Assembly: GCA_037042915.1 (NCBI GenBank)
Contig: CM073195.1
Coordinates: 2,480,001-2,544,000 of the forward strand
DNA from: Auricularia sp. M13
Lineage: Eukaryota; Basidiomycota; Agaricomycetes; Auriculariales; Auriculariaceae
Direction: 5' to 3'
DNA length: 64,000 bases
In this document: piece by piece, positions 1-64,000 of the stretch
Position numbering within the stretch: the first letter of the stretch is position 1
Layout: every line of letters starts with the position of its first letter
Notes under the pieces: model-generated
What the model saw: only the letters and a program-made list of their open reading frames with translations
Database searches by the model: none
What the model was told of the DNA's origin: nothing
Made by a program: the position numbers and the translations under genes

Positions 1-726
1 CTAGGGTACACAGCTCGGCGATAGCCGGTAACTATAGCGGGTCCGGAAGCAATGGAAGCGCAGCCACAACACACTATAAAGCGGACCGAGGGGCGGAATA
101 GAAGAGGTGAAGATCGGGGCAACGACCGAGGGGAAAGACACAAATAGAAAGGACACCGAGGTGCCGCGGCAGTGCGAGGGGACAGTGACGAAGTGAATGA
201 AAGTGGAATCACCGAAGGGGGTGACGAAAGGAAGGTGAAGGAAACCATACTAAACTAGAGTCCATGCCTATGGGGGTATCGGGCGGGTATATGAGAAGGG
301 CCGAGAAGGAGGAGTGCAGCGGCAGCTGCGCGGCGAATGACCGAGATCGAGGAACGCGCGCCGCGGCGCGGCGAGTGGTCGAGATCCACCATGGAAGTAC
401 TCCGAGCGAAAGGTCCGATCGTCCGAGGGTGCAGCGGGCACGGTGCACAGCACCAAGACTGAGGTCGGTGCCGAAGGCCGATAGCGGGCATGCACAGCCG
501 ACGGCCCGAACAGCGGTGGGAGCACGCCGACGGTGCTGGGATGCATCGGCGCGGCGACGAGAGAGGGGTGACGTCCGGCGAGCGACTCCGAAGGGCATTG
601 CGGGAGTGTGTCGACTGAGGTCAAGGGTCCGAGGTAATGGGAATGGAGGGCGACGAGCACGGGCTGAGCGTCGACAAAACAACGCGGGAGTGGCGTGGGC
701 GAAGAACATCGCCAGGAACCGCAACA
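1..726 (+). repeat. 5' LTR of family A (first ~99 bp missing)
   Basis: Matches 3544-4269 base for base wherever compared. It ends CCGCAACA and is followed by TAACCCCCCTTCTAG. The same junction follows the LTRs of families B and C, which marks it as the start of the internal region. Confidence 0.85.
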
Positions 727-1649
727 TAACCCCCCTTCTAGACGCGAAGTCCGTAGAGTCGGTCCGAAGGGTGCAGATCCGACCATCCACCTCGGCGAGT
801 CGTAAACGTAGAATAAAGGGCGCACCAAAGCCTGGGAAACCTGTGGGATGGAACCGGTCCGACTCCTTGTGTCGGAAGTGCCAGCGGTAACGACGAGCAC
901 GCTCGGGGATGACGGTAGACGGGCCATAAGAGCACGACGAACTAACCTTCAGCGGTCCGAGGAGCAGCGCGGATGACGAAGACGTTCCGGTGGGCAAGGA
1001 AGACGCAACCGAGCCAAACACCCGATAGGAAGGGCACCACTCGTGGGTATCCCCACGCAGCATCTCGATATGCAGCGGCCATCGGAGGTTGCACCGGGGT
1101 GGGACGGGCGCAGAGAAGTTCGTAGCGGCCGAACGGCGCGGCGGCGGTCGGATCGTAATGGAAAGCGGGGGTGGACGCTGCGCGCCCGAAACGACTCCTA
1201 CATTCTCCGGCTCGGGCACAAGCGGTCACAAGCACCGAGTACGCCGAAGACATCGCCGAGGTGGCGAAAGGGGACCGAAGGTGACGGAGGTGTCGGTGTG
1301 CCGATCCGAGACCGACACAGCTGAGCGGTACACATCCCGGTGGATAGTAACCTCAACCCCGGCTAAGGGCACGACGAGGGTAAAGAAAGAGAAGTCGTGC
1401 GGGTCATATCGGACCGTATCGGACGGTGTCCGCAGCGGCCGAGTGGCGTTAGGGCAACAGCAACATTCCGGGGTTGGTGCGCACTCCATGGGGCTCCGGA
1501 ATGGGTCCAGGGGGTCCGAGGCAGTTAACCTGGGCGGCGAAAGAGTCCATAATATCCTCGGGTTGGGAACCACCACACGCGAGAGGCCATCGGTCCGAAA
1601 CGACCAAACGGAAAGGGACAACCTCCGGCTGCAGCGAGCAGGGACATCG

Positions 1650-2850
1650 CAGTTGGCGACCGCGGGCATGCGCAACGACGGAGCGGGGTGTATCAGTGGT
1701 CATGCTCTGCAGCGGAAGGTCAGCGTTCCGGGGACCGTCGTCGGAACCATGGGACATTGGGTGCCAAAGGTCCGCAGAGAACAGTGTCGGTCGTGGCGAG
1801 GACAGCTTCAGCAGGCTCGGGGCGAGCAGAGGAAAGGTAGTGTTCTACGAGGCGCTTCCATCGAGGGCCCGCGCGTGTCGACCCACCCGGGGACGGTGAC
1901 GATATGGCTCCAGATGTCTCGGGTGTCGGAGACGAGTCAGACGTCCGGCGATCTCGACGGGGACAGCTCCGGTCAGCTTGCCACCAGCGACGGAAAGATG
2001 CGCAATCGAGCAACGGTCTGAACGAGGGCCTGCGCGCATGAAACGGTCCAGTGCTGAGTGTTGGCCGGGCAGCTCAGTGTCCACCTCGGATGACCTCAAC
2101 CCGCTCCGCCGATCTTTGCGGGGATGGCACCAACGAACTCGCCCCGAGCGAGCGGATGGTGGTGGACGTCTGTGCGGTCATAAAGAGCTCCTGCGCGTGT
2201 GGAACGGGCCAATAACCAAGGTCCGGCGGTCCAAATCCAAGTGGGTCCGAGGTCCGCCACCAATTTCGTCCACAGGACATCCGGGAGCGCGAAATCCGTT
2301 TCACCACCAGTGCGCGTGTTGTAGCGCCAAGCCGCGCGCACTGAAAGAGCCCTGCGCGATGCCGAACGGGCGAAGGGTCGAGGGGATATTGCCGGAATAG
2401 CGTAGGAGCAGCTCCCAGGCAGTATCGGCATGCGATCTCGACGGTGGTAGACAGCGGCGACTCGCGGCCAATGCGGGAGGTGTGCAGCATGGTGATGCGC
2501 ATCGAACGAGGCCCCGCACGCCTCGAAAGGACAAGCCGGCGTGGGGAAATCGTCCGATCTGTGTTGCACCGAGTCCACAGGGAGCGCGCCCGCGATCTCG
2601 GCGACGACTGCGCGGCAGAACACGGGGTAAGCGAGTGAAAGGTGCGCCTGAGCCGTGCGGTTTCAACGAGCCCTTGCGCGCGCCGGTCGGGCTGGTATTC
2701 GGCGAGATGTGGGCATTGGAGTGCCGGATAGCGGTGCTTGGCGGAAATCGGCGACGCGTTCGACGGGGTCAACTCCTTTAACGTCGCAGCCAGCGCGGGA
2801 AAGGTGCGCATTGACGAGGCGCATCGAACGCGCCCTTTAGCGTGCGAAAC
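1650..2850 (+). repeat. degenerate ~160-bp tandem repeat inside family A
   Basis: A recurring pattern of a GATCTCGACG-like box, a short 'ccagcgcgggaaaggtgcgca'-like stretch (in degenerate form), then 'aacgaggccctgcgcg' and 'cgaaacgg' recurs at about 1650, 1810, 1975, 2139, 2300, 2460, 2613 and 2783, a spacing of roughly 153-170 nt. Units are diverged and the period is not a multiple of three, so coding is unlikely. Function unknown. Confidence 0.5.
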
Positions 2851-3444
2851 GGAGAGCATCTCGCTGAGATCGAGGCATGGGTTCGTCAGGGGTCTTGGAG
2901 CAGCCATAGAAGCCTCGGGGGTCCAGCATTGGGGAAAGGAATCCTCCACGGGTCCTCCGAGGGGTCCTTGGGTCCTGCGCAGGGTCCGATTCCAGGGGTC
3001 CGGCAGGGAGAGTGGGACGGGGGGAGCATGCTGGCGGGGATTGATGGTTGCCGAGGGGGACCGGCCGAGACCGGCGGTCGTTGTGAACGTCGTCAAAAGC
3101 AATGGACGTGTCGTGGGTGACTGGGAATAAAGAGCGAAATGGTTGGGGTCATGACCTCGGGGTCCGCGCTTGGTTGGGGCTCTACCCACGGAGGGCCGAG
3201 GTGTTCGGGTCAGGCTTGAGTCGGCGGACTTGAAAGAGAGCGAGGGGGTCGGCTGCGATATAACGGCCACCAAGCGACCGGTGTGCATGTAGGTGGTCGC
3301 CGCAGGCGTGGGTGGAACCTCCGGGCCGCCACCGAGTGGAAGGGGGGGTGTCCAAACGATATACCGGAGGTGAGAGGCGGAGAAGAGGAAGAGGGGGAGA
3401 AGGGAACTGAGTACCCGGAGTGGACGGGGTTAGGTTGGATCTTA

Positions 3445-4269
3445 TGTCACGGTGTGCTGCATACACCACCGACCAGGAGGCGTAGCCGACCAGGAAGGGT
3501 ACTCAGGAGGGGAAGGTCGTACACATAATAGACCAGATCCAACCTAGGGTACACAGCTCGGCGATAGCCGGTAACTATAGCGGGTCCGGAAGCAATGGAA
3601 GCGCAGCCACAACACACTATAAAGCGGACCGAGGGGCGGAATAGAAGAGGTGAAGATCGGGGCAACGACCGAGGGGAAAGACACAAATAGAAAGGACACC
3701 GAGGTGCCGCGGCAGTGCGAGGGGACAGTGACGAAGTGAATGAAAGTGGAATCACCGAAGGGGGTGACGAAAGGAAGGTGAAGGAAACCATACTAAACTA
3801 GAGTCCATGCCTATGGGGGTATCGGGCGGGTATATGAGAAGGGCCGAGAAGGAGGAGTGCAGCGGCAGCTGCGCGGCGAATGACCGAGATCGAGGAACGC
3901 GCGCCGCGGCGCGGCGAGTGGTCGAGATCCACCATGGAAGTACTCCGAGCGAAAGGTCCGATCGTCCGAGGGTGCAGCGGGCACGGTGCACAGCACCAAG
4001 ACTGAGGTCGGTGCCGAAGGCCGATAGCGGGCATGCACAGCCGACGGCCCGAACAGCGGTGGGAGCACGCCGACGGTGCTGGGATGCATCGGCGCGGCGA
4101 CGAGAGAGGGGTGACGTCCGGCGAGCGACTCCGAAGGGCATTGCGGGAGTGTGTCGACTGAGGTCAAGGGTCCGAGGTAATGGGAATGGAGGGCGACGAG
4201 CACGGGCTGAGCGTCGACAAAACAACGCGGGAGTGGCGTGGGCGAAGAACATCGCCAGGAACCGCAACA
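3445..4269 (+). repeat. 3' LTR of family A (825 bp)
   Basis: Begins TGTCACGG directly after 'ggatctta' and ends CCGCAACA. It contains the family box AGACCAGATCCAACCTAGG near 3530 and a TATA-like 'actatag' about 45 nt downstream, in the same order as in families B and C. It is followed by non-LTR sequence (ccactggggagcc) that also occurs, inverted, at 10981-11000. Confidence 0.88.
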
Positions 4270-4283
4270 CCACTGGGGAGCCA

Positions 4284-4424
4284 TGAGCAGACTGGAGCCA
4301 CTCTTTGGAGGGCCAGGGGGACCCCCTGGGCCCCTAGGAGGGCCAGTAGGACGAGATGTAGAGGACAGAGTGTGCCAGAGGTAGACTGACTCTGACCAGG
4401 TGGTGGTAAGAGTCCAAGAAGCTT
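4284..4424 (-). repeat. inverted partial copy of 7558-7690, with empty target site
   Basis: Reverse complement of 7558-7690, the 3' end of the RNase H fragment. It includes a perfect small hairpin (CCAGGGGG-a-CCCCCTGG). Its left end, together with 4270-4283, preserves uninterrupted the sequence that the 7692-10975 element has split, so it serves as an internal empty-site control. Confidence 0.8.
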
Positions 4425-5330
4425 TTTTAAAATGAGCCAGAGTCTGGCACGATGGCAGACGGAATTGCATCTCCATGTTCAACCAGATCTTCTGAAGTCA
4501 GTCCATCTGCTACAACCACCACAACGTTGCCAGAGGTGGTGGTGTCCACACTTGTGACACGAAGTGGGAGCTTGTGTTAAAGCCTATGACCGGCTCGAGT
4601 GACAGGGCTTCCGGTGCTGTGCTCCGGAGTAAAATCCTCATCCGGATCGGGATGACGGAGCTGGACCGGACAAAAAACGAAGTTGTCCGGACGTCCGTAA
4701 CTCCGGAAGTCGGAGTTTGGAAATGTTGGACGAGCTCCAGAGGTAGAACTCAGAGGACGAGGAAGAGGGTGAGGGGCGAAGTGACTAGTTGACTGTAGTA
4801 CTGGATGTCATACAATTGCTTATGTCGGTTTTCGAGCTGAGGAAGTCGCTTGGAAACAGAGGACATTAAATACATGACCGGAACGGATCATAGGACTAGG
4901 CATAATCAGTCGGAACATAAGTGGAAGAGTCTAGACATGATGCGGAACAAGATCCGGTGAAGTCTGGATGCTGGAGGTCCGGAGGTCCGGACTTCGGATC
5001 CTAATGCGGAAATAGGTCCGGAGTGTCCGGATTTGGGCATGGGCCGTAACAACCTGGCAGGCGACTTGCTCTTGTGAGGAGCAAGCGCAGTGTTCACTGC
5101 GGCGCGCAAGCGGCTCGCATTGTTGCGCACATGAGCAGTCGCTCCAAGGTGGCACGGACGCTCAGGATGAGACGACTTGGGTGGTGGCGCGCACAACCAT
5201 TGGTAGGAGGTGGCTTTGGCACCGCACTGGGACGAGCAGGCACCACAGTGCCTTTGGCAGCTGGCTGAGCAGCATGCGACACATAGGAGCTGCCAGGTGC
5301 GCTCGCCTTTGCAGGAGCGGCTGTAGGAGC
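4425..5330. other. no gene seen; CCGGA-rich stretch
   Basis: No coding region supported. Between about 4600 and 5040 the motif TCCGGA/CCGGAC recurs many times with local palindromes around 4970-5000. I see no open frame with family resemblance. Confidence 0.5.
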
Positions 5331-5335
5331 GGCTG

Positions 5336-6073
5336 CTATGTTGCCTGTGGTTGACCTGGGGCAGAACTGCCCCAGTTATGTGCCGACTCTCCAGGGGCTG
5401 AGTCGACACCCCAGTCATTTCTGACCGAGGGGGCGCGATCTGAGCTGCTGCCATGTGCAGCAACTCGAGGAGCGCGTCCAGAAGCAGTGGGAACGAGGCC
5501 CTGCAATCTGGATGCTCCCTCAGCCTGTTCTGGCAAGGCCAAACTCATTTCAACGGTTTTGGGTGCAGCAGGTGAGCTAGTGGCTCGATGTGCGGCACCC
5601 TGCTCGAGGACGAGCCCATCCACCTTTCCTGATGCCCCCAGCCAGTTATCGATACCAATGCCTGTTGAACAAGCCGGAATTGTGCCCAGGGCGTCCTTGG
5701 ACACCCCAGAGCACACAGCAGATGTTGTGAGTGCAGGAGACTCGTCCCCAGTGTGCAGTGCACTAAGGGGGCGAGGAGCAGACACTGTGGGCCACACTGA
5801 AGCGGTAGGAGCGTGTTCTGAGCAATTTGGAGTCAGTACAGCCAGATGCTGCACACCAGAGTGTGCAGCTCGAGTTGGGGAGGCTGGAGGGGACTGCTGG
5901 GCTCCTTCTGCGCGTTCCGGCGCTTCCTGGAGGCAGTACCAGTCCGCTCCGGCCGGAGCCGATGGGGCCATGTCACCCTCGCACAAAAACGAGCCTGGGA
6001 TGTGAAGGGAGTGCGCTCTGGTGCCAAGAATGGTGTGGAATGCAGGAGGGGAATGTGGGAGATGTGTGTGCAC
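5336..6073 (-). other. open frame rich in Ala/Ser/Pro, unrecognised
   Basis: The longest open frame on the minus strand here (245 codons) is Ala/Ser/Pro/Gly-rich with no motif I recognise. A second minus-strand frame (5833-6318) overlaps it. Low complexity and competing frames of similar length make a real gene doubtful. At best it is a worn ORF1-like remnant of a retroelement, since it sits between transposon fragments. Confidence 0.2.
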
Positions 6074-7203
6074 AAAAAATCGAGTCCAGAAATGAAGGGG
6101 TCATCCCCAGGGGCTGCAAAGCGAGCCTCCTGGTTTGTCTTGACACCAGGATGTGAAGAACAAAAGGAGGAGCGTCTATAACGCTTGGGAACTGGCTGCG
6201 GCGCACCTGAGTGTCTAGGAGGGCTCTCAGACTGCTTCCTAGTGAGCTGCCTGCTCTGCAGCTCGTTTCTGGTGCTCCTGCCGCTCCTGGGGGTCAACCG
6301 GTGTACACCCAACCGCACAAAGCTGCCAAATCACTGCAGAGCCGTGGGGGAGTGTGCAGGGTTGTTATCTAGCTCCATGGAAGCGAGGGAAGCGGAGGGG
6401 GTGGTGGTGGTGCGCTCTAGGAGTCCCAGTTTTGTCTGGAACTCGCACCTGCAATTTCTCACGATCCACTGGCCCAGGGGGGAGGCGCCCGGGCTCGATA
6501 GACTCCTGGCGGGTTCAGGAAGATGCCATGATTGTTAGATCAAAGAGGCGGATGAAGGGGCGCGCTGGAAAAGCGAGAATTGCTCCACTGACTCAGACTT
6601 GGTGGAAGTCGGAGTTCAAGGCTCTCACCAAAACTGGTGAGCTACCACCGCAGGACCCTTAACCATTCATACAATGGGTTGGGAGGACCATGAGCTGCGC
6701 CGTGGCTCCACATGGCTTTGACCATGTTGCGGTGCGCTTTTGTCTGTAGGCTACAGCCCCACCCATCCAGACTCTACCCTCTACCCTCTATCAGTCTCTA
6801 AGATACTTTTCTTGAGTGTTCCAAGAGATACACTCATAGTGACCGTAAAGGGCCACATGCAGCTGCTTACTTGCTAACATCTGCTTGCTTATTGGCGAGC
6901 TGGTCACTTCATGTGCTGATGAGGTGTGTGAAGTTATGGTATGTTTGTATATTTTTATTTATTCTATGCCCCTATGCCCCTATACCCCTATGGAACTGCG
7001 CTCACAACTTTGTTACACCCAGAATCCACACCAGTTTGCACTAGATCCCTCTACACGTCTGTTACGACCCCCCCTTGCCTGCCTCATGTTGACCCATTGG
7101 AATGTACTTTGTACAGACCACAACGTCTTGGCTCTGTATTTGTAGCCTGCTTATGCTGTCTAAAATTCAAGAATTTTTCTCTCTCTTTCTCTCTCCCCCC
7201 AGG

Positions 7204-7647
7204 TCGCATCCACCTCAGGCCTGTGCCAAGGGTGTGAGCAAAGCTGATGCTGCAGAGTCCCATGTCAGACTTGTGCAGATGCTGGAACTCAGCTCTGCAA
7301 ACCTGCTGATCTACACTGATGGTTCCCTTTTAGACACTCCAACTGGTCGCAGGACTGGTGCAGCTTTTGTGACCTACCTGGAGGGTCAGGAGCAGTCTTG
7401 CGGTCGCATCCCTATGGGGTCCCAGGCTGAGGTCTATGATGCTGAGATGCATGCCCTCTCTGCTGCCATGGACCATGTTGCCCATTACATGGACTTGCCC
7501 ATGGGCTCGGCCTCCCACCTTCAGTTCTTTGCTGTCAACTCTTCAGCTGTTGAGGCCAGCTTCTTGGACTCTTACCACCACCTAGTCAGAGTCAGTCTAC
7601 CTCTGGCACACTCTGTCCTCTACATCTCGTCCTACTGGCCCTCCTAG
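7204..7647 (+). pseudogene. RNase H domain fragment of a non-LTR retrotransposon
   Basis: The frame contains IYTDGS (7309-7326), the first catalytic Asp region of type I RNase H, then GAAFVTY and AEVYDAEMHALSAA with the second catalytic acidic residue, and LQFFAVNSSAVEA where family members usually have an Asp in FF-x-DN. Here that Asp appears to be Val. The frame then runs to a stop at 7645-7647. Upstream, 7160-7201 is a pyrimidine run ending in CAG, either an intron acceptor or low complexity. No RT, endonuclease or zinc-binding part is adjacent, so this is an isolated fragment. Its last ~130 bp are repeated inverted at 4284-4424. Confidence 0.6.
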
Positions 7648-7691
7648 GGGCCCAGGGGGTCCCCCTGGCCCTCCAAAGAGTGGCTCCAGTC

Positions 7692-8086
7692 TTCCGTTGC
7701 CGAGAAGGGCAAGGATGAGCCAAAGCGCCGTCCGGTCGGGCAATCCAGCTCTTGAGCTCTCTTTTGGTAATTGAGAGCTCATAATGTGCTTCAATATATA
7801 TAAATGCTGTATGTGAAGTGCTGTGGCAGCAGGAGAGCAGGATGGGTCAGGAATGCCAACCGGAGGCAATCCGATCTAATCTTATCAGCAGATATATCAG
7901 ACAAACCATGAAGAAGGTTTTTGGTAAATAAATATGCATTTTTGAGCTCAAGATTAATTATTGAATGGTACAAGGGGCTTCCGGGATTCCACTGCTCGGT
8001 GAGATCCTCGATTTGGAGGAGCTCGGCCGTCTCTGAAGACTCGGATGAACATTCGGACTCCGAAAGACCCGCTCAGACTCTCCAGC
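7692..8086 (+). repeat. left terminal inverted repeat (~395 bp)
   Basis: Reverse complement of 10578-10975. The differences I noticed are single substitutions (for example gatgagcc/gataagcc and aatgtgc/aatgcgc). It contains an AT-rich AATATATATAAATG core and paired GAGCTC-containing short palindromes. Confidence 0.85.
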
Positions 8087-8364
8087 TCCCTCCCTCCCTT
8101 CAGCGTGAAATTTCTCCAAATTGAAATAATACTATTTATCCTTAATGTTTTGCAAAATTTGAGCTATAAGAACATGGGAATTCTGTATTTTATACTGCCA
8201 TCAGCAGTCAATGGGTGGAACAATAGTGGTACCTAACTGTTCTCAGCAGAAGGACAGTGAGAATAATAGCACATATATTGATAACAAACTGATTATATTA
8301 TGGGATGGAATTGATGGCAGCAACCTTGATGGGTGGATGTGGTGGCGAGCAGCAAACTGCTCAT

Positions 8365-8847
8365 TGTCACAGTGACTGCTATATCACTCTCTGAGACGAC
8401 GCTCGAGGGGTAGGGATGAGTGGGGAGAGGGAGGTGCGGATAAGCGGTATGATAGACCAGACCAAACCTAAGGTACAAGAGGGGGCTCTGGCCCAAGTAT
8501 ATATACTACGGAAGCAAGGCCGAGGGGGCCTGCTGACCAATTGCGCCACCGACCGGGTGTCACGCGGGCGCCACAGATCAAGCCGAGAGAGACCGCCGGG
8601 GTGTCCTCGGCGAGCCAGGAAACCCGGGATAAATAGAGCCCAACCAAACCAGAAACATCCCGTCGTATTACCCTTCTCCTGGGAAGAGACCGAAATGCTC
8701 GCCGAGCGGAGAGACCGCTAGGACGCGCCGACAGAAGGGCTGCGGGGCCAGGTGCAAGGAGTTTGGGGCGCCCAAATGAAGTGCAAGGACCATGGGACGG
8801 CGAAATGAAACAGCGGGGGAGGAGGGACCCGACGAAGACCGCAACAT
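8365..8847 (+). repeat. LTR of family C (483 bp)
   Basis: Starts TGTCACAG and ends CCGCAACA, followed by TAACCCCCCTTCTAG exactly as in family A. It carries the shared box AGACCAGACCAAACCTA at about 8451 and TATATA about 45 nt later. No second copy is found downstream before the right inverted repeat, so the element has lost its 3' LTR or was captured incomplete. Confidence 0.7.
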
Positions 8848-9072
8848 AACCCCCCTTCTAGCCGTCCAGTGGCCGAGGTGAGGATGGCCCGAGGAGGTGC
8901 GGGTTAGATCGGGCGTGGAGAGACGGACCATAGCATCGCCGGGCTGAGCTCCATCCGCCGCGGGATCAAACTCTAAGCGTTAGATGCCGTAAAGGGCTCG
9001 GCCATCGCCGTACACGAACCGCGGTACTTCTCCCTCCTCGTCTCCTTGCTTCCCGCCACCGCCCAATATCCC

Positions 9073-10266
9073 ATGACGCCCACTGCCGCTGACGGACTGA
9101 CGGCGAAGCCTCTCGGCGAACTTCAGGACCTCAGGGAGCAGGTGTTTACGCTGCATGCCTCGATCCAGCGCCAGCTGAACTTCGGGCACTACGCCGCGGA
9201 TGCGGAGGAAGAGAAGGCGTGGACGGTGCTCGCGTCTGCGGGCCAGCGGCTGGAGGCCATTGACGCTGAGGTGCGCCGACGCAACGCCACGACCCGCAAT
9301 CTGGAGACAGCGGTGTCCCTCCTCGGCATGACAGCAGCCTCGCTCCCCGTCGTGCTGAAGGTGGAAGGGGTTTGCCGCACGGAAACGACCTCCTCGACCG
9401 CGAAAGGCAAGGGCCCATTGGGAGCGGTCGCGTCTGGGTCTAAGCGATCTTCGGACGCCGGCGAGCGAGGGACCGGCGACGAAGAGAAGGACACAGTCGG
9501 GCCTCCGTTTGGCACGGTACGCCCGGGCCAAAGGCTCTCTTGCTCCGGGGTATATCCTGCGCTGACATCCTTCGTCCGGGTCCAGCCTTGTGAGCAGTGC
9601 GAGCGCTCCGGCAAGCCGTGTTTTCGACAAGTGTCCGGGTCGGCGACTGCCTGTGCTCGCTGCAACAGGTCCCGCGTGGGGTGTTCTCACAGTGTCGGCC
9701 GGTCGGGCACATCGCGCAAGAGGGCCCGACCGGATGTTGACATTGACGGCGACGACGGGGACCATCCGGACCAGGACAACGTGGTGGACACCGTCGGCTC
9801 ATCTGTGGCGCGGTCGCGCACCCGCCAAAGGCTTTGGTCGCCGGGGACGGCCACCATGGCCGACCTCGAGGTCCTGGGCGACCACATTGTCCAGGGGTTC
9901 CAACTGTCCGTCTCGGCACTGCGGCGCGATTTTCGCAAATGGACGCAAGAACTCGTCGACGACCGGCGGGCTTACAAGACGGTGCGCCTCGTGTCGCCGG
10001 GCGGGAGCGACCACGATACCGAATCCAACGACGGCCGAGCGATGGAGGACGAGGCGGGGAGGTCGCCCATTGCCGCGCCGACTACCCCTGGCGTCTCGGG
10101 CGTGGAGACGGAGGCGCCGGCTGATCCTGTCGGCGTGCTCGCTGATTTTGGCGCCGACCTGGCCCTCCTCGGTGTGGTAGTGCCGGGGAGTGCGCGGCCG
10201 ACACCCAGCTTCGCGTCAATGGAGGCGTTGCGAGCATCGTTGCGAGCTGTTGCGAGCTCGCTGTGA
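9073..10266 (+). CDS. zinc-cluster protein encoded by LTR family C
   Basis: Open for 397 codons from ATG 9073. The N-terminal ~130 residues look helical (LGELQDLREQVFTLHASIQ). A Ser/Gly/Glu-rich linker follows, then CEQCERSGKPC and ACARCNRSRVGC, which fit C-x2-C-x6-C-x10-C-x2-C-x6-C, the spacing of the fungal Zn2Cys6 binuclear cluster. A basic patch (SRKRARPDVD) and an acidic C-terminal half come next. The array gene at 20765-22208 has the same layout. 9550-9585 has GT...AG borders and a CTGAC branch-like site just before the cluster, where the array gene has its intron, but at 36 nt and in frame it may be coding. The role is unknown: it could be a gag-like nucleic-acid-binding protein of a non-autonomous retroelement or a captured regulator. 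Confidence 0.6.
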   Translation: MTPTAADGLTAKPLGELQDLREQVFTLHASIQRQLNFGHYAADAEEEKAWTVLASAGQRLEAIDAEVRRRNATTRNLETAVSLLGMTAASLPVVLKVEGVCRTETTSSTAKGKGPLGAVASGSKRSSDAGERGTGDEEKDTVGPPFGTVRPGQRLSCSGVYPALTSFVRVQPCEQCERSGKPCFRQVSGSATACARCNRSRVGCSHSVGRSGTSRKRARPDVDIDGDDGDHPDQDNVVDTVGSSVARSRTRQRLWSPGTATMADLEVLGDHIVQGFQLSVSALRRDFRKWTQELVDDRRAYKTVRLVSPGGSDHDTESNDGRAMEDEAGRSPIAAPTTPGVSGVETEAPADPVGVLADFGADLALLGVVVPGSARPTPSFASMEALRASLRAVASSL

Positions 10267-10577
10267 TACCCCCTATTGTGTGTGAGCAAGGTGCAATGCC
10301 ACCTCCTCGCAACTGAAGCTACAATTCCGGCTTCTCATGCAGTGTCACATTATCAGACATAAATAACAGGCTTTTTCTTGACATATCTTGCTTTTCAAGT
10401 CCTCAGGGGCGCTGATAGTATGCAGTTGAAGTTTCGCCCAGTTTCATACCTCCACTGTGACACCCAGTAGCACTGATAATATCTGTATGGAGATAAATTA
10501 TCTTTGGTTTGCCTTTAATACCCTTACAAGTAATTCTCCAGATTGTGAAGGAAGGGAACCAAGTGCTTGGGGGGGGG

Positions 10578-10975
10578 CTGGAGAGTTGGGGTGAGCGGGT
10601 CTTTCGGAGTCCGAATGCTCATCCGAGTCTTCGGAGACGGCCGAGCTCCTCCAAATCGAGGATCTCACCGAGCAGTGGAATCCCGGAAGCCCCTTGTACC
10701 ATTCAATAATTAATCTTGAGCTCAAAAATGCATATTTATTTACCAAAAACCTTCTTCATGGTTTGTCTGATATATCTGCTGATAAGATTAGATCGGATTG
10801 CCTCCAGTTGGCATTCCTGACCCATCCTGCTCTCCTGCTGCCACAGCACTTCACATACAGCATTTATATATATTGAAGCGCATTATGAGCTCTCAATTAC
10901 CAAAAGAGAGCTCAAGAGCTGGATTGCCCGACCGGACGGCGCTTTGGCTTATCCTTGCCCTTCTCGGCAACGGAA
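10578..10975 (-). repeat. right terminal inverted repeat (~398 bp)
   Basis: Mirror of 7692-8086. Its outer end GGCAACGGAA abuts the CCAGTC duplication. The interval 10267-10577 just inside is AT-rich and holds nothing I can name. Confidence 0.85.
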
Positions 10976-11268
10976 CCAGTCTGCTCATGGCTCCCCAGTG
11001 GGGCTTGCCCTTGGATGCTCCAGCTCAACCTGCCCTGGCCACTCCAGCCCCCATCACTGCCCCTGGCCCCACCTCTGGCCCTGGCCCTCCCTCTAGGACC
11101 ACTCCCCCCTCCCTTTCCCCCCTTAAGCGGCCTGTAGATGCCCTGGCTAGTCCTGGGCAACTTGCAGGTTCTGCTGGGTCTGCACCACCTCGTGGGCGCA
11201 TTTCTGGGCCTAAAACGTCCAGGAAAAGCAGTCCTATTCTAGTGTTTGAAAGGCCGGGCAAGGCCTGA
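10976..11268 (+). other. Pro/Gly-rich frame interrupted by the TIR element
   Basis: Reading through the repaired insertion site, an open frame continues from the region ending at 7691 (GPPGPPKSGSS) into LLMAPQWGLPLDAP and a Pro/Ala/Ser-rich stretch ending at a stop at 11266-11268. It looks like a disordered retroelement ORF segment, but no family is recognised. Confidence 0.3.
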
Positions 11269-11269
11269 A

Positions 11270-11395
11270 AGCCCGGGGTAAGGCCTGGCTTTTCGAGGCT
11301 TGGGCTTCCAAAACCTCAAGCCCAAGCCCAAAGCCCTCAGAAGCCCAAGCCCTGGGCTGGGCTTGGGCTTAAGCCCGGGCTTTTGGGTTGGATCT
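11270..11395. repeat. AAGCCCAAGCCC low-complexity stretch
   Basis: Variants of GCCC(A)AAGCCC and its complement GGGCTTGGGC repeat in both orientations and can fold back on themselves. No gene. Confidence 0.6.
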
Positions 11396-11427
11396 GTACG
11401 AAGTAAAGGTATCATATCATGTTCTAA

Positions 11428-13110
11428 TTACACGAGCTCCTCATCGGTTTCCCACTCGTCATCCTCAACCTCAGAACCAGAGAGTTCAATGGAAAGGGAC
11501 AGCTTCTCGAGTGCGGCAGCACGGTCAGCACTACCGTCCGGAGTTCCAGACGCATCGTCCACGGCGGCTCGATCCTCCTCAGCCTCCATCCGCCCGAGTA
11601 CATCCTCGAGTGAGGAGCATGGTGGTGTGTCTCTCACGAGGAGATCACTACGAAGCACAGCTTTGAGGACCTGTATGGCCTTGACAATGTCACCTTGCAA
11701 GCGGTTACGACGTTTGGTGATGGTGATTCCGGCGCTGGAAAAAATGTGCTCAGACGATGTTGATGCCGCCATGGCTGGAAGATAGTCCAAGGCAATTGCA
11801 ACCCATGTCGGATAGCGCGACGAGTTAATCTTTGCGGTAGTTAGATCGTGTCCAATATCAAGTCAAACAGACGTACTCCCCACCACTATACAAGTGGCAT
11901 TCCATCAGGGATGTCGTGATCGCTATTGAGATAGCTCTCATATTCCACTTGCCATGCCTCTGCAGTGGGTGTGGCTGACGCGGTCGTGTTTGCCGGCGTC
12001 AAGTGCGCGAGGAGTGAACGCAGCGCGCCGGTCTTCATAGCGCCGCTGTTTTCAGGTGCGGAGGTTGCGCTGGCACATGTCCGCGCTTGTTGAGCAGCGA
12101 ACTAGTTATAGTCAGTACCTCCGCGGGTGAGAAAAGCCAGCACGGACCAGTTTCTCAAACTTGGTGCGGCGCTGCTCCACATCGGCCCAGCAGGTCGAAA
12201 AGACAGGGCCAAATTTAATGGTAGGATGGAGAACTGTGTTCATATCAGTTAGGAATAGTCACGAACTTGATACATACTCATTGAAACGTGATACACATCA
12301 TTTTTTGAGGCGCGGATGTCATCCACATACTCGCGTAGTTTCGCAATCGCAGGCTGCAAAGAAGCCCGTAGATCCTTGTACCTCTTGGCCTTGAGAAGCG
12401 CTTCCCATGCATGAAGAAGGCTGAGAAGAGCTGGGACTGCATTGTAGAGCGTTGAGTAAGTCTCGGCGGAAAATGCCTGCTGGGCACAGTCCGGCAGCTG
12501 AGGATGTATCAGGAACTATGAAACTCATTAACTGACTTGACAAGCTCAAGCTGCGACCATTCGTTGTCCGAGAGGTGCAGCGCAGAAAGTGCGCCCTTCT
12601 TCTTCCAATCCTGCTCGGCGTGCTCAAGCTCAGTAATCAGCTGATAAATATGCTGCATGTGCGTCAGCGCATGTCCAAAAAATTGCGGGGTATTGACAGA
12701 TACCTTGCGGTTCTCGTGTGCGTGCTTGATCATGTTCTTCGTCGAAGACCAACGAACGGGCATATCCTTGATAAGATGCACCGGCCGCTTGACACCCGCT
12801 GCAGTCTGGATGTCAAGGAAAACTTGACGACGCTGAGACGAGGATTTCTCCTGAGGAAAAAGGTCAAGGACTTCTCCAGGGCTTTGTGAATGAAACCCTA
12901 TTGTAGATCGTGCCCATTTTCGGCATGATTCTTGCCGAGGACACGATCGCCATGTTCTGCCTGCAGTGTGTCGCCGGCTACTTGGCGGCCAACGCTGCTT
13001 AGGCGCCTGGGGATCACGGTCCAATGGTTTGTGGATTTTCTTCTTCGCTGGACGTTGTCCACAGCGTGCATGTCTGCCTGCCAGTTCTCTTTTGGGCGCC
13101 GGCGCCGCAA
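11428..13110 (-). pseudogene. hAT-superfamily transposase relic
   Basis: Read on the minus strand, pieces appear in the family's order. DMPVRWSSTKNMI (central catalytic-fold region) is near 12760. AFSAETYSTLYNAVPALLSL and LRASLQPAIAKLREY lie at about 12310-12480 after a probable intron. VLHPTIKFGPVF is near 12220. WQVEYESYL is followed by a broken PLV-stop-WW motif (TAG at 11886-11888 on the complement, where the family has Gln). The C-terminal dimerisation domain SSEHIFSSAGITITKRRNRL is at 11640-11780. The N-terminus (12898-13110) is in competing frames. The stop and frame breaks make it inactive. No terminal repeats could be assigned to it. Confidence 0.75.
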
Positions 13111-13384
13111 TTGGCGGGGCGCTTCTTCAGTCTGCCTGATAGTCGTCTGGAAGCTGTATAGAAGGGCCTGAGGCTTGTTCAGTGTCCTGAAATTGAGGTC
13201 TGAATCTTCTTTGAGCCCAGCAGAGACTATGCAAGTCTGAATGCTGAGATGTCAATTCAACAACTGTAGGATGGCAAAACACCCTGGGATATCTTGATGA
13301 AGCCAGAGTTAGCAGTTCTGGATATACAGAAGCAAATGTGTGGGAATGCATTAGCGAATTGGGCAGGAGGGAGTGAGGGAAGGG

Positions 13385-13930
13385 CTAGCGCTCAGTTAGT
13401 TATCTCCCACGAGATAACTAACATGTTACTAACGTTAGGTGTTACTAACACCTAGTTTAACGTTAGGTGTTACTAACACCTAGTTTAACGTTAGGTGTTA
13501 CTAACACCTAGTTAGTAACATTGTTATTAACTCTCAGTGTACATTTTATAGTGCAAGCTTGTAAATGTACTGAGAACATCAAAGGTTGGTGGAATGAGGG
13601 CCCAGTGCTCAGCCTAAAGGTCCTTGCCTGTGGCTCGTGCTACGAGCTGCCTTGTCTTGCTGCTTCCACACTGAGGGAGCCCTGTATGTGTCCCTGATGA
13701 GCCAGAAGAGCCTGAAAGTCCCTTCTCCAAAGGTGTAAGTGATGCTAGGCAACTTTCAGACATCATATTGTTGTCTAATTACCAGTTACACTGTCCTCAT
13801 TCACTCCCAAGCCTGCTGTTTTGATAGATATAGGAAGTTAGTAACTCGAGCTGCACCTGAGGCGGGTGTTACTAACATGTTAGTAACTAACAAGTTAGTA
13901 ACTAACTTTCAGTAACTAACTGTGCGCTAG
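13385..13930. mobile_element. MITE with CTAGCGC ends and 6-bp TSD
   Basis: The ends are inverted repeats, CTAGCGCTCAGTTAGTTA against CTAGCGCACAGTTAGTTA (one mismatch), flanked by GAAGGG at 13379-13384 and 13931-13936. No coding capacity. Internal GTTAGTAAC motifs repeat in both orientations near both ends. It inserted into a dispersed repeat whose unoccupied relative lies near 41500-41560. Confidence 0.75.
13431..13514 (+). repeat. three 28-bp subterminal repeats of the MITE
   Basis: Units begin AACGTTAGGTG at 13431, 13459 and 13487. Each is itself nearly palindromic (AGGTGTTACTAACACCT). Such clusters often serve as transposase-binding subterminal repeats in hAT-type elements; that role is inferred here. 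Confidence 0.75.
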
Positions 13931-13936
13931 GAAGGG

Positions 13937-14198
13937 CCCACTGGAGGGCAGTTTCTAATTCACTACACTTGCAATGTCTAGTGCAGATCAATCCTTTGAG
14001 TCTAATGCAATCTCTAATTGATCACATTGATGTGCATTACAAACTCTCTAATCTACTATGCTCAAATGTGTGTTAACCCTCGACAGTATGGCGGTTTCTT
14101 GTTTATTATGCTACACTTGGGTATGACACAAGCTTGATTAAACCACTGATTTCAAAAAATAAAAATCCATCAAGTATAATACAATACACTAGCAACCT
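13937..14198. other. no gene seen
   Basis: AT-rich spacer with no open frame, tRNA-like fold or repeat that I can support. Confidence 0.5.
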
Positions 14199-14208
14199 CA
14201 TTGTCTAA

Positions 14209-14460
14209 CTTGCGCACGCATACTTGTGACTTGCGCACACATACTTCTGACCTGCGCACGCACACCCATGACCTGCGCACGCATGAGGAAAAGCGTGCGT
14301 CCAGAGTTTTGGACCCTGCGCACGTAAGTCAAAACCATGTGCACGCACTGTGAAAACTGCGCACGCAAGTTGTGCGCATGCACTGTGAAAACTGTGCACG
14401 CAAGTTGTGCGCACACAAAATTCTGCGCACGTGTGTGCACGCACCCTGCGCACGTTTTTC
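14209..14460 (+). repeat. array of TGCGCACGCA-type repeats
   Basis: About thirteen copies of (C)TGCGCACGCA and close variants occur at spacings of 20-30 nt, with a longer unit CACTGTGAAAACTG seen twice. GCGCAC is nearly palindromic and alternates purine and pyrimidine. It ends right where the 18-residue-repeat ORF on the other strand stops. Confidence 0.7.
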
Positions 14461-14945
14461 TAGGGGTCCAGGTGGCACGGCGCTCGAGAACGATGCGTCC
14501 CCTGGGATGCACGGACACGCGATTTGGCGAAAATGACGATGTTATCCGCCTGCAGATGAGGGGTGAGGGCCCGCTCATCTGCATCAACAACACGCTTCGC
14601 TGCGGCCACCTCGGCGGCAACAGCGCGTGCATCAGCAGCAACGACGCGGTCCGCAACGTACTCCTCAGCGGCGAGGGCACGCGCGTGGGCAGTGAGTACC
14701 CGAATGTGCGTGAGCTCCTCGGCGGCGGCCACGCGTACATCAGCGTCGGCGACACAGTTGGCGGCGTGAGCTTCGGCAATGAGAGCGCGCGCATCGGCAG
14801 CGACGACACGATTTTGTGGCCGCTCCTGAGTGGCAAGTGCACGCGCATCAGCAGTGAGAACGTGAGTCCCAGCTCGCTGCTCGGCGTCGACGGCGCGTCT
14901 CACTGCGGAGTCTCCCACGGTGGCAAGAGCAGGGATGGGAAGCAT
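14460..14945 (-). CDS. ORF of tandem 18-residue Ala-rich repeats, unknown
   Basis: A 161-codon minus-strand frame is built almost wholly of 18-residue repeats of the form (V)-x-A-D-A-R-A-x-A-x-E-x-x-x-x-x-R-V: for example VVAADARALIAEAHAANC, VADADVRVAAAEELTHIR, VLTAHARALAAEEYVADR and VVAADARAVAAEVAAAKR. The 54-nt DNA period, alternating Ala and charged residues and lack of Pro inside repeats suggest a helical or coiled-coil repeat protein. No family is recognised and no intron or promoter is evident. It may be a fragment of a larger gene or a coding-looking minisatellite. Confidence 0.35.
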   Translation of the reverse strand: MLPIPALATVGDSAVRRAVDAEQRAGTHVLTADARALATQERPQNRVVAADARALIAEAHAANCVADADVRVAAAEELTHIRVLTAHARALAAEEYVADRVVAADARAVAAEVAAAKRVVDADERALTPHLQADNIVIFAKSRVRASQGTHRSRAPCHLDP

Positions 14946-14975
14946 GAGGACGGCACCAGTGATTAAGCCTGTAAG

Positions 14976-15447
14976 TGACTGTGCCCCCCAATTCCAGGTG
15001 GATTCCAGGTGGAAAAATGCAACTATGCAAAAAAAGTGTCAGAATGTCAAATCCATCATATTTTGATGGTATACCCCCTCAGGTGGAATTTGGGTGGAAT
15101 TCCACTGGACCGTTGGATTGGATGGGCCAGAATGGCCGAATTCCGGTGGAATTCCACTGGAAACGATGTGGAAATTCATCAAAAACTGTGATTAAGTGTT
15201 AGGTTAGGTTAGGTTAGGTTAGGTTAGGTTAGGAGTTAGGTTAGGTTAGGTTAGGTTAGGGGTTAGGTTAGGTTAGGTTAGGTTAGGTTACTAGAACGTT
15301 TTCATGTTTTCTGAGGCGGCTGTGCATCTCTGAACCTTATTTGTGATGTCTAACATAATTTTTTACCCCTTAGAAAATATTTTGTCTGGAGCAGGTTTTC
15401 CACCGGAATTCCACCTGGAATCCTCCTGGAACCAGGGGGCAGTGTCA
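14976..15447. mobile_element. TIR element carrying a TTAGG tract
   Basis: Ends are imperfect inverted repeats (TGACTGTGCCCCCC...TTCCAGGTGG against TGACACTGCCCCCT...TTCCAGGAGG). GTGGAATTCCAC palindromes recur inside. No coding capacity, and I could not find a convincing target duplication. Confidence 0.55.
15199..15288 (+). repeat. interstitial (TTAGG)n microsatellite
   Basis: About eighteen TTAGG units, with two irregular joints (ttaggagttagg, ttaggggttagg). Most fungal telomeres use TTAGGG, so this is a five-base variant inside a transposable element, not a chromosome end. Confidence 0.85.
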
Positions 15448-15870
15448 GGTTCTCGATTAAGGCGCGTTTTTTTGAGCCGTGACGGCGCGATTTTGAGCGG
15501 TTTCGGATCACAGTAGGAACATCGACGAGCGCAAATGGTCGATCATGGCAAAAGCATCGACTGGACAGAACCGAGGACACTGACAGCGAGGCGACGGTCG
15601 GTGCACCGTTCACGTGGCGTGTTCTTGAACATGGACCTCGGTGTTACGGACTACCACCGCCTGGTGAGAAGACATTCAGTAGCGGCAAGGAGAGCTGCTA
15701 TGGCACAGTTTGAATTTGTCGATAGGCGGCAAGGCGTCGGATAGAAACGAGTCGAAAAAAAAGCGCTTTTCTGACTGTATTACATTTATTATGGCAGATA
15801 CAACAGAGTGTTAAATTTGAACATGTTTGGGACTACATTTTTTTTATTTTTTTCAGCGCCGTAAGTTGCT
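15448..15870. other. no gene seen
   Basis: A short open frame at 15535-15744 (plus strand) has no recognisable motif. The rest is AT-rich. Confidence 0.4.
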
Positions 15871-15885
15871 ACTATGTCAAAGTTG

Positions 15886-16010
15886 GGACTTGAGGAAAGT
15901 TGGGACCTGGGACTGGGTTCTTGGGACCGGAATATGAGGGGTGGACTGTATTGTGGAAATTGGGACCTGGGACCCGAGTCTGTAATATAAGGAACTTGGG
16001 ACCATTATAC
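15886..16010 (+). repeat. TTGGGACCTGGGAC minisatellite
   Basis: The phrase TTGGGACCTGGGAC and shorter versions (cttgggacc, gttgggact) recur about six times just before the LINE ORF1 remnant begins. Confidence 0.6.
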
Positions 16011-16084
16011 TGAATACAGGAGTGCTTATATACCTGTGGGCGAATGTCGACCCGGCGAGCCTCAAGAAATAGGACGAGCTCGCA

Positions 16085-17743
16085 AGCCCCAGTTTCGGCA
16101 TCCGAGTCCACAGCGTTGACAGCAACACCAACGTTGCGAACATGAACACAGTCCAGCTCAACATTGACCTGCAGAACACGATCCGTGCGACAGAACTGGA
16201 CAGCGCAGCCCACCTGGCCCCAGGTCGCGAAGTCAGAGGTTCCCCACCAGCAGCCCCCGGCCTCTTCCTTGTCTTCAACGTTAACGCAGCAACGGCGAAG
16301 GCGTGAACCATGCACCAATTCGTGCATGTCGGCCGCTACTGCCTGGTAGTCTTCCCGCGCATACACCGCAACTCATACTTTGTCGGGACATGAGCAGAAT
16401 CCACGATGCCATGCCTGATGCTTGAGGAAGGGCTCCGGACCGGCTGCAGATCCACACCGAAAGTACACTCGATCTTCAAGGAAATCGAGGCGGAGGTCGA
16501 GGGCCAGGGCGGGAAGGCATACCAGTGTTTCCTGCGCGACATCAAGGTTCGCCCGCTCACAGACATCCCACGCGGTGCCCGCAGGGTCGAGATCATCGAG
16601 TACGACGTGTACACCGGCCCCATCGAGTACAAGAAGCCTGGGCCAAACGGCGTCCCAGTCACAGTCACCATCACAACGGCGCAGCGCCGCGCGCTCCACA
16701 CAGCTATGCTGGACCTTGTAGTCCCCGACCCGTTCCATGGGGCCGCAGTGTGCCACAGACTCGACCTCATCCAATACGACTGCGGCATATGCAGCTCGAA
16801 GTGGCACCCGCGGGGAAAATGCCCGGCACACACCATCCCCACGTGGGACCGCCCGATGCGCAGGGCGAAACTGAGTGTTAAGCCTGTTGTGCCTTGGGGT
16901 TTGGGTTGCAAGGATAGTCGAACGTCCGGGCGCAGAGAACACTCGAACGAACAACTAGAGCCTTCGGTGTGTTATTGAGCACACCGGCTACGTCGAGTAG
17001 CACGACCGAAGGGACCACGAGCAACAGAGAATTCAGACGAGTAGATCGGGCAAGGGAAGAACCCAGAGGCGAAGTCGAGAGAGAGGGATAGAGTGTGCGA
17101 GGGGCACGACTATGTCGATTTCGTAACTGGGGAGCTAGATACAAAGTCGAGGGTCTTTTATACCTGGGGAGGTGATCTGATGTAATCGGAGTATATCTTA
17201 GAGACAAAGAAGAGGGAGCCTCAGATCAATAGAGATGTTCATCATCGGCCGATAGGATGAGTAAGAGCGAGTGAGTAAGGTATCGGGGAATCGGGCGAAT
17301 GACGAGAGGCAAATGAGTAAGACAAGTGGAGCGAGCCGGATATGAACACTATCGATACAGTAGAGACAAGGCGAGTTAGGAGGATGTATGCGAGTAAGGA
17401 GAGGAGCTAAAGATGAGAGGGAGAGGTCTAGAGGTAGAGGACGATGAGGAGAACATATCCCGAGTATATGAACACGAGAGGAGATAAGCCGGGTATTCGG
17501 GAGCTTGGCCGAGACCGAGTTGACCGAGTGACATTGAGTGACGCCGAGTGATGCCGAGAGCACGTGAGATCCGCGGACCAGGGCACGGGCGTAACACTGA
17601 GCAAGATCCCGCGCGGCAAGTTCTCAGTCCCCACTGGTCCCAAAAACTCCCCCCAGCAGCAGCGCAACAACCCCGCACAGTCATCGTCACGCATAAGCCA
17701 CCCCGGACCAGGCGGCAGGACCCGTTTCAACAGAGCAGGGTGA
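16085..17743 (+). pseudogene. LINE ORF1, gag-like, with zinc-knuckle-like motif
   Basis: One frame (codon phase of 16142) can be followed from about 16085. SVDSNTNVANMNTVQL is followed by TGA at 16304 and 16391. The open part (16406 on) has AYQCFLRDIKVRPL, a beta-rich middle and YDCGICSSKWHPRGKCPAH, a C-x2-C-x5-H-x4-C zinc-knuckle-like motif at about 16777-16830. The frame is interrupted at 16875 by a solo LTR and resumes at 17602 (KIPRGKFSVPTGPKNSP), ending in a low-complexity Gln/Ser/Gly tail at TGA 17741-17743. Such ORF1 proteins bind the LINE RNA. Both early stops are TGA where CGA (Arg) is plausible. Confidence 0.65.
16876..17596 (-). mobile_element. solo LTR, unrelated to families A-C, 5-bp TSD
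   Basis: Bounded by TGTTA...TAACA and flanked by CTGAG at 16871-16875 and 17597-17601. Orientation is inferred from TATAAAAGACCC on the minus strand (17151-17162). It lies inside the LINE ORF1. LTR plus duplication is 726 nt, so removal keeps the frame. Confidence 0.88.
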
Positions 17744-18870
17744 ACGGGACATCCCCATATCGCTAATACACCCCGCAAACCTGTTCCACCCCCTCCCCCC
17801 CCCCCCACCCCCACTCCGCTCCGCAACCCCACCCCTCGGGATATCCACCCCGCCCCACCATAGACGATGCACACGCTGTACCTAGCCCTGTCAAGCGAAT
17901 GCAGTAGAAATAATTGGCCACAAGACGCGGACAGCTCAATTTCCGCCGAATACGAACATGCACCACCCCCATGCTCGCATCCGCGTAAACTAAAAACACA
18001 GGGCCTGACGCACTAAGCGTGGTCGACTGCACATTGTCGCCCCGGTTTCCCCCTGGATGAACCAGCGCTAGAGGGAAACTGGTAGGGGTGTCCGAGCTAA
18101 GTACAATCTTTGAGCAAGTACCCCACTCTCTCCCCACGTGCTGCCCTGGCAGGTAAGAAGAGTCTGGGAACGGAGACCTATTGAGGTCAAGGGCTAGCCG
18201 TGTGGAGACACTGAAGTGCACAAGAAGGAGGTGCGGCCGGCCGCACCTCCAAGAAAGTGCGACATCGCCTGCGCGTTGGACGTTTTTCCAACTCAACCTC
18301 TCGGACGCGCTGGCCCGAACAGGTGAAATAGATCAGCGCAACCACAAGCCAGTATAACAAGAACAGACACGGGAACCCCTTCGAACAGGTTTGGAGTCAC
18401 GCTCCAGGTTGGTAGATCGCTGGGCCTGCCATCTGCCGGGCTCAGCGCAGAAGACACCAAATGGAGATCAGGTAGCAGTATGATGACTGCCCCCCCCCCC
18501 CCCCCCCCCCCCCCAAACCGGGAGAAATGGAAAAGGGAACCTCCCTGCACCGGCAACGCCGGCAAGTTCGAACCACACGAATGACCGCACACCAGCGCCC
18601 GACACACCGGGAGAAATACCTGCAACAGAAGCAGGACGAGAAATCAACCACGGAGCACCACTCAGGCTAAACTAGGCCAGTAGGTTGCAGAGGGAACCCC
18701 CCCCCACCACCACCATGAGGGGAGTCCCAGGGACACACCAACTCCCCGGAATAGTTTCTGACCACAGGCCGACAGCCCACAGCAGATACACAAGAGCCCC
18801 ACCAGCGTTGCAGAGACGGACCTCGCGCAACATGCACCGAGACCAGGGGAACCCCTCCAGCACGGGGAAG
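17744..18870. other. LINE ORF1-ORF2 spacer; C-runs and a 24-bp palindrome
   Basis: No gene. Holds C-homopolymers (around 17795 and a ~24-nt run near 18490-18514) and a perfect palindrome at 18227-18250 (half-site GGAGGTGCGGCC). Likely the inter-ORF or degraded 5' part of ORF2. Confidence 0.5.
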
Positions 18871-19139
18871 ATACCATGGACAACCACAACGGCCCGGTAC
18901 GTACACCCAGCCCTGAGGGGAGGAACCACGTCCCCCCATCCCCTGACACAGTGGGAACAATGAGAGCCGCAGACCGCATACTCACACCAGACGGCTGGGC
19001 ATACGACGGGGAAAATAACCCACAGGCCCCGCCGCACAGTAATAATGCACTAACCCCACGGACAGAGCAAACGGACCCAACATCATCATCAACCAGCGTG
19101 GAGAGCGGGCCCAGACACCTCTCAACAAGCGGCAAAAAG

Positions 19140-19741
19140 ACAAAGGCATACCTCGCCATTGCTGCTGAGAATATGCGGGGGCGGCACTCACGATCCGGGG
19201 AAGCGTCAAGTGGCGCAGGCTTGCTAACAACATTTGCACTCACAAGATTGGAGTAATGGCCATCCAGGAGACCCACATGACAAAAGACCTCGTAGACCAG
19301 GCAGAAATGATGTACAGGAACTTATGTATCTTCAACACGGCCCTGCCGGACAACCCGACAGGGGCGGGAGGGGTAGCGATAATACTAAACAAACTTGTGA
19401 CGAACACGGCAACGGCGAAAACGGCCGTCCTAGTGGAAGGACGGGCAATTGCCGTCGAGTTTGAATGGCACAGAGGCAGGCGCATCTGCGTACTAGCCGT
19501 CTACGCGCCAACGGACAAAGACGAGAATAGATCCTTCTGGAAAAACATACGCAAAAAAACTCAAAAGGCCACATTTTGAGCTCGCCCAACCAGAGATACT
19601 CCTCGGAGACCTAAACTGTGACAAAGACCCAATAGATAGATTCCCCGTAAAGCTAACCCCAATGGATAACCCGGAATCGCTCACAGCTCTGAAAAAAACC
19701 CTACGAATCACGGATGCCTGGCGTGAATGCTTCCCAGCCAC
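19140..19741 (+). pseudogene. LINE ORF2, N-terminal half of EEP endonuclease
   Basis: Signature pieces of the exonuclease-endonuclease-phosphatase fold appear in order but in shifting frames: ENMRG (about 19165), CTHKIGVMAIQETH with the catalytic Glu at 19268-19270, GAGGVAIIL, ICVLAVYAPTD, and after a poly-A frameshift near 19555, LLGDLN (19602-19616) with its Asp/Asn pair. The frame is cut at 19741 in TDAWRECFPAT by the LTR array and continues at 34458. Confidence 0.75.
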
Positions 19742-20595
19742 TGTCACGGCAGAGCGCTCGTCACTCGCCGAGACCGACGCCCAAGAGAGGAGAGAGGGAC
19801 GAGGAAGAACGGACAAGCGGTACAATTGACCAGACCAAACCTGGGGTACACGCATCTACACCCTACAACCTATATACCCTTCCCCCAGGGTCCGATGATC
19901 CGGTCCAGGGTGATCCCGGAGCTAAAGGGTCCATCCACCATCATCTCCCATGATGCCAACACCCTACCACACCTCCAATCGAACCTGGTCCGAGACAGGA
20001 CAAAGGTGCCGAGGTATGCTATCCACATACACACCCACCGAGGGCACGAACCGGGGAGGAGGGCACCTCCCGAGTGCACGGGGAGAGCGCCGAGCTGCTG
20101 AGGCCACGGGCCGAGGGTCCGAGGATGTAGCCGAGCTTGTACCAGGCGATGACAACCGGCCTACTATCCCTCCGAGGGGTGTCGCACCAGCGAGGAGTCC
20201 AACAGAGGCGTTCCAGACCCTCCGAGGTCGTTCAGGGTGGCCCACCGAGTTCGCCCGAGGCCAGAAGGGGATCCTAGAGTCCATCCCGAGCACCACAACA
20301 CCCATACCCGACGCATACAGCGAGGGGAGAGCTGCCGAACCCTGGTCCGAGGATAAGAAGCCTCCACCGAGCCGGTGGGGTATGCGCCGAGGTCGTCTCA
20401 CCCCTAGACAGGTAGAGAGCGGCGCATCGATCATATCCCGAGTTGAGCAGCCCGAGGCGTATAACCCTGGCCGAGTCTCCGTTCGAGGGTAAACAGTGCG
20501 CCGACTGTATGCAGCAGCGACCGAGCGCTCGGCGAAGCGGCGTAAAACCCGCGGACGAGCGGACAGAGCTTGCGACGGCCGTGATGACCGCAACA
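19742..20595 (+). repeat. array LTR 1 (854 bp)
   Basis: TGTCACGG...CCGCAACA. Shared box TTGACCAGACCAAACCTGG is at about 19826, with TATATACCC at 19871. Carries the GAGCCGGTGGGG variant near 20372, shared only with LTR 3. Confidence 0.92.
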
Positions 20596-20764
20596 TAACC
20601 CCCCTTCAAGCCGCGAGCCGAGGGAGTGTCCGAGAGAGGGAGGCGAAAGGCGGGAGGGCGAAACAACGGACCGAGGGCGCCGCGGACTGAATAGCAATTC
20701 AGTTCACGGTTTGACATAAAGCGTCGGCCTGTCAGTTTGCTTCTTGTCCTCATACCACCACACC

Positions 20765-22208
20765 ATGCCCGCTACGGACCGCGTTGACAACGTCCGCGCC
20801 GACCAGCCCAGCAGCGGGGCGCCCGCCTGGGTGCCCGTGTTGGACGACTTTGTTCTTTCTCGCGCCCGGCCCGATGACCTGGAGGCCCGCGTCGTCGTCC
20901 TCGGCGACGCCGTCAACCGTATTGTCGCCGCGCTCGTTGACCCTGGGATCCCGCCCGCGCACCGTGACTTGGCCCGCCACCGCCAGCTTGAGTTCGAGAC
21001 GGAGCGCCGCTTGCTGCTCGCGCTGTTGCCTTCCGCCCGTGTCCTGGCAGCCAGTCTGGCGGCGTGCTCGTCGCCGTCGGACGCGCTGCTCCTGCCGTCC
21101 ATGACCGTGCCGCCGTCGCCGTCCGACCCTGTCCGTCCGCTGGCTTTGCGCTTGCCCCGTTGCCGTCGGACGCCGCCTCCCGCCCGCGCTGCTCGGCGTT
21201 GAGGATTCCGCCCGGGCACCCGTTATACGCTGAGTGCAAGGAGCCCGCGCCGTCGTCGTCCACTGCTGCTCCGTTGCCGCGCCGTCCCGTACCGGCGTCG
21301 TCGTCGTCCCGCACGCCGGGGCCGTCTCTCCCTGCGCGCTCGGCGCCGACCCCTCGTCCGCCGCGCTCGTCGTATACTGCCCGCGCGCCGCCCGCGTCCG
21401 CGCCACCACCGCCGACACTTCTCCACCACCCGCGACGGCCGAGGACACCCCCGGCCGGTGTGTACGAGCGTCCGGCGCTGCGCGAGCGGCGTCAGGCATG
21501 GGATAATGCGTTCGCCGACGGTCTGATCGACCGCCACGGGGTTCCGACGTCGGTAAGTACTTTGTTCTGTTGCTGCTGGTAGCGGGGTATTAACATTCGG
21601 CAGCCGTGTAGCCGATGCGTGGACCGCGACGATGAGTGCCTTCCGGCGCAGGGGCTGGCGGCGTGCCTCGAGTGCTCGCGCCGGAAGGTGAAGTGCTCGT
21701 GGAAGGATCTGCGCGCGCCGCTCGGGTTCGGGACCAAGACCGGGAAGGGTTCCAAGACGCCGGCGTCGGACACGCGTGCGCCGCCATCTCGCTCCCGCGC
21801 CGCGTCCGTCGTACCCCAGGCGCCCGCGTCGTCGTCGTCTCGTGCTTCGCGGTCTCGGACCGCGAAGGAGAGTCTGCCTGCGCTGCCTATTGAGGCACCG
21901 AGTGCGGGCGTCACGGCGGCCGCGCCCCGCTGCATCCCAACTTCATGGCGCAGTTCGCGGCGGCGTGGTCATTGGTTGCCGGGGGAGCCGCTCCGCCCGC
22001 GTCGTCGCATGTGTCCGTGCCTTTGCGCTCGGCCATGCGCCGCGGCACTCGTTTTGCGGCGGGTACGGCGACGCGGTCGTCCCGCTCGTCAGTTACACCC
22101 GGGGCGAGCTCCTCGCGCGCGTCGGCACCACCTGAGTCGGGTCCGGAGGAGGAGGAGGAGGACGAGGACGAGGTAGAGGAGGTGGAGGAAGCGATGGACA
22201 TGGACTGA
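20765..22208 (+). CDS. array gene copy 1: zinc-cluster protein of LTR family B
   Basis: ATG 20765 follows a CCACCACACC leader. The first ~144 residues (PVLDDFVLSRARPDDLEARV, then a His/Arg-rich helix FETERRLLLALLPSARVLAA) are open in one frame to 21202. A Pro/Ser-rich segment ending DGLIDRHGVPTS is open in another frame. I see no convincing intron joining them, so either a frameshift shared by all copies or an odd intron exists. A clear intron (GTAAGT 21553 to CAG 21603) precedes PCSRCVDRDDEC...ACLECSRRKVKC, matching C-x2-C-x6-C-x8-C-x2-C-x6-C (Zn2Cys6 spacing). A Ser-rich stretch and an acidic tail ending EEVEEAMDMD follow. In this copy a 4-C run near 21928 shifts the frame before the tail. 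Confidence 0.55.
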
Positions 22209-23205
22209 GGATTCGGTTCGGCATCCTGTACTTAGTCTTTCTTGTCGCAATGGGCGCATGTACAGAATATAAATAGCTTTCTTGAATCTGGGACCGAAGT
22301 GGGAGTCCGAACCAGCGCAAAGACCAATTGGACTTCTTTCTGCGGGTCCGGGATTTTGGCTCCAGTCGTCGGCGTATCCATCCTGGTGTGGCACCTTCCG
22401 ACCCAGGCATCCTGCGGCCGACTCCAAGGTCCGGGAAAGGTTGGATTCCAGTCCTGTGCTGTGTCCTGTTGGTCCGACTGCGCCTGCGCACCGACCCGTA
22501 AGTGATAAGGGAAATAAGGAACGTGTGGGATCCGCCGTCGGCGGCTGGGGTTCGCGCAGCGAGTGAAGTTACTGGTTGCTGGAGCTTCGGCGTGAGCTCG
22601 GGGCATCGTTAAGCGTCGTACATGTCGTCCAGCCAGCGGCCGGTGGTTCGTGACGTCCTCGGGGCGAGGGTGTTCATATCTCGGGCGTTGCAGCGCGTGC
22701 ATCCAGTCCATCCGGATCACGGCCGAGGCCCCATCTGCCGATGGCGTGCGAGAGGGGGAGGTGTAACAGCTGTGGCTTGAGCGCGCAAGTCCAGACAACC
22801 GGGGTGGGGTTTTGGGCGTGGGCGAGTGTCTCGGTTTACTCGCCGAGGTAGAGGGTGCGAAGGAGGTGCTGCACCAGGGGTCGCCGAGGGCGGGATCGGG
22901 GTATCCCGCGCGACCGTGTGGAGAGGCTGTGCCAAGGGCTTGGTCATGCGCTGCGGCCGATGGGATGGAGATAGGGCCTTGGCAGTGGACGCCTCGCTTC
23001 TCGGTGTGGGTGGCGACTCCGAGGGAGAAGGATGCGGATGCCAATGGACCTCGGCCGGTGCACAGCAGCTAGCTGACGGCGAGGCCAGCCTGATGAGGTC
23101 GTCGGCGTGACACACGGGCGATAGTAGTCGGGAGGACGTCGCGGCCGTGTGGGGAAGAAGAAGAGGGATGAGCGTCGGTCGAAAGGGAGTGAAGGTTTGG
23201 TCTTA

Positions 23206-24061
23206 TGTCACGGCAGAGCGCTCGTCACTCGCCGAGACCGACGCCCAAGAGAGGAGAGAGGGACGAGGAAGAACGGACAAGCGGTACAATTGACCAGACC
23301 AAACCTGGGGTACACGCATCTACACCCTACAACCTATATACCCTTCCCCCAGGGTCCGATGATCCGGTCCAGGGTGATCCCGGAGCTAAAGGGTCCATCC
23401 ACCATCATCTCCCATGATGCCAACACCCTACCACACCTCCAATCGAACCTGGTCCGAGACAGGACAAAGGTGCCGAGGTATGCTATCCACATACACACCC
23501 ACCGAGGGCACGAACCGGGGAGGAGGGCACCTCCCGAGTGCACGGGGAGAGCGCCGAGCTGCTGAGGCCACGGGCCGAGGGTCCGAGGATGTAGCCGAGC
23601 TTGTACCAGGCGATGACAACCGGCCTACTATCCCTCCGAGGGGTGTCGCACCAGCGAGGAGTCCAACAGAGGCGTTCCAGACCCTCCGAGGTCGTTCAGG
23701 GTGGCCCACCGAGTTCGCCCGAGGCCAGAAGGGGATCCTAGAGTCCATCCCGAGCACCACAACACCCATACCCGACGCATACAGCGAGGGGAGAGCTGCC
23801 GAACCCTGGTCCGAGGATAAGAAGCCTCCACCGAGCCGAATTGGGGTATGCGCCGAGGTCGTCTCACCCCTAGACAGGTAGAGAGCGGCGCATCGATCAT
23901 ATCCCGAGTTGAGCAGCCCGAGGCGTATAACCCTGGCCGAGTCTCCGTTCGAGGGTAAACAGTGCGCCGACTGTATGCAGCAGCGACCGAGCGCTCGGCG
24001 AAGCGGCGTAAAACCCGCGGACGAGCGGACAGAGCTTGCGACGGCCGTGATGACCGCAACA
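23206..24061 (+). repeat. array LTR 2 (856 bp)
   Basis: Same ends as LTR 1. Carries GAGCCGAATTGGGG, the state also seen in LTRs 4 and 5 and in the outgroup solo LTR at 37511. Confidence 0.92.
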
Positions 24062-24230
24062 TAACCCCCCCTTCAAGCCGCGAGCCGAGGGAGTGTCCGA
24101 GAGAGGGAGGCGAAAGGCGGGGAGGGCGAAACAACGGACCGAGGGCGCCGCGGACTGAATAGCAATTCAGTTCACGGTTTGACATAAAGCGTCGGCCTGT
24201 CAGTTTGCTTCTTGTCCTCATACCACCACC

Positions 24231-25674
24231 ATGCCCGCTACGGACCGCGTTGACAACGTCCGCGCCGACCAGCCCAGCAGCGGGCGCCCGCCTGGGTGCC
24301 CGTGTTGGACGACTTTGTTCTTTTCGCGCCCGGCCCGATGACCTGGAGGCCCGCGTCGTCGTCCTCGGCGACGCCGTCAACCGTATTGTCGCCGCGCTCG
24401 TTGACCCTGGGATCCCGCCCGCGCACCGTGACTTGGCCCGCCACCGCCAGCTTGAGTTCGAGACGGAGCGCCGCTTGCTGCTCGCGCTGTTGCCTTCCGC
24501 CCGTGTCCTGGCAGCCAGTCTGGCGGCGTGCTCGTCGCCGTCGGACGCGCTGCTCCTGCCGTCCATGACCGTGCCGCCGTCGCCGTCCGACCCTGTCCGT
24601 CCGCTGGCTTTGCGCTTGCCCCGTTGCCGTCGGACGCCGCCTCCCGCCCGCGCTGCTCGGCGTTGAGGATTCCGCCCGGGCACCCGTTATACGCTGAGTG
24701 CAAGGAGCCCGCGCCGTCGTCGTCCACTGCTGCTCCGTTGCCGCGCCGTCCCGTACCGGCGTCGTCGTCGTCCCCGCACGCCGGGGCCGTCTCTCCCTGC
24801 GCGCTCGGCGCCGACCCCTCGTCCGCCGCGCTCGTCGTATACTGCCCGCGCGCCGCCCGCGTCCGCGCCACCACCGCCGACACTTCTCCACCACCCGCGA
24901 CGGCCGAGGACACCCCCGGCCGGTGTGTACGAGCGTCCGGCGCTGCGCGAGCGGCGTCAGGCGTGGGATAATGCGTTCGCCGACGGTCTGATCGACCGCC
25001 ACGGGGTTCCGACGTCGGTAAGTACTTTGTTCTGTTGCTGCTGGTAGCGGGGTATTAACATTCGGCAGCCGTGTAGCCGATGCGTGGACCGCGACGATGA
25101 GTGCCTTCCGGCGCAGGGGCTGGCGGCGTGCCTCGAGTGCTCGCGCCGGAAGGTGAAGTGCTCGTGGAAGGATCTGCGCGCGCCGCTCGGGTTCGGGACC
25201 AAGACCGGGAAGGGTTCCAAGACGCCGGCGTCGGACACGCGTGCGCCGCCATCTCGCTCCCGCGCCGCGTCCGTCGTACCCCAGGCGCCCGCGTCGTCGT
25301 CGTCTCGTGCTTCGCGGTCTCGGACCGCGAAGGAGAGTCTGCCTGCGCTGCCTATTGAGGCACCGAGTGCGGGCGTCACGGCGGCCGCGCCCCCGCTGCA
25401 TCCCAACTTCATGGCGCAGTTCGCGGCGGCGTGGTCATTGGTTGCCGGGGGAGCCGCTCCGCCCGCGTCGTCGCATGTGTCCGTGCCTTTGCGCTCGGCC
25501 ATGCGCCGCGGCACTCGTTTTGCGGCGGGTACGGCGACGCGGTCGTCCCGCTCGTCAGTTACACCCGGGGCGAGCTCCTCGCGCGCGTCGGCACCACCTG
25601 AGTCGGGTCCGGAGGAGGAGGAGGAGGACGAGGACGAGGTAGAGGAGGTGGAGGAAGCGATGGACATGGACTGA
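24231..25674 (+). CDS. array gene copy 2: exon 2 intact, 5' part frameshifted
   Basis: The intron is 25018-25068. Exon 2 (25069-25674) is open from the cysteine cluster to the acidic tail and stop: ~201 codons, with a 5-C run near 25390 that keeps the frame where the other copies have 4 C. In contrast the 5' part has lost a G near 24282 and differs near 24325, which breaks the opening frame. So this copy has the best C-terminal half and the worst N-terminal half of the four. Confidence 0.55.
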
Positions 25675-26671
25675 GGATTCGGTTCGGCATCCTGTACTTA
25701 GTCTTTCTTGTCGCAATGGGCGCATGTACAGAATATAAATAGCTTTCTTGAATCTGGGACCGAAGTGGGAGTCCGAACCAGCGCAAAGACCAATTGGACT
25801 TCTTTCTGCGGGTCCGGGATTTTGGCTCCAGTCGTCGGCGTATCCATCCTGGTGTGGCACCTTCCGACCCAGGCATCCTGCGGCCGACTCCAAGGTCCGG
25901 GAAAGGTTGGATTCCAGTCCTGTGCTGTGTCCTGTTGGTCCGACTGCGCCTGCGCACCGACCCGTAAGTGATAAGGGAAATAAGGAACGTGTGGGATCCG
26001 CCGTCGGCGGCTGGGGTTCGCGCAGCGAGTGAAGTTACTGGTTGCTGGAGCTTCGGCGTGAGCTCGGGGCATCGTTAAGCGTCGTACATGTCGTCCAGCC
26101 AGCGGCCGGTGGTTCGTGACGTCCTCGGGGCGAGGGTGTTCATATCTCGGGCGTTGCGGCGCGTGCATCCAGTCCATCCGGATCACGGCCGAGGCCCCAT
26201 CTGCCGATGGCGTGCGAGAGGGGGAGGTGTAACAGCTGTGGCTTGAGCGCGCAAGTCCAGACAACCGGGGTGGGGTTTTGGGCGTGGGCGAGTGTCTCGG
26301 TTTACTCGCCGAGGTAGAGGGTGCGAAGGAGGTGCTGCACCAGGGGTCGCCGAGGGCGGGATCGGGGTATCCCGCGCGACCGTGTGGAGAGGCTGTGCCA
26401 AGGGCTTGGTCATGCGCTGCGGCCGATGGGATGGAGATAGGGCCTTGGCAGTGGACGCCTCGCTTCTCGGTGTGGGTGGCGACTCCGAGGGAGAAGGATG
26501 CGGATGCCAATGGACCTCGGCCGGTGCACAGCGGCTAGCTGACGGCGAGGCCAGCCTGATGAGGTCGTCGGCGTGACACACGGGCGATAGTAGTCGGGAG
26601 GACGTCGCGGCCGTGTGGGGAAGAAGAAGAGGGATGAGCGTCGGTCGAAAGGGAGTGAAGGTTTGGTCTTA

Positions 26672-27527
26672 TGTCACGGCAGAGCGCTCGTCACTCGCCG
26701 AGACCGACGCCCAAGAGAGGAGAGAGGGACGAGGAAGAACGGACAAGCGGTACAATTGACCAGACCAAACCTGGGGTACACGCATCTACACCCTACAACC
26801 TATATACCCTTCCCCCAGGGTCCGATGATCCGGTCCAGGGTGATCCCGGAGCTAAAGGGTCCATCCACCATCATCTCCCATGATGCCAACACCCTACCAC
26901 ACCTCCAATCGAACCTGGTCCGAGACAGGACAAAGGTGCCGAGGTATGCTATCCACATACACACCCACCGAGGGCACGAACCGGGGAGGAGGGCACCTCC
27001 CGAGTGCACGGGGGGAGAGCGCCGAGCTGCTGAGGCCACGGGCCGAGGGTCCGAGGATGTAGCCGAGCTTGTACCAGGCGATGACAACCGGCCTACTATC
27101 CCTCCGAGGGGTGTCGCACCAGCGAGGAGTCCAACAGAGGCGTTCCAGACCCTCCGAGGTCGTTCAGGGTGGCCCACCGAGTTCGCCCGAGGCCAGAAGG
27201 GGATCCTAGAGTCCATCCCGAGCACCACAACACCCATACCCGACGCATACAGCGAGGGGAGAGCTGCCGAACCCTGGTCCGAGGATAAGAAGCCTCCACC
27301 GAGCCGGTGGGGTATGCGCCGAGGTCGTCTCACCCCTAGACAGGTAGAGAGCGGCGCATCGATCATATCCCGAGTTGAGCAGCCCGAGGCGTATAACCCT
27401 GGCCGAGTCTCCGTTCGAGGGTAAACAGTGCGCTGACTGTATGCAGCAGCGACCGAGCGCTCGGCGAAGCGGCGTAAAACCCGCGGACGAGCGGACAGAG
27501 CTTGCGACGGCCGTGATGACCGCAACA
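26672..27527 (+). repeat. array LTR 3 (856 bp)
   Basis: Shares the GAGCCGGTGGGG variant with LTR 1. Private differences include GCACGGGGGGAG near 27010 and GCGCTGACTG near 27431. Confidence 0.92.
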
Positions 27528-27696
27528 TAACCCCCCCTTCAAGCCGCGAGCCGAGGGAGTGTCCGAGAGAGGGAGGCGAAAGGCGGGGAGGGCGAAACAA
27601 CGGACCGAGGGCGCCGCGGACTGAATAGCAATTCAGTTCACGGTTTGACATAAAGCGTCGGCCTGTCAGTTTGCTTCTTGTCCTCATACCACCACC

Positions 27697-29136
27697 ATGC
27701 CCGCTACGGACCGCGTTGACAACGTCCGCGCCGACCAGCCCAGCAGCGGGGCGCCCGCCTGGGTGCCCGTGTTGGACGACTTTGTTCTTTCTCGCGCCCG
27801 GCCCGATGACCTGGAGGCCCGCGTCGTCGTCCTCGGCGACACCGTCAACCGTATTGTCGCCGCGCTCGTTGACCCTGGGATCCCGCCCGCGCACCGTGAC
27901 TTGGCCCGCCACCGCCAGCTTGAGTTCGAGACGGAGCGCCGCTTGCTGCTCGCGCTGTTGCCTTCCGCCCGTGTCCTGGCAGCCAGTCTGGCGGCGTGCT
28001 CGTCGCCGTCGGACGCGCTGCTCCTGCCGTCCATGACCGTGCCGCCGTCGCCGTCCGACCCTGTCCGTCCGCTGGCTTTGCGCTTGCCCCGTTGCCGTCG
28101 GACGCCGCCTCCCGCCGCGCTGCTCGGCGTTGAGGATTCCGCCCGGGCACCCGTTATACGCTGAGTGCAAGGAGCCCGCGCCGTCGTCGTCCACTGCTGC
28201 TCCGTTGCCGCGCCGTCCCGCACCGGCGTCGTCGTCGTCCCGCACGCCGGGGCCGTCTCTCCCTGCGCTCGGCGCCGACCCCTCGTCCGCCGCGCTCGTC
28301 GTATACTGCCCGCGCGCCGCCCGCGTCCGCGCCACCACCGCCGACACTTCTCCACCACCCGCGACGGCCGAGGACACCCCCGGCCGGTGTGTACGAGCGT
28401 CCGCGCTGCGCGAGCGGCGTCAGGCGTGGGATAATGCGTTCGCCGACGGTCTGATCGACCGCCACGGGGTTCCGACGTCGGTAAGTACTTTGTTCTGTTG
28501 CTGCTGGTAGCGGGGTATTAACATTCGGCAGCCGTGTAGCCGATGCGTGGACCGCGACGATGAGTGCCTTCCGGCGCAGGGGCTGGCGGCGTGCCTCGAG
28601 TGCTCGCGCCGGAAGGTGAAGTGCTCGTGGAAGGATCTGCGCGCGCCGCTCGGGTTCGGGACCAAGACCGGGAAGGGTTCCAAGACGCCGGCGTCGGACA
28701 CGCGTGCGCCGCCATCTCGCTCCCCGCGCGTCGCGTCCGTCGTACCCCAGGCGCCCGCGTCGTCGTCGTCTCGTGCTTCGCGGTCTCGGACCGCGAAGGA
28801 GAGTCTGCCTGCGCTGCCTATTGAGGCACCGAGTGCGGGCGTCACGGCGGCCGCGCCCCGCTGCATCCCAACTTCATGGCGCAGTTCGCGGCGGCGTGGT
28901 CATTGGTTGCCGGGGAGCCGCTCCGCCGCGTCGTCGCATGTGTCCGTGCCTTTGCGCTCGGCCATGCGCCGCGGCACTCGTTTTGCGGCGGGTACGGCGA
29001 CGCGGTCGTCCCGCTCGTCAGTTACACCCGGGCGAGCTCCTCGCGCGCGTCGGCACCACCTGAGTCGGGTCCGGAGGAGGAGGAGGAGGACGAGGACGAG
29101 GTAGAGGAGGTGGAGGAAGCGATGGACATGGACTGA
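27697..29136 (+). CDS. array gene copy 3
   Basis: ATG 27697, intron 28481-28531, exon 2 from 28532. Opening frame intact to 28164. Private indels occur near 28113, 28268, 28404 and 28724, plus losses near 28913 and 29033 in G/C runs. The 4-C run near 28857 breaks the frame before the acidic tail, as in copies 1 and 4. Confidence 0.5.
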
Positions 29137-30132
29137 GGATTCGGTTCGGCATCCTGTACTTAGTCTTTCTTGTCGCAATGGGCGCATGTACAGAATATAA
29201 ATAGCTTTCTTGAATCTGGGACCGAAGTGGGAGTCCGAACCAGCGCAAAGACCAATTGGACTTCTTTCTGCGGGTCCGGGATTTTGGCTCCAGTCGTCGG
29301 CGTATCCATCCTGGTGTGGCACCTTCCGACCCAGGCATCCTGCGGCCGACTCCAAGGTCCGGGAAAGGTTGGATTCCAGTCCTGTGCTGTGTCCTGTTGG
29401 TCCGACTGCGCCTGCGCACCGACCCGTAAGTGATAAGGGAAATAAGGAACGTGTGGGATCCGCCGTCGGCGGCTGGGGTTCGCGCAGCGAGTGAAGTTAC
29501 TGGTTGCTGGAGCTTCGGCGTGAGCTCGGGGCATCGTTAAGCGTCGTACATGTCGTCCAGCCAGCGGCCGGTGGTTCGTGACGTCCTCGGGGCGAGGGTG
29601 TTCATATCTCGGGCGTTGCGGCGCGTGCATCCAGTCCATCCGGATCACGGCCGAGGCCCCATCTGCCGATGGCGTGCGAGAGGGGAGGTGTAACAGCTGT
29701 GGCTTGAGCGCGCAAGTCCAGACAACCGGGGTGGGGTTTTGGGCGTGGGCGAGTGTCTCGGTTTACTCGCCGAGGTAGAGGGTGCGAAGGAGGTGCTGCA
29801 CCAGGGGTCGCCGAGGGCGGGATCGGGGTATCCCGCGCGACCGTGTGGAGAGGCTGTGCCAAGGGCTTGGTCATGCGCTGCGGCCGATGGGATGGAGATA
29901 GGGCCTTGGCAGTGGACGCCTCGCTTCTCGGTGTGGGTGGCGACTCCGAGGGAGAAGGATGCGGATGCCAATGGACCTCGGCCGGTGCACAGCGGCTAGC
30001 TGACGGCGAGGCCAGCCTGATGAGGTCGTCGGCGTGACACACGGGCGATAGTAGTCGGGAGGACGTCGCGGCCGTGTGGGGAAGAAGAAGAGGGATGAGC
30101 GTCGGTCGAAAGGGAGTGAAGGTTTGGTCTTA

Positions 30133-30989
30133 TGTCACGGCAGAGCGCTCGTCACTCGCCGAGACCGACGCCCAAGAGAGGAGAGAGGGACGAGGAAGAA
30201 CGGACAAGCGGTACAATTGACCAGACCAAACCTGGGGTACACGCATCTACACCCTACAACCTATATACCCTTCCCCCAGGGTCCGATGATCCGGTCCAGG
30301 GTGATCCCGGAGCTAAAGGGTCCATCCACCATCATCTCCCATGATGCCAACACCCTACCACACCTCCAATCGAACCTGGTCCGAGACAGGACAAAGGTGC
30401 CGAGGTATGCTATCCACATACACACCCACCGAGGGCACGAACCGGGGAGGAGGGCACCTCCCGAGTGCACGGGGAGAGCGCCGAGCTGCTGAGGCCACGG
30501 GCCGAGGGTCCGAGGATGTAGCCGAGCTTGTACCAGGCGATGACAACCGGCCTACTATCCCTCCGAGGGGTGTCGCACCAGCGAGGAGTCCAACAGAGGC
30601 GTTCCAGACCCTCCGAGGTCGTTCAGGGTGGCCCACCGAGTTCGCCCGAGGCCAGAAGGGGATCCTAGAGTCCATCCCGAGCACCACAACACCCATACCC
30701 GACGCATACAGCGAGGGGAGAGCTGCCGAACCCTGGTCCGAGGATAAGAAGCCTCCACCGAGCCGAATTGGGGTATGCGCCGAGGTCGTCTCACCCCCTA
30801 GACAGGTAGAGAGCGGCGCATCGATCATATCCCGAGTTGAGCAGCCCGAGGCGTATAACCCTGGCCGAGTCTCCGTTCGAGGGTAAACAGTGCGCCGACT
30901 GTATGCAGCAGCGACCGAGCGCTCGGCGAAGCGGCGTAAAACCCGCGGACGAGCGGACAGAGCTTGCGACGGCCGTGATGACCGCAACA
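30133..30989 (+). repeat. array LTR 4 (857 bp)
   Basis: GAATTGGGG variant, plus an extra C in CACCCCCTAGAC near 30795 that is shared only with LTR 5. Confidence 0.92.
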
Positions 30990-31158
30990 TAACCCCCCCT
31001 TCAAGCCGCGAGCCGAGGGAGTGTCCGAGAGAGGGAGGCGAAAGGCGGGGAGGGCGAAACAACGGACCGAGGGCGCCGCGGACTGAATAGCAATTCAGTT
31101 CACGGTTTGACATAAAGCGTCGGCCTGTCAGTTTGCTTCTTGTCCTCATACCACCACC

Positions 31159-32600
31159 ATGCCCGCTACGGACCGCGTTGACAACGTCCGCGCCGACCAG
31201 CCCAGCAGCGGGGCGCCCGCCTGGGTGCCCGTGTTGGACGACTTTGTTCTTTCTCGCGCCCGGCCCGATGACCTGGAGGCCCGCGTCGTCGTCCTCGGCG
31301 ACACCGTCAACCGTATTGTCGCCGCGCTCGTTGACCCTGGGATCCCGCCCGCGCACCGTGACTTGGCCCGCCACCGCCAGCTTGAGTTCGAGACGGAGCG
31401 CCGCTTGCTGCTCGCGCTGTTGCCTTCCGCCCGTGTCCTGGCAGCCAGTCTGGCGGCGTGCTCGCCGCCGTCGGACGCGCTGCTCCTGCCGTCCATGACC
31501 GTGCCGCCGTCGCCGTCCGACCCTGTCCGTCCGCTGGCTTTGCGCTTGCCCCGTTGCCGCCGGACGCCGCCTCCCGCCCGCGCTGCTCGGCGTTGAGGAT
31601 TCCGCCCGGGCACCCGTTATACGCTGAGTGCAAGGAGCCCGCGCCGTCGTCGTCCACTGCTGCTCCGTTGCCACGCCGTCCCGCACCGGCGTCGTCGTCG
31701 CCCCGCACGCCGGGGCCGTCTCTCCCTGCGCGCTCGGCGCCGACCCCTCGTCCGCCGCGCTCGTCGTATACTGCCGCGCGCCGCCCGCGTCCGCGCCACC
31801 ACCGCCGACACTTCTCCACCACCCGCGACGGCCGAGGACACCCCGGCCGGTGTGTACGAGCGTCCGGCGCTGCGCGAGCGGCGTCAGGCGTGGGATAATG
31901 CGTTCGCCGACGGTCTGATCGACCGCCACGGGGTTCCGACGTCGGTAAGTACTTTGTTCTGTTGCTGCTGGTAGCGGGGTATTAACATTCGGCAGCCGTG
32001 TAGCCGATGCGTGGACCGCGACGATGAGTGCCTTCCGGCGCAGGGGCTGGCGGCGTGCCTCGAGTGCTCGCGCCGGAAGGTGAAGTGCTCGTGGAAGGAT
32101 CTGCGCGCGCCGCTCGGGTTCGGGACCAAGACCGGGAAGGGTTCCAAGACGCCGGCGTCGGACACGCGTGCGCCGCCATCTCGCTCCCGCGCCGCGTCCG
32201 TCGTACCCCAGGCGCCCGCGTCGTCGTCGTCTCGTGCTTTCGCGGTCTCGGACCGCGAAGGAGAGTCTGCCTGCGCTGCCTATTGAGGCACCGAGTGCGG
32301 GCGTCACGGCGGCCGCGCCCCGCTGCATCCCAACTTCATGGCGCAGTTCGCGGCGGCGTGGTCATTGGTTGCCGGGGGAGCCGCTCCGCCCGCGTCGTCG
32401 CATGTGTCCGTGCCTTTGCGCTCGGCCATGCGCCGCGGCACTCGTTTTGCGGCGGGTACGGCGACGCGGTCGTCCCGCTCGTCAGTTACACCCGGGCGAG
32501 CTCCTCGCGCGCGTCGGCACCACCTGAGTCGGGTCCGGAGGAGGAGGAGGAGGACGAGGACGAGGTAGAGGAGGTGGAGGAAGCGATGGACATGGACTGA
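31159..32600 (+). CDS. array gene copy 4
   Basis: ATG 31159, intron 31945-31995, exon 2 from 31996. Opening frame intact to 31596. It has an extra T in the TGCTTTCGCGG stretch near 32238, a 4-C run near 32319 and a missing G near 32493, so exon 2 is broken in more than one place. The cysteine cluster itself is intact. Confidence 0.5.
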
Positions 32601-33596
32601 GGATTCGGTTCGGCATCCTGTACTTAGTCTTTCTTGTCGCAATGGGCGCATGTACAGAATATAAATAGCTTTCTTGAATCTGGGACCGAAGTGGGAGTCC
32701 GAACCAGCGCAAAGACCAATTGGACTTCTTTCTGCGGGTCCGGGATTTTGGCTCCAGTCGTCGGCGTATCCATCCTGGTGTGGCACCTTCCGACCCAGGC
32801 ATCCTGCGGCCGACTCCAAGGTCCGGGAAAGGTTGGATTCCAGTCCTGTGCTGTGTCCTGTTGGTCCGACTGCGCCTGCGCACCGACCCGTAAGTGATAA
32901 GGGAAATAAGGAACGTGTGGGATCCGCCGTCGGCGGCTGGGGTTCGCGCAGCGAGTGAAGTTACTGGTTGCTGGAGCTTCGGCGTGAGCTCGGGGCATCG
33001 TTAAGCGTCGTACATGTCGTCCAGCCAGCGGCCGGTGGTTCGTGACGTCCTCGGGGCGAGGGTGTTCATATCTCGGGCGTTGCGGCGCGTGCATCCAGTC
33101 CATCCGGATCACGGCCGAGGCCCCATCTGCCGATGGCGTGCGAGAGGGGAGGTGTAACAGCTGTGGCTTGAGCGCGCAAGTCCAGACAACCGGGGTGGGG
33201 TTTTGGGCGTGGGCGAGTGTCTCGGTTTACTCGCCGAGGTAGAGGGTGCGAAGGAGGTGCTGCACCAGGGGTCGCCGAGGGCGGGATCGGGGTATCCCGC
33301 GCGACCGTGTGGAGAGGCTGTGCCAAGGGCTTGGTCATGCGCTGCGGCCGATGGGATGGAGATAGGGCCTTGGCAGTGGACGCCTCGCTTCTCGGTGTGG
33401 GTGGCGACTCCGAGGGAGAAGGATGCGGATGCCAATGGACCTCGGCCGGTGCACAGCGGCTAGCTGACGGCGAGGCCAGCCTGATGAGGTCGTCGGCGTG
33501 ACACACGGGCGATAGTAGTCGGGAGGACGTCGCGGCCGTGTGGGGAAGAAGAAGAGGGATGAGCGTCGGTCGAAAGGGAGTGAAGGTTTGGTCTTA

Positions 33597-34452
33597 TGTC
33601 ACGGCAGAGCGCTCGTCACTCGCCGAGACCGACGCCCAAGAGAGGAGAGAGGGACGAGGAAGAACGGACAAGCGGTACAATTGACCAGACCAAACCTGGG
33701 GTACACGCATCTACACCCTACAACCTATATACCCTTCCCCAGGGTCCGATGATCCGGTCCAGGGTGATCCCGGAGCTAAAGGGTCCATCCACCATCATCT
33801 CCCATGATGCCAACACCCTACCACACCTCCAATCGAACCTGGTCCGAGACAGGACAAAGGTGCCGAGGTATGCTATCCACATACACACCCACCGAGGGCA
33901 CGAACCGGGGAGGAGGGCACCTCCCGAGTGCACGGGGAGAGCGCCGAGCTGCTGAGGCCACGGGCCGAGGGTCCGAGGATGTAGCCGAGCTTGTACCAGG
34001 CGATGACAACCGGCCTACTATCCCTCCGAGGGGTGTCGCACCAGCGAGGAGTCCAACAGAGGCGTTCCAGACCCTCCGAGGTCGTTCAGGGTGGCCCACC
34101 GAGTTCGCCCGAGGCCAGAAGGGGATCCTAGAGTCCATCCCGAGCACCACAACACCCATACCCGACGCATACAGCGAGGGGAGAGCTGCCGAACCCTGGT
34201 CCGAGGATAAGAAGCCTCCACCGAGCCGAATTGGGGTATGCGCCGAGGTCGTCTCACCCCCTAGACAGGTAGAGAGCGGCGCATCGATCATATCCCGAGT
34301 TGAGCAGCCCGAGGCGTATAACCCTGGCCGAGTCTCCGTTCGAGGATAAACAGTGCGCCGACTGTATGCAGCAGCGACCGAGCGCTCGGCGAAGCGGCGT
34401 AAAACCCGCGGACGAGCGGACAGAGCTTGCGACGGCCGTGATGACCGCAACA
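33597..34452 (+). repeat. array LTR 5, right end (856 bp)
   Basis: Ends CCGCAACA at 34452, followed by the GCCAC duplication and LINE sequence in place of the TAACCCCC junction. Private changes include TTCCCCAGG near 33735 and GAGGATAAAC near 34344. Confidence 0.92.
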
Positions 34453-34457
34453 GCCAC

Positions 34458-37400
34458 CATAGAATGGACTTGGCGGAATGCCGCCTGAACAGCGATGTCA
34501 AGACTGGACAGGATCTACATCACAAGCACACTTGGGTCATTGGCAAAAAACTGGACGATGCAGATCTCAGGCATCACGACGAACGATCATAGCCGGGTAT
34601 CAGTCCAAATAGCACACCTAGATGCCCCAGAAATAGGAGAAGGACGATGGTCGATGCAAACATCCCTCATAAGAGATAGGAAACTAATTGCCCTAGTAAA
34701 CGATCTGGGGAGAGAAGCACTCCGGTCGATGCAAGAAGCCTCCACACATAACAGATCGCCATCGCGGAACCCACAGACGATTTGGCAAGAACTCAAGAAG
34801 CAAATCACGACCGCAGCCAAGTCCAGAGCGAAGGAAACGACCTGTGCGCGCCTGACAAGGTTGAGAAAGATGGAGACAGACAGAGCGGGCATCCTTGCAC
34901 AGCTGGCAGTATCAGAAGATGTGGCACAACAGTCCTCCCTGAACAGAACACTCCGCAAAGCGGAGACAGCAATAGAAAGAATCCGAGTAAGAACTTCAAT
35001 GACCGATTCGCAAGAAGGTCGGCAAGCAACTGGGCAGACACCGAGACGATGAGCAAATCCTGGTTCCGCTGGCACAAAGACCCAGCACCCCGTGACACAA
35101 TTGCCGCCTTCCGCAGACCAGGGACGGATGGCCAGGATTTCACAACGAACTCGAAACAAGTGGCGAAACTAGCCAGAGACTACCATGAGAGCATCCAAGA
35201 GCTAGACCTAGATGGCGACGACGCGGAGAGGAAAAGAAGCAACCAATGAGGCCCTACGCCACATACTCCGCCCGGCAGTGCCCGAGGTTATCGAGGAACT
35301 AGCACGGAGAATATCACAACAAGACGTCAAGGAGTCCCTCAGGACCGGGAAGAACGACTCCGCCCCAGGACTAGATGGACTGACTTATGAGCTGTGGAAG
35401 GAGCTCAAAAAGCACCACACCATAGCGCAAAAAAGAAACCTACCGGCCTTTGACGTCATCGGGGCGCTGCTCCTGGTATACAAGGATATTGAGGAGTTTG
35501 GCGTAGACGGCGGAACGAACTTCACAGAAGGATGGCTGAGCCCCCTCTATAAGAAAGGTGAACGCAGCGAAATCACGAATTATAGGCCGATCACCCTACT
35601 AAACACAGATTACAAAATATATACTAAAGCCCTGGCGCTGAAGCTAGCGAGAGCAGCACCTGGAATCATCCACGGATCTCAAGCGGGTTTTGTCAGAGGG
35701 CGTAGTATAACGGACCGAGCAAAGCTCACTACCCTGATAATAGACTACGCCGAGGCAACCTCGTTGGATGGGGCCATAGTAGCGTTAGACCAAGAAAAGG
35801 TTTATGACAGGATCTGACATGACTATTTACTGACGATCCTACGAGGGTATAAATTCCCCGAACGACTAGTAAAAGTGATAGGCTCACTGTACGCGAATGC
35901 GAAAACGGCGGTCATTGTCAACGGCTGCATCAGTGAGAAATACAGAGTGACGAGGGGAGTGAGACAGGGAGATCCTCTCTCTTGCCTACTTTTTAACCTT
36001 GCAATCGAGCCACTGTCAGCCATGCTGTGTACGTCCGATCTGCAAGGAATCAACATTTGCGGCCTAACAGAAAAGCTGATCGCTTCCCTATACACGGACA
36101 ACACCACGGTGTTCCTCTCGGCGAATGACTCTTACACATCACTCTGCCGGATCCTGCAAACCTGGTGCTTAGCATCTGGCGCAAAGTTCAACATAACGAA
36201 AACCGAAATAATCCCAATTGGATCACCAAACTACAGGGCCAATATGATCCAGTCACGCAGGCTGAACGGAGATGACGATCCATTCCCCGACCAGGTGCGC
36301 ATAGCGAGGGACGGAGAACCCACCAGGATACTCGGAGCATGGCCAGGGAACGGTGTAGGTGTGGTGAACGCCTGGACAAGCATGTTAGATAAACTGGAGA
36401 ACACACTCTCACGATGGGAACGCACAAAACCCTCCCTGAGCGGACGTGCCATTGTCTCCCGGGTGATAATCGGGGGACATACACAATTCCTGACAGCAGC
36501 ACAGGGTATGCCACAAAGCGTGGAACATCGCCTCGACAAGGTGCCACTGAACTTCTTCTGGGGCAGCACCAAACGGCACCCCGTGAATATGGCAACGCTA
36601 CGACTCCCCAGACAGCATGGAGATATGAACCTGTTCCACGCGGAGGAGAGAAACGAGGCACAATACCTGTCTTGGGTGAGCGCGTACATGGCACCAGCAC
36701 ACGCCCAACCACCCTGGGCAATCGTGGCAGAAAGGATATTTGAATCAGCCATCATCGCGGAGCAACGCGAGAGAGTACCGGTGGAACAGAGGCTAAACCC
36801 CTTCTACCAAGACTGGCGGCCGAATATGCTCAAGATACCATTTATACTCAGGCAGATGCTGAAGACAGCCCGCAAGTACGGCGTGGTGGCAGACGCCCCC
36901 ATACTGCCGCTGACAGTCCGAGAGGGTATCCTGGTATGGTCTCACCCAGCACTACTCAACGGCAACACACTACACCGCAAGAGAGGGCCACTGAGATGCC
37001 TCAGGACGAAACACGCGGTGGTCACGGTTGAGGATTTGAGATCGCGGAAATGGACTGCGCGGACCACATGCACCGACAAAACTGCCGATGCGAAAACTGC
37101 GTGGCTGACAGAACCGAGGGATGCAGAAACCCGGCAAAGTGCCAAGAACTGGCTAACAACGTCTTGAGCACGATCACCGCGAAATGGAATACGGCAATAT
37201 CGGACTCAACCCTGGGATGGGACGAGTGGCTACGCCTGCTCCCATCACGTGAGCAGGTCATTGACACTGGCAAACCAATAGCATTCAACCCGTCCCCCCC
37301 GGTGGGATCTCGCCCAGAAGATGTAATGAGAGTCTTCACGGACACCATAGCTATCCGACAACGCGACGTTGGCGCTCTACTACATGCTGAAGCAGGCACA

Positions 37401-37478
37401 CAAAATGCGTCCCCACTGAACAGAGTGCGGGTAGATGTTGTCATATGCGCTGCGATGATCGACGTAAACACAGACAAG
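34458..37478 (+). pseudogene. LINE ORF2: endonuclease C-terminus and reverse transcriptase
   Basis: After the array the endonuclease resumes (IEWTWRNAA, TGA 34486, then SRLDRIYIT and NDHSRVSVQIA with the terminal Asp-His). A helical linker follows, then RT motifs: GLDGLTYELWK (35370s), YKKGERSEITNYRPITLLN, GFVRGRS, LDQEKVYDRI with TGA at 35815, RGVRQGDPLS (35960s), and motif C at 36091-36102 reading YTDN where active enzymes have YADD. The thumb-like region HTQFLTAAQGMP and LNFFWGS follow. The second catalytic Asp is lost, so the enzyme is dead. Several frame changes occur near 35040 and 35210. Confidence 0.88.
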
Positions 37479-38970
37479 TAGGGTTTTGCACGGGTATACC
37501 CTTGGGTATGTGTCACGGCAGAGCGCTCGTCACTCGCCGAGACCGACGCCCAAAGGAGGAGAGAGGGACGAGGAAGAACGGACAAGCGGTACAATTGACC
37601 AGACCAAACCTAGGGTACACGCATCTACACCCCACAACCTATATACCCCTCCCCCAAGGGCCGCTGATCCGGCCCAGGGTGATCCTGGAGCTAATGGACA
37701 CACCTCTCATCACCTTCCATGACACCGACTCCCCGCCAAACCTCCGGTCGAGCACGATCTGAGGCGGGGCTAAGGTGCCAAGATATACCATACACACCGA
37801 GGACACGGACCGAGGAGGGGGGGCGTCACACGGGCGCATAGGGATGGTGCCGAGCTACTGAGAGCCAAAGCCGAGAGTCCGAGGGTGTAGCCAAGCTTGT
37901 ACCAGGCCAGAGTAGCCTCAATACTATCCGTCCGAGATGTAGCGCGCCAGTGGGAAGTCCAATAGAGGCGTTCCCGAGCCCCCGGGGCTGCACAGGGTGA
38001 CCAGCCGAGCCCGTCCGAGGTCCGAAGAGGGTCCTAGAGTCTGGCCCGAGCGTTACAGCGCCCGTACCCGACGCATACAGCGAGGTGAGAGCAGCCGAAC
38101 CATGGTCCGAGGGTGGGAGACCTCCACCGAGCCGAATTGATGTATGCGCCGAGGTCGTCTCACCCCATAGACCGATAGAGAGCGGCACGTAGATCATATC
38201 CCGAGCCGTTCAGCCCGAGGTCGACAACCCTGGCCGAGTCTCAGTCCGAGGATAAACGGTATGCCGACTGTATGCAGCAGCGACCGAACACTCGGCGAAG
38301 CGGCGTAAAACCCCCGGACGAACGGACAGAGCTTGCGGAGACCGCGAAGACCGCAACAGTATGCAGTGGTAACCCGGACCCTTACCCGCAAGGGTCATAC
38401 CCGTCATACCTCTGGGTAGAAGGCGGGTACGGGTTCTAATGTGGGTTGCACGGGTCACCCGAGGGTCTGACCCGTTGGGGGTACCAAAGTTGCTCAAGTA
38501 GATTTCTATGAATATACATTAATCATCGATCACAATTGTGTCAGATACTCTATCCCAGCCCTCCTCAAAAGCCTCTTCCTCCCCCCTCACCTCTGGCAGA
38601 ACTACCACTTTCATGATGTCCTCGTCTTTGACGAACCCACCGGTATTTACGTGTTTGCGTCGGCAAACACCAGCTTATGTAATCGGGCCAGAATGCCAGA
38701 AAGGAAGACAAGACAGTATTAAGACAGGGTCAGGCTGGTAACAGAAAGGGAAAAGGAGTAATGGAAAGGGGAAAAGGGGTCCGGACCCTGACATCGGTGT
38801 AGAGAGCAGCCGGAATGTGAATTGAGTTTGCTACTGATGAGTCATCGGGTGTACCAACCCGAAACCCGAGGGTAAGCGGGTCAAGGGTCCTAAAATGGTA
38901 ACCCGTACCCGTACCCTCGAGGGTACGGGTATCAACCCGCCAAGGGTACATATACCCTTGCAAAACCCTA
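37479..38970. mobile_element. hAT-type MITE containing a solo LTR
   Basis: The ends are perfect inverted repeats TAGGGTTTTGCA...TGCAAAACCCTA, flanked by CAGACAAG (37471-37478) and CAGACGAG (38971-38978), an 8-bp duplication with one difference. TAGGG ends and 8-bp duplications are hAT hallmarks. About 640 bp remain without the LTR; they consist largely of (A)CCCGTACCC/GGGTACGGGT-like motifs in both orientations. Total inserted length is 1500 nt, which keeps the LINE frame. Confidence 0.82.
37511..38358 (+). mobile_element. solo LTR of family B, 5-bp TSD GTATG
   Basis: TGTCACGG...CCGCAACA, 848 bp, flanked by GTATG at 37506-37510 and 38359-38363. Nearly identical to the array LTRs for the first ~200 bp (box and TATATACCC included) and more diverged afterwards, so it is an older relative. 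It shows the GAGCCGAATTG state. Confidence 0.9.
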
Positions 38971-40650
38971 CAGACGAGGCAAGGAGCAGCTTCTCAGCCC
39001 ATTTCCCACAAGGGGAATACGACGACCTATTCCACAGCTGCGCAGGCAAGATACAATCCTATGTCAGCGCGACAGCCATCGCAATATGCGCAGTCACAGC
39101 GATCGTAGACCAAACACAGCCGCTGCACATCACGCTGCCGTGCAAACTAGTCACGGATGCACTCACCCGGTCACACCATGATCATGAGCGCACTGGCTGG
39201 CAAAACCTGCGCGAGGATGGAATGTGCATGAGAGCAGCGGCAGCTGCTCTCCACAAACAAGAGGTGGCAACAACCTTCACACATGTACCAAAAAAGCAAG
39301 TCCCAGCCCACACCGAGGTTAAGGATAACATGCAGCGGGCAGCAACAGCAGTACTCTGCCCCCCCCCCCCCCCCCTATAACATAGACAGCACGACACTGG
39401 AGGCCTTCGACCTTCCCGGCCTGAGCATACTAGGCCTGAGCCAACAATCCGCACACCAGGCCATCAAAGAGGCAAAGCTGGCCCGACACAGCATGCGTAA
39501 GGCGACCAAGTCAATCCTAGAACGTGTTAAGACCGACATAACTCGAGCCTGTGGTACAGCCCCCACAGACAAGCAAATCTGGACAGGGATACAGAGCAAG
39601 GACCTGTTGACAGGCACGAGAGTATTCCTCTGGAAAGGACTGCATGATGCGCACAAAGTCGGAGACTACTTCAAAAAGATGCCAGAACCTTGGAAATCGC
39701 ACGTGCTATGTCCCACCTGTCACGTGACAGAATCGATGAATCACATACTACTTGAGTGCCTGGACTTGGGCCAGGAGACCATATGGTGTTTGGTAGCGGC
39801 TTTCATAGGAAAAAAACAGATAACGATCGGACCATCACTAGGCGCGATATGGGGCTGCGCGAGCGTACACCCAGAAGGAACATGGCACCAGCGCACGAGC
39901 AGCCTGGCCTGAGCCTTCAAAATCGTAGTGGCAGAATCGGTGTTCCTTATTTGGAAACTCTGATGCCACCGACACATAGAACATGGGGAAGACCCTGACT
40001 GGAGATGGACGACGGACCAAGTCCAAGCCAGGTGGAAGAGAATGCTGAAAACCTGCGTACTCTTGGACCTGAGATTGACAGACCGGCAAAGGTTCGGCAA
40101 AAATGCGCTTGATGCTGGTCTTCGCTGGATGACCTGGCGCAACAACACTGAACACAGGCCGTACCTGAAAAGTAATATCCAAAAAGAACCCGGGGTTTTA
40201 GTGGGTATGGGAGAGCAAGTTGCGAGTAGGGATTTGCAAGGGTTGGGTAACCCTTCGTGGGTCGCTGACCCAATTCTTGTGGGTAAGGGTAAGGGTCAGA
40301 GATTTGTGACCCATGACCCTTCAACCCATGGGCCTGTGAACCTTTTGATCCATCAGCACACTATAATCCACCTGGAAGAACTGGATTTCATATATCTGGA
40401 GGCAAGGGGTATGCTTACAGGAGTGTACAATTAAGGATATGTGTCATGGACACATGGCAGAACAAGATGACAGTCACTGGGAGTCCAGTTCATATGATTA
40501 CCCACCGTGGGTCACACCCAGGGGTGACCCTTGGGTGACCCATGGGTAGTAGTATCATGGGTCAGACCCAAAAGGGTAAGGGTAAGGGTCAGCTCGAATT
40601 TACCCATGGGTGACCCTTGCAAAACCCTGGTTGCGAGCAGTGTCGGTTAG
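38971..40650 (+). pseudogene. LINE ORF2 C-terminus: RNase-H-like, zf-RVT, terminal domain
   Basis: DEARSSFSAHFPQGEYDDLF and AICAVTAIVDQTQP fit the region around an RNase-H-like fold. A polyC run (39359-39375) shifts the frame. ERVKTDITRACG, LRVFLWKGLHDAH-like and LCPTCHVTESMNHILLEC (about 39708-39760) match the zinc-binding domain that follows RT in plant and fungal LINEs. Next come AFKIVVAESVFLIWKL and RFGKNALDAGLRWMTW, the usual C-terminal segment, with TGA at 39910 and 39961 where Arg codons are expected. The last codons (GEQVASSVG, stop 40648-40650) are split by the hAT MITE. Confidence 0.75.
40227..40629. mobile_element. hAT-type MITE, 403 bp, perfect 8-bp TSD
   Basis: Ends TAGGGATTTGCAAGGGT and ACCCTTGCAAAACCCTG are inverted repeats. 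GTTGCGAG is duplicated at 40219-40226 and 40630-40637. Inside are many GACCCATGGGT/GGGTAAGGGT motifs. Same family as the 37479 element by its ends. It sits in the last codons of the LINE. Confidence 0.85.
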
Positions 40651-41816
40651 ACGCCCAACTCTGAGCCCCACACTGCCCCAAGAAGGCGTGCTAAGCGTGA
40701 TTTCCCCGGGAGGAGACGTCAGTGTGTATGTTCGGGCAACATGAAGTTGCACCCCCCAGCTCTGATGACATAGTCGACAGATAGGCTCGTGACTGGACCA
40801 CCATGTGGCCTCAGTGCGAGACGACACTCCACAAAAAAAAACAAAAAAACTGCGGATTCTGCGGAACCACCAGATCAGATTGTCGGAGCTATGGCTGAGA
40901 GTTCCGAGCCTGCTTCTGAGCCAGGAAACCATCGCCAGACAAGACAAAGCAGCCCCAGCAGTCTGCAGAGCCTGAAACCGACGATATGACACATGCCGGA
41001 AGCTTTTCGGAAGCAAATGGGGGAGGGAGGTTCGAGGGCTTATTCGGATTTTCGGCCCTGTGTCTTTTTTTTGCGGATCCCTTGGGAACTGAACAGCAAG
41101 AAGCAAGGGGTGTCCATCGGCAAAATCCGATAGCACGAGGACGAGGGAGGGAGGGGTCCAATGAGGACCTTATTTCGTTTTTTGAAAAATGAGTATTTGC
41201 CTCCGAATCCATCCCAAAGCTGCAGAGAAGGTCCTGGGACTTATATATGACCACCTGAAATTGAGGTGGGAACCTTGTTTGAACCCTAACATGCAGCATA
41301 CAATTCACAAGTTGCTCATTTAGAGACCATCCGCTCCTTGAGGACAGGTTGGGTCTGATTCAGGAATAACTTTAGAACTTATGTGTCTGGATGCTGAGGT
41401 TTTGAGCTGATGACTTAGATACTAGGGAGCATGACAAAAAGCCCTGGGATTATCTCAATGATCCCGGAGTTAGCGGTTCGAGATATCCGGAGGCAAATGC
41501 GTGGGAAGATATTACCGGATTAGGCAGGAGGGAGGGAGGGGTCCGCTGGAGAGCTTATTTCGTTTTTTGGACCCTGTGTAACTTTTTTTTTCTTGGACAC
41601 CCCTTGGCAAGAAGGCTAAACGGGTTCTGAATGGTCGGATGCAAATGTACTGTAGAAACGTTTAGATCTAGAAACGTCGTTCTAAACGGCGACGGGAAGT
41701 CACCCAATAACGCGATCGTGCACTGGGTCTGCTGGGGAGGAGTTTGGCTCTGAGTACGCGCCAAGACCTGGGCGCCGCGAATTGGGACTCCGCTTCCGCG
41801 ATCCTTGTACCAGACC
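40651..41816. other. no gene seen; dispersed repeat copies
   Basis: Three partial copies of one repeat (GGGAGGGAGG...GTCC...CTTATTTCG...TTTTTT) lie near 41025-41070, 41147-41190 and 41520-41590. The last resembles the sequence around the MITE insertion at 13260-13384/13937. No coding region supported. Confidence 0.55.
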
Positions 41817-44800
41817 ATGTCATCCCGCGGACGTCGCACGCGCCCAGCCGCAGTACCCGAGGGACATTGGCGCGGTGGCAAGCCCGCCGTGCCAGGTGGT
41901 CGTCGGATACGCAATAACAACAACGACGAGAACAGCGATCAGGAGAAGGCCGCGCCGGAGCCGAATGGCAGCACCAGCGCCAGCGCGCACGCGCAAGACG
42001 CGGAAATGCGCGGAATGGCGGGCAACCGATACCTCGAGGTATGTGGTCCCTGCTAGCAGGCACATGTGTGCGGTTGAACGCGGTTTCAGATGAAGGACCA
42101 TCGCGAGGCCGAGAAGGAGCGCTTCATCGCCGAGGGCCTAATGCAAGACTCGTACAAGTCCTACCGTCTCGAAGACGCCATCACCCTCGTCGGCCTATGC
42201 ATGGACATGTGCCCGGAGTTTGAGCGCCACGAGCGCGAGTACCAGCAGAGCGTCGACCGCTGGGAGGCAGTCAGTTTGCACCCGCCACCACCAGTCACCG
42301 CCGCCCGCTCATTCATCGCTAGATCGACCCCAACGCCCGTCCCAGGCGCATTGACCACGTACGCGCAGTCAAGGCATTCAAGCGGCCAACGCAGGGCACA
42401 GAACCGCTGCCGTCAGACCTTCGCCCTCTGCCTGTGCTGCAGGTGCGATAGGAAATGCGACTGCCGATATCAATGTGCTCATCCAGCCCCTTAACACGAA
42501 CAGAAAACCCTCGACTACCTCTTCCACACTCTACTGGCCGAGCATGGCTTGGCGGCCACGCACGAGTTTATATGGGACCGCACGCGTGCCATCCGGCGCG
42601 AGTTCGTCATCCAGCGACTAGATGGCCCTGAAGTGGCCGAGATCCTTGAACGCATCGCCCGCTACCATGCACTCTGCTTGTTCCGCTTTTCGCACCTTGA
42701 AGAAGCGAAATTCTCCATCAAACACGAAAGAGAGCAACTGGATAAATGTACGCTTGGTCTTCAGTCCGTTCATGCACTCGCTGACTATATTATTTACCCT
42801 AGCCTTGCAATCTCTTCTGGAGGTTTACGACGATGGCAAGAAAGCAGGACACGTCTTCCCCCACGAGGCCGAGTTCATCGCTTTTCGAAATTCTCGCCAA
42901 GCATTCTACGCGGGTCAGCCATTCTGTCACGCTTCGCGCCTAAATTCCATTAACATTCGTCCACAGCATTCGACAAAATTCGAGCATCGAAGACACCGTT
43001 GGAGCCCGCTTTGACCGACCCGTCTGTTGTCGACATCATCGATGGTTACTACGAGCCTGCCCAGCAGACATCCTTACCGCAGGCTGTTTTGTCTGGAATA
43101 CCAATCCACGCCTCGCTTGGTGCAGCTCCCGGTGCTTATGTGGCAAAATCTCGCCCTGGCCCAGTTGAACGGCCATACTCGACCAGCACATTCAGGGAAC
43201 ACGCGCCTGCCGCGCCCTTGCCTGCAGCGTCGCAGACCGCCGCCACTGCTTTTCAGCCAGCTTCAAGTGCATTCGCAACTGCACCCACTTCAGCAATGCC
43301 GCCTACTGCGACATCCACGAACGCATTCGGGGTTCCTTCCGGCAGCACGACGTTTTTCGGTAGCTCGAGCATATTTGGAAAGGGGCCATTCGGACAGTCG
43401 CAGAAGGAGTCGACGCTCAACCCCGCCGCGTCTGCATTCACGCCAGCGCAATGGCCGCCTGCCCCAGCAGCGTCTACTTTCAGCGGCGGTTTTGCGATTC
43501 AGGCGTCGACCTCGTCGTCTGGACGGGCAGTGGACCCAACAAGCAGCACAGACAAGTCGGCCATATCAGGCATCGGCTTCACCGCGACGGATAAGGGCAC
43601 GAAAGCATCCAGCTCCGTCAGCACCGCGCAATCTCACTTGTCTCAAGCGCACGCTGACCCTATCTTAGTTTGCACCAACACCAACCGGACTGTTCGCGAC
43701 CTCTTCGTCGTCATGGCCTGCCAGCGGCTCTCTACTGGCAAAGCTTTCCCCCTCGCAACCGACTGGCGGAGACGATCCGGAGGTTCAAGCAGTCGGTGTG
43801 GACGATGCTCAGGCTGCCCTCGCAGACGAGGAATCTCGGGCCGCGGAGGAAGCCGCGGAGGCCGAAGCTGCAGCAGCAGAGGCTGAGGCCGTGCGCCAGG
43901 CTCATGTGAGGGCGGAGCTGGCGGCCGCTCAGAGAGCCGAATTTATTCGGCGACAGGAAGACGAGAAGGAGAAAAACCGACTGCGCGAGCAAGAACTTAA
44001 AGCCATGCTGCAGCAACGCGAGGAACGTCGCCGCGCCGAGGAGCAGGAGTCTGAGCTGCAGCGTCGAGCTGAGGAGGCGCTGGCGGCCGCAGCAGAGACT
44101 GCCCGCCGGCAGGCAGAGGCGGACGCGTTCAATGCGAAGATGCAAGAGGAAATGATGCGCCGCCTGGAGATGCCTCTTATCGCGGAGGAGTGGAACCGCG
44201 CACGCATGCTACGCAAGATGTGGAACCGGTGGACTGACCGCGCAGTCCAGATCGCGCTTCTTCTGGAGCAACGCGAGCAACTGCAGAAGAAGCGAGAGGA
44301 GTTCAGGAGCACCATCAAAGACCTCGTTGCGGGTGCGGGCGGCTCGCCGGTTCAGCGTCGCATTGCGCGCATGAGGAAAAATTCTACGCCCATTTCCGAT
44401 GATGATCGCGCGCGAGCTCTGGAAGAGGTATACCATTTAGCGACGTGCTCAGATCGTCGGGTTTGACTAATTTCGTATCAGGAATCCGCACGTCATGCCA
44501 GGCTCTGGGCACCTGGATCGTTCCTCTCCTGCATTCAAGGTCTTGTAGGCCCAATTCCGCTCTGGGAGGTTTGGCTCTCCGTATCTTCGAGCGATGGCGC
44601 ATCATCCGCTTGGTTGAAGACCAAGTTTGGAATCGACGCTGGAGACACAGACGTTCATCGCATCACAGTGCATGATGATACGAGCAAAGAATACTTCAAC
44701 TCTCCGAATTCTCCTGGGCTTCTTGTCCTCGAAGTCAGCCAGGACTCAGATGCCGACTGGTAGGCCCAACGTCCGAGTACATTTCAATTGCTTACTTATT

Positions 44801-46107
44801 TCCAGCCGTCGCCTGCGTCAGATCGTGCAAGCCCTGCCTGAGCAACGACATTACGCCATTTCACTCCTCTTGGTCAAGTTTACCGGCTCCGAGTCTGAGG
44901 TTGCGCCTTCGCTGAAGGACCTTGTAAGCCAATGTGTGCGAGATTGGAATGTGCGCCTGACAAGTTCAAGATCCGTTCACTCGGCAATGCAGGCACGCTC
45001 GCGGATGCTCGTGTGTTGGTTTTGTCTGCCACGCAAGATATGGACAAGCAGTTCTTACGTGCCGTCTCGTCGCTGAAACTCGACCTGACTGGCTCTCTTG
45101 TCCAACGCGTGTCCATCGACAATTACGCGAGTGCATTTTTTTCGACTTGGCAAGTGATGCTTCACTCGTGGGTGGGCCTTTGTACCGATTTTTCTGGCTG
45201 TGAGAGTCCATGTCCATCACCTTTCTCGTTGCTAACATTCAGACGCAGTCAACTGGTCGCTCTATGGCCCCGTTATGACGGTGCTCTTGCCAATGCTCAA
45301 CGAGATAGTGTTCCACCTGGGCACCGTTGCGGGCACGAGCTGCGTATCTCAGATCCCTCGCATCCCTACATTGGACTGGAAAATTGCGACAGACTCGCCA
45401 TCAGCCTTCAAGGCCGCGCTCGACTTCCTCTCCCATCCCACTCTGGCGGAAGACGCTGATGCACAACTTCTGAAGACGCAGTTGGCAGAAGCAGCAGCAG
45501 CAGGCGTAGACTTCCCCATCTATGCCTTCCCTGAGCGGCTCAGTCAAGTCATTGCCAGCGCATTCCGTGCCTCGACCGCCACACGCAGGGTAAAACATCT
45601 ATATCTTCCCAAGGGCGCGACCGCGGACTCGGTCACAGACGAATTCCGCACGCTGCTGCAAAACCAGCTGGCTGGCCTCGAGGGCTTGATTCGTTATAGT
45701 CCGCCGTCTCCAGCGTCGCCATCACAGTCGCCGACGTATCACGACGCAAACGGCACTGCCGCGGCAACGGCGACTCTCTCGTTGTCAACAACAGCGAAGA
45801 AGCGCAGTATGGAGGACACTGAGTGGGAAGACGACGCGAACTTGTGAGTAGAATGCTCAAGACGACAGGCCACATAATCTGACGAGGTGTGGATAGTGTC
45901 ATTAACGGCTACGTGCATGGCGGCACCAAACGGGTCAAGACTGGGAATGGGCACACGAATGAGACAACACCCTCCCCAACGCGGTCTGACAATTCACTCA
46001 TGTCGGGAACGAGTATATCATCTACGAAACGTGGTGCGCGCTTGCGCGCCATGATGGACAAGATGCGCGCGTCGCTGCGCGGTGAAGACACGTTTGCCGA
46101 AGCATGA
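41817..46107 (+). CDS. sac3: SAC3/GANP-family mRNA export protein
   Basis: Sac3 scaffolds the TREX-2 complex at the nuclear pore for mRNA export. Exons I can fix: 41817-42038, 42090-42269, 42323-42442, 42504-42747, 42803-42913, 42967 to about 43616, 43668-44427 and 44482 on, with further introns near 44760, 44930, 45170 and 45847. The N-terminus is basic and disordered. VGLCMDMCPEFERHEREYQ is the family signature, followed by LRPLPVLQ-KTLDYLFHTLL, WDRTRAIRREF and CLFRFSHLEEAKFSIKHEREQ. The helical module usually following this is short here (AFDKIRASKTPLEPALTDP). A Phe-Gly-containing disordered stretch, a long Glu/Ala/Arg coiled coil (about 43800-44320) and a C-terminal domain to stop 46105-46107 complete it. 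Start chosen as the first ATG in frame with the signature. Confidence 0.82.
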
Positions 46108-46454
46108 AATCTTCGCATCCCGTCTATTATCGTAAACACGCTTTCGTGCTTTGATCACCATCGTCGAATCTGCTGGGTGTTGCTTTGTATCACTAGTCAC
46201 GCATGTTGCCTGCTGCTCTGTGTCCAGCTTACTTGGATTTCCCTTGCTTTTGATCTTGTGTAGTATTTGTAGGTCTGTATCTGCCTTCGTCTCCTTCGGA
46301 TCTGTCGTGCAACGAAGACTGGCTTGACTGTGTTTGTTGGTGTATATTCTCATGTGTGATACCGTGTGGCAACTCAAAGCCAAAGTGGATAGCAAAACGA
46401 GCGTGGCAGTATACACTTGTGGTATTACACGTCGGTCGATGTCGACATCGCGGA
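46108..46454. other. convergent 3' spacer
   Basis: Lies between the stop of the SAC3-like gene and the stop of the BCAS3-like gene on the other strand. Presumably holds both 3' UTRs. No gene seen. Confidence 0.6.
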
Positions 46455-49445
46455 TCACTCAGCCCGGCTCTTCTTCCCCTTGAGGCTCTCGAGCGCGGCC
46501 AACTCCTCATCCATAATCCCGGCTGGGCAAATCTCGTCGAACATCTCGGCCTCCTCGACAGCCCGCGCATCCTGCGGCTCCCAGCCCTCCTCCTCACCAA
46601 ACGGTACGAGTTCCGCCGCACGCGTGCTCGGCGTGCTTAAGCTCGCGGACGCAGACGCGCTTAGGTCGTCGTCGCTGCCGGTGCGCGCTGGCGCGAGCCG
46701 CGGCGAGCGCATCTTGCGCACCTCACGCCGGATGCGGCCAAGGCCCTCACCGAGGACGCCGCCCACTCCTTGGTTGCCGCGGACTCCGCCGTTGGGGAGC
46801 ATGGGCAGCACGGGCGCCGCGCCGCTCAGGTCGAGTTCCAGGTGCGAGCGCATTGCCTCGTCCACAGCCCACCTCCCGTCGCCGAACCCGTCCTCCTCCT
46901 CATCACGATACTTCCGCCCGAGCGGCGGCGCACGTCGCACCTCCAGCCTCGCACACGGCAGCTCCAGCTGTCCGCGCCGTATGAGCGCGTGGAAATCGTC
47001 CCTCAGCGCAGTGAACCCGAACTGGTGCGCGCGGTAGATGCTGCTGGACGCGGTGGCAACGCACGTCGAGAGTTCCGCTTGAGCTAGCCAGCTAATGGCT
47101 CGGTCAGACTTGTGAGCAGAGGAGACTTGACTGGATACTGACTTTCCGGTAGGTGCGGACGGCGGAGACGGTAGCGCGCACGGGAACATCTCGCGCACTT
47201 CGCCCCACTCGTGCCCACGGCCAAGCCGCCATGTCGCTACGACAGCCTCGCTGCCCTCCCCTCCGAGACCCATCTCGACGCGGCTGAGTGAAAGCGTGCC
47301 TTGCGCACGCTCAAACACCAGCACGTCTTGCACTGCCCTGCCCGCGCTGGGGCGGAGGAGGTGCGGTAGTTGTGAGCGAGCGGGTAGAAATGCCGCGCAA
47401 ACTGCGACGGCGTGGTGTTGCTGATGGGTCTGCTGCTGTTGTTGATGCTGGGAGGGATGCGGTGGGCGCAAGCGCACGAGCGGGCGAAGCTCCGTAGGAT
47501 GTGAAAGCTTGAGCGGCCGTCAGTAATAAGTCGAAGAAGTAAGCAAATCAATTGCTTACCTGTTCGCGGGCGTTGTGCACCGCACCTTGGATATGACTAC
47601 GCTCGTCCGGCTTGCCGCCGTACGGGTTGGTCGGAAAGACATCTGAGTAGTGTCAGTATGTCTGTGGGTAGGAGACCGTTCGCTCACGAATAGTCCCGCG
47701 TCCCGTTACGACGCCTACCCAGCGCATATCGCTAGTCCAGCTTACCGCACGCACGCTAGCAGCAGAATAACCCCGCCGCAAATCGTACATATGCACGGGC
47801 TGCCTGGCGACGTTGAATAGGCGCACAACGCCACCATCCGCAGGTGCCACGGAAAGTATCGTGCCCGCCGTGTTGAACGACAGGCCAACAATCGACCGGT
47901 GCGCTGCATCCCATTGGCACAGGGCCGCTGCGGTAGGCCGTGTAAGGTCGAGCACGGTCACGAAGCCGCTGCCGCTGCCCCCAAAGGCACCGCCGTCAGA
48001 CAGCGTGTCCGAAGTTCTGCGTCGGGTGGTGGACGCAGTGGGCGACGGAGGGGAGCCCGAACCGGGTCCGGCGACACTCTCCCAGCGCGCACGGAGCGTC
48101 TCGTACACCGCGCTGGACGCAGGCGCGCTCTTGCTGGCAAAACCGCCTGCGCCGGTACGCTCAGAATAGCCGCGTTCGTGATGGATTGGCATCGGCACAG
48201 GCGCAGGGCTTGCGAGCGCGCGGATGCCACTCCACACACCCTCGCCCATGCGCCACGCCATGCTCGCGATGTTGGCTGCCGGGCTGGACCCTGTGCTTCC
48301 TAGCGAAAGGGGCGATGGAGGGTCGCCGCGGCTGGCGGGCGGTTGCGGGCTGGCGAACGCGAGCAGGCGGCCAGAGAGAGCGAAGACTGGTGACGTAGCC
48401 GCTAGCTGGTCTGAGGGCACGACGTGCACAGGATCGAGCGTAGCCGCCGAGAATACATGCAGGGCGTTTGGCTGCGTCGTTGACTACAAAAATGGTCAGC
48501 GCGCGCATAGAAGGACATGCTCCCAGCGGTCGCTCAAGCAGTTCATGTATCGATATGTGCACTGGAATTTCGCTCCTCCCGCGCACACACCGGCAGACGG
48601 ACATGCTTTGCAATCACTGGGATTCAAGGACGTACAATGACAACAAACTGCTGGTTTGCTGAGAGGCCAACGGCATGCGGGACGGGCAGACGGAGGACAG
48701 CCCGATGTGTTTGCAGCGAGTAGAGTACAAGCTCACTGGGTGTCCTGCGAAAGCGAGCATTGTCAGCATTTATTTGCACACGAGCATCCAGATGAACATA
48801 CAGTATGCCAATAATGGGTGCTTCCTCGTCCTTGTAGCCAGGTAAGACCGTAGCAGCAAGCAGAGCGCCGACCGATATGGATGTAGTGTCCAGGTTGAGC
48901 ATCTCCCGAATGGATGCAAGATCAGAAACATCCCAAACTTGGAGGCCACTTGCATAAGCAAGTATGAGCACTCTGAGGTGCCGTCAGCTGCCACCAGCGG
49001 CGCCTGAGTTCTGAAGACTCCAAGCACACCTGGTGGTCCCCACCATGTCCCATGCGGCCCACAGGATGTGTTCGCTGTCGTCGTGCATAAAGGGCGTGCC
49101 TGTCTCTTCGTCGTCATCGTCGTTGAAAACGGTCAAGTAGTCATGCGAAGTGGTGGTCGTTGGTGTCGGCGCAGCGGGGCTGAAGCCAGTGATAGCACCG
49201 CCGAACGAGACCGGGCGCGCACGCCGCTGAGGCTGGGGCTGGGAAGACGACGCGCGACGCGATGCGGCCGATATAACGCTGCGAACGGAGCGGCCTAGAG
49301 TCTCCAGGCGCGTGGGCTCGCTGGATGAGCATCAGCGGGCAGATAACGGCGATTGCTGCGAGCGCCACGCACCGAGCGAGCATTGGGGTACGGACATGGC
49401 CCTGTGCGGGATGCGGCGGGTGTGTTGGACGATGGGTAGGCTCAT
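46455..49445 (-). CDS. BCAS3-domain WD40-like protein
   Basis: BCAS3-family proteins have a beta-propeller and a C-terminal BCAS3 domain; animal BCAS3 acts with PHAF1 on autophagic membranes through phosphoinositides. Exon 1 is 49445 down to 49030 (ATG chosen because it reads into DYLTVFNDDDDEETG and HILWAAWDMVGTTR). Splicing to 48972 gives RVLILAYASGLQVWDV. Later exons give VTVLDLTRP, GTILSVAPADGGVVRLFNV and DLRRGYSAASVRAVSWTSD (47653-48429), then FPTNPYGGKPDERSHIQG (about 47560-47640). The BCAS3 domain, with ISWLAQAELSTCVATA and IYRAHQFGF, lies in 46455-47477. The tail is acidic and Ser-rich. Convergent with the SAC3-like gene and divergent from BUB3. Confidence 0.8.
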
Positions 49446-51056
49446 GGTGTGGCATAGATGGGTATGAACGGTGCAAGGGAACATGAGACGGCCCGAGCTC
49501 GAGTGGTGGCTCAGGCTCTGTTGGGTGTTGATAATACAGTGTTATATGTGGAAGTTAAGTCTTAAATGCAAGGATCGAAACAATGTCCTGAATGTGCGTG
49601 GTCGTGGGCGGGGGTAAAGCGTGGTCGAGTCACTATGCGCGGTGGAGGCTCGAGGCAAGGAGCTTCACGGCGCAACCCGGCACACAGGCCCGATTGTGCC
49701 TTGCAATTGCCCAGCAGCCACTGCACATGCCAGTCGCCGCCTCACCTGATTGCAGAACCGCAGAAGACACGTTATCTCCTGTTCGAACACTCTAGAACGC
49801 CTCGCTCGACTCAGGAGAACCTGAGCACGGAGAGACACGTCACGCGGCCCTAGTGCCTGCCACACACGCTGAGAGCACGGACACACACTCTTGTTAACCA
49901 TGTCCTAACAAGAAATAACCACCCGAGTCATAGTCATCGTCGGGCGTCTATGACTTCTGCCGTGCTGAGCTACATACGCCAGAGGCCACCCATTCCATGG
50001 CGCTCCCCTGTATGGAGGTTTGTAGAGTCAACGGAATAGGAATACTTGCGTACTTATTGTATGCGGGAAAGTCAGAAGTCTCTTTGCGACAGCCAATCAT
50101 AAAGTTCATCTCCACATTCGACACGACCATGGCTACTCCAGACTATGCACTCACTATCCCTTCTACGTCCGTCTAGTACGGGTAATCAGGCTCAGAAGTA
50201 CAGTACAAACGTGCTATTCGACGGTGGCAGGGATGCGGTTCTCGAGAGCTTGCCACCACCGAGCGACTCGCATCGCCTCAAATATATTAAACTCCTGTGG
50301 TATTCGGGGTGTAGAATGCGTCTCATTTCTAGGGACTTGTAACCTTGACCCGGACGACTCCATTGGAGTTTTGCAACAATGAAAGTCTATCAAATCACAT
50401 GTCCTTAGAGAGCCCCCAATTCGATTCTGGCGTTCGTGATCGAGACGCGTCGTCAGAGTAGACAAAAGAAAGGCTCTCCTCCAGCTAAGTGGGAATGCTA
50501 GAGGGATCGCGACTCGTCTCATGTTATGCTGCTCGCCTGAAGGATTGGGCCTTCTCTACGAGGCATACGAGCGTCCCAACGAAGTAAGCGCCGGTCACGG
50601 ATCAGGGCGGATCAGCGATTGCCTCCACCTATCAGGGGGGGCTATTGATGCAGACTTTAATTCGAACGATTATCTTCGAACTTCAAAGTCTGCGAAGGAG
50701 ACTAAATGAATCTATGTCGCTTGGATTCTGGCGTTCATCACCGCTGAGCCGGGATCTCATCTCAACGCAGCCTTCTGGTGCTAAGCTCCTGTGCTACCAC
50801 CAGGCTATTGGCAATAAGGGTGCGCTCCTCCCGGTACAGGGTCGCGCAAGGAATCGGCGGTAACACCAATGACGATTCTAGTCTATTGCGACAGGAGTAA
50901 CCTGAAGACTGTGGCACGTTTTATAGTAACAGGTATAAAAAGTGAGCTGCTGTAGGATTGTAGCGTTACCGTGACCTATTCAAATGCCAAACTTGTGCGA
51001 CAGATGATTCGGAGACGCGAAATCAGAGTCCGCCCATTCAGCTTTTGCCCGGCACC
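49446..51056. other. 1.6-kb divergent intergenic region, nothing recognised
   Basis: Separates the 5' ends of the BCAS3-like gene (minus) and BUB3 (plus). Small open frames exist on both strands but none shows a motif, good splice sites or codon bias. No tRNA-like fold noticed. Promoters of both genes must lie here. Confidence 0.5.
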
Positions 51057-52422
51057 ATGTCCGACCAGAAAGGTCACGCGCACCGCGCATTTTTGCGCAC
51101 GCCATATGCTGATACCTTGCTACAGAGATTGAGCTGAGTTCACCCCCGTTCGATAGCATATCGTCGGTCACTTTCTCGCCTTCATCTTCCTCTCACCTTC
51201 TTGTCGGTGGCTGGGACGCCGTGCGTGACAAGAGTTGCCTCCGATGCTGCCATGTTGCTAACGAGATGTAGTGCGTAAGACTATATGATGTCTCAGCCAA
51301 CGACCAGAAGGCCAAATTCGACCATAAGGCGGCCGTGTTGAGCTGCTGTTTTGGTGACACGACCAGAGCGTACTCTGGCGGTCTGGACACTTGGGTCAGA
51401 GAGTCAGTACCCAGCTCAATTCAATTGTAAAGAGTCCATCTGACGCGTTTATCCTGCCAGATTTGACCTAGAACGCGAAACGACGCGGGTGCTTGGGCAA
51501 CATGCCGAGTCGATCTCGCGTGTCGTCTGGATAAAAGACACCAGTACGCACGCGGCAAACTGTCCTTTGGTCACACAGTGCAACGTTGACCTCGCACAGA
51601 CGCACTGGTTTCAGGCTCATGGGACCGTACGTTACGATTGTGGGATCCGCGAGCACAGGCGCCGTGCACCGCGACTCACCCCCAACCCGAGCGCGTGTAT
51701 TGCATGGACGCAGTGGGCAACACGATTGTCGTCGGCATGGCCGGTCGGCACATCTATATTTACGACGCCCGCAAGATGGGCGAACCCATGCAGAAGCGCG
51801 AGTCCAGTCTCAAGTTCATGACGCGCGCCGTCGCGTGTATGATTGACGGAAAAGGTGCGCTCGCTCGTCAGCTAGTAGGAGAACTGCTCAGCGTTGCCAA
51901 GGTTTTGCTACGTCGTCTGTCGAGGGTCGCATTGCTGTGGATTACCTGGACCCGAGCCCTGAAGCGCAGTCGTCCAAATACGCGTTCAAATGCCACCGAC
52001 AGACGGTGGATGGCGTCGACCACGTCTGGCCAGTGAACGCGCTCGCGTTTCACCCTGTGTATGCCTGGCTCTACTTTCTATGTCCCGCACGCTTACCATG
52101 CATGGGCCAGACATAACACGTTCGCATCTGGTGGCTCGGACGGCACAGTATCCTTGTGGGACCACACGGCGAAGAAACGTTTGCGGCAGTATCCCAAATA
52201 CAAGGAAGCCGTGTCAGCGCTTGCCTTCAGTGCGGATGGCGCAAAGCTTGCAGTTGGTGTTAGTTACTGCTGGGACGAGGGCAACAAGCCGGCGGCGGGC
52301 ATGGGTAAAACGGCTGTGATGGTTCGTGACGTCGGAGACGAAGCCAAGGTGCGAAGTTTTCGTTCAACTGTCTGTCGTCAGCTTCACTCATACTTAACCT
52401 GCATCAGCCCAAGGCAAAATGA
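51057..52422 (+). CDS. bub3: BUB3, mitotic checkpoint WD40 protein
   Basis: Bub3 is a seven-blade propeller that brings Bub1 and BubR1/Mad3 to kinetochores. Exon 1 is tiny (51057-51072, MSDQK plus one base), spliced to 51126 to give [19 protein letters not shown]. Then [16 protein letters not shown] (donor GTGCGT at the Asp-Ala codon), [18 protein letters not shown] across another intron, [37 protein letters not shown], and [20 protein letters not shown] with FKCHR, the most diagnostic BUB3 stretch. [31 protein letters not shown] and a last exon PKAK-stop (52420-52422) finish it. All blades are present and no defects seen. Confidence 0.93.
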
Positions 52423-52597
52423 GTTGTATTTGTATAAGCTAAACAATAGTACATGCATGTGCCTCTGTGATTTATACGGAAATTATCTTTCTGACATCGC
52501 TTTCACATGATGGTCGACGGGCATTTCTTTGAGAGGCCCACCAAAGTCGCTGGGAGCGTGGCAGTGCCGATCCTTACACGTGTGAACCCGAGCCATC

Positions 52598-55500
52598 ATG
52601 AGCTCCCTCGCGTTCCTCGTCTCAGAGCTTCAGGTTAGCTAGCTCGCATCGACACGACATTCGGTACACGCATTTAACTGCAGTCCATCAGTCTCTGGCG
52701 AGCGAAACGCGTCGCAAGCACCCCGAAGTCCGCGAGGTGCGCACCGCGTTCGTGCACCGTTGACCGGGTTGACGAGCAGTGCCAGGCCGCAGAGAAGTCG
52801 CTGGCAATCCTGCGCAGTGCGCCAGACCAGGCCAGCACAACTCTTGCCTCAGGTGCGCTCTTGGTAAACCCCTGCAACCGTAGCGCTCATCGAGCGTTTC
52901 TGTAGATGGCCCTCAGTCCGCAGAGCTCCTGCGCCCGGTCTTCATGGGATGCGCGACCAAGAACGCAAAGATAGTCGCCATATCGCTGGGCTCCCTCCAG
53001 CGGCTCATTGGCTTCAAGGCCGTGCCGCAGTCTGCGGTGCCGCAGGTGGTCGCGACGATGAACGAGTGCGCGAGCCAGGGCGTCGACATACAGCTTAGGA
53101 TACTGCAAACTATACTTGGCCTCGTCACGAACTTTCCCTCTGTTCACGGAGACCTGCTTGGCGACGTGCGTGTGCAGTCGTTCCCCTTGTTGACACCGAC
53201 TGACGCTCGGCGCAGGCGCTGCTATTATGCTTCAGGCTCCAGGAGTCGCGCATTGCAGTCGTGTCTTCCACTGCGGCTGCTACGCTGCGTCAGCTGGTCA
53301 TGTTTGTCATGGACAAGGTCGTCATGGAGGATAGCCAGGAATCGTCGTCGCCGGAGCTCATACCTACGACGCTTCCCGACGGGTCGACGGTTGACCTGCA
53401 ACCTTCTTCGCGCGACGCTTTCTCCATCTTTGAAGACCTCTGTCTGCTTGCCAACGCGGAACGGCCGCGCTTCCTGAAACTCGAGCAGCTTCACAAGACA
53501 TTCGCACTCGAGCTCATCGAGAGCGTCCTTACGAACTATCATGCCCTTTTCCACAAGGTACTTCTCCTATGCATATTCTCCCAACAACTTGCTCATTCCA
53601 CCAGCACGCCGAACTCTTGACGCTGTTGCCGCACCACCTGTGTCCGCTGCTCCTGAGATGCCTTTCCGAGCGGCCAGCCTGTTCCCACTCGCCCTCCGTG
53701 CAACCCGCGTCGTCTTCCTCATCTTGAAGCAATTCACCGATCGCTTAACAGCCGAATCTGAGATATTCCTTATGTTGCTCGTCAAGATCGTATCTGGCGA
53801 AGCAGAATCGGGCTCCTCTGGTGAAGCCCGGCAGCCGTGGATGCGAGTGCTTGCCATGGAAATCTTAAGAGGGTGAGTCCTACACCTCTTGCGACTGACG
53901 TACATGTCCATTAATAACTTCACTAGACTCTGTGCAGATGCAGAACTCATGCGCACACTCTACGCGCTGCACGACCAGCAGGCGTCCTCCCATATATTTT
54001 CCGCCCTTCTTGGTGCCTTAAATCGCCTCACCTGCGAGAAGCCTGCCCTCCTCGGAAGCTCGTCGCAGCTGCAAGTTGGCGCAAATATTCCTGCTTCGGC
54101 GAGTGGTGAAGGTGCATATGGCACGGCGGTGGCTGGTATGGTTACGGCCACTGTCAGTGGCGTGGTGGGTATGCTGGGCGGTGAAAGCGGCGCGGGCTTG
54201 AGCATGGATAGCGCGATGAAGCTTCAGTGGTGCGTCGATGTTCATGTTTCTGTGTACCTGCATGATACTCAGTCTACCGCAGCATTGACCAGCTCGATAA
54301 GGCTGAAGCGCCTCCGATCCCGGAGACCTACATATACCTCCTGGCGCTTCAATCCTTGACGGCTCTGTCCATGGGGTTTTCGTCCTCCGTTCTTCCGCTC
54401 TACACCAGCATTTTGTCAACAGAATCTACCCAGGGCATCCCGCCTGCACCACCAGCGCTCAACATCAACTCGCTTCCCGAAAGCACTTCTCCTTCTGGTG
54501 CTGGCATTCTACGCACTACGCACGCTATGCTCGAGGCAGGATGGCCGGCGTTACTTGCAGCGCACTCATTCCTGATTAGCACAAACCTCTCGACGCCCTT
54601 GTTCCAGGAGGTACTAGGAGCTTTCGGCGCACTTGCGCAAACTTGTGGCGTCCTTGGCCTCACAACACCGCGTGACGCTTTCCTGGGATCTCTCGCGAAA
54701 CTCGCAATACCCAGCAAGGTTGTTTCCTCCGTCGACGCACAAGGGGCAGACTCCGTCATGACGCCGCGTAGTAGCATGTTTGCAGACATCTCTTCGACGC
54801 TCGCTCCAGCAGCCGGCCCTCCCAGCCTCGGAGATCGCAACCTGGCATGTCTGAAGCTCCTTGTATCCTGCGCGCTGTATCTTGCGGGCAGCCTGGGGTC
54901 AAGTTGGTACTCTGTGCTCGAGGCCATGCAGAACGCCGACTACGTATTGCACTCGAGGATGCCGCGCACGGCGACGAGAAAAGTCACACCTACAGGCGGT
55001 GGCATCGACCCGGACGCGTCTGGTGGTTCCCATCCAGAAGGCGATATCGATGCGGTGCTCGCCGCCATCCAGCGCCTGTTCGAGTCGTCCAAGAACCTTG
55101 AGGATGAGGCATTTCGAGATTTCGTGCAGGCGCTCTGCAAGCTCAGCTCGGAGATGGTGGGTATGCAGGCTGCAAACAGTGGTCTCGCGAGCTCGATAAT
55201 CTCAGAGGAAGGCGAGGAGGAGCATGGGCCACAGTTTTCGCCGCAATCTGGTCTTTCTCCCGGTGCTGCCCACAGACGGCGCGTCAGCGGCATCCACCTA
55301 TCGCGCACTCTGGTTAGTGTGTCTGTTGCAATTCTCCAAAAGAATGCTAAAGGTCTGGTAGCGCACGGGCGATTTTGGCATCCAAAAGCTGGCTCTCGTA
55401 TCACAACTAAACATTCATCGCATCATATATCGCTCGCCACATATAGCTTGGGACCCTATCACCTCGCACCTCCTGGCAACATTGTTGAACTCGACCGCGC

Positions 55501-58500
55501 CTTCCTCGATTCGCATACAGGCAGCGCGCACCCTTGACGATATACTAGTTGTCGTGCCGCGCAATATCACGTCTACCGGGGCTGAACTGCGGTCTGCAGT
55601 GCAGCAGCGCGTCCTGGACGTCCTGTCGAAGCAGGTCGTCTACGGGTCGGACAGCCCATTCAGCAATACCACCGCCATAGACATCCGCAAGATGGGCTTA
55701 GAGTCGTTGCATCAAATCTTGCAGACATCCGGCCACACGCTTGTCATCGGCTGGGAGATCATCTTCGAGATGCTAAGCAGCGTCTGCAAGGCTCCGACGC
55801 CTCTTACTCCCCGTTCACCCATCTCGGAAGCCAGCGACGACAAATCCGCTCTGTCACCGCCGTCCATCAAGACGCGCCCCGCGCCCTTGTCCAGTCTGCA
55901 GGAGCGTTCCAATGTCGTGCTCGTACGGATTGCATTCCAGAGTCTGACGCTAGTGTGCGATTCTCTGTCTCTGCTCTCTCCGGAGCACCTACGCCTCTGC
56001 ATAGGAACCATCGCCCAGTTTGGCCGTCAGACCGATACGAACATTGCGCTGACGTCGGCTGCGTCGTTATTGTGGACGGTATCAGACTCCATACAAGCGA
56101 AACGAGCAGATCCCGCTCTCGAACCGCAGTACTCTGTCCTCTGGATGCAGCTCTTGACGGAGCTCTTGGGGCTTTGTACAGACTCGCGACGTGAAGTCCG
56201 CGGCGGCGCCATTCAAACTTTATTCCGGACCTTGCAGCTATACGGCGGTACGCTCAGCAACGAAATCTGGCACGAATGTATCTGGAAGATCGTCTTCCCT
56301 GTTCTCGAGACGATAACGACGGCTATGCGTACGGCCGCAACCTCCACCGGCGTGGAGACGCCTTTGTTGGATCCAACAGCTGCTATCGACCCATGGTCGG
56401 ACTCCAAGATCTTGGCGCTGCAAGCTATCAGCGGTATTATGAACGATTTCCTCGCTTCGAAGATTATGCAGCTCGACTCTTTGAGCAAGCCGTGGGACGT
56501 TTTCATCACCCACCTTCAGGATTCTTTTCTTCTCGACGAGCGCGTGGTCAGCACCGCTGCCATGCGCTGCCTCGAGAAGTCGCTGCTTTCCGCTACTTCT
56601 GCCGACTCAGAAACACTGCGGTCTCAAGCGCATGTCGTCTGGACGCGTACTTGGACGTCGCTCGACACCATCGGTAGCTCCATTGTCAAGAAAACGGGTA
56701 CATCGCAGCCTTTATCACCTGCCACTCCGACGCATCGGATGTCGCAAATTATGACAGGGGGGAGAACTCCATTCACACAAGAAAGCCTGCTCGCGCTTCT
56801 CGCTGTGCTCAGCGCGACACGTACTGTCGCTAAGAAGTTCGAGAATGGCGTTGAATGGGACCTACCCGCACTGAGTCGGATGATGGCCATCCTCAAGGCA
56901 GTAATAACTTATCCCAATTCACCGGATTATCGCCCAGACATCGATGCGCTCAGCCCTGTGCAGGTAAGAGTTCCGAGACTTGCCATGTTGTGCTTCTCTA
57001 ACTGTCAATTAGGACGCTGTTTTGCAGGCTATCGACACCATTGATCTGAACGTACCGCGAGCCGCGTCGGTGGTGCTGGCGGACTTGTCTGAATACGCGA
57101 CGTTGCCGTTCCTCGCTGCCTTTGACTTCGAACCTCCAGCAATATTGGCAGAACCTTCTGCAAGCCGGCCAAAGAAGTCAAAACGCGTATCGTATATCGC
57201 AGTTTCGAAGAAAGTTATGCCTTGGCTGGTCGAGCTCTACATGCAATTCAAGGACTCGGTGCAGATTTACGCGGATGGCACATTAGAAGCCGTATTGGCG
57301 GTGCGCATTATCGTCGTCATTTTAAAATATGGCTCAAATGCTACCAGGCGTATTCTATCCCATTGAAACTGAAATACGACTGCCCGGCGCCATCGAAGTT
57401 TGGAAACGACCCGCCTCTCTGGAAGACCGCGACAACGAACTTTCTGCAGATAGTCAAGACCTGTTCCTCGAGGATTAAGACGTTGGGAGAAGGTCAGTCG
57501 TTGGAGGATAAACTGATTCCACCGCTTCAAATTCACGCTCACGCCATCCATTCATAGGCATTTCTGACGAACACGTTGAAGGTCTCTGGAGGCAAATAAT
57601 CGATGTCTTCCGTGGGGGCCTGCTTGCAGACACGTAAGCCGTTTGCAGCTTGCCTGAATGAATGCGCGGCTTATCAACTTGATAGTTCATTCGCTGAATC
57701 GTTCCCTCTCGAGGTCCAGAACGCTGAGGAAAACTTCGATCTGGCCCTAGTGGCAACGCTCGAAATCGATGTTGTACCACATATCGCAGACGATCGCGTT
57801 CCAGACTACGTGATTACAGAACTCGCCAAAATGTTGCAACGAGCCAGCATACTCCACGAGGGCGATGAGGATTCCTATACCCCGCCTTTAACTCGACCAG
57901 CTGTGAACGGCACTAAATCATCGCATTCTGGCGCTGCGACCTCCATCCCCCGCGAGATTGTTGGTTCCACCTCACCTGGGAAGTTGCTTCCTCGGGAAAG
58001 ATTCTCGTACTGGTGTTTCGATCTTCTATTCTTGATCTGTTCCAACGTTGCCAAAGGTCGCCCATCCGTAGCACTACGATAGTAGGCCTAACGCCATGTT
58101 TTAGATGATGAATTGGCTCGGCGACGTTTAGCTGCTCTAGCATTGCCGTCGCTGCTGCGACGCTGTCAACAAGTACTCGCTAGCTATGTTGCAGACGACG
58201 CATTACGCGGCAATACGCCCTTTCCTCGGTAACATTCTCAGCAAATGATACTCTATCGATGCTTACAGAACCTCAGTGCCCGCGAGGAAGAGATTCTCTA
58301 TGTACTCAGGAAACTACTCTCCTTGAAACTCTGGCCTGGTACCTTTTGGGCAGCATTTTCGTCGCAGCCATCGCAACACGCTCGTTCACTTCCGCGTACG
58401 TGTCGTTGTTATATCGTGGGGTTTCGCTAACTCATGATTTCTTAGCCATTGAATTTTTGCCGAGCCTTCACTGTTGATAGCAGATGCAGTAAAGCGCTCT

Positions 58501-58713
58501 TCGCAAGCGCACCTCTTCCACTTTTACGCAGTACTCGGTGACATCGCGTCAGTGCCTCGTAAGCCGCCTGCAGCATGGATGGTCCTCGATGCAGCCACGT
58601 TGCCGGATAGTTTGTTACACGACGAGCAGCAGCGCGCGCAAGAAGTCGACGCGCGACAGCTTGCGCGCGCAGCTCTCAAAGAAATAGGTAAAGAGATTGG
58701 GGTTCAAATATAA
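52598..58713 (+). CDS. mon2: MON2, Golgi/endosome trafficking scaffold
   Basis: Mon2 is a large Sec7-related (GEF-lacking) protein of the trans-Golgi/endosome that works with Dop1 in recycling. Exon 1 is 52598-52633 (MSSLAFLVSELQ). Exon 2 starts at 52692 (SLASETRRKHPEVRE), spliced to AAEKSLAILRSAPDQ. The DCB-like region has GCATKNAKIVAISLGSL and IQLRILQTILGLVTNFP; then ESRIAVVSSTAAATLRQLV and FEDLCLLANAERPRFLKLEQ (HUS-like). The long ORFs 54356-55340 and 55482-56962 hold the middle, with low-complexity insertions; TSAASLLWTVSDSIQ, EVRGGAIQTLFRTLQLYG and WDVFITHLQDSFLL are typical. The C-terminus runs through several short exons to the stop at 58711-58713. About 1,650 residues by eye. Small introns between 57360 and 58474 were not fully resolved. 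Confidence 0.88.
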
Positions 58714-59045
58714 ATGTTGTATGGTACGTAGAGGTGTCGAGTCAACGTGTAACTTTCACGCGGCGTAGCATTTCCCGCCAATAATTACTGCTGAGCGAGA
58801 CCGCTGCAGAAAACTTCGAGTGATTCGGGGCCGATTATCTTTCATCTCTCTGCCTTCAGCCTGACTGGATGTCCGGACGCAATCCTGGAGATCTTGTGCC
58901 TGGGCGTCTTACCTAGGACTGGTGCCAAAACCCGCATGGCACTGCGATGTAGTGGCTGCACTGCGGCCCACTGACGGTCAAAAATAGCGCTGGGCCTTTC
59001 TTATAAAGTCGTCGCCCTAGTGCATCACCCTCCCGACAATCTGCC
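58714..59045. other. spacer with TATA box for the ZZ-finger gene
   Basis: No gene. TATAAAG at 59002-59008 lies 38-44 nt upstream of the ATG at 59046. Confidence 0.5.
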
Positions 59046-60565
59046 ATGTCTCGCAATACTGCGATGTGGGGAGGTATCGCTGCTGGCGCCGCGCTTGGGG
59101 CAGGCGTTCTCTTCGGCATGGTCAGTTCTCACTACTCACTAGAGCTGGGCATATGTATGTCTTTTCACGCTCACATCCTGCGCAGGACCTCTCTGGTCTC
59201 GTAGATCCTGCGTTCTCTACCTTGGGCGCTGTCGACGCAACCTCGTTCGCCGATGCTCTTAATGGATCTGGTTTCGAAGGCTTCGACTCCTCCGACGCGG
59301 ATTTTTCTTCTCTGGGGGACCAACAAGACGCCAATCCCGGCGACGCTCAAAGTCAACAAGGCGGCTATCCTCATCAGGGTACCAGCGTTGTTGAGCACCT
59401 GAATAATGCGTTCCACGCTTTCGGTGGTGGCGCTATGACCCAACCTGCAGCCGCGGCGGGTGGTGGCCCACTCATAAACCGCAATGGATTGCCAATACTT
59501 CGAAGACTCGATCTCACGAATCTGCACAGCTGCAACCATTGCGGCGACAATATTTTTGGTACGCGACTTAAATGTGAGCCGCATCCTTAGTCCAAGTAGG
59601 GTGTGCCGATGATTATGCATAATGTTTGTCCAGGCCTTCAGTGCCCTGATTTTGACTCCTGCACAAAGGAAACATGCTTGGCACTTGTGGACCACCGACA
59701 CACGCCTGGACATTCGTTCCTACTTGTGCCTCAAGCGGGAAATTACGTCGTTCTTTCCTCGAAAGGAATGAGCGCCTACTGCCAAGGCTGCCAGCAAGGT
59801 GTCCCTGGAAAGCAGTTCTTTAGCTGTGCGTCCCGTCTCGCTGCATGAGCCATTGAGACTCATAGTAGCAATGTAGGCCTTGCATGCCCTAATCGCATCG
59901 ACTATTGCCCAAGCTGCTTCACTCAAGGAAGGCATAAACAGCATCTCGTTCGCAGTCCACAACACCTATTCATCAAAGTTTCTCGCGGTGGATTTGTTTG
60001 CGATGGCTGCGCCAAGGAAGTGTCTGATTTGCCATGGTTTGAATGTCCGGGGTTTTCGTCAGTTTCCTCCACTGGTAACTCATGTTCATTGCAGGCGCCG
60101 TTTGCGGTGGTGATGACTATGGTCTTTGCGTGGACTGCTATCCCCGTGCCGTGCAGCTCCATCCACAGCACGCATTTCGACGCACATTCGGCTGCGAGCC
60201 CTCAAATGTTTCGCGTCAACTGCAACAGGCCCCGCCTCAACCACCACCAGCCCATCAGCCGTATACTCAACCAGCTTCTCAACAACACCCGCAGATTGTA
60301 GGAATACAGCAGCCTCCTCCGCCATATACGCAAGCCCATCCTGGTCAATATCGTCATAATTCGGGCATAACGTGCGGACGATGCAGGCGCTTCACCGTTG
60401 GCCAGTGGTGGGTCTGTGCGTATACTTCCTGTTTGTTGGCGGCTCTTAGTTTGACTAACCTCTGTGACTACAGGCAATCTGTGTCCCGACAACACTGTTT
60501 GCAACGACTGTATCCGCCCAGCGCACGCGTACCACGGTCATTCCTTCACCTTGGTGCGCCATTGA
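59046..60565 (+). CDS. multi-ZZ-type zinc finger protein
   Basis: Exon 1 59046-59120 encodes a short N-terminus with a Gly/Ala hydrophobic run (MWGGIAAGAALGAGVLFG) that could be a signal anchor. Exon 2 (59186-59573) is Gly/Gln/Ser-rich and ends in LHSCNHCGDNIFGTRLK. Spliced to 59634 it gives the first ZZ finger, LKCLQCPDFDSC...DHRHTPGHSFLLV, with C-x4-C where C-x2-C is usual. A second cysteine group, AYCQGCQQGVPGKQFFSC, continues into IDYCPSCF and QGRHKQHL. A third has VCDGCAKEVSDLPWFECPG and DDYGLCVDCYPRAVQLHPQH. After a Pro/Gln-rich linker a fourth, ITCGRCRRFTVGQWWVC, then LCPDNTVCNDCIRPAHAYHGH. ZZ fingers bind protein or peptide ligands. Stop 60563-60565. The function of this protein is not assigned. 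Confidence 0.7.
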
Positions 60566-60689
60566 AAGATAGCAAGACGATGCAATGTAGCATTGCTACT
60601 AGTACAGTACATAGAAATAAACAGAACGTCCATGTCCACTGCGAAAGAATAATGCAACCATGATGCAGGAAGATGTCTTCATGAGTCCT

Positions 60690-63600
60690 TCAGGCCGACG
60701 GCCGCCACAGTATTCGTTGTTCGATCTCGAGCGCGAAGTTAGGTAACGATTCCCAGTTCAGGACAGCGATGTCAACAACCCAGCAGGCCTTGTTCTGCGG
60801 TAACCACAGCTGATTGAGGGCGGCGATAAGGCGTTGAACGAGCACTCCATCCTTGGCGTCCACAAACACGATACCCCGATCCGAATGTCGTAAACCACCA
60901 TCCTTTCCGTGCCATCCAATGGCGACCAGGAGGGCTTGCACAGAATGAAACAAACGTCCCTCGGGAATCAAGTGCTGTGATCGTGGCCGACTTGTAAAAC
61001 AAGCTTTTGCTGCGAATGACCCGCGCGGCTGGAGTATGCATACGAACGACGTCGCCAAGTACTCTTTCACGTGCCCGAAATCGTACGAGTTATTGTCTGG
61101 CGTTCCGCTGGTTGCAACTTTTGTTGCTACCGAAAAGTTCGTTGGTGCAAGAGATACGTGCTCAGAATCATGGTTTGAAACGCGCAGTGGTATCCGATAC
61201 GGTACTTTGGGCGGTGACGCAGGTGGTGTTGCGGGAGGGTCTGCCTGTAAATCCAAGGGTCGAGCGACTGATTCAGCGGTCGATACGATCGGGACAGTCA
61301 TCGGCCCGGTGGGTTTCTCTGGTGCTACAGTGTGGACGGTCGATATCGGTGACTTGTCACAGGTAGACTTGACAGCTGTGCCTTTATTCGTCTTCCTGCG
61401 TTTACGGCCGTTGATGCTATCGAGTTTGTCGAGTAAGGCGTCTTCACGCCGCTTGCGCTTACTTTCAGAGCGAACTCGGGGAGAAGCCTCGATATTCCAC
61501 ATGGCGTGGACGTCGTCATCCGCGTGCTTGTGCTTGCGCTCGCGTCCCACGGCGCACCGCGCCAGATCTTGATACTCTTCGATAGCAACTCCCTCCGTCC
61601 AGCGCCTCTCAGAAGATCGGTGGATCTTGAGGATTCTAGGAAAGCGTAATTCATAGTACTATACGCAGGGTATTAGCGCAGGGAAAACATAGTAAGACAG
61701 ATGCGAACCTTTGCGCCGCGGGCTTTGGTGAATCCTGCACCCATAACTTCGGCGAGCAGGGGTACACGCAACAGAACTTGGGGCCGCTCAATCATAACTC
61801 CAAATTCACATGCATATGGCAACGATGACAAGAACTGTGCAGGTTTCTGTTTTATGACTGAGTCAAGGAAGCAGCCATCTCGGGCGAAAGCGCACCTCCT
61901 TGCTCCAAGGAATACATTCTTGCGATGTTATGATGAAGTTGAGTTCCTCCAAGGCCGCACGACTTAAGCCATAAGATGCAATGAATAAGACCTCAACTTT
62001 GGGCTTTGTCTGACACAGCGTCAACGATGGGCACGGACGCGCATGAGTGAGGAACGTACGCCGTCGTAGCCACATGGAGCAGCAAGCCAGAATGTGGTAA
62101 ATGTTCTCGGACCAACTGCCGACGTCATGAGAAACCAACTCGTAAATGTCAAGATGATGTTGGCAGAAGCGCACCACCCAGTTCCCGTCCGCGTTCCTTG
62201 TCCCATGCAGCTCCGATAATGGCTAGGTCAACGGCGTCTCCAAGCCCTGCGATGTAGTCTTTAACGCTGTCAGCTGAGCCTTTATTGACGAACTCTGTAT
62301 GTGCAGACCTTTCTTCAGTTTGACCCATGGCGAATAGGGGTCATTGTAACCGCCACCAGCAGCCTTGAACACCAAGCCCTCTACAGTACAACGACGTCAG
62401 TTCCGCCCGCAATCGGTCTTCGTGCCGCCGCGTACCTTCAAATTCGGTGCAGCGACTAACAAAGGCGGATTCGATGCTGGACAAAGCGGCCGTACTCTTC
62501 ATATCGATACGAATGCGCTCAGCCAGCATGACACGGCCCTTCGAGCATTGAATGATGGCCTCGAGGCGCGCGCGCCGGTCTTCATACGTGGTGTCCAGCA
62601 AGCATTCGTCATTGTGCATGAGTACGTCGAAGAAAACGACGGCCAGATGACGGGTCCCCCCTGCAGACGCGTTCGAGACCATCGAATCTTGAGTCACGCC
62701 GTCGAGTTCTGGATGAGCGCGTCGGCGCACGCCGCGGGCAGTCGACTCGACCAGGCTGCGTATGCGCCAGAATTCATCGATATGGCCAAGCTCGTCGGAA
62801 TAAGCGACCATTTCTGCCTCTAGAATCGCATTCCGTGCCTGACTTTCATGCAACGCGTCCCGTATGAGGCTGCAGGTCGTACGTCAGTGTCGAAGGCGAT
62901 GTATAATTTGTCATCCACGAACGAGAGAGTGGCGTCGCGGTCTGCGGTCGAGTCTCGTTTTGACTTGCTGAATATCCGGATTTGCTCGTTCCATGGCAAG
63001 GACAGGTCGACGTGAATTTGCATGCGCTCGCCGTCGTACTTCGTTTCGGCATAGACGACGTCACATCGAGAATATATCTTGGCCACGTTCTCGCACGACG
63101 TGCCCTTGACAGTCTTGGGAATCTGCAACATGTTGAGGGCGATTGCAGCGTTGTCGCAGCTGCAAGCTCACCTCGACAGGGACCCCGATTCGCGGCTTGC
63201 AGGCGGCGGTCAGTTTATTGTCGTCCCAGGCAACGCATGCCTCCTCCCAAGAACCCCGAGCTCGATATGCGCGCGGCAGATCCTTGTGCCAGAGCTTCAT
63301 AGCCTCCCACTTTGTAATAATGTGGTATGCGCGGGAATTGTAGTCGATCAAGGCCGCGGTGCCATGGAGAGGCGCAGTGCCAGGATATAGGATAGGCCTG
63401 AGATCTCGGAGGATAATCTGCGTGATGACTGCAGCTTCAAATGGCGATAACCTCCTGCACAAAGACAGGGGCGTGTTCAGCGATCACAGAAGTGACGCTG
63501 ATAGGTTCAACGCACGTGTAGAGGGAGCGTAGAATGGCCTTGCGCGTTCTGCGAGGAGCTGTAGTGCTGGGTAGCGCGATTTGCGAAAAGGGTGATAGAG

Positions 63601-64000
63601 CAGCCAGCTCTGTGAGCAGGGCGTCCACCTCGCGTAGACTTGGAACCTCCCCGTCGCGTTTCTGGTTGCAGCTGGTGAGCGTCTTAAATTCGAAGATCGC
63701 AAACATGCCCGTACCGAGTATGAGAGTTCGTAAACCTGGCGCAGTTCGTGTCCAAGACATCCAACCTTGGGATCTGTGCGCGACCAGTCGCCCCAGTGCA
63801 CCAAGCGCTTGCCGCGACCAGAAGCCGAAATTCCAAGCACATCGACCAATGCCTCAGCCAGCCCAGTTTCTTGTAATCCATAGCGCCGGCGGTCGTCTTC
63901 TGGGAAGAGGAGGCGGAAGAAGACCAAAGCAGAGCCGCGCGCAAGACCAGAAGCAGCACCGGATGATCTTGCACTGAGCGTATCCAGCGTTCTAATATAA
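60690..64000 (-). CDS. ATP-dependent DNA ligase, 5' end outside window
   Basis: Reading leftward: VFFRLLFPEDDRRRYGLQET and LAEALVDVLGIS belong to the ligase N-terminal (DBD-like) domain. The catalytic core has motif I KYDGERMQIHVDL (about 63010-63040; Lys forms the AMP adduct), IRIFSKSKRD, AILEAEMVAY (motif III), FFDVLMHNDECLL (IIIa), GGGYNDPYSPWVKLKK (V) spliced to ADSVKDYIAGLGDAVDLAII, and YYELRFPRILKIHR at the end of the OB fold. A long basic, disordered tail and a C-terminal domain ending LEIEQRILWRPSA (stop 60690-60692) follow. The order resembles ligase IV, but I see no BRCT repeat and motif I is KYDG, so a fungal lineage-specific ligase is as likely. Converges on the ZZ-finger gene, 124 bp away. 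Confidence 0.8.

Follow-up and report, generated by a model that had tools for sequence, protein, structure and literature searches.

The block at positions 19742-34452 of the 64,000-nucleotide stretch of DNA analysed here (the window) is a tandem array in which five LTRs alternate with four internal regions (bodies). It is the product of one insertion event into a LINE-like element, and it was probably enlarged afterwards, in place, by repeated unequal LTR-LTR exchange, a history that fits the data better than the arrival of a ready-made multimer. The repeated unit is a non-autonomous LTR retroelement carrying a single gene, interrupted by an intron, that encodes a six-cysteine, zinc-cluster-like protein.

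All units lie in one orientation, on the forward strand. LTR1 (854 bp, 19742-20595) is followed by body 1 (2610 bp, 20596-23205), LTR2 (856 bp, 23206-24061), body 2 (2610 bp, 24062-26671), LTR3 (856 bp, 26672-27527), body 3 (2605 bp, 27528-30132), LTR4 (857 bp, 30133-30989), body 4 (2607 bp, 30990-33596) and LTR5 (856 bp, 33597-34452). The LTRs (854-857 bp) are 99.3-100% identical to LTR2 and the bodies (2605-2610 bp) 99.35-100% identical to body 2, in both cases far above chance. Repeat alignment and an end check placed a 5-bp target site duplication (TSD), GCCAC, immediately to the left (19737-19741) and to the right (34453-34457) of the block, on the same strand. The original prediction of five LTRs and four internal regions of ~2.6 kb, flanked once by GCCAC, was therefore accurate. 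At all eight inner junctions checked, LTR and body adjoin directly and there is no target duplication. Two nearby insertions that recombined, or a nesting of one in another, were ruled out by the single TSD and the lack of foreign DNA between units. The array shows every feature by which tandem LTR retrotransposons are defined in PMC11899658, namely alternating LTRs and bodies, an LTR at each end and one TSD.

When the two flanks of the array were joined and searched against the genome, nine matches were found: the flanks themselves, six partial matches, and a related LINE copy at C11:938437-938723, which aligns through the joint with 70% identity and represents a related empty site. To the right of the array, the LINE-like element continues on the forward strand at 34458-37167 (Pfam and flank alignment), with RVT_1 matches at 35212-35817 and 35875-37167. 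The single TSD pair, the related LINE running uninterrupted through the joint and RVT_1 downstream establish that the block is one insertion. The flanking DNA had been described as a continuous LINE endonuclease; its continuity as a LINE is supported by the C11 copy and RVT_1, while the endonuclease follows from position only, the two flank ORFs that were scanned with Pfam being free of any domain.

Substitutions number 0-3 between pairs of array LTRs and 3-10 between pairs of array bodies, both ~0.2%, so the array is young. The array bodies differ from the three nearest copies elsewhere by 20-38 substitutions. At 11 alignment columns, the four array bodies are alike and all three nearest copies differ, and at 7 of these columns none of the nine other aligned bodies shows the array state. 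Thus, the array has one founder. Body 2 has no substitutions private to it and is the least different from the nearest other copies. Body 1 has four private changes (three G-to-A and one that adjoins a run), body 4 has four, and body 3 has one substitution and a 3-base insertion.

Two further markers are private to the array and shared by exactly two units each. Variant M, a change of AATT to GT, is carried by LTR1 and LTR3 (pattern places 20365-20385 and 27297-27317), giving the pattern M,w,M,w,w over LTR1-5. It is absent from 36 of 36 other aligned LTRs, and a genome-wide search allowing one mismatch found it only at these two places. A G-to-A change is common to body 3 (position 27841) and body 4 (position 31303), and an exact-match search of the genome likewise returned two places, both in the array. 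The occurrence of M in LTR1 and LTR3, and of the G-to-A in bodies 3 and 4, implies that new mutations were copied between units. Such copying points to unequal exchange or conversion, as opposed to a multimer whose units mutated independently later. The LTR pattern is consistent with an exchange that joined the last LTR on one chromatid to LTR1 on a second, while the pairing of bodies 3 and 4 as sisters requires a further exchange or conversion. Doubling of a dimer with a dimer, the simplest scheme, accounts for the LTR pattern but was rejected as the sole event, since it predicts that body 1 resembles body 3 and body 2 resembles body 4, whereas bodies 3 and 4 are sisters.

These markers bear directly on the possibility that the array arrived as a multimeric cDNA, formed from joined cDNAs, from transcripts of a one-LTR circle or through template switching, in a single integration that left one TSD, and that its units mutated later. 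A multimer is compatible with the single TSD, and it is named beside recombination in the Discussions of PMC11899658 and PMC7215508. Template switching or recombination has also occurred in the family, as mosaic bodies show: two of them (L012 and L013) are ~99% identical to the array from alignment column 1200 on, and a third (L015) at columns 1200 to 2000, each belonging to another group before that. However, the units of a multimer should mutate independently, yet the two array-private changes are each found in exactly two units, and a donor with variant M is absent from the assembly. We regard this route as unlikely. The original prediction had allowed for either exchange or multimeric cDNA and had proposed comparing LTR and body variants; the comparison gave the kind of result predicted, shared private variants in LTR1/LTR3 and bodies 3/4, and favours one insertion followed by repeated unequal exchange over the multimer.

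A different route would be recombination of family cDNA, by homology and independently of integrase, into a resident single element, with units added singly. This would also keep one TSD and add single units, and yeast cases are cited in the Background of PMC11899658. It predicts units derived from various family members, but the window bodies share the 11 differences described above, 7 of them unique in the alignment, and no other body in the genome exceeds 90% identity to body 2 over its full length, apart from a 403-bp piece (96%) and a 724-bp piece (93%). A second array, a trimer, is less clear. At C11:2665764-2677839, three bodies and four LTRs lie within GCTGG duplications. The three bodies differ by 0-4 substitutions, so the idea that this array is assembled from widely divergent members was rejected. 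No substitution distinguishes bodies 2 and 3 from a separate copy on the other strand 35 kb away (C11:2629323-2631924), while body 1 differs by 4 substitutions from bodies 2 and 3 and from that copy. We dropped this array as a second clean one-founder case, because by substitutions bodies 2 and 3 match the separate copy. On these sequence comparisons, the C11 array may have gained a unit from a different copy, through cDNA or through ectopic exchange; alternatively, the separate copy may be a descendant of the array. Recombination with cDNA allows for bodies 2 and 3 being the same as a separate copy and unlike body 1, and for this reason we raised our estimate of it in the window from very improbable to improbable, and became slightly less confident of growth in place, which we still consider probable.

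Gaps outnumber substitutions among the array units, with 22 gap columns against 11 substitution columns in the bodies and 6 against 3 in the LTRs, and 14 of the 22 and 4 of the 6 gap columns fall within single-base runs at least three long. As a counterpoint to growth in place, many of the unit differences are of this kind. The gaps in homopolymer runs may be consensus errors, and no argument here rests on them; the case for growth in place is carried by only two shared private markers. The abundance of gap columns within runs, in an assembly of 14 contigs, is also what might be expected if one or two true units had been expanded, or two haplotypes merged, during assembly. Since the units bear different substitutions and a second array is present on C11, we consider such an artefact highly improbable.

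Growth in place by unequal exchange would have proceeded as follows. The structure indicates that a non-autonomous element integrated once into the LINE, giving one 5-bp duplication, and its enzymes were presumably supplied by an autonomous LTR element of the same genome. To judge from the markers, the two-LTR element would then have been expanded by unequal pairing and exchange of non-allelic LTRs, between sister chromatids or homologues, each exchange gaining one LTR-body unit without a new target duplication. The reciprocal or intrachromatid counterpart of such an exchange would leave solo LTRs. At least two exchanges appear to have followed the arrival of new mutations in the array, as suggested by the private LTR variant in LTR1 and LTR3 and the private base in bodies 3 and 4. 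Part of the pattern may be due to gene conversion in place. LTR-LTR exchange does occur in the family, as seen from nine solo LTRs with perfect TSDs, one of them in the window itself (37511-38358), and from the second array on C11.

The family to which the array belongs (family A) comprises 33 bodies at 28 loci in the genome, by manual grouping of the search rows: 26 loci with one body, the window tetramer and the C11 trimer. For this count, 39 candidates were scored, giving 40 rows; five short or distant rows (C7:2809710, C12:482351, C5:590415, C3:2394517 and C3:163936) were dropped and two split bodies were joined. A protein search of the genome likewise gave 33 matches. LTR counts for the family are lower bounds, from the best 40 candidates scored. 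The sample beyond the window consisted of 20 loci (13 with a body and 7 solo LTRs), the C11 array and four more bodies, the body loci totalling 28. All 21 insertions tested (2 arrays, 10 single elements and 9 solo LTRs) have a perfect 5-bp TSD and LTR ends of the TG...CA type (TGTCACGG...CCGCAACA); three loci with cut ends (L011, L018 and L028) and loci lacking flank sequence were left out of this test.

A single element is 4.3 kb long, and its 2.6-kb body is too short for gag-pol. The 11 body ORFs scanned with Pfam contained no reverse transcriptase, integrase or protease family. Priming by a tRNA and self-priming were both considered for the family, and neither had a convincing complement: the best tRNA complement for a primer binding site was 9/15 (38 tRNA records, 37 distinct, from 40 of 55 listed loci), and the self-priming complement was 8/11 against a shuffled mean of 7.7. 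A purine-rich stretch is present near the end of the body. No close autonomous partner with the same LTRs was seen among the LTR and body matches listed (for the LTR, the best 40 candidates). Integrase matches are plentiful (of 222 candidates, 150 were scored), so the genome has a source of enzymes.

The gene is best described in body 2, where exon 1 (24231-25017, frame broken in the assembly) and the open exon 2 (25069-25674) are separated by a 51-bp GTAAGT...CAG intron (25018-25068), all on the forward strand. The GT and CAG ends of the intron are kept in all 20 copies examined; it measures 51 bp in 17 of them and 52 bp in the other three (L023, L025 and L028), and in the latter the exons are in one frame only when the intron is removed. 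Exon 2 encodes the motif C-x2-C-x6-C-x8-C-x2-C-x6-C and an acidic C-terminus. The motif is present in 18 of the 20 copies, the remaining two being frameshifted there. Zn2Cys6 fungal transcription factors have the spacing C-x2-C-x6-C-x5to12-C-x2-C-x6to8-C, into which the family A motif fits. The match to Pfam Zn_clus (PF00172) lies below the curated cut-off (17 bits, E 0.0065, and 17.3 bits, against 21); thus, of the zinc-cluster gene originally predicted, the six-cysteine spacing holds, while the Pfam assignment falls short. Two protein searches, the first with exon 2 alone as query, which restricts the lengths of candidates, and the second with the 8000 best candidates scored, gave no match, nor did searches of viral contigs and solved structures.

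Differences between copies in exon 2 fall strongly on third codon positions, with counts over the three positions of, for example, 15/13/53 in L022 (p 3.6e-9) and 22/16/60 in body 3 of the C11 array (p 1.5e-8). The non-coding 3' part, compared in five copies, shows no third-position bias (lowest p 0.12). In exon 1 the same phase bias is seen in most windows, with an exception at 24662-24781. This pattern is a clear indication of purifying selection on the family A gene. Six of the 20 copies (L010, L019, L022, L023, L025 and L028), all of them single-body insertions, have both exons open. As assembled, all four gene copies of the window array are frameshifted, none having an intact reading frame, and none of the seven units of the window and C11 arrays is fully open. 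Consensus error within arrays could contribute to the broken frames. The expectation that amplification in place would multiply the zinc-cluster gene is therefore borne out for the DNA but not for a working gene.

A string made of the LTR end and the leader occurs 64 times in the genome with up to three mismatches, and never in a reversed control. The leader, TAACCCCCC, is common to family A and to a second LTR family (family B), which accounts for about half of the 64 occurrences. Family B has LTRs of ~480 bp and a total length of ~4.2 kb (four copies with both ends seen), too short for pol. The two families can be aligned near the LTR start (95 columns, 77%) and at the LTR end and leader (29 columns, 93%), with no significant alignment between these stretches. 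The family B copy in the window has a 406-residue ORF (9046-10266) with a similar motif, and the A and B proteins align significantly over the motif only (14 of 35, E 0.004). No Pfam domain was found in the family B protein. Of three comparisons of its ORF, two show a third-position bias (p 0.001, 0.001 and 0.05), weaker evidence that this protein too may be under purifying selection. In both family B copies with ORFs listed (L076 and L077), an antisense ORF lies downstream, and that of L076 contains a chromodomain (Pfam E 4.8e-8).

We tentatively suggest, as a possibility that is rather doubtful at present, that the zinc-cluster-like protein is a working part of the pol-less group formed by families A and B and not captured cargo, and that it might bind the LTRs of the element itself or target chromatin, thereby promoting expression, packaging or integration with the help of a borrowed pol. 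If so, tandem growth would multiply binding sites. A pol-less retroelement with such a gene in its own machinery would be following an unusual strategy. Among the open-licence papers listed in a search for zinc-cluster genes within LTR elements (20 of 98), none was on point.

Among recognized classes of pol-less LTR elements, TRIMs, which include Wukong and Cassandra, are very small and non-coding, and LARDs are large with a non-coding body. At 4.3 kb per single element, and with a coding gene under selection, family A is not a TRIM; it is pol-less like a LARD, yet has a protein-coding body. The array itself is of a known kind, as retroelements with three to seven LTRs have already been published and tandem arrays occur in plants and elsewhere, for example in rice, Cassandra and Wukong, so that its type of structure is not surprising. 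In a rice pangenome, 266 tandem LTR elements are described (PMC11899658). Like the array, the plant tandem elements described there have alternating LTRs and bodies, an LTR at each end and TSDs, are mostly young, and are attributed to single insertions; unlike it, they are mostly Gypsy elements with retrotransposon domains, whereas the array here is pol-less and lies in a 52-Mb eukaryotic genome which, to judge from its size, its introns and its kinds of element, is probably that of a fungus, perhaps more narrowly a basidiomycete. Wukong of maize, called a TRIM in PMC4528315, also has multi-LTR forms: of 89 elements, 8 have three LTRs, 5 have four, and 2 have six and seven, and the abstract suggests unequal crossing over as their origin. 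Wukong differs in class from the array element, with its gene. Cassandra forms arrays of up to 12 pol-less LTR units, head to tail as here, but with 5S RNA sequence in its LTRs and a very small internal domain, in contrast to the 854-857-bp LTRs and coding body of the array (PMC7215508).

In fungi, the LARDs of Laccaria bicolor resemble family A in being non-autonomous derivatives of LTR elements; their host is a mushroom-forming fungus, and one of these LARDs is recent. The passages on them in PMC3411680 that were consulted make no mention of tandem LTR arrays or a zinc protein. A 54-kb duplication in Yarrowia, which is not an LTR array, has been explained by unequal crossing over involving Ylli elements (PMC5014426). 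A small search of the open-licence literature (titles and abstract starts) found no report of fungal tandem LTR arrays. The origin of tandem LTR arrays is left open in the relevant parts of PMC11899658 and PMC7215508, whereas the markers of the present array favour exchange in place. With few units, a sequenced family and private variants, the order of events in it could be tested with strains. More interesting than the shape of the array are the private markers, which help to reveal how such arrays grow, and the coding gene. The gene is the less ordinary feature, being under purifying selection and having a similar motif in a second LTR family with related ends and leader.

The array is not the only trace of family A, the pol-less LTR family from which it is built, in the window. 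A solo LTR on the + strand (37511-38358), 3 kb away from the array and ∼82% identical to the array LTRs, is flanked by its own duplication, GTATG. Elsewhere in the assembly, the bodies of three family A loci (L012, L013 and L015) are mosaic, being ∼99% array-like from alignment column 1200 and belonging before it to another subgroup; in L015 the array-like stretch ends at alignment column 2000. The LTRs of these mosaic copies are at 97-98%. Judged by match coordinates, a − strand member apparently lies nested inside the body of a second, + strand member (G000 C4:1483492-1490388).

A separate family A body (L080, C11:2629323-2631924, − strand) lies 35 kb from the C11 trimer, on the opposite strand, and shows zero substitutions relative to the trimer's bodies 2 and 3. 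Body 1 of that array (locus L029) carries an 834-bp insert (3508-4341) that is terminated by inverted repeats, CGGCGCCCTCCTCCGGAGGGG.

The window also contains a copy of the pol-less LTR family B (window 8365-10266, + strand), with a 482-bp LTR, a leader common to family A, and an ORF with a six-cysteine motif (9046-10266, + strand); self-comparison showed no 3′ LTR of this copy within the window. Inverted repeats of 384-407 bp, 97-99% identical, lie either side of it (7692-8094 and 10569-10975), and a 726-bp direct repeat (1-726 and 3544-4269) is 100% identical.

Two family B bodies elsewhere contain antisense ORFs on the − strand (L076, 3763-4803; L077, 3674-4579), and that of L076 matches the Pfam chromodomain at 33.2 bits (cut-off 25.1). 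A further copy, L078 (47-1017; C1:5884196-), has two LTRs with nothing but the leader's first 11 bases between them. Its outer ends, compared for a 5-bp duplication, did not match, and the copy is possibly an aberrant reverse-transcription product.
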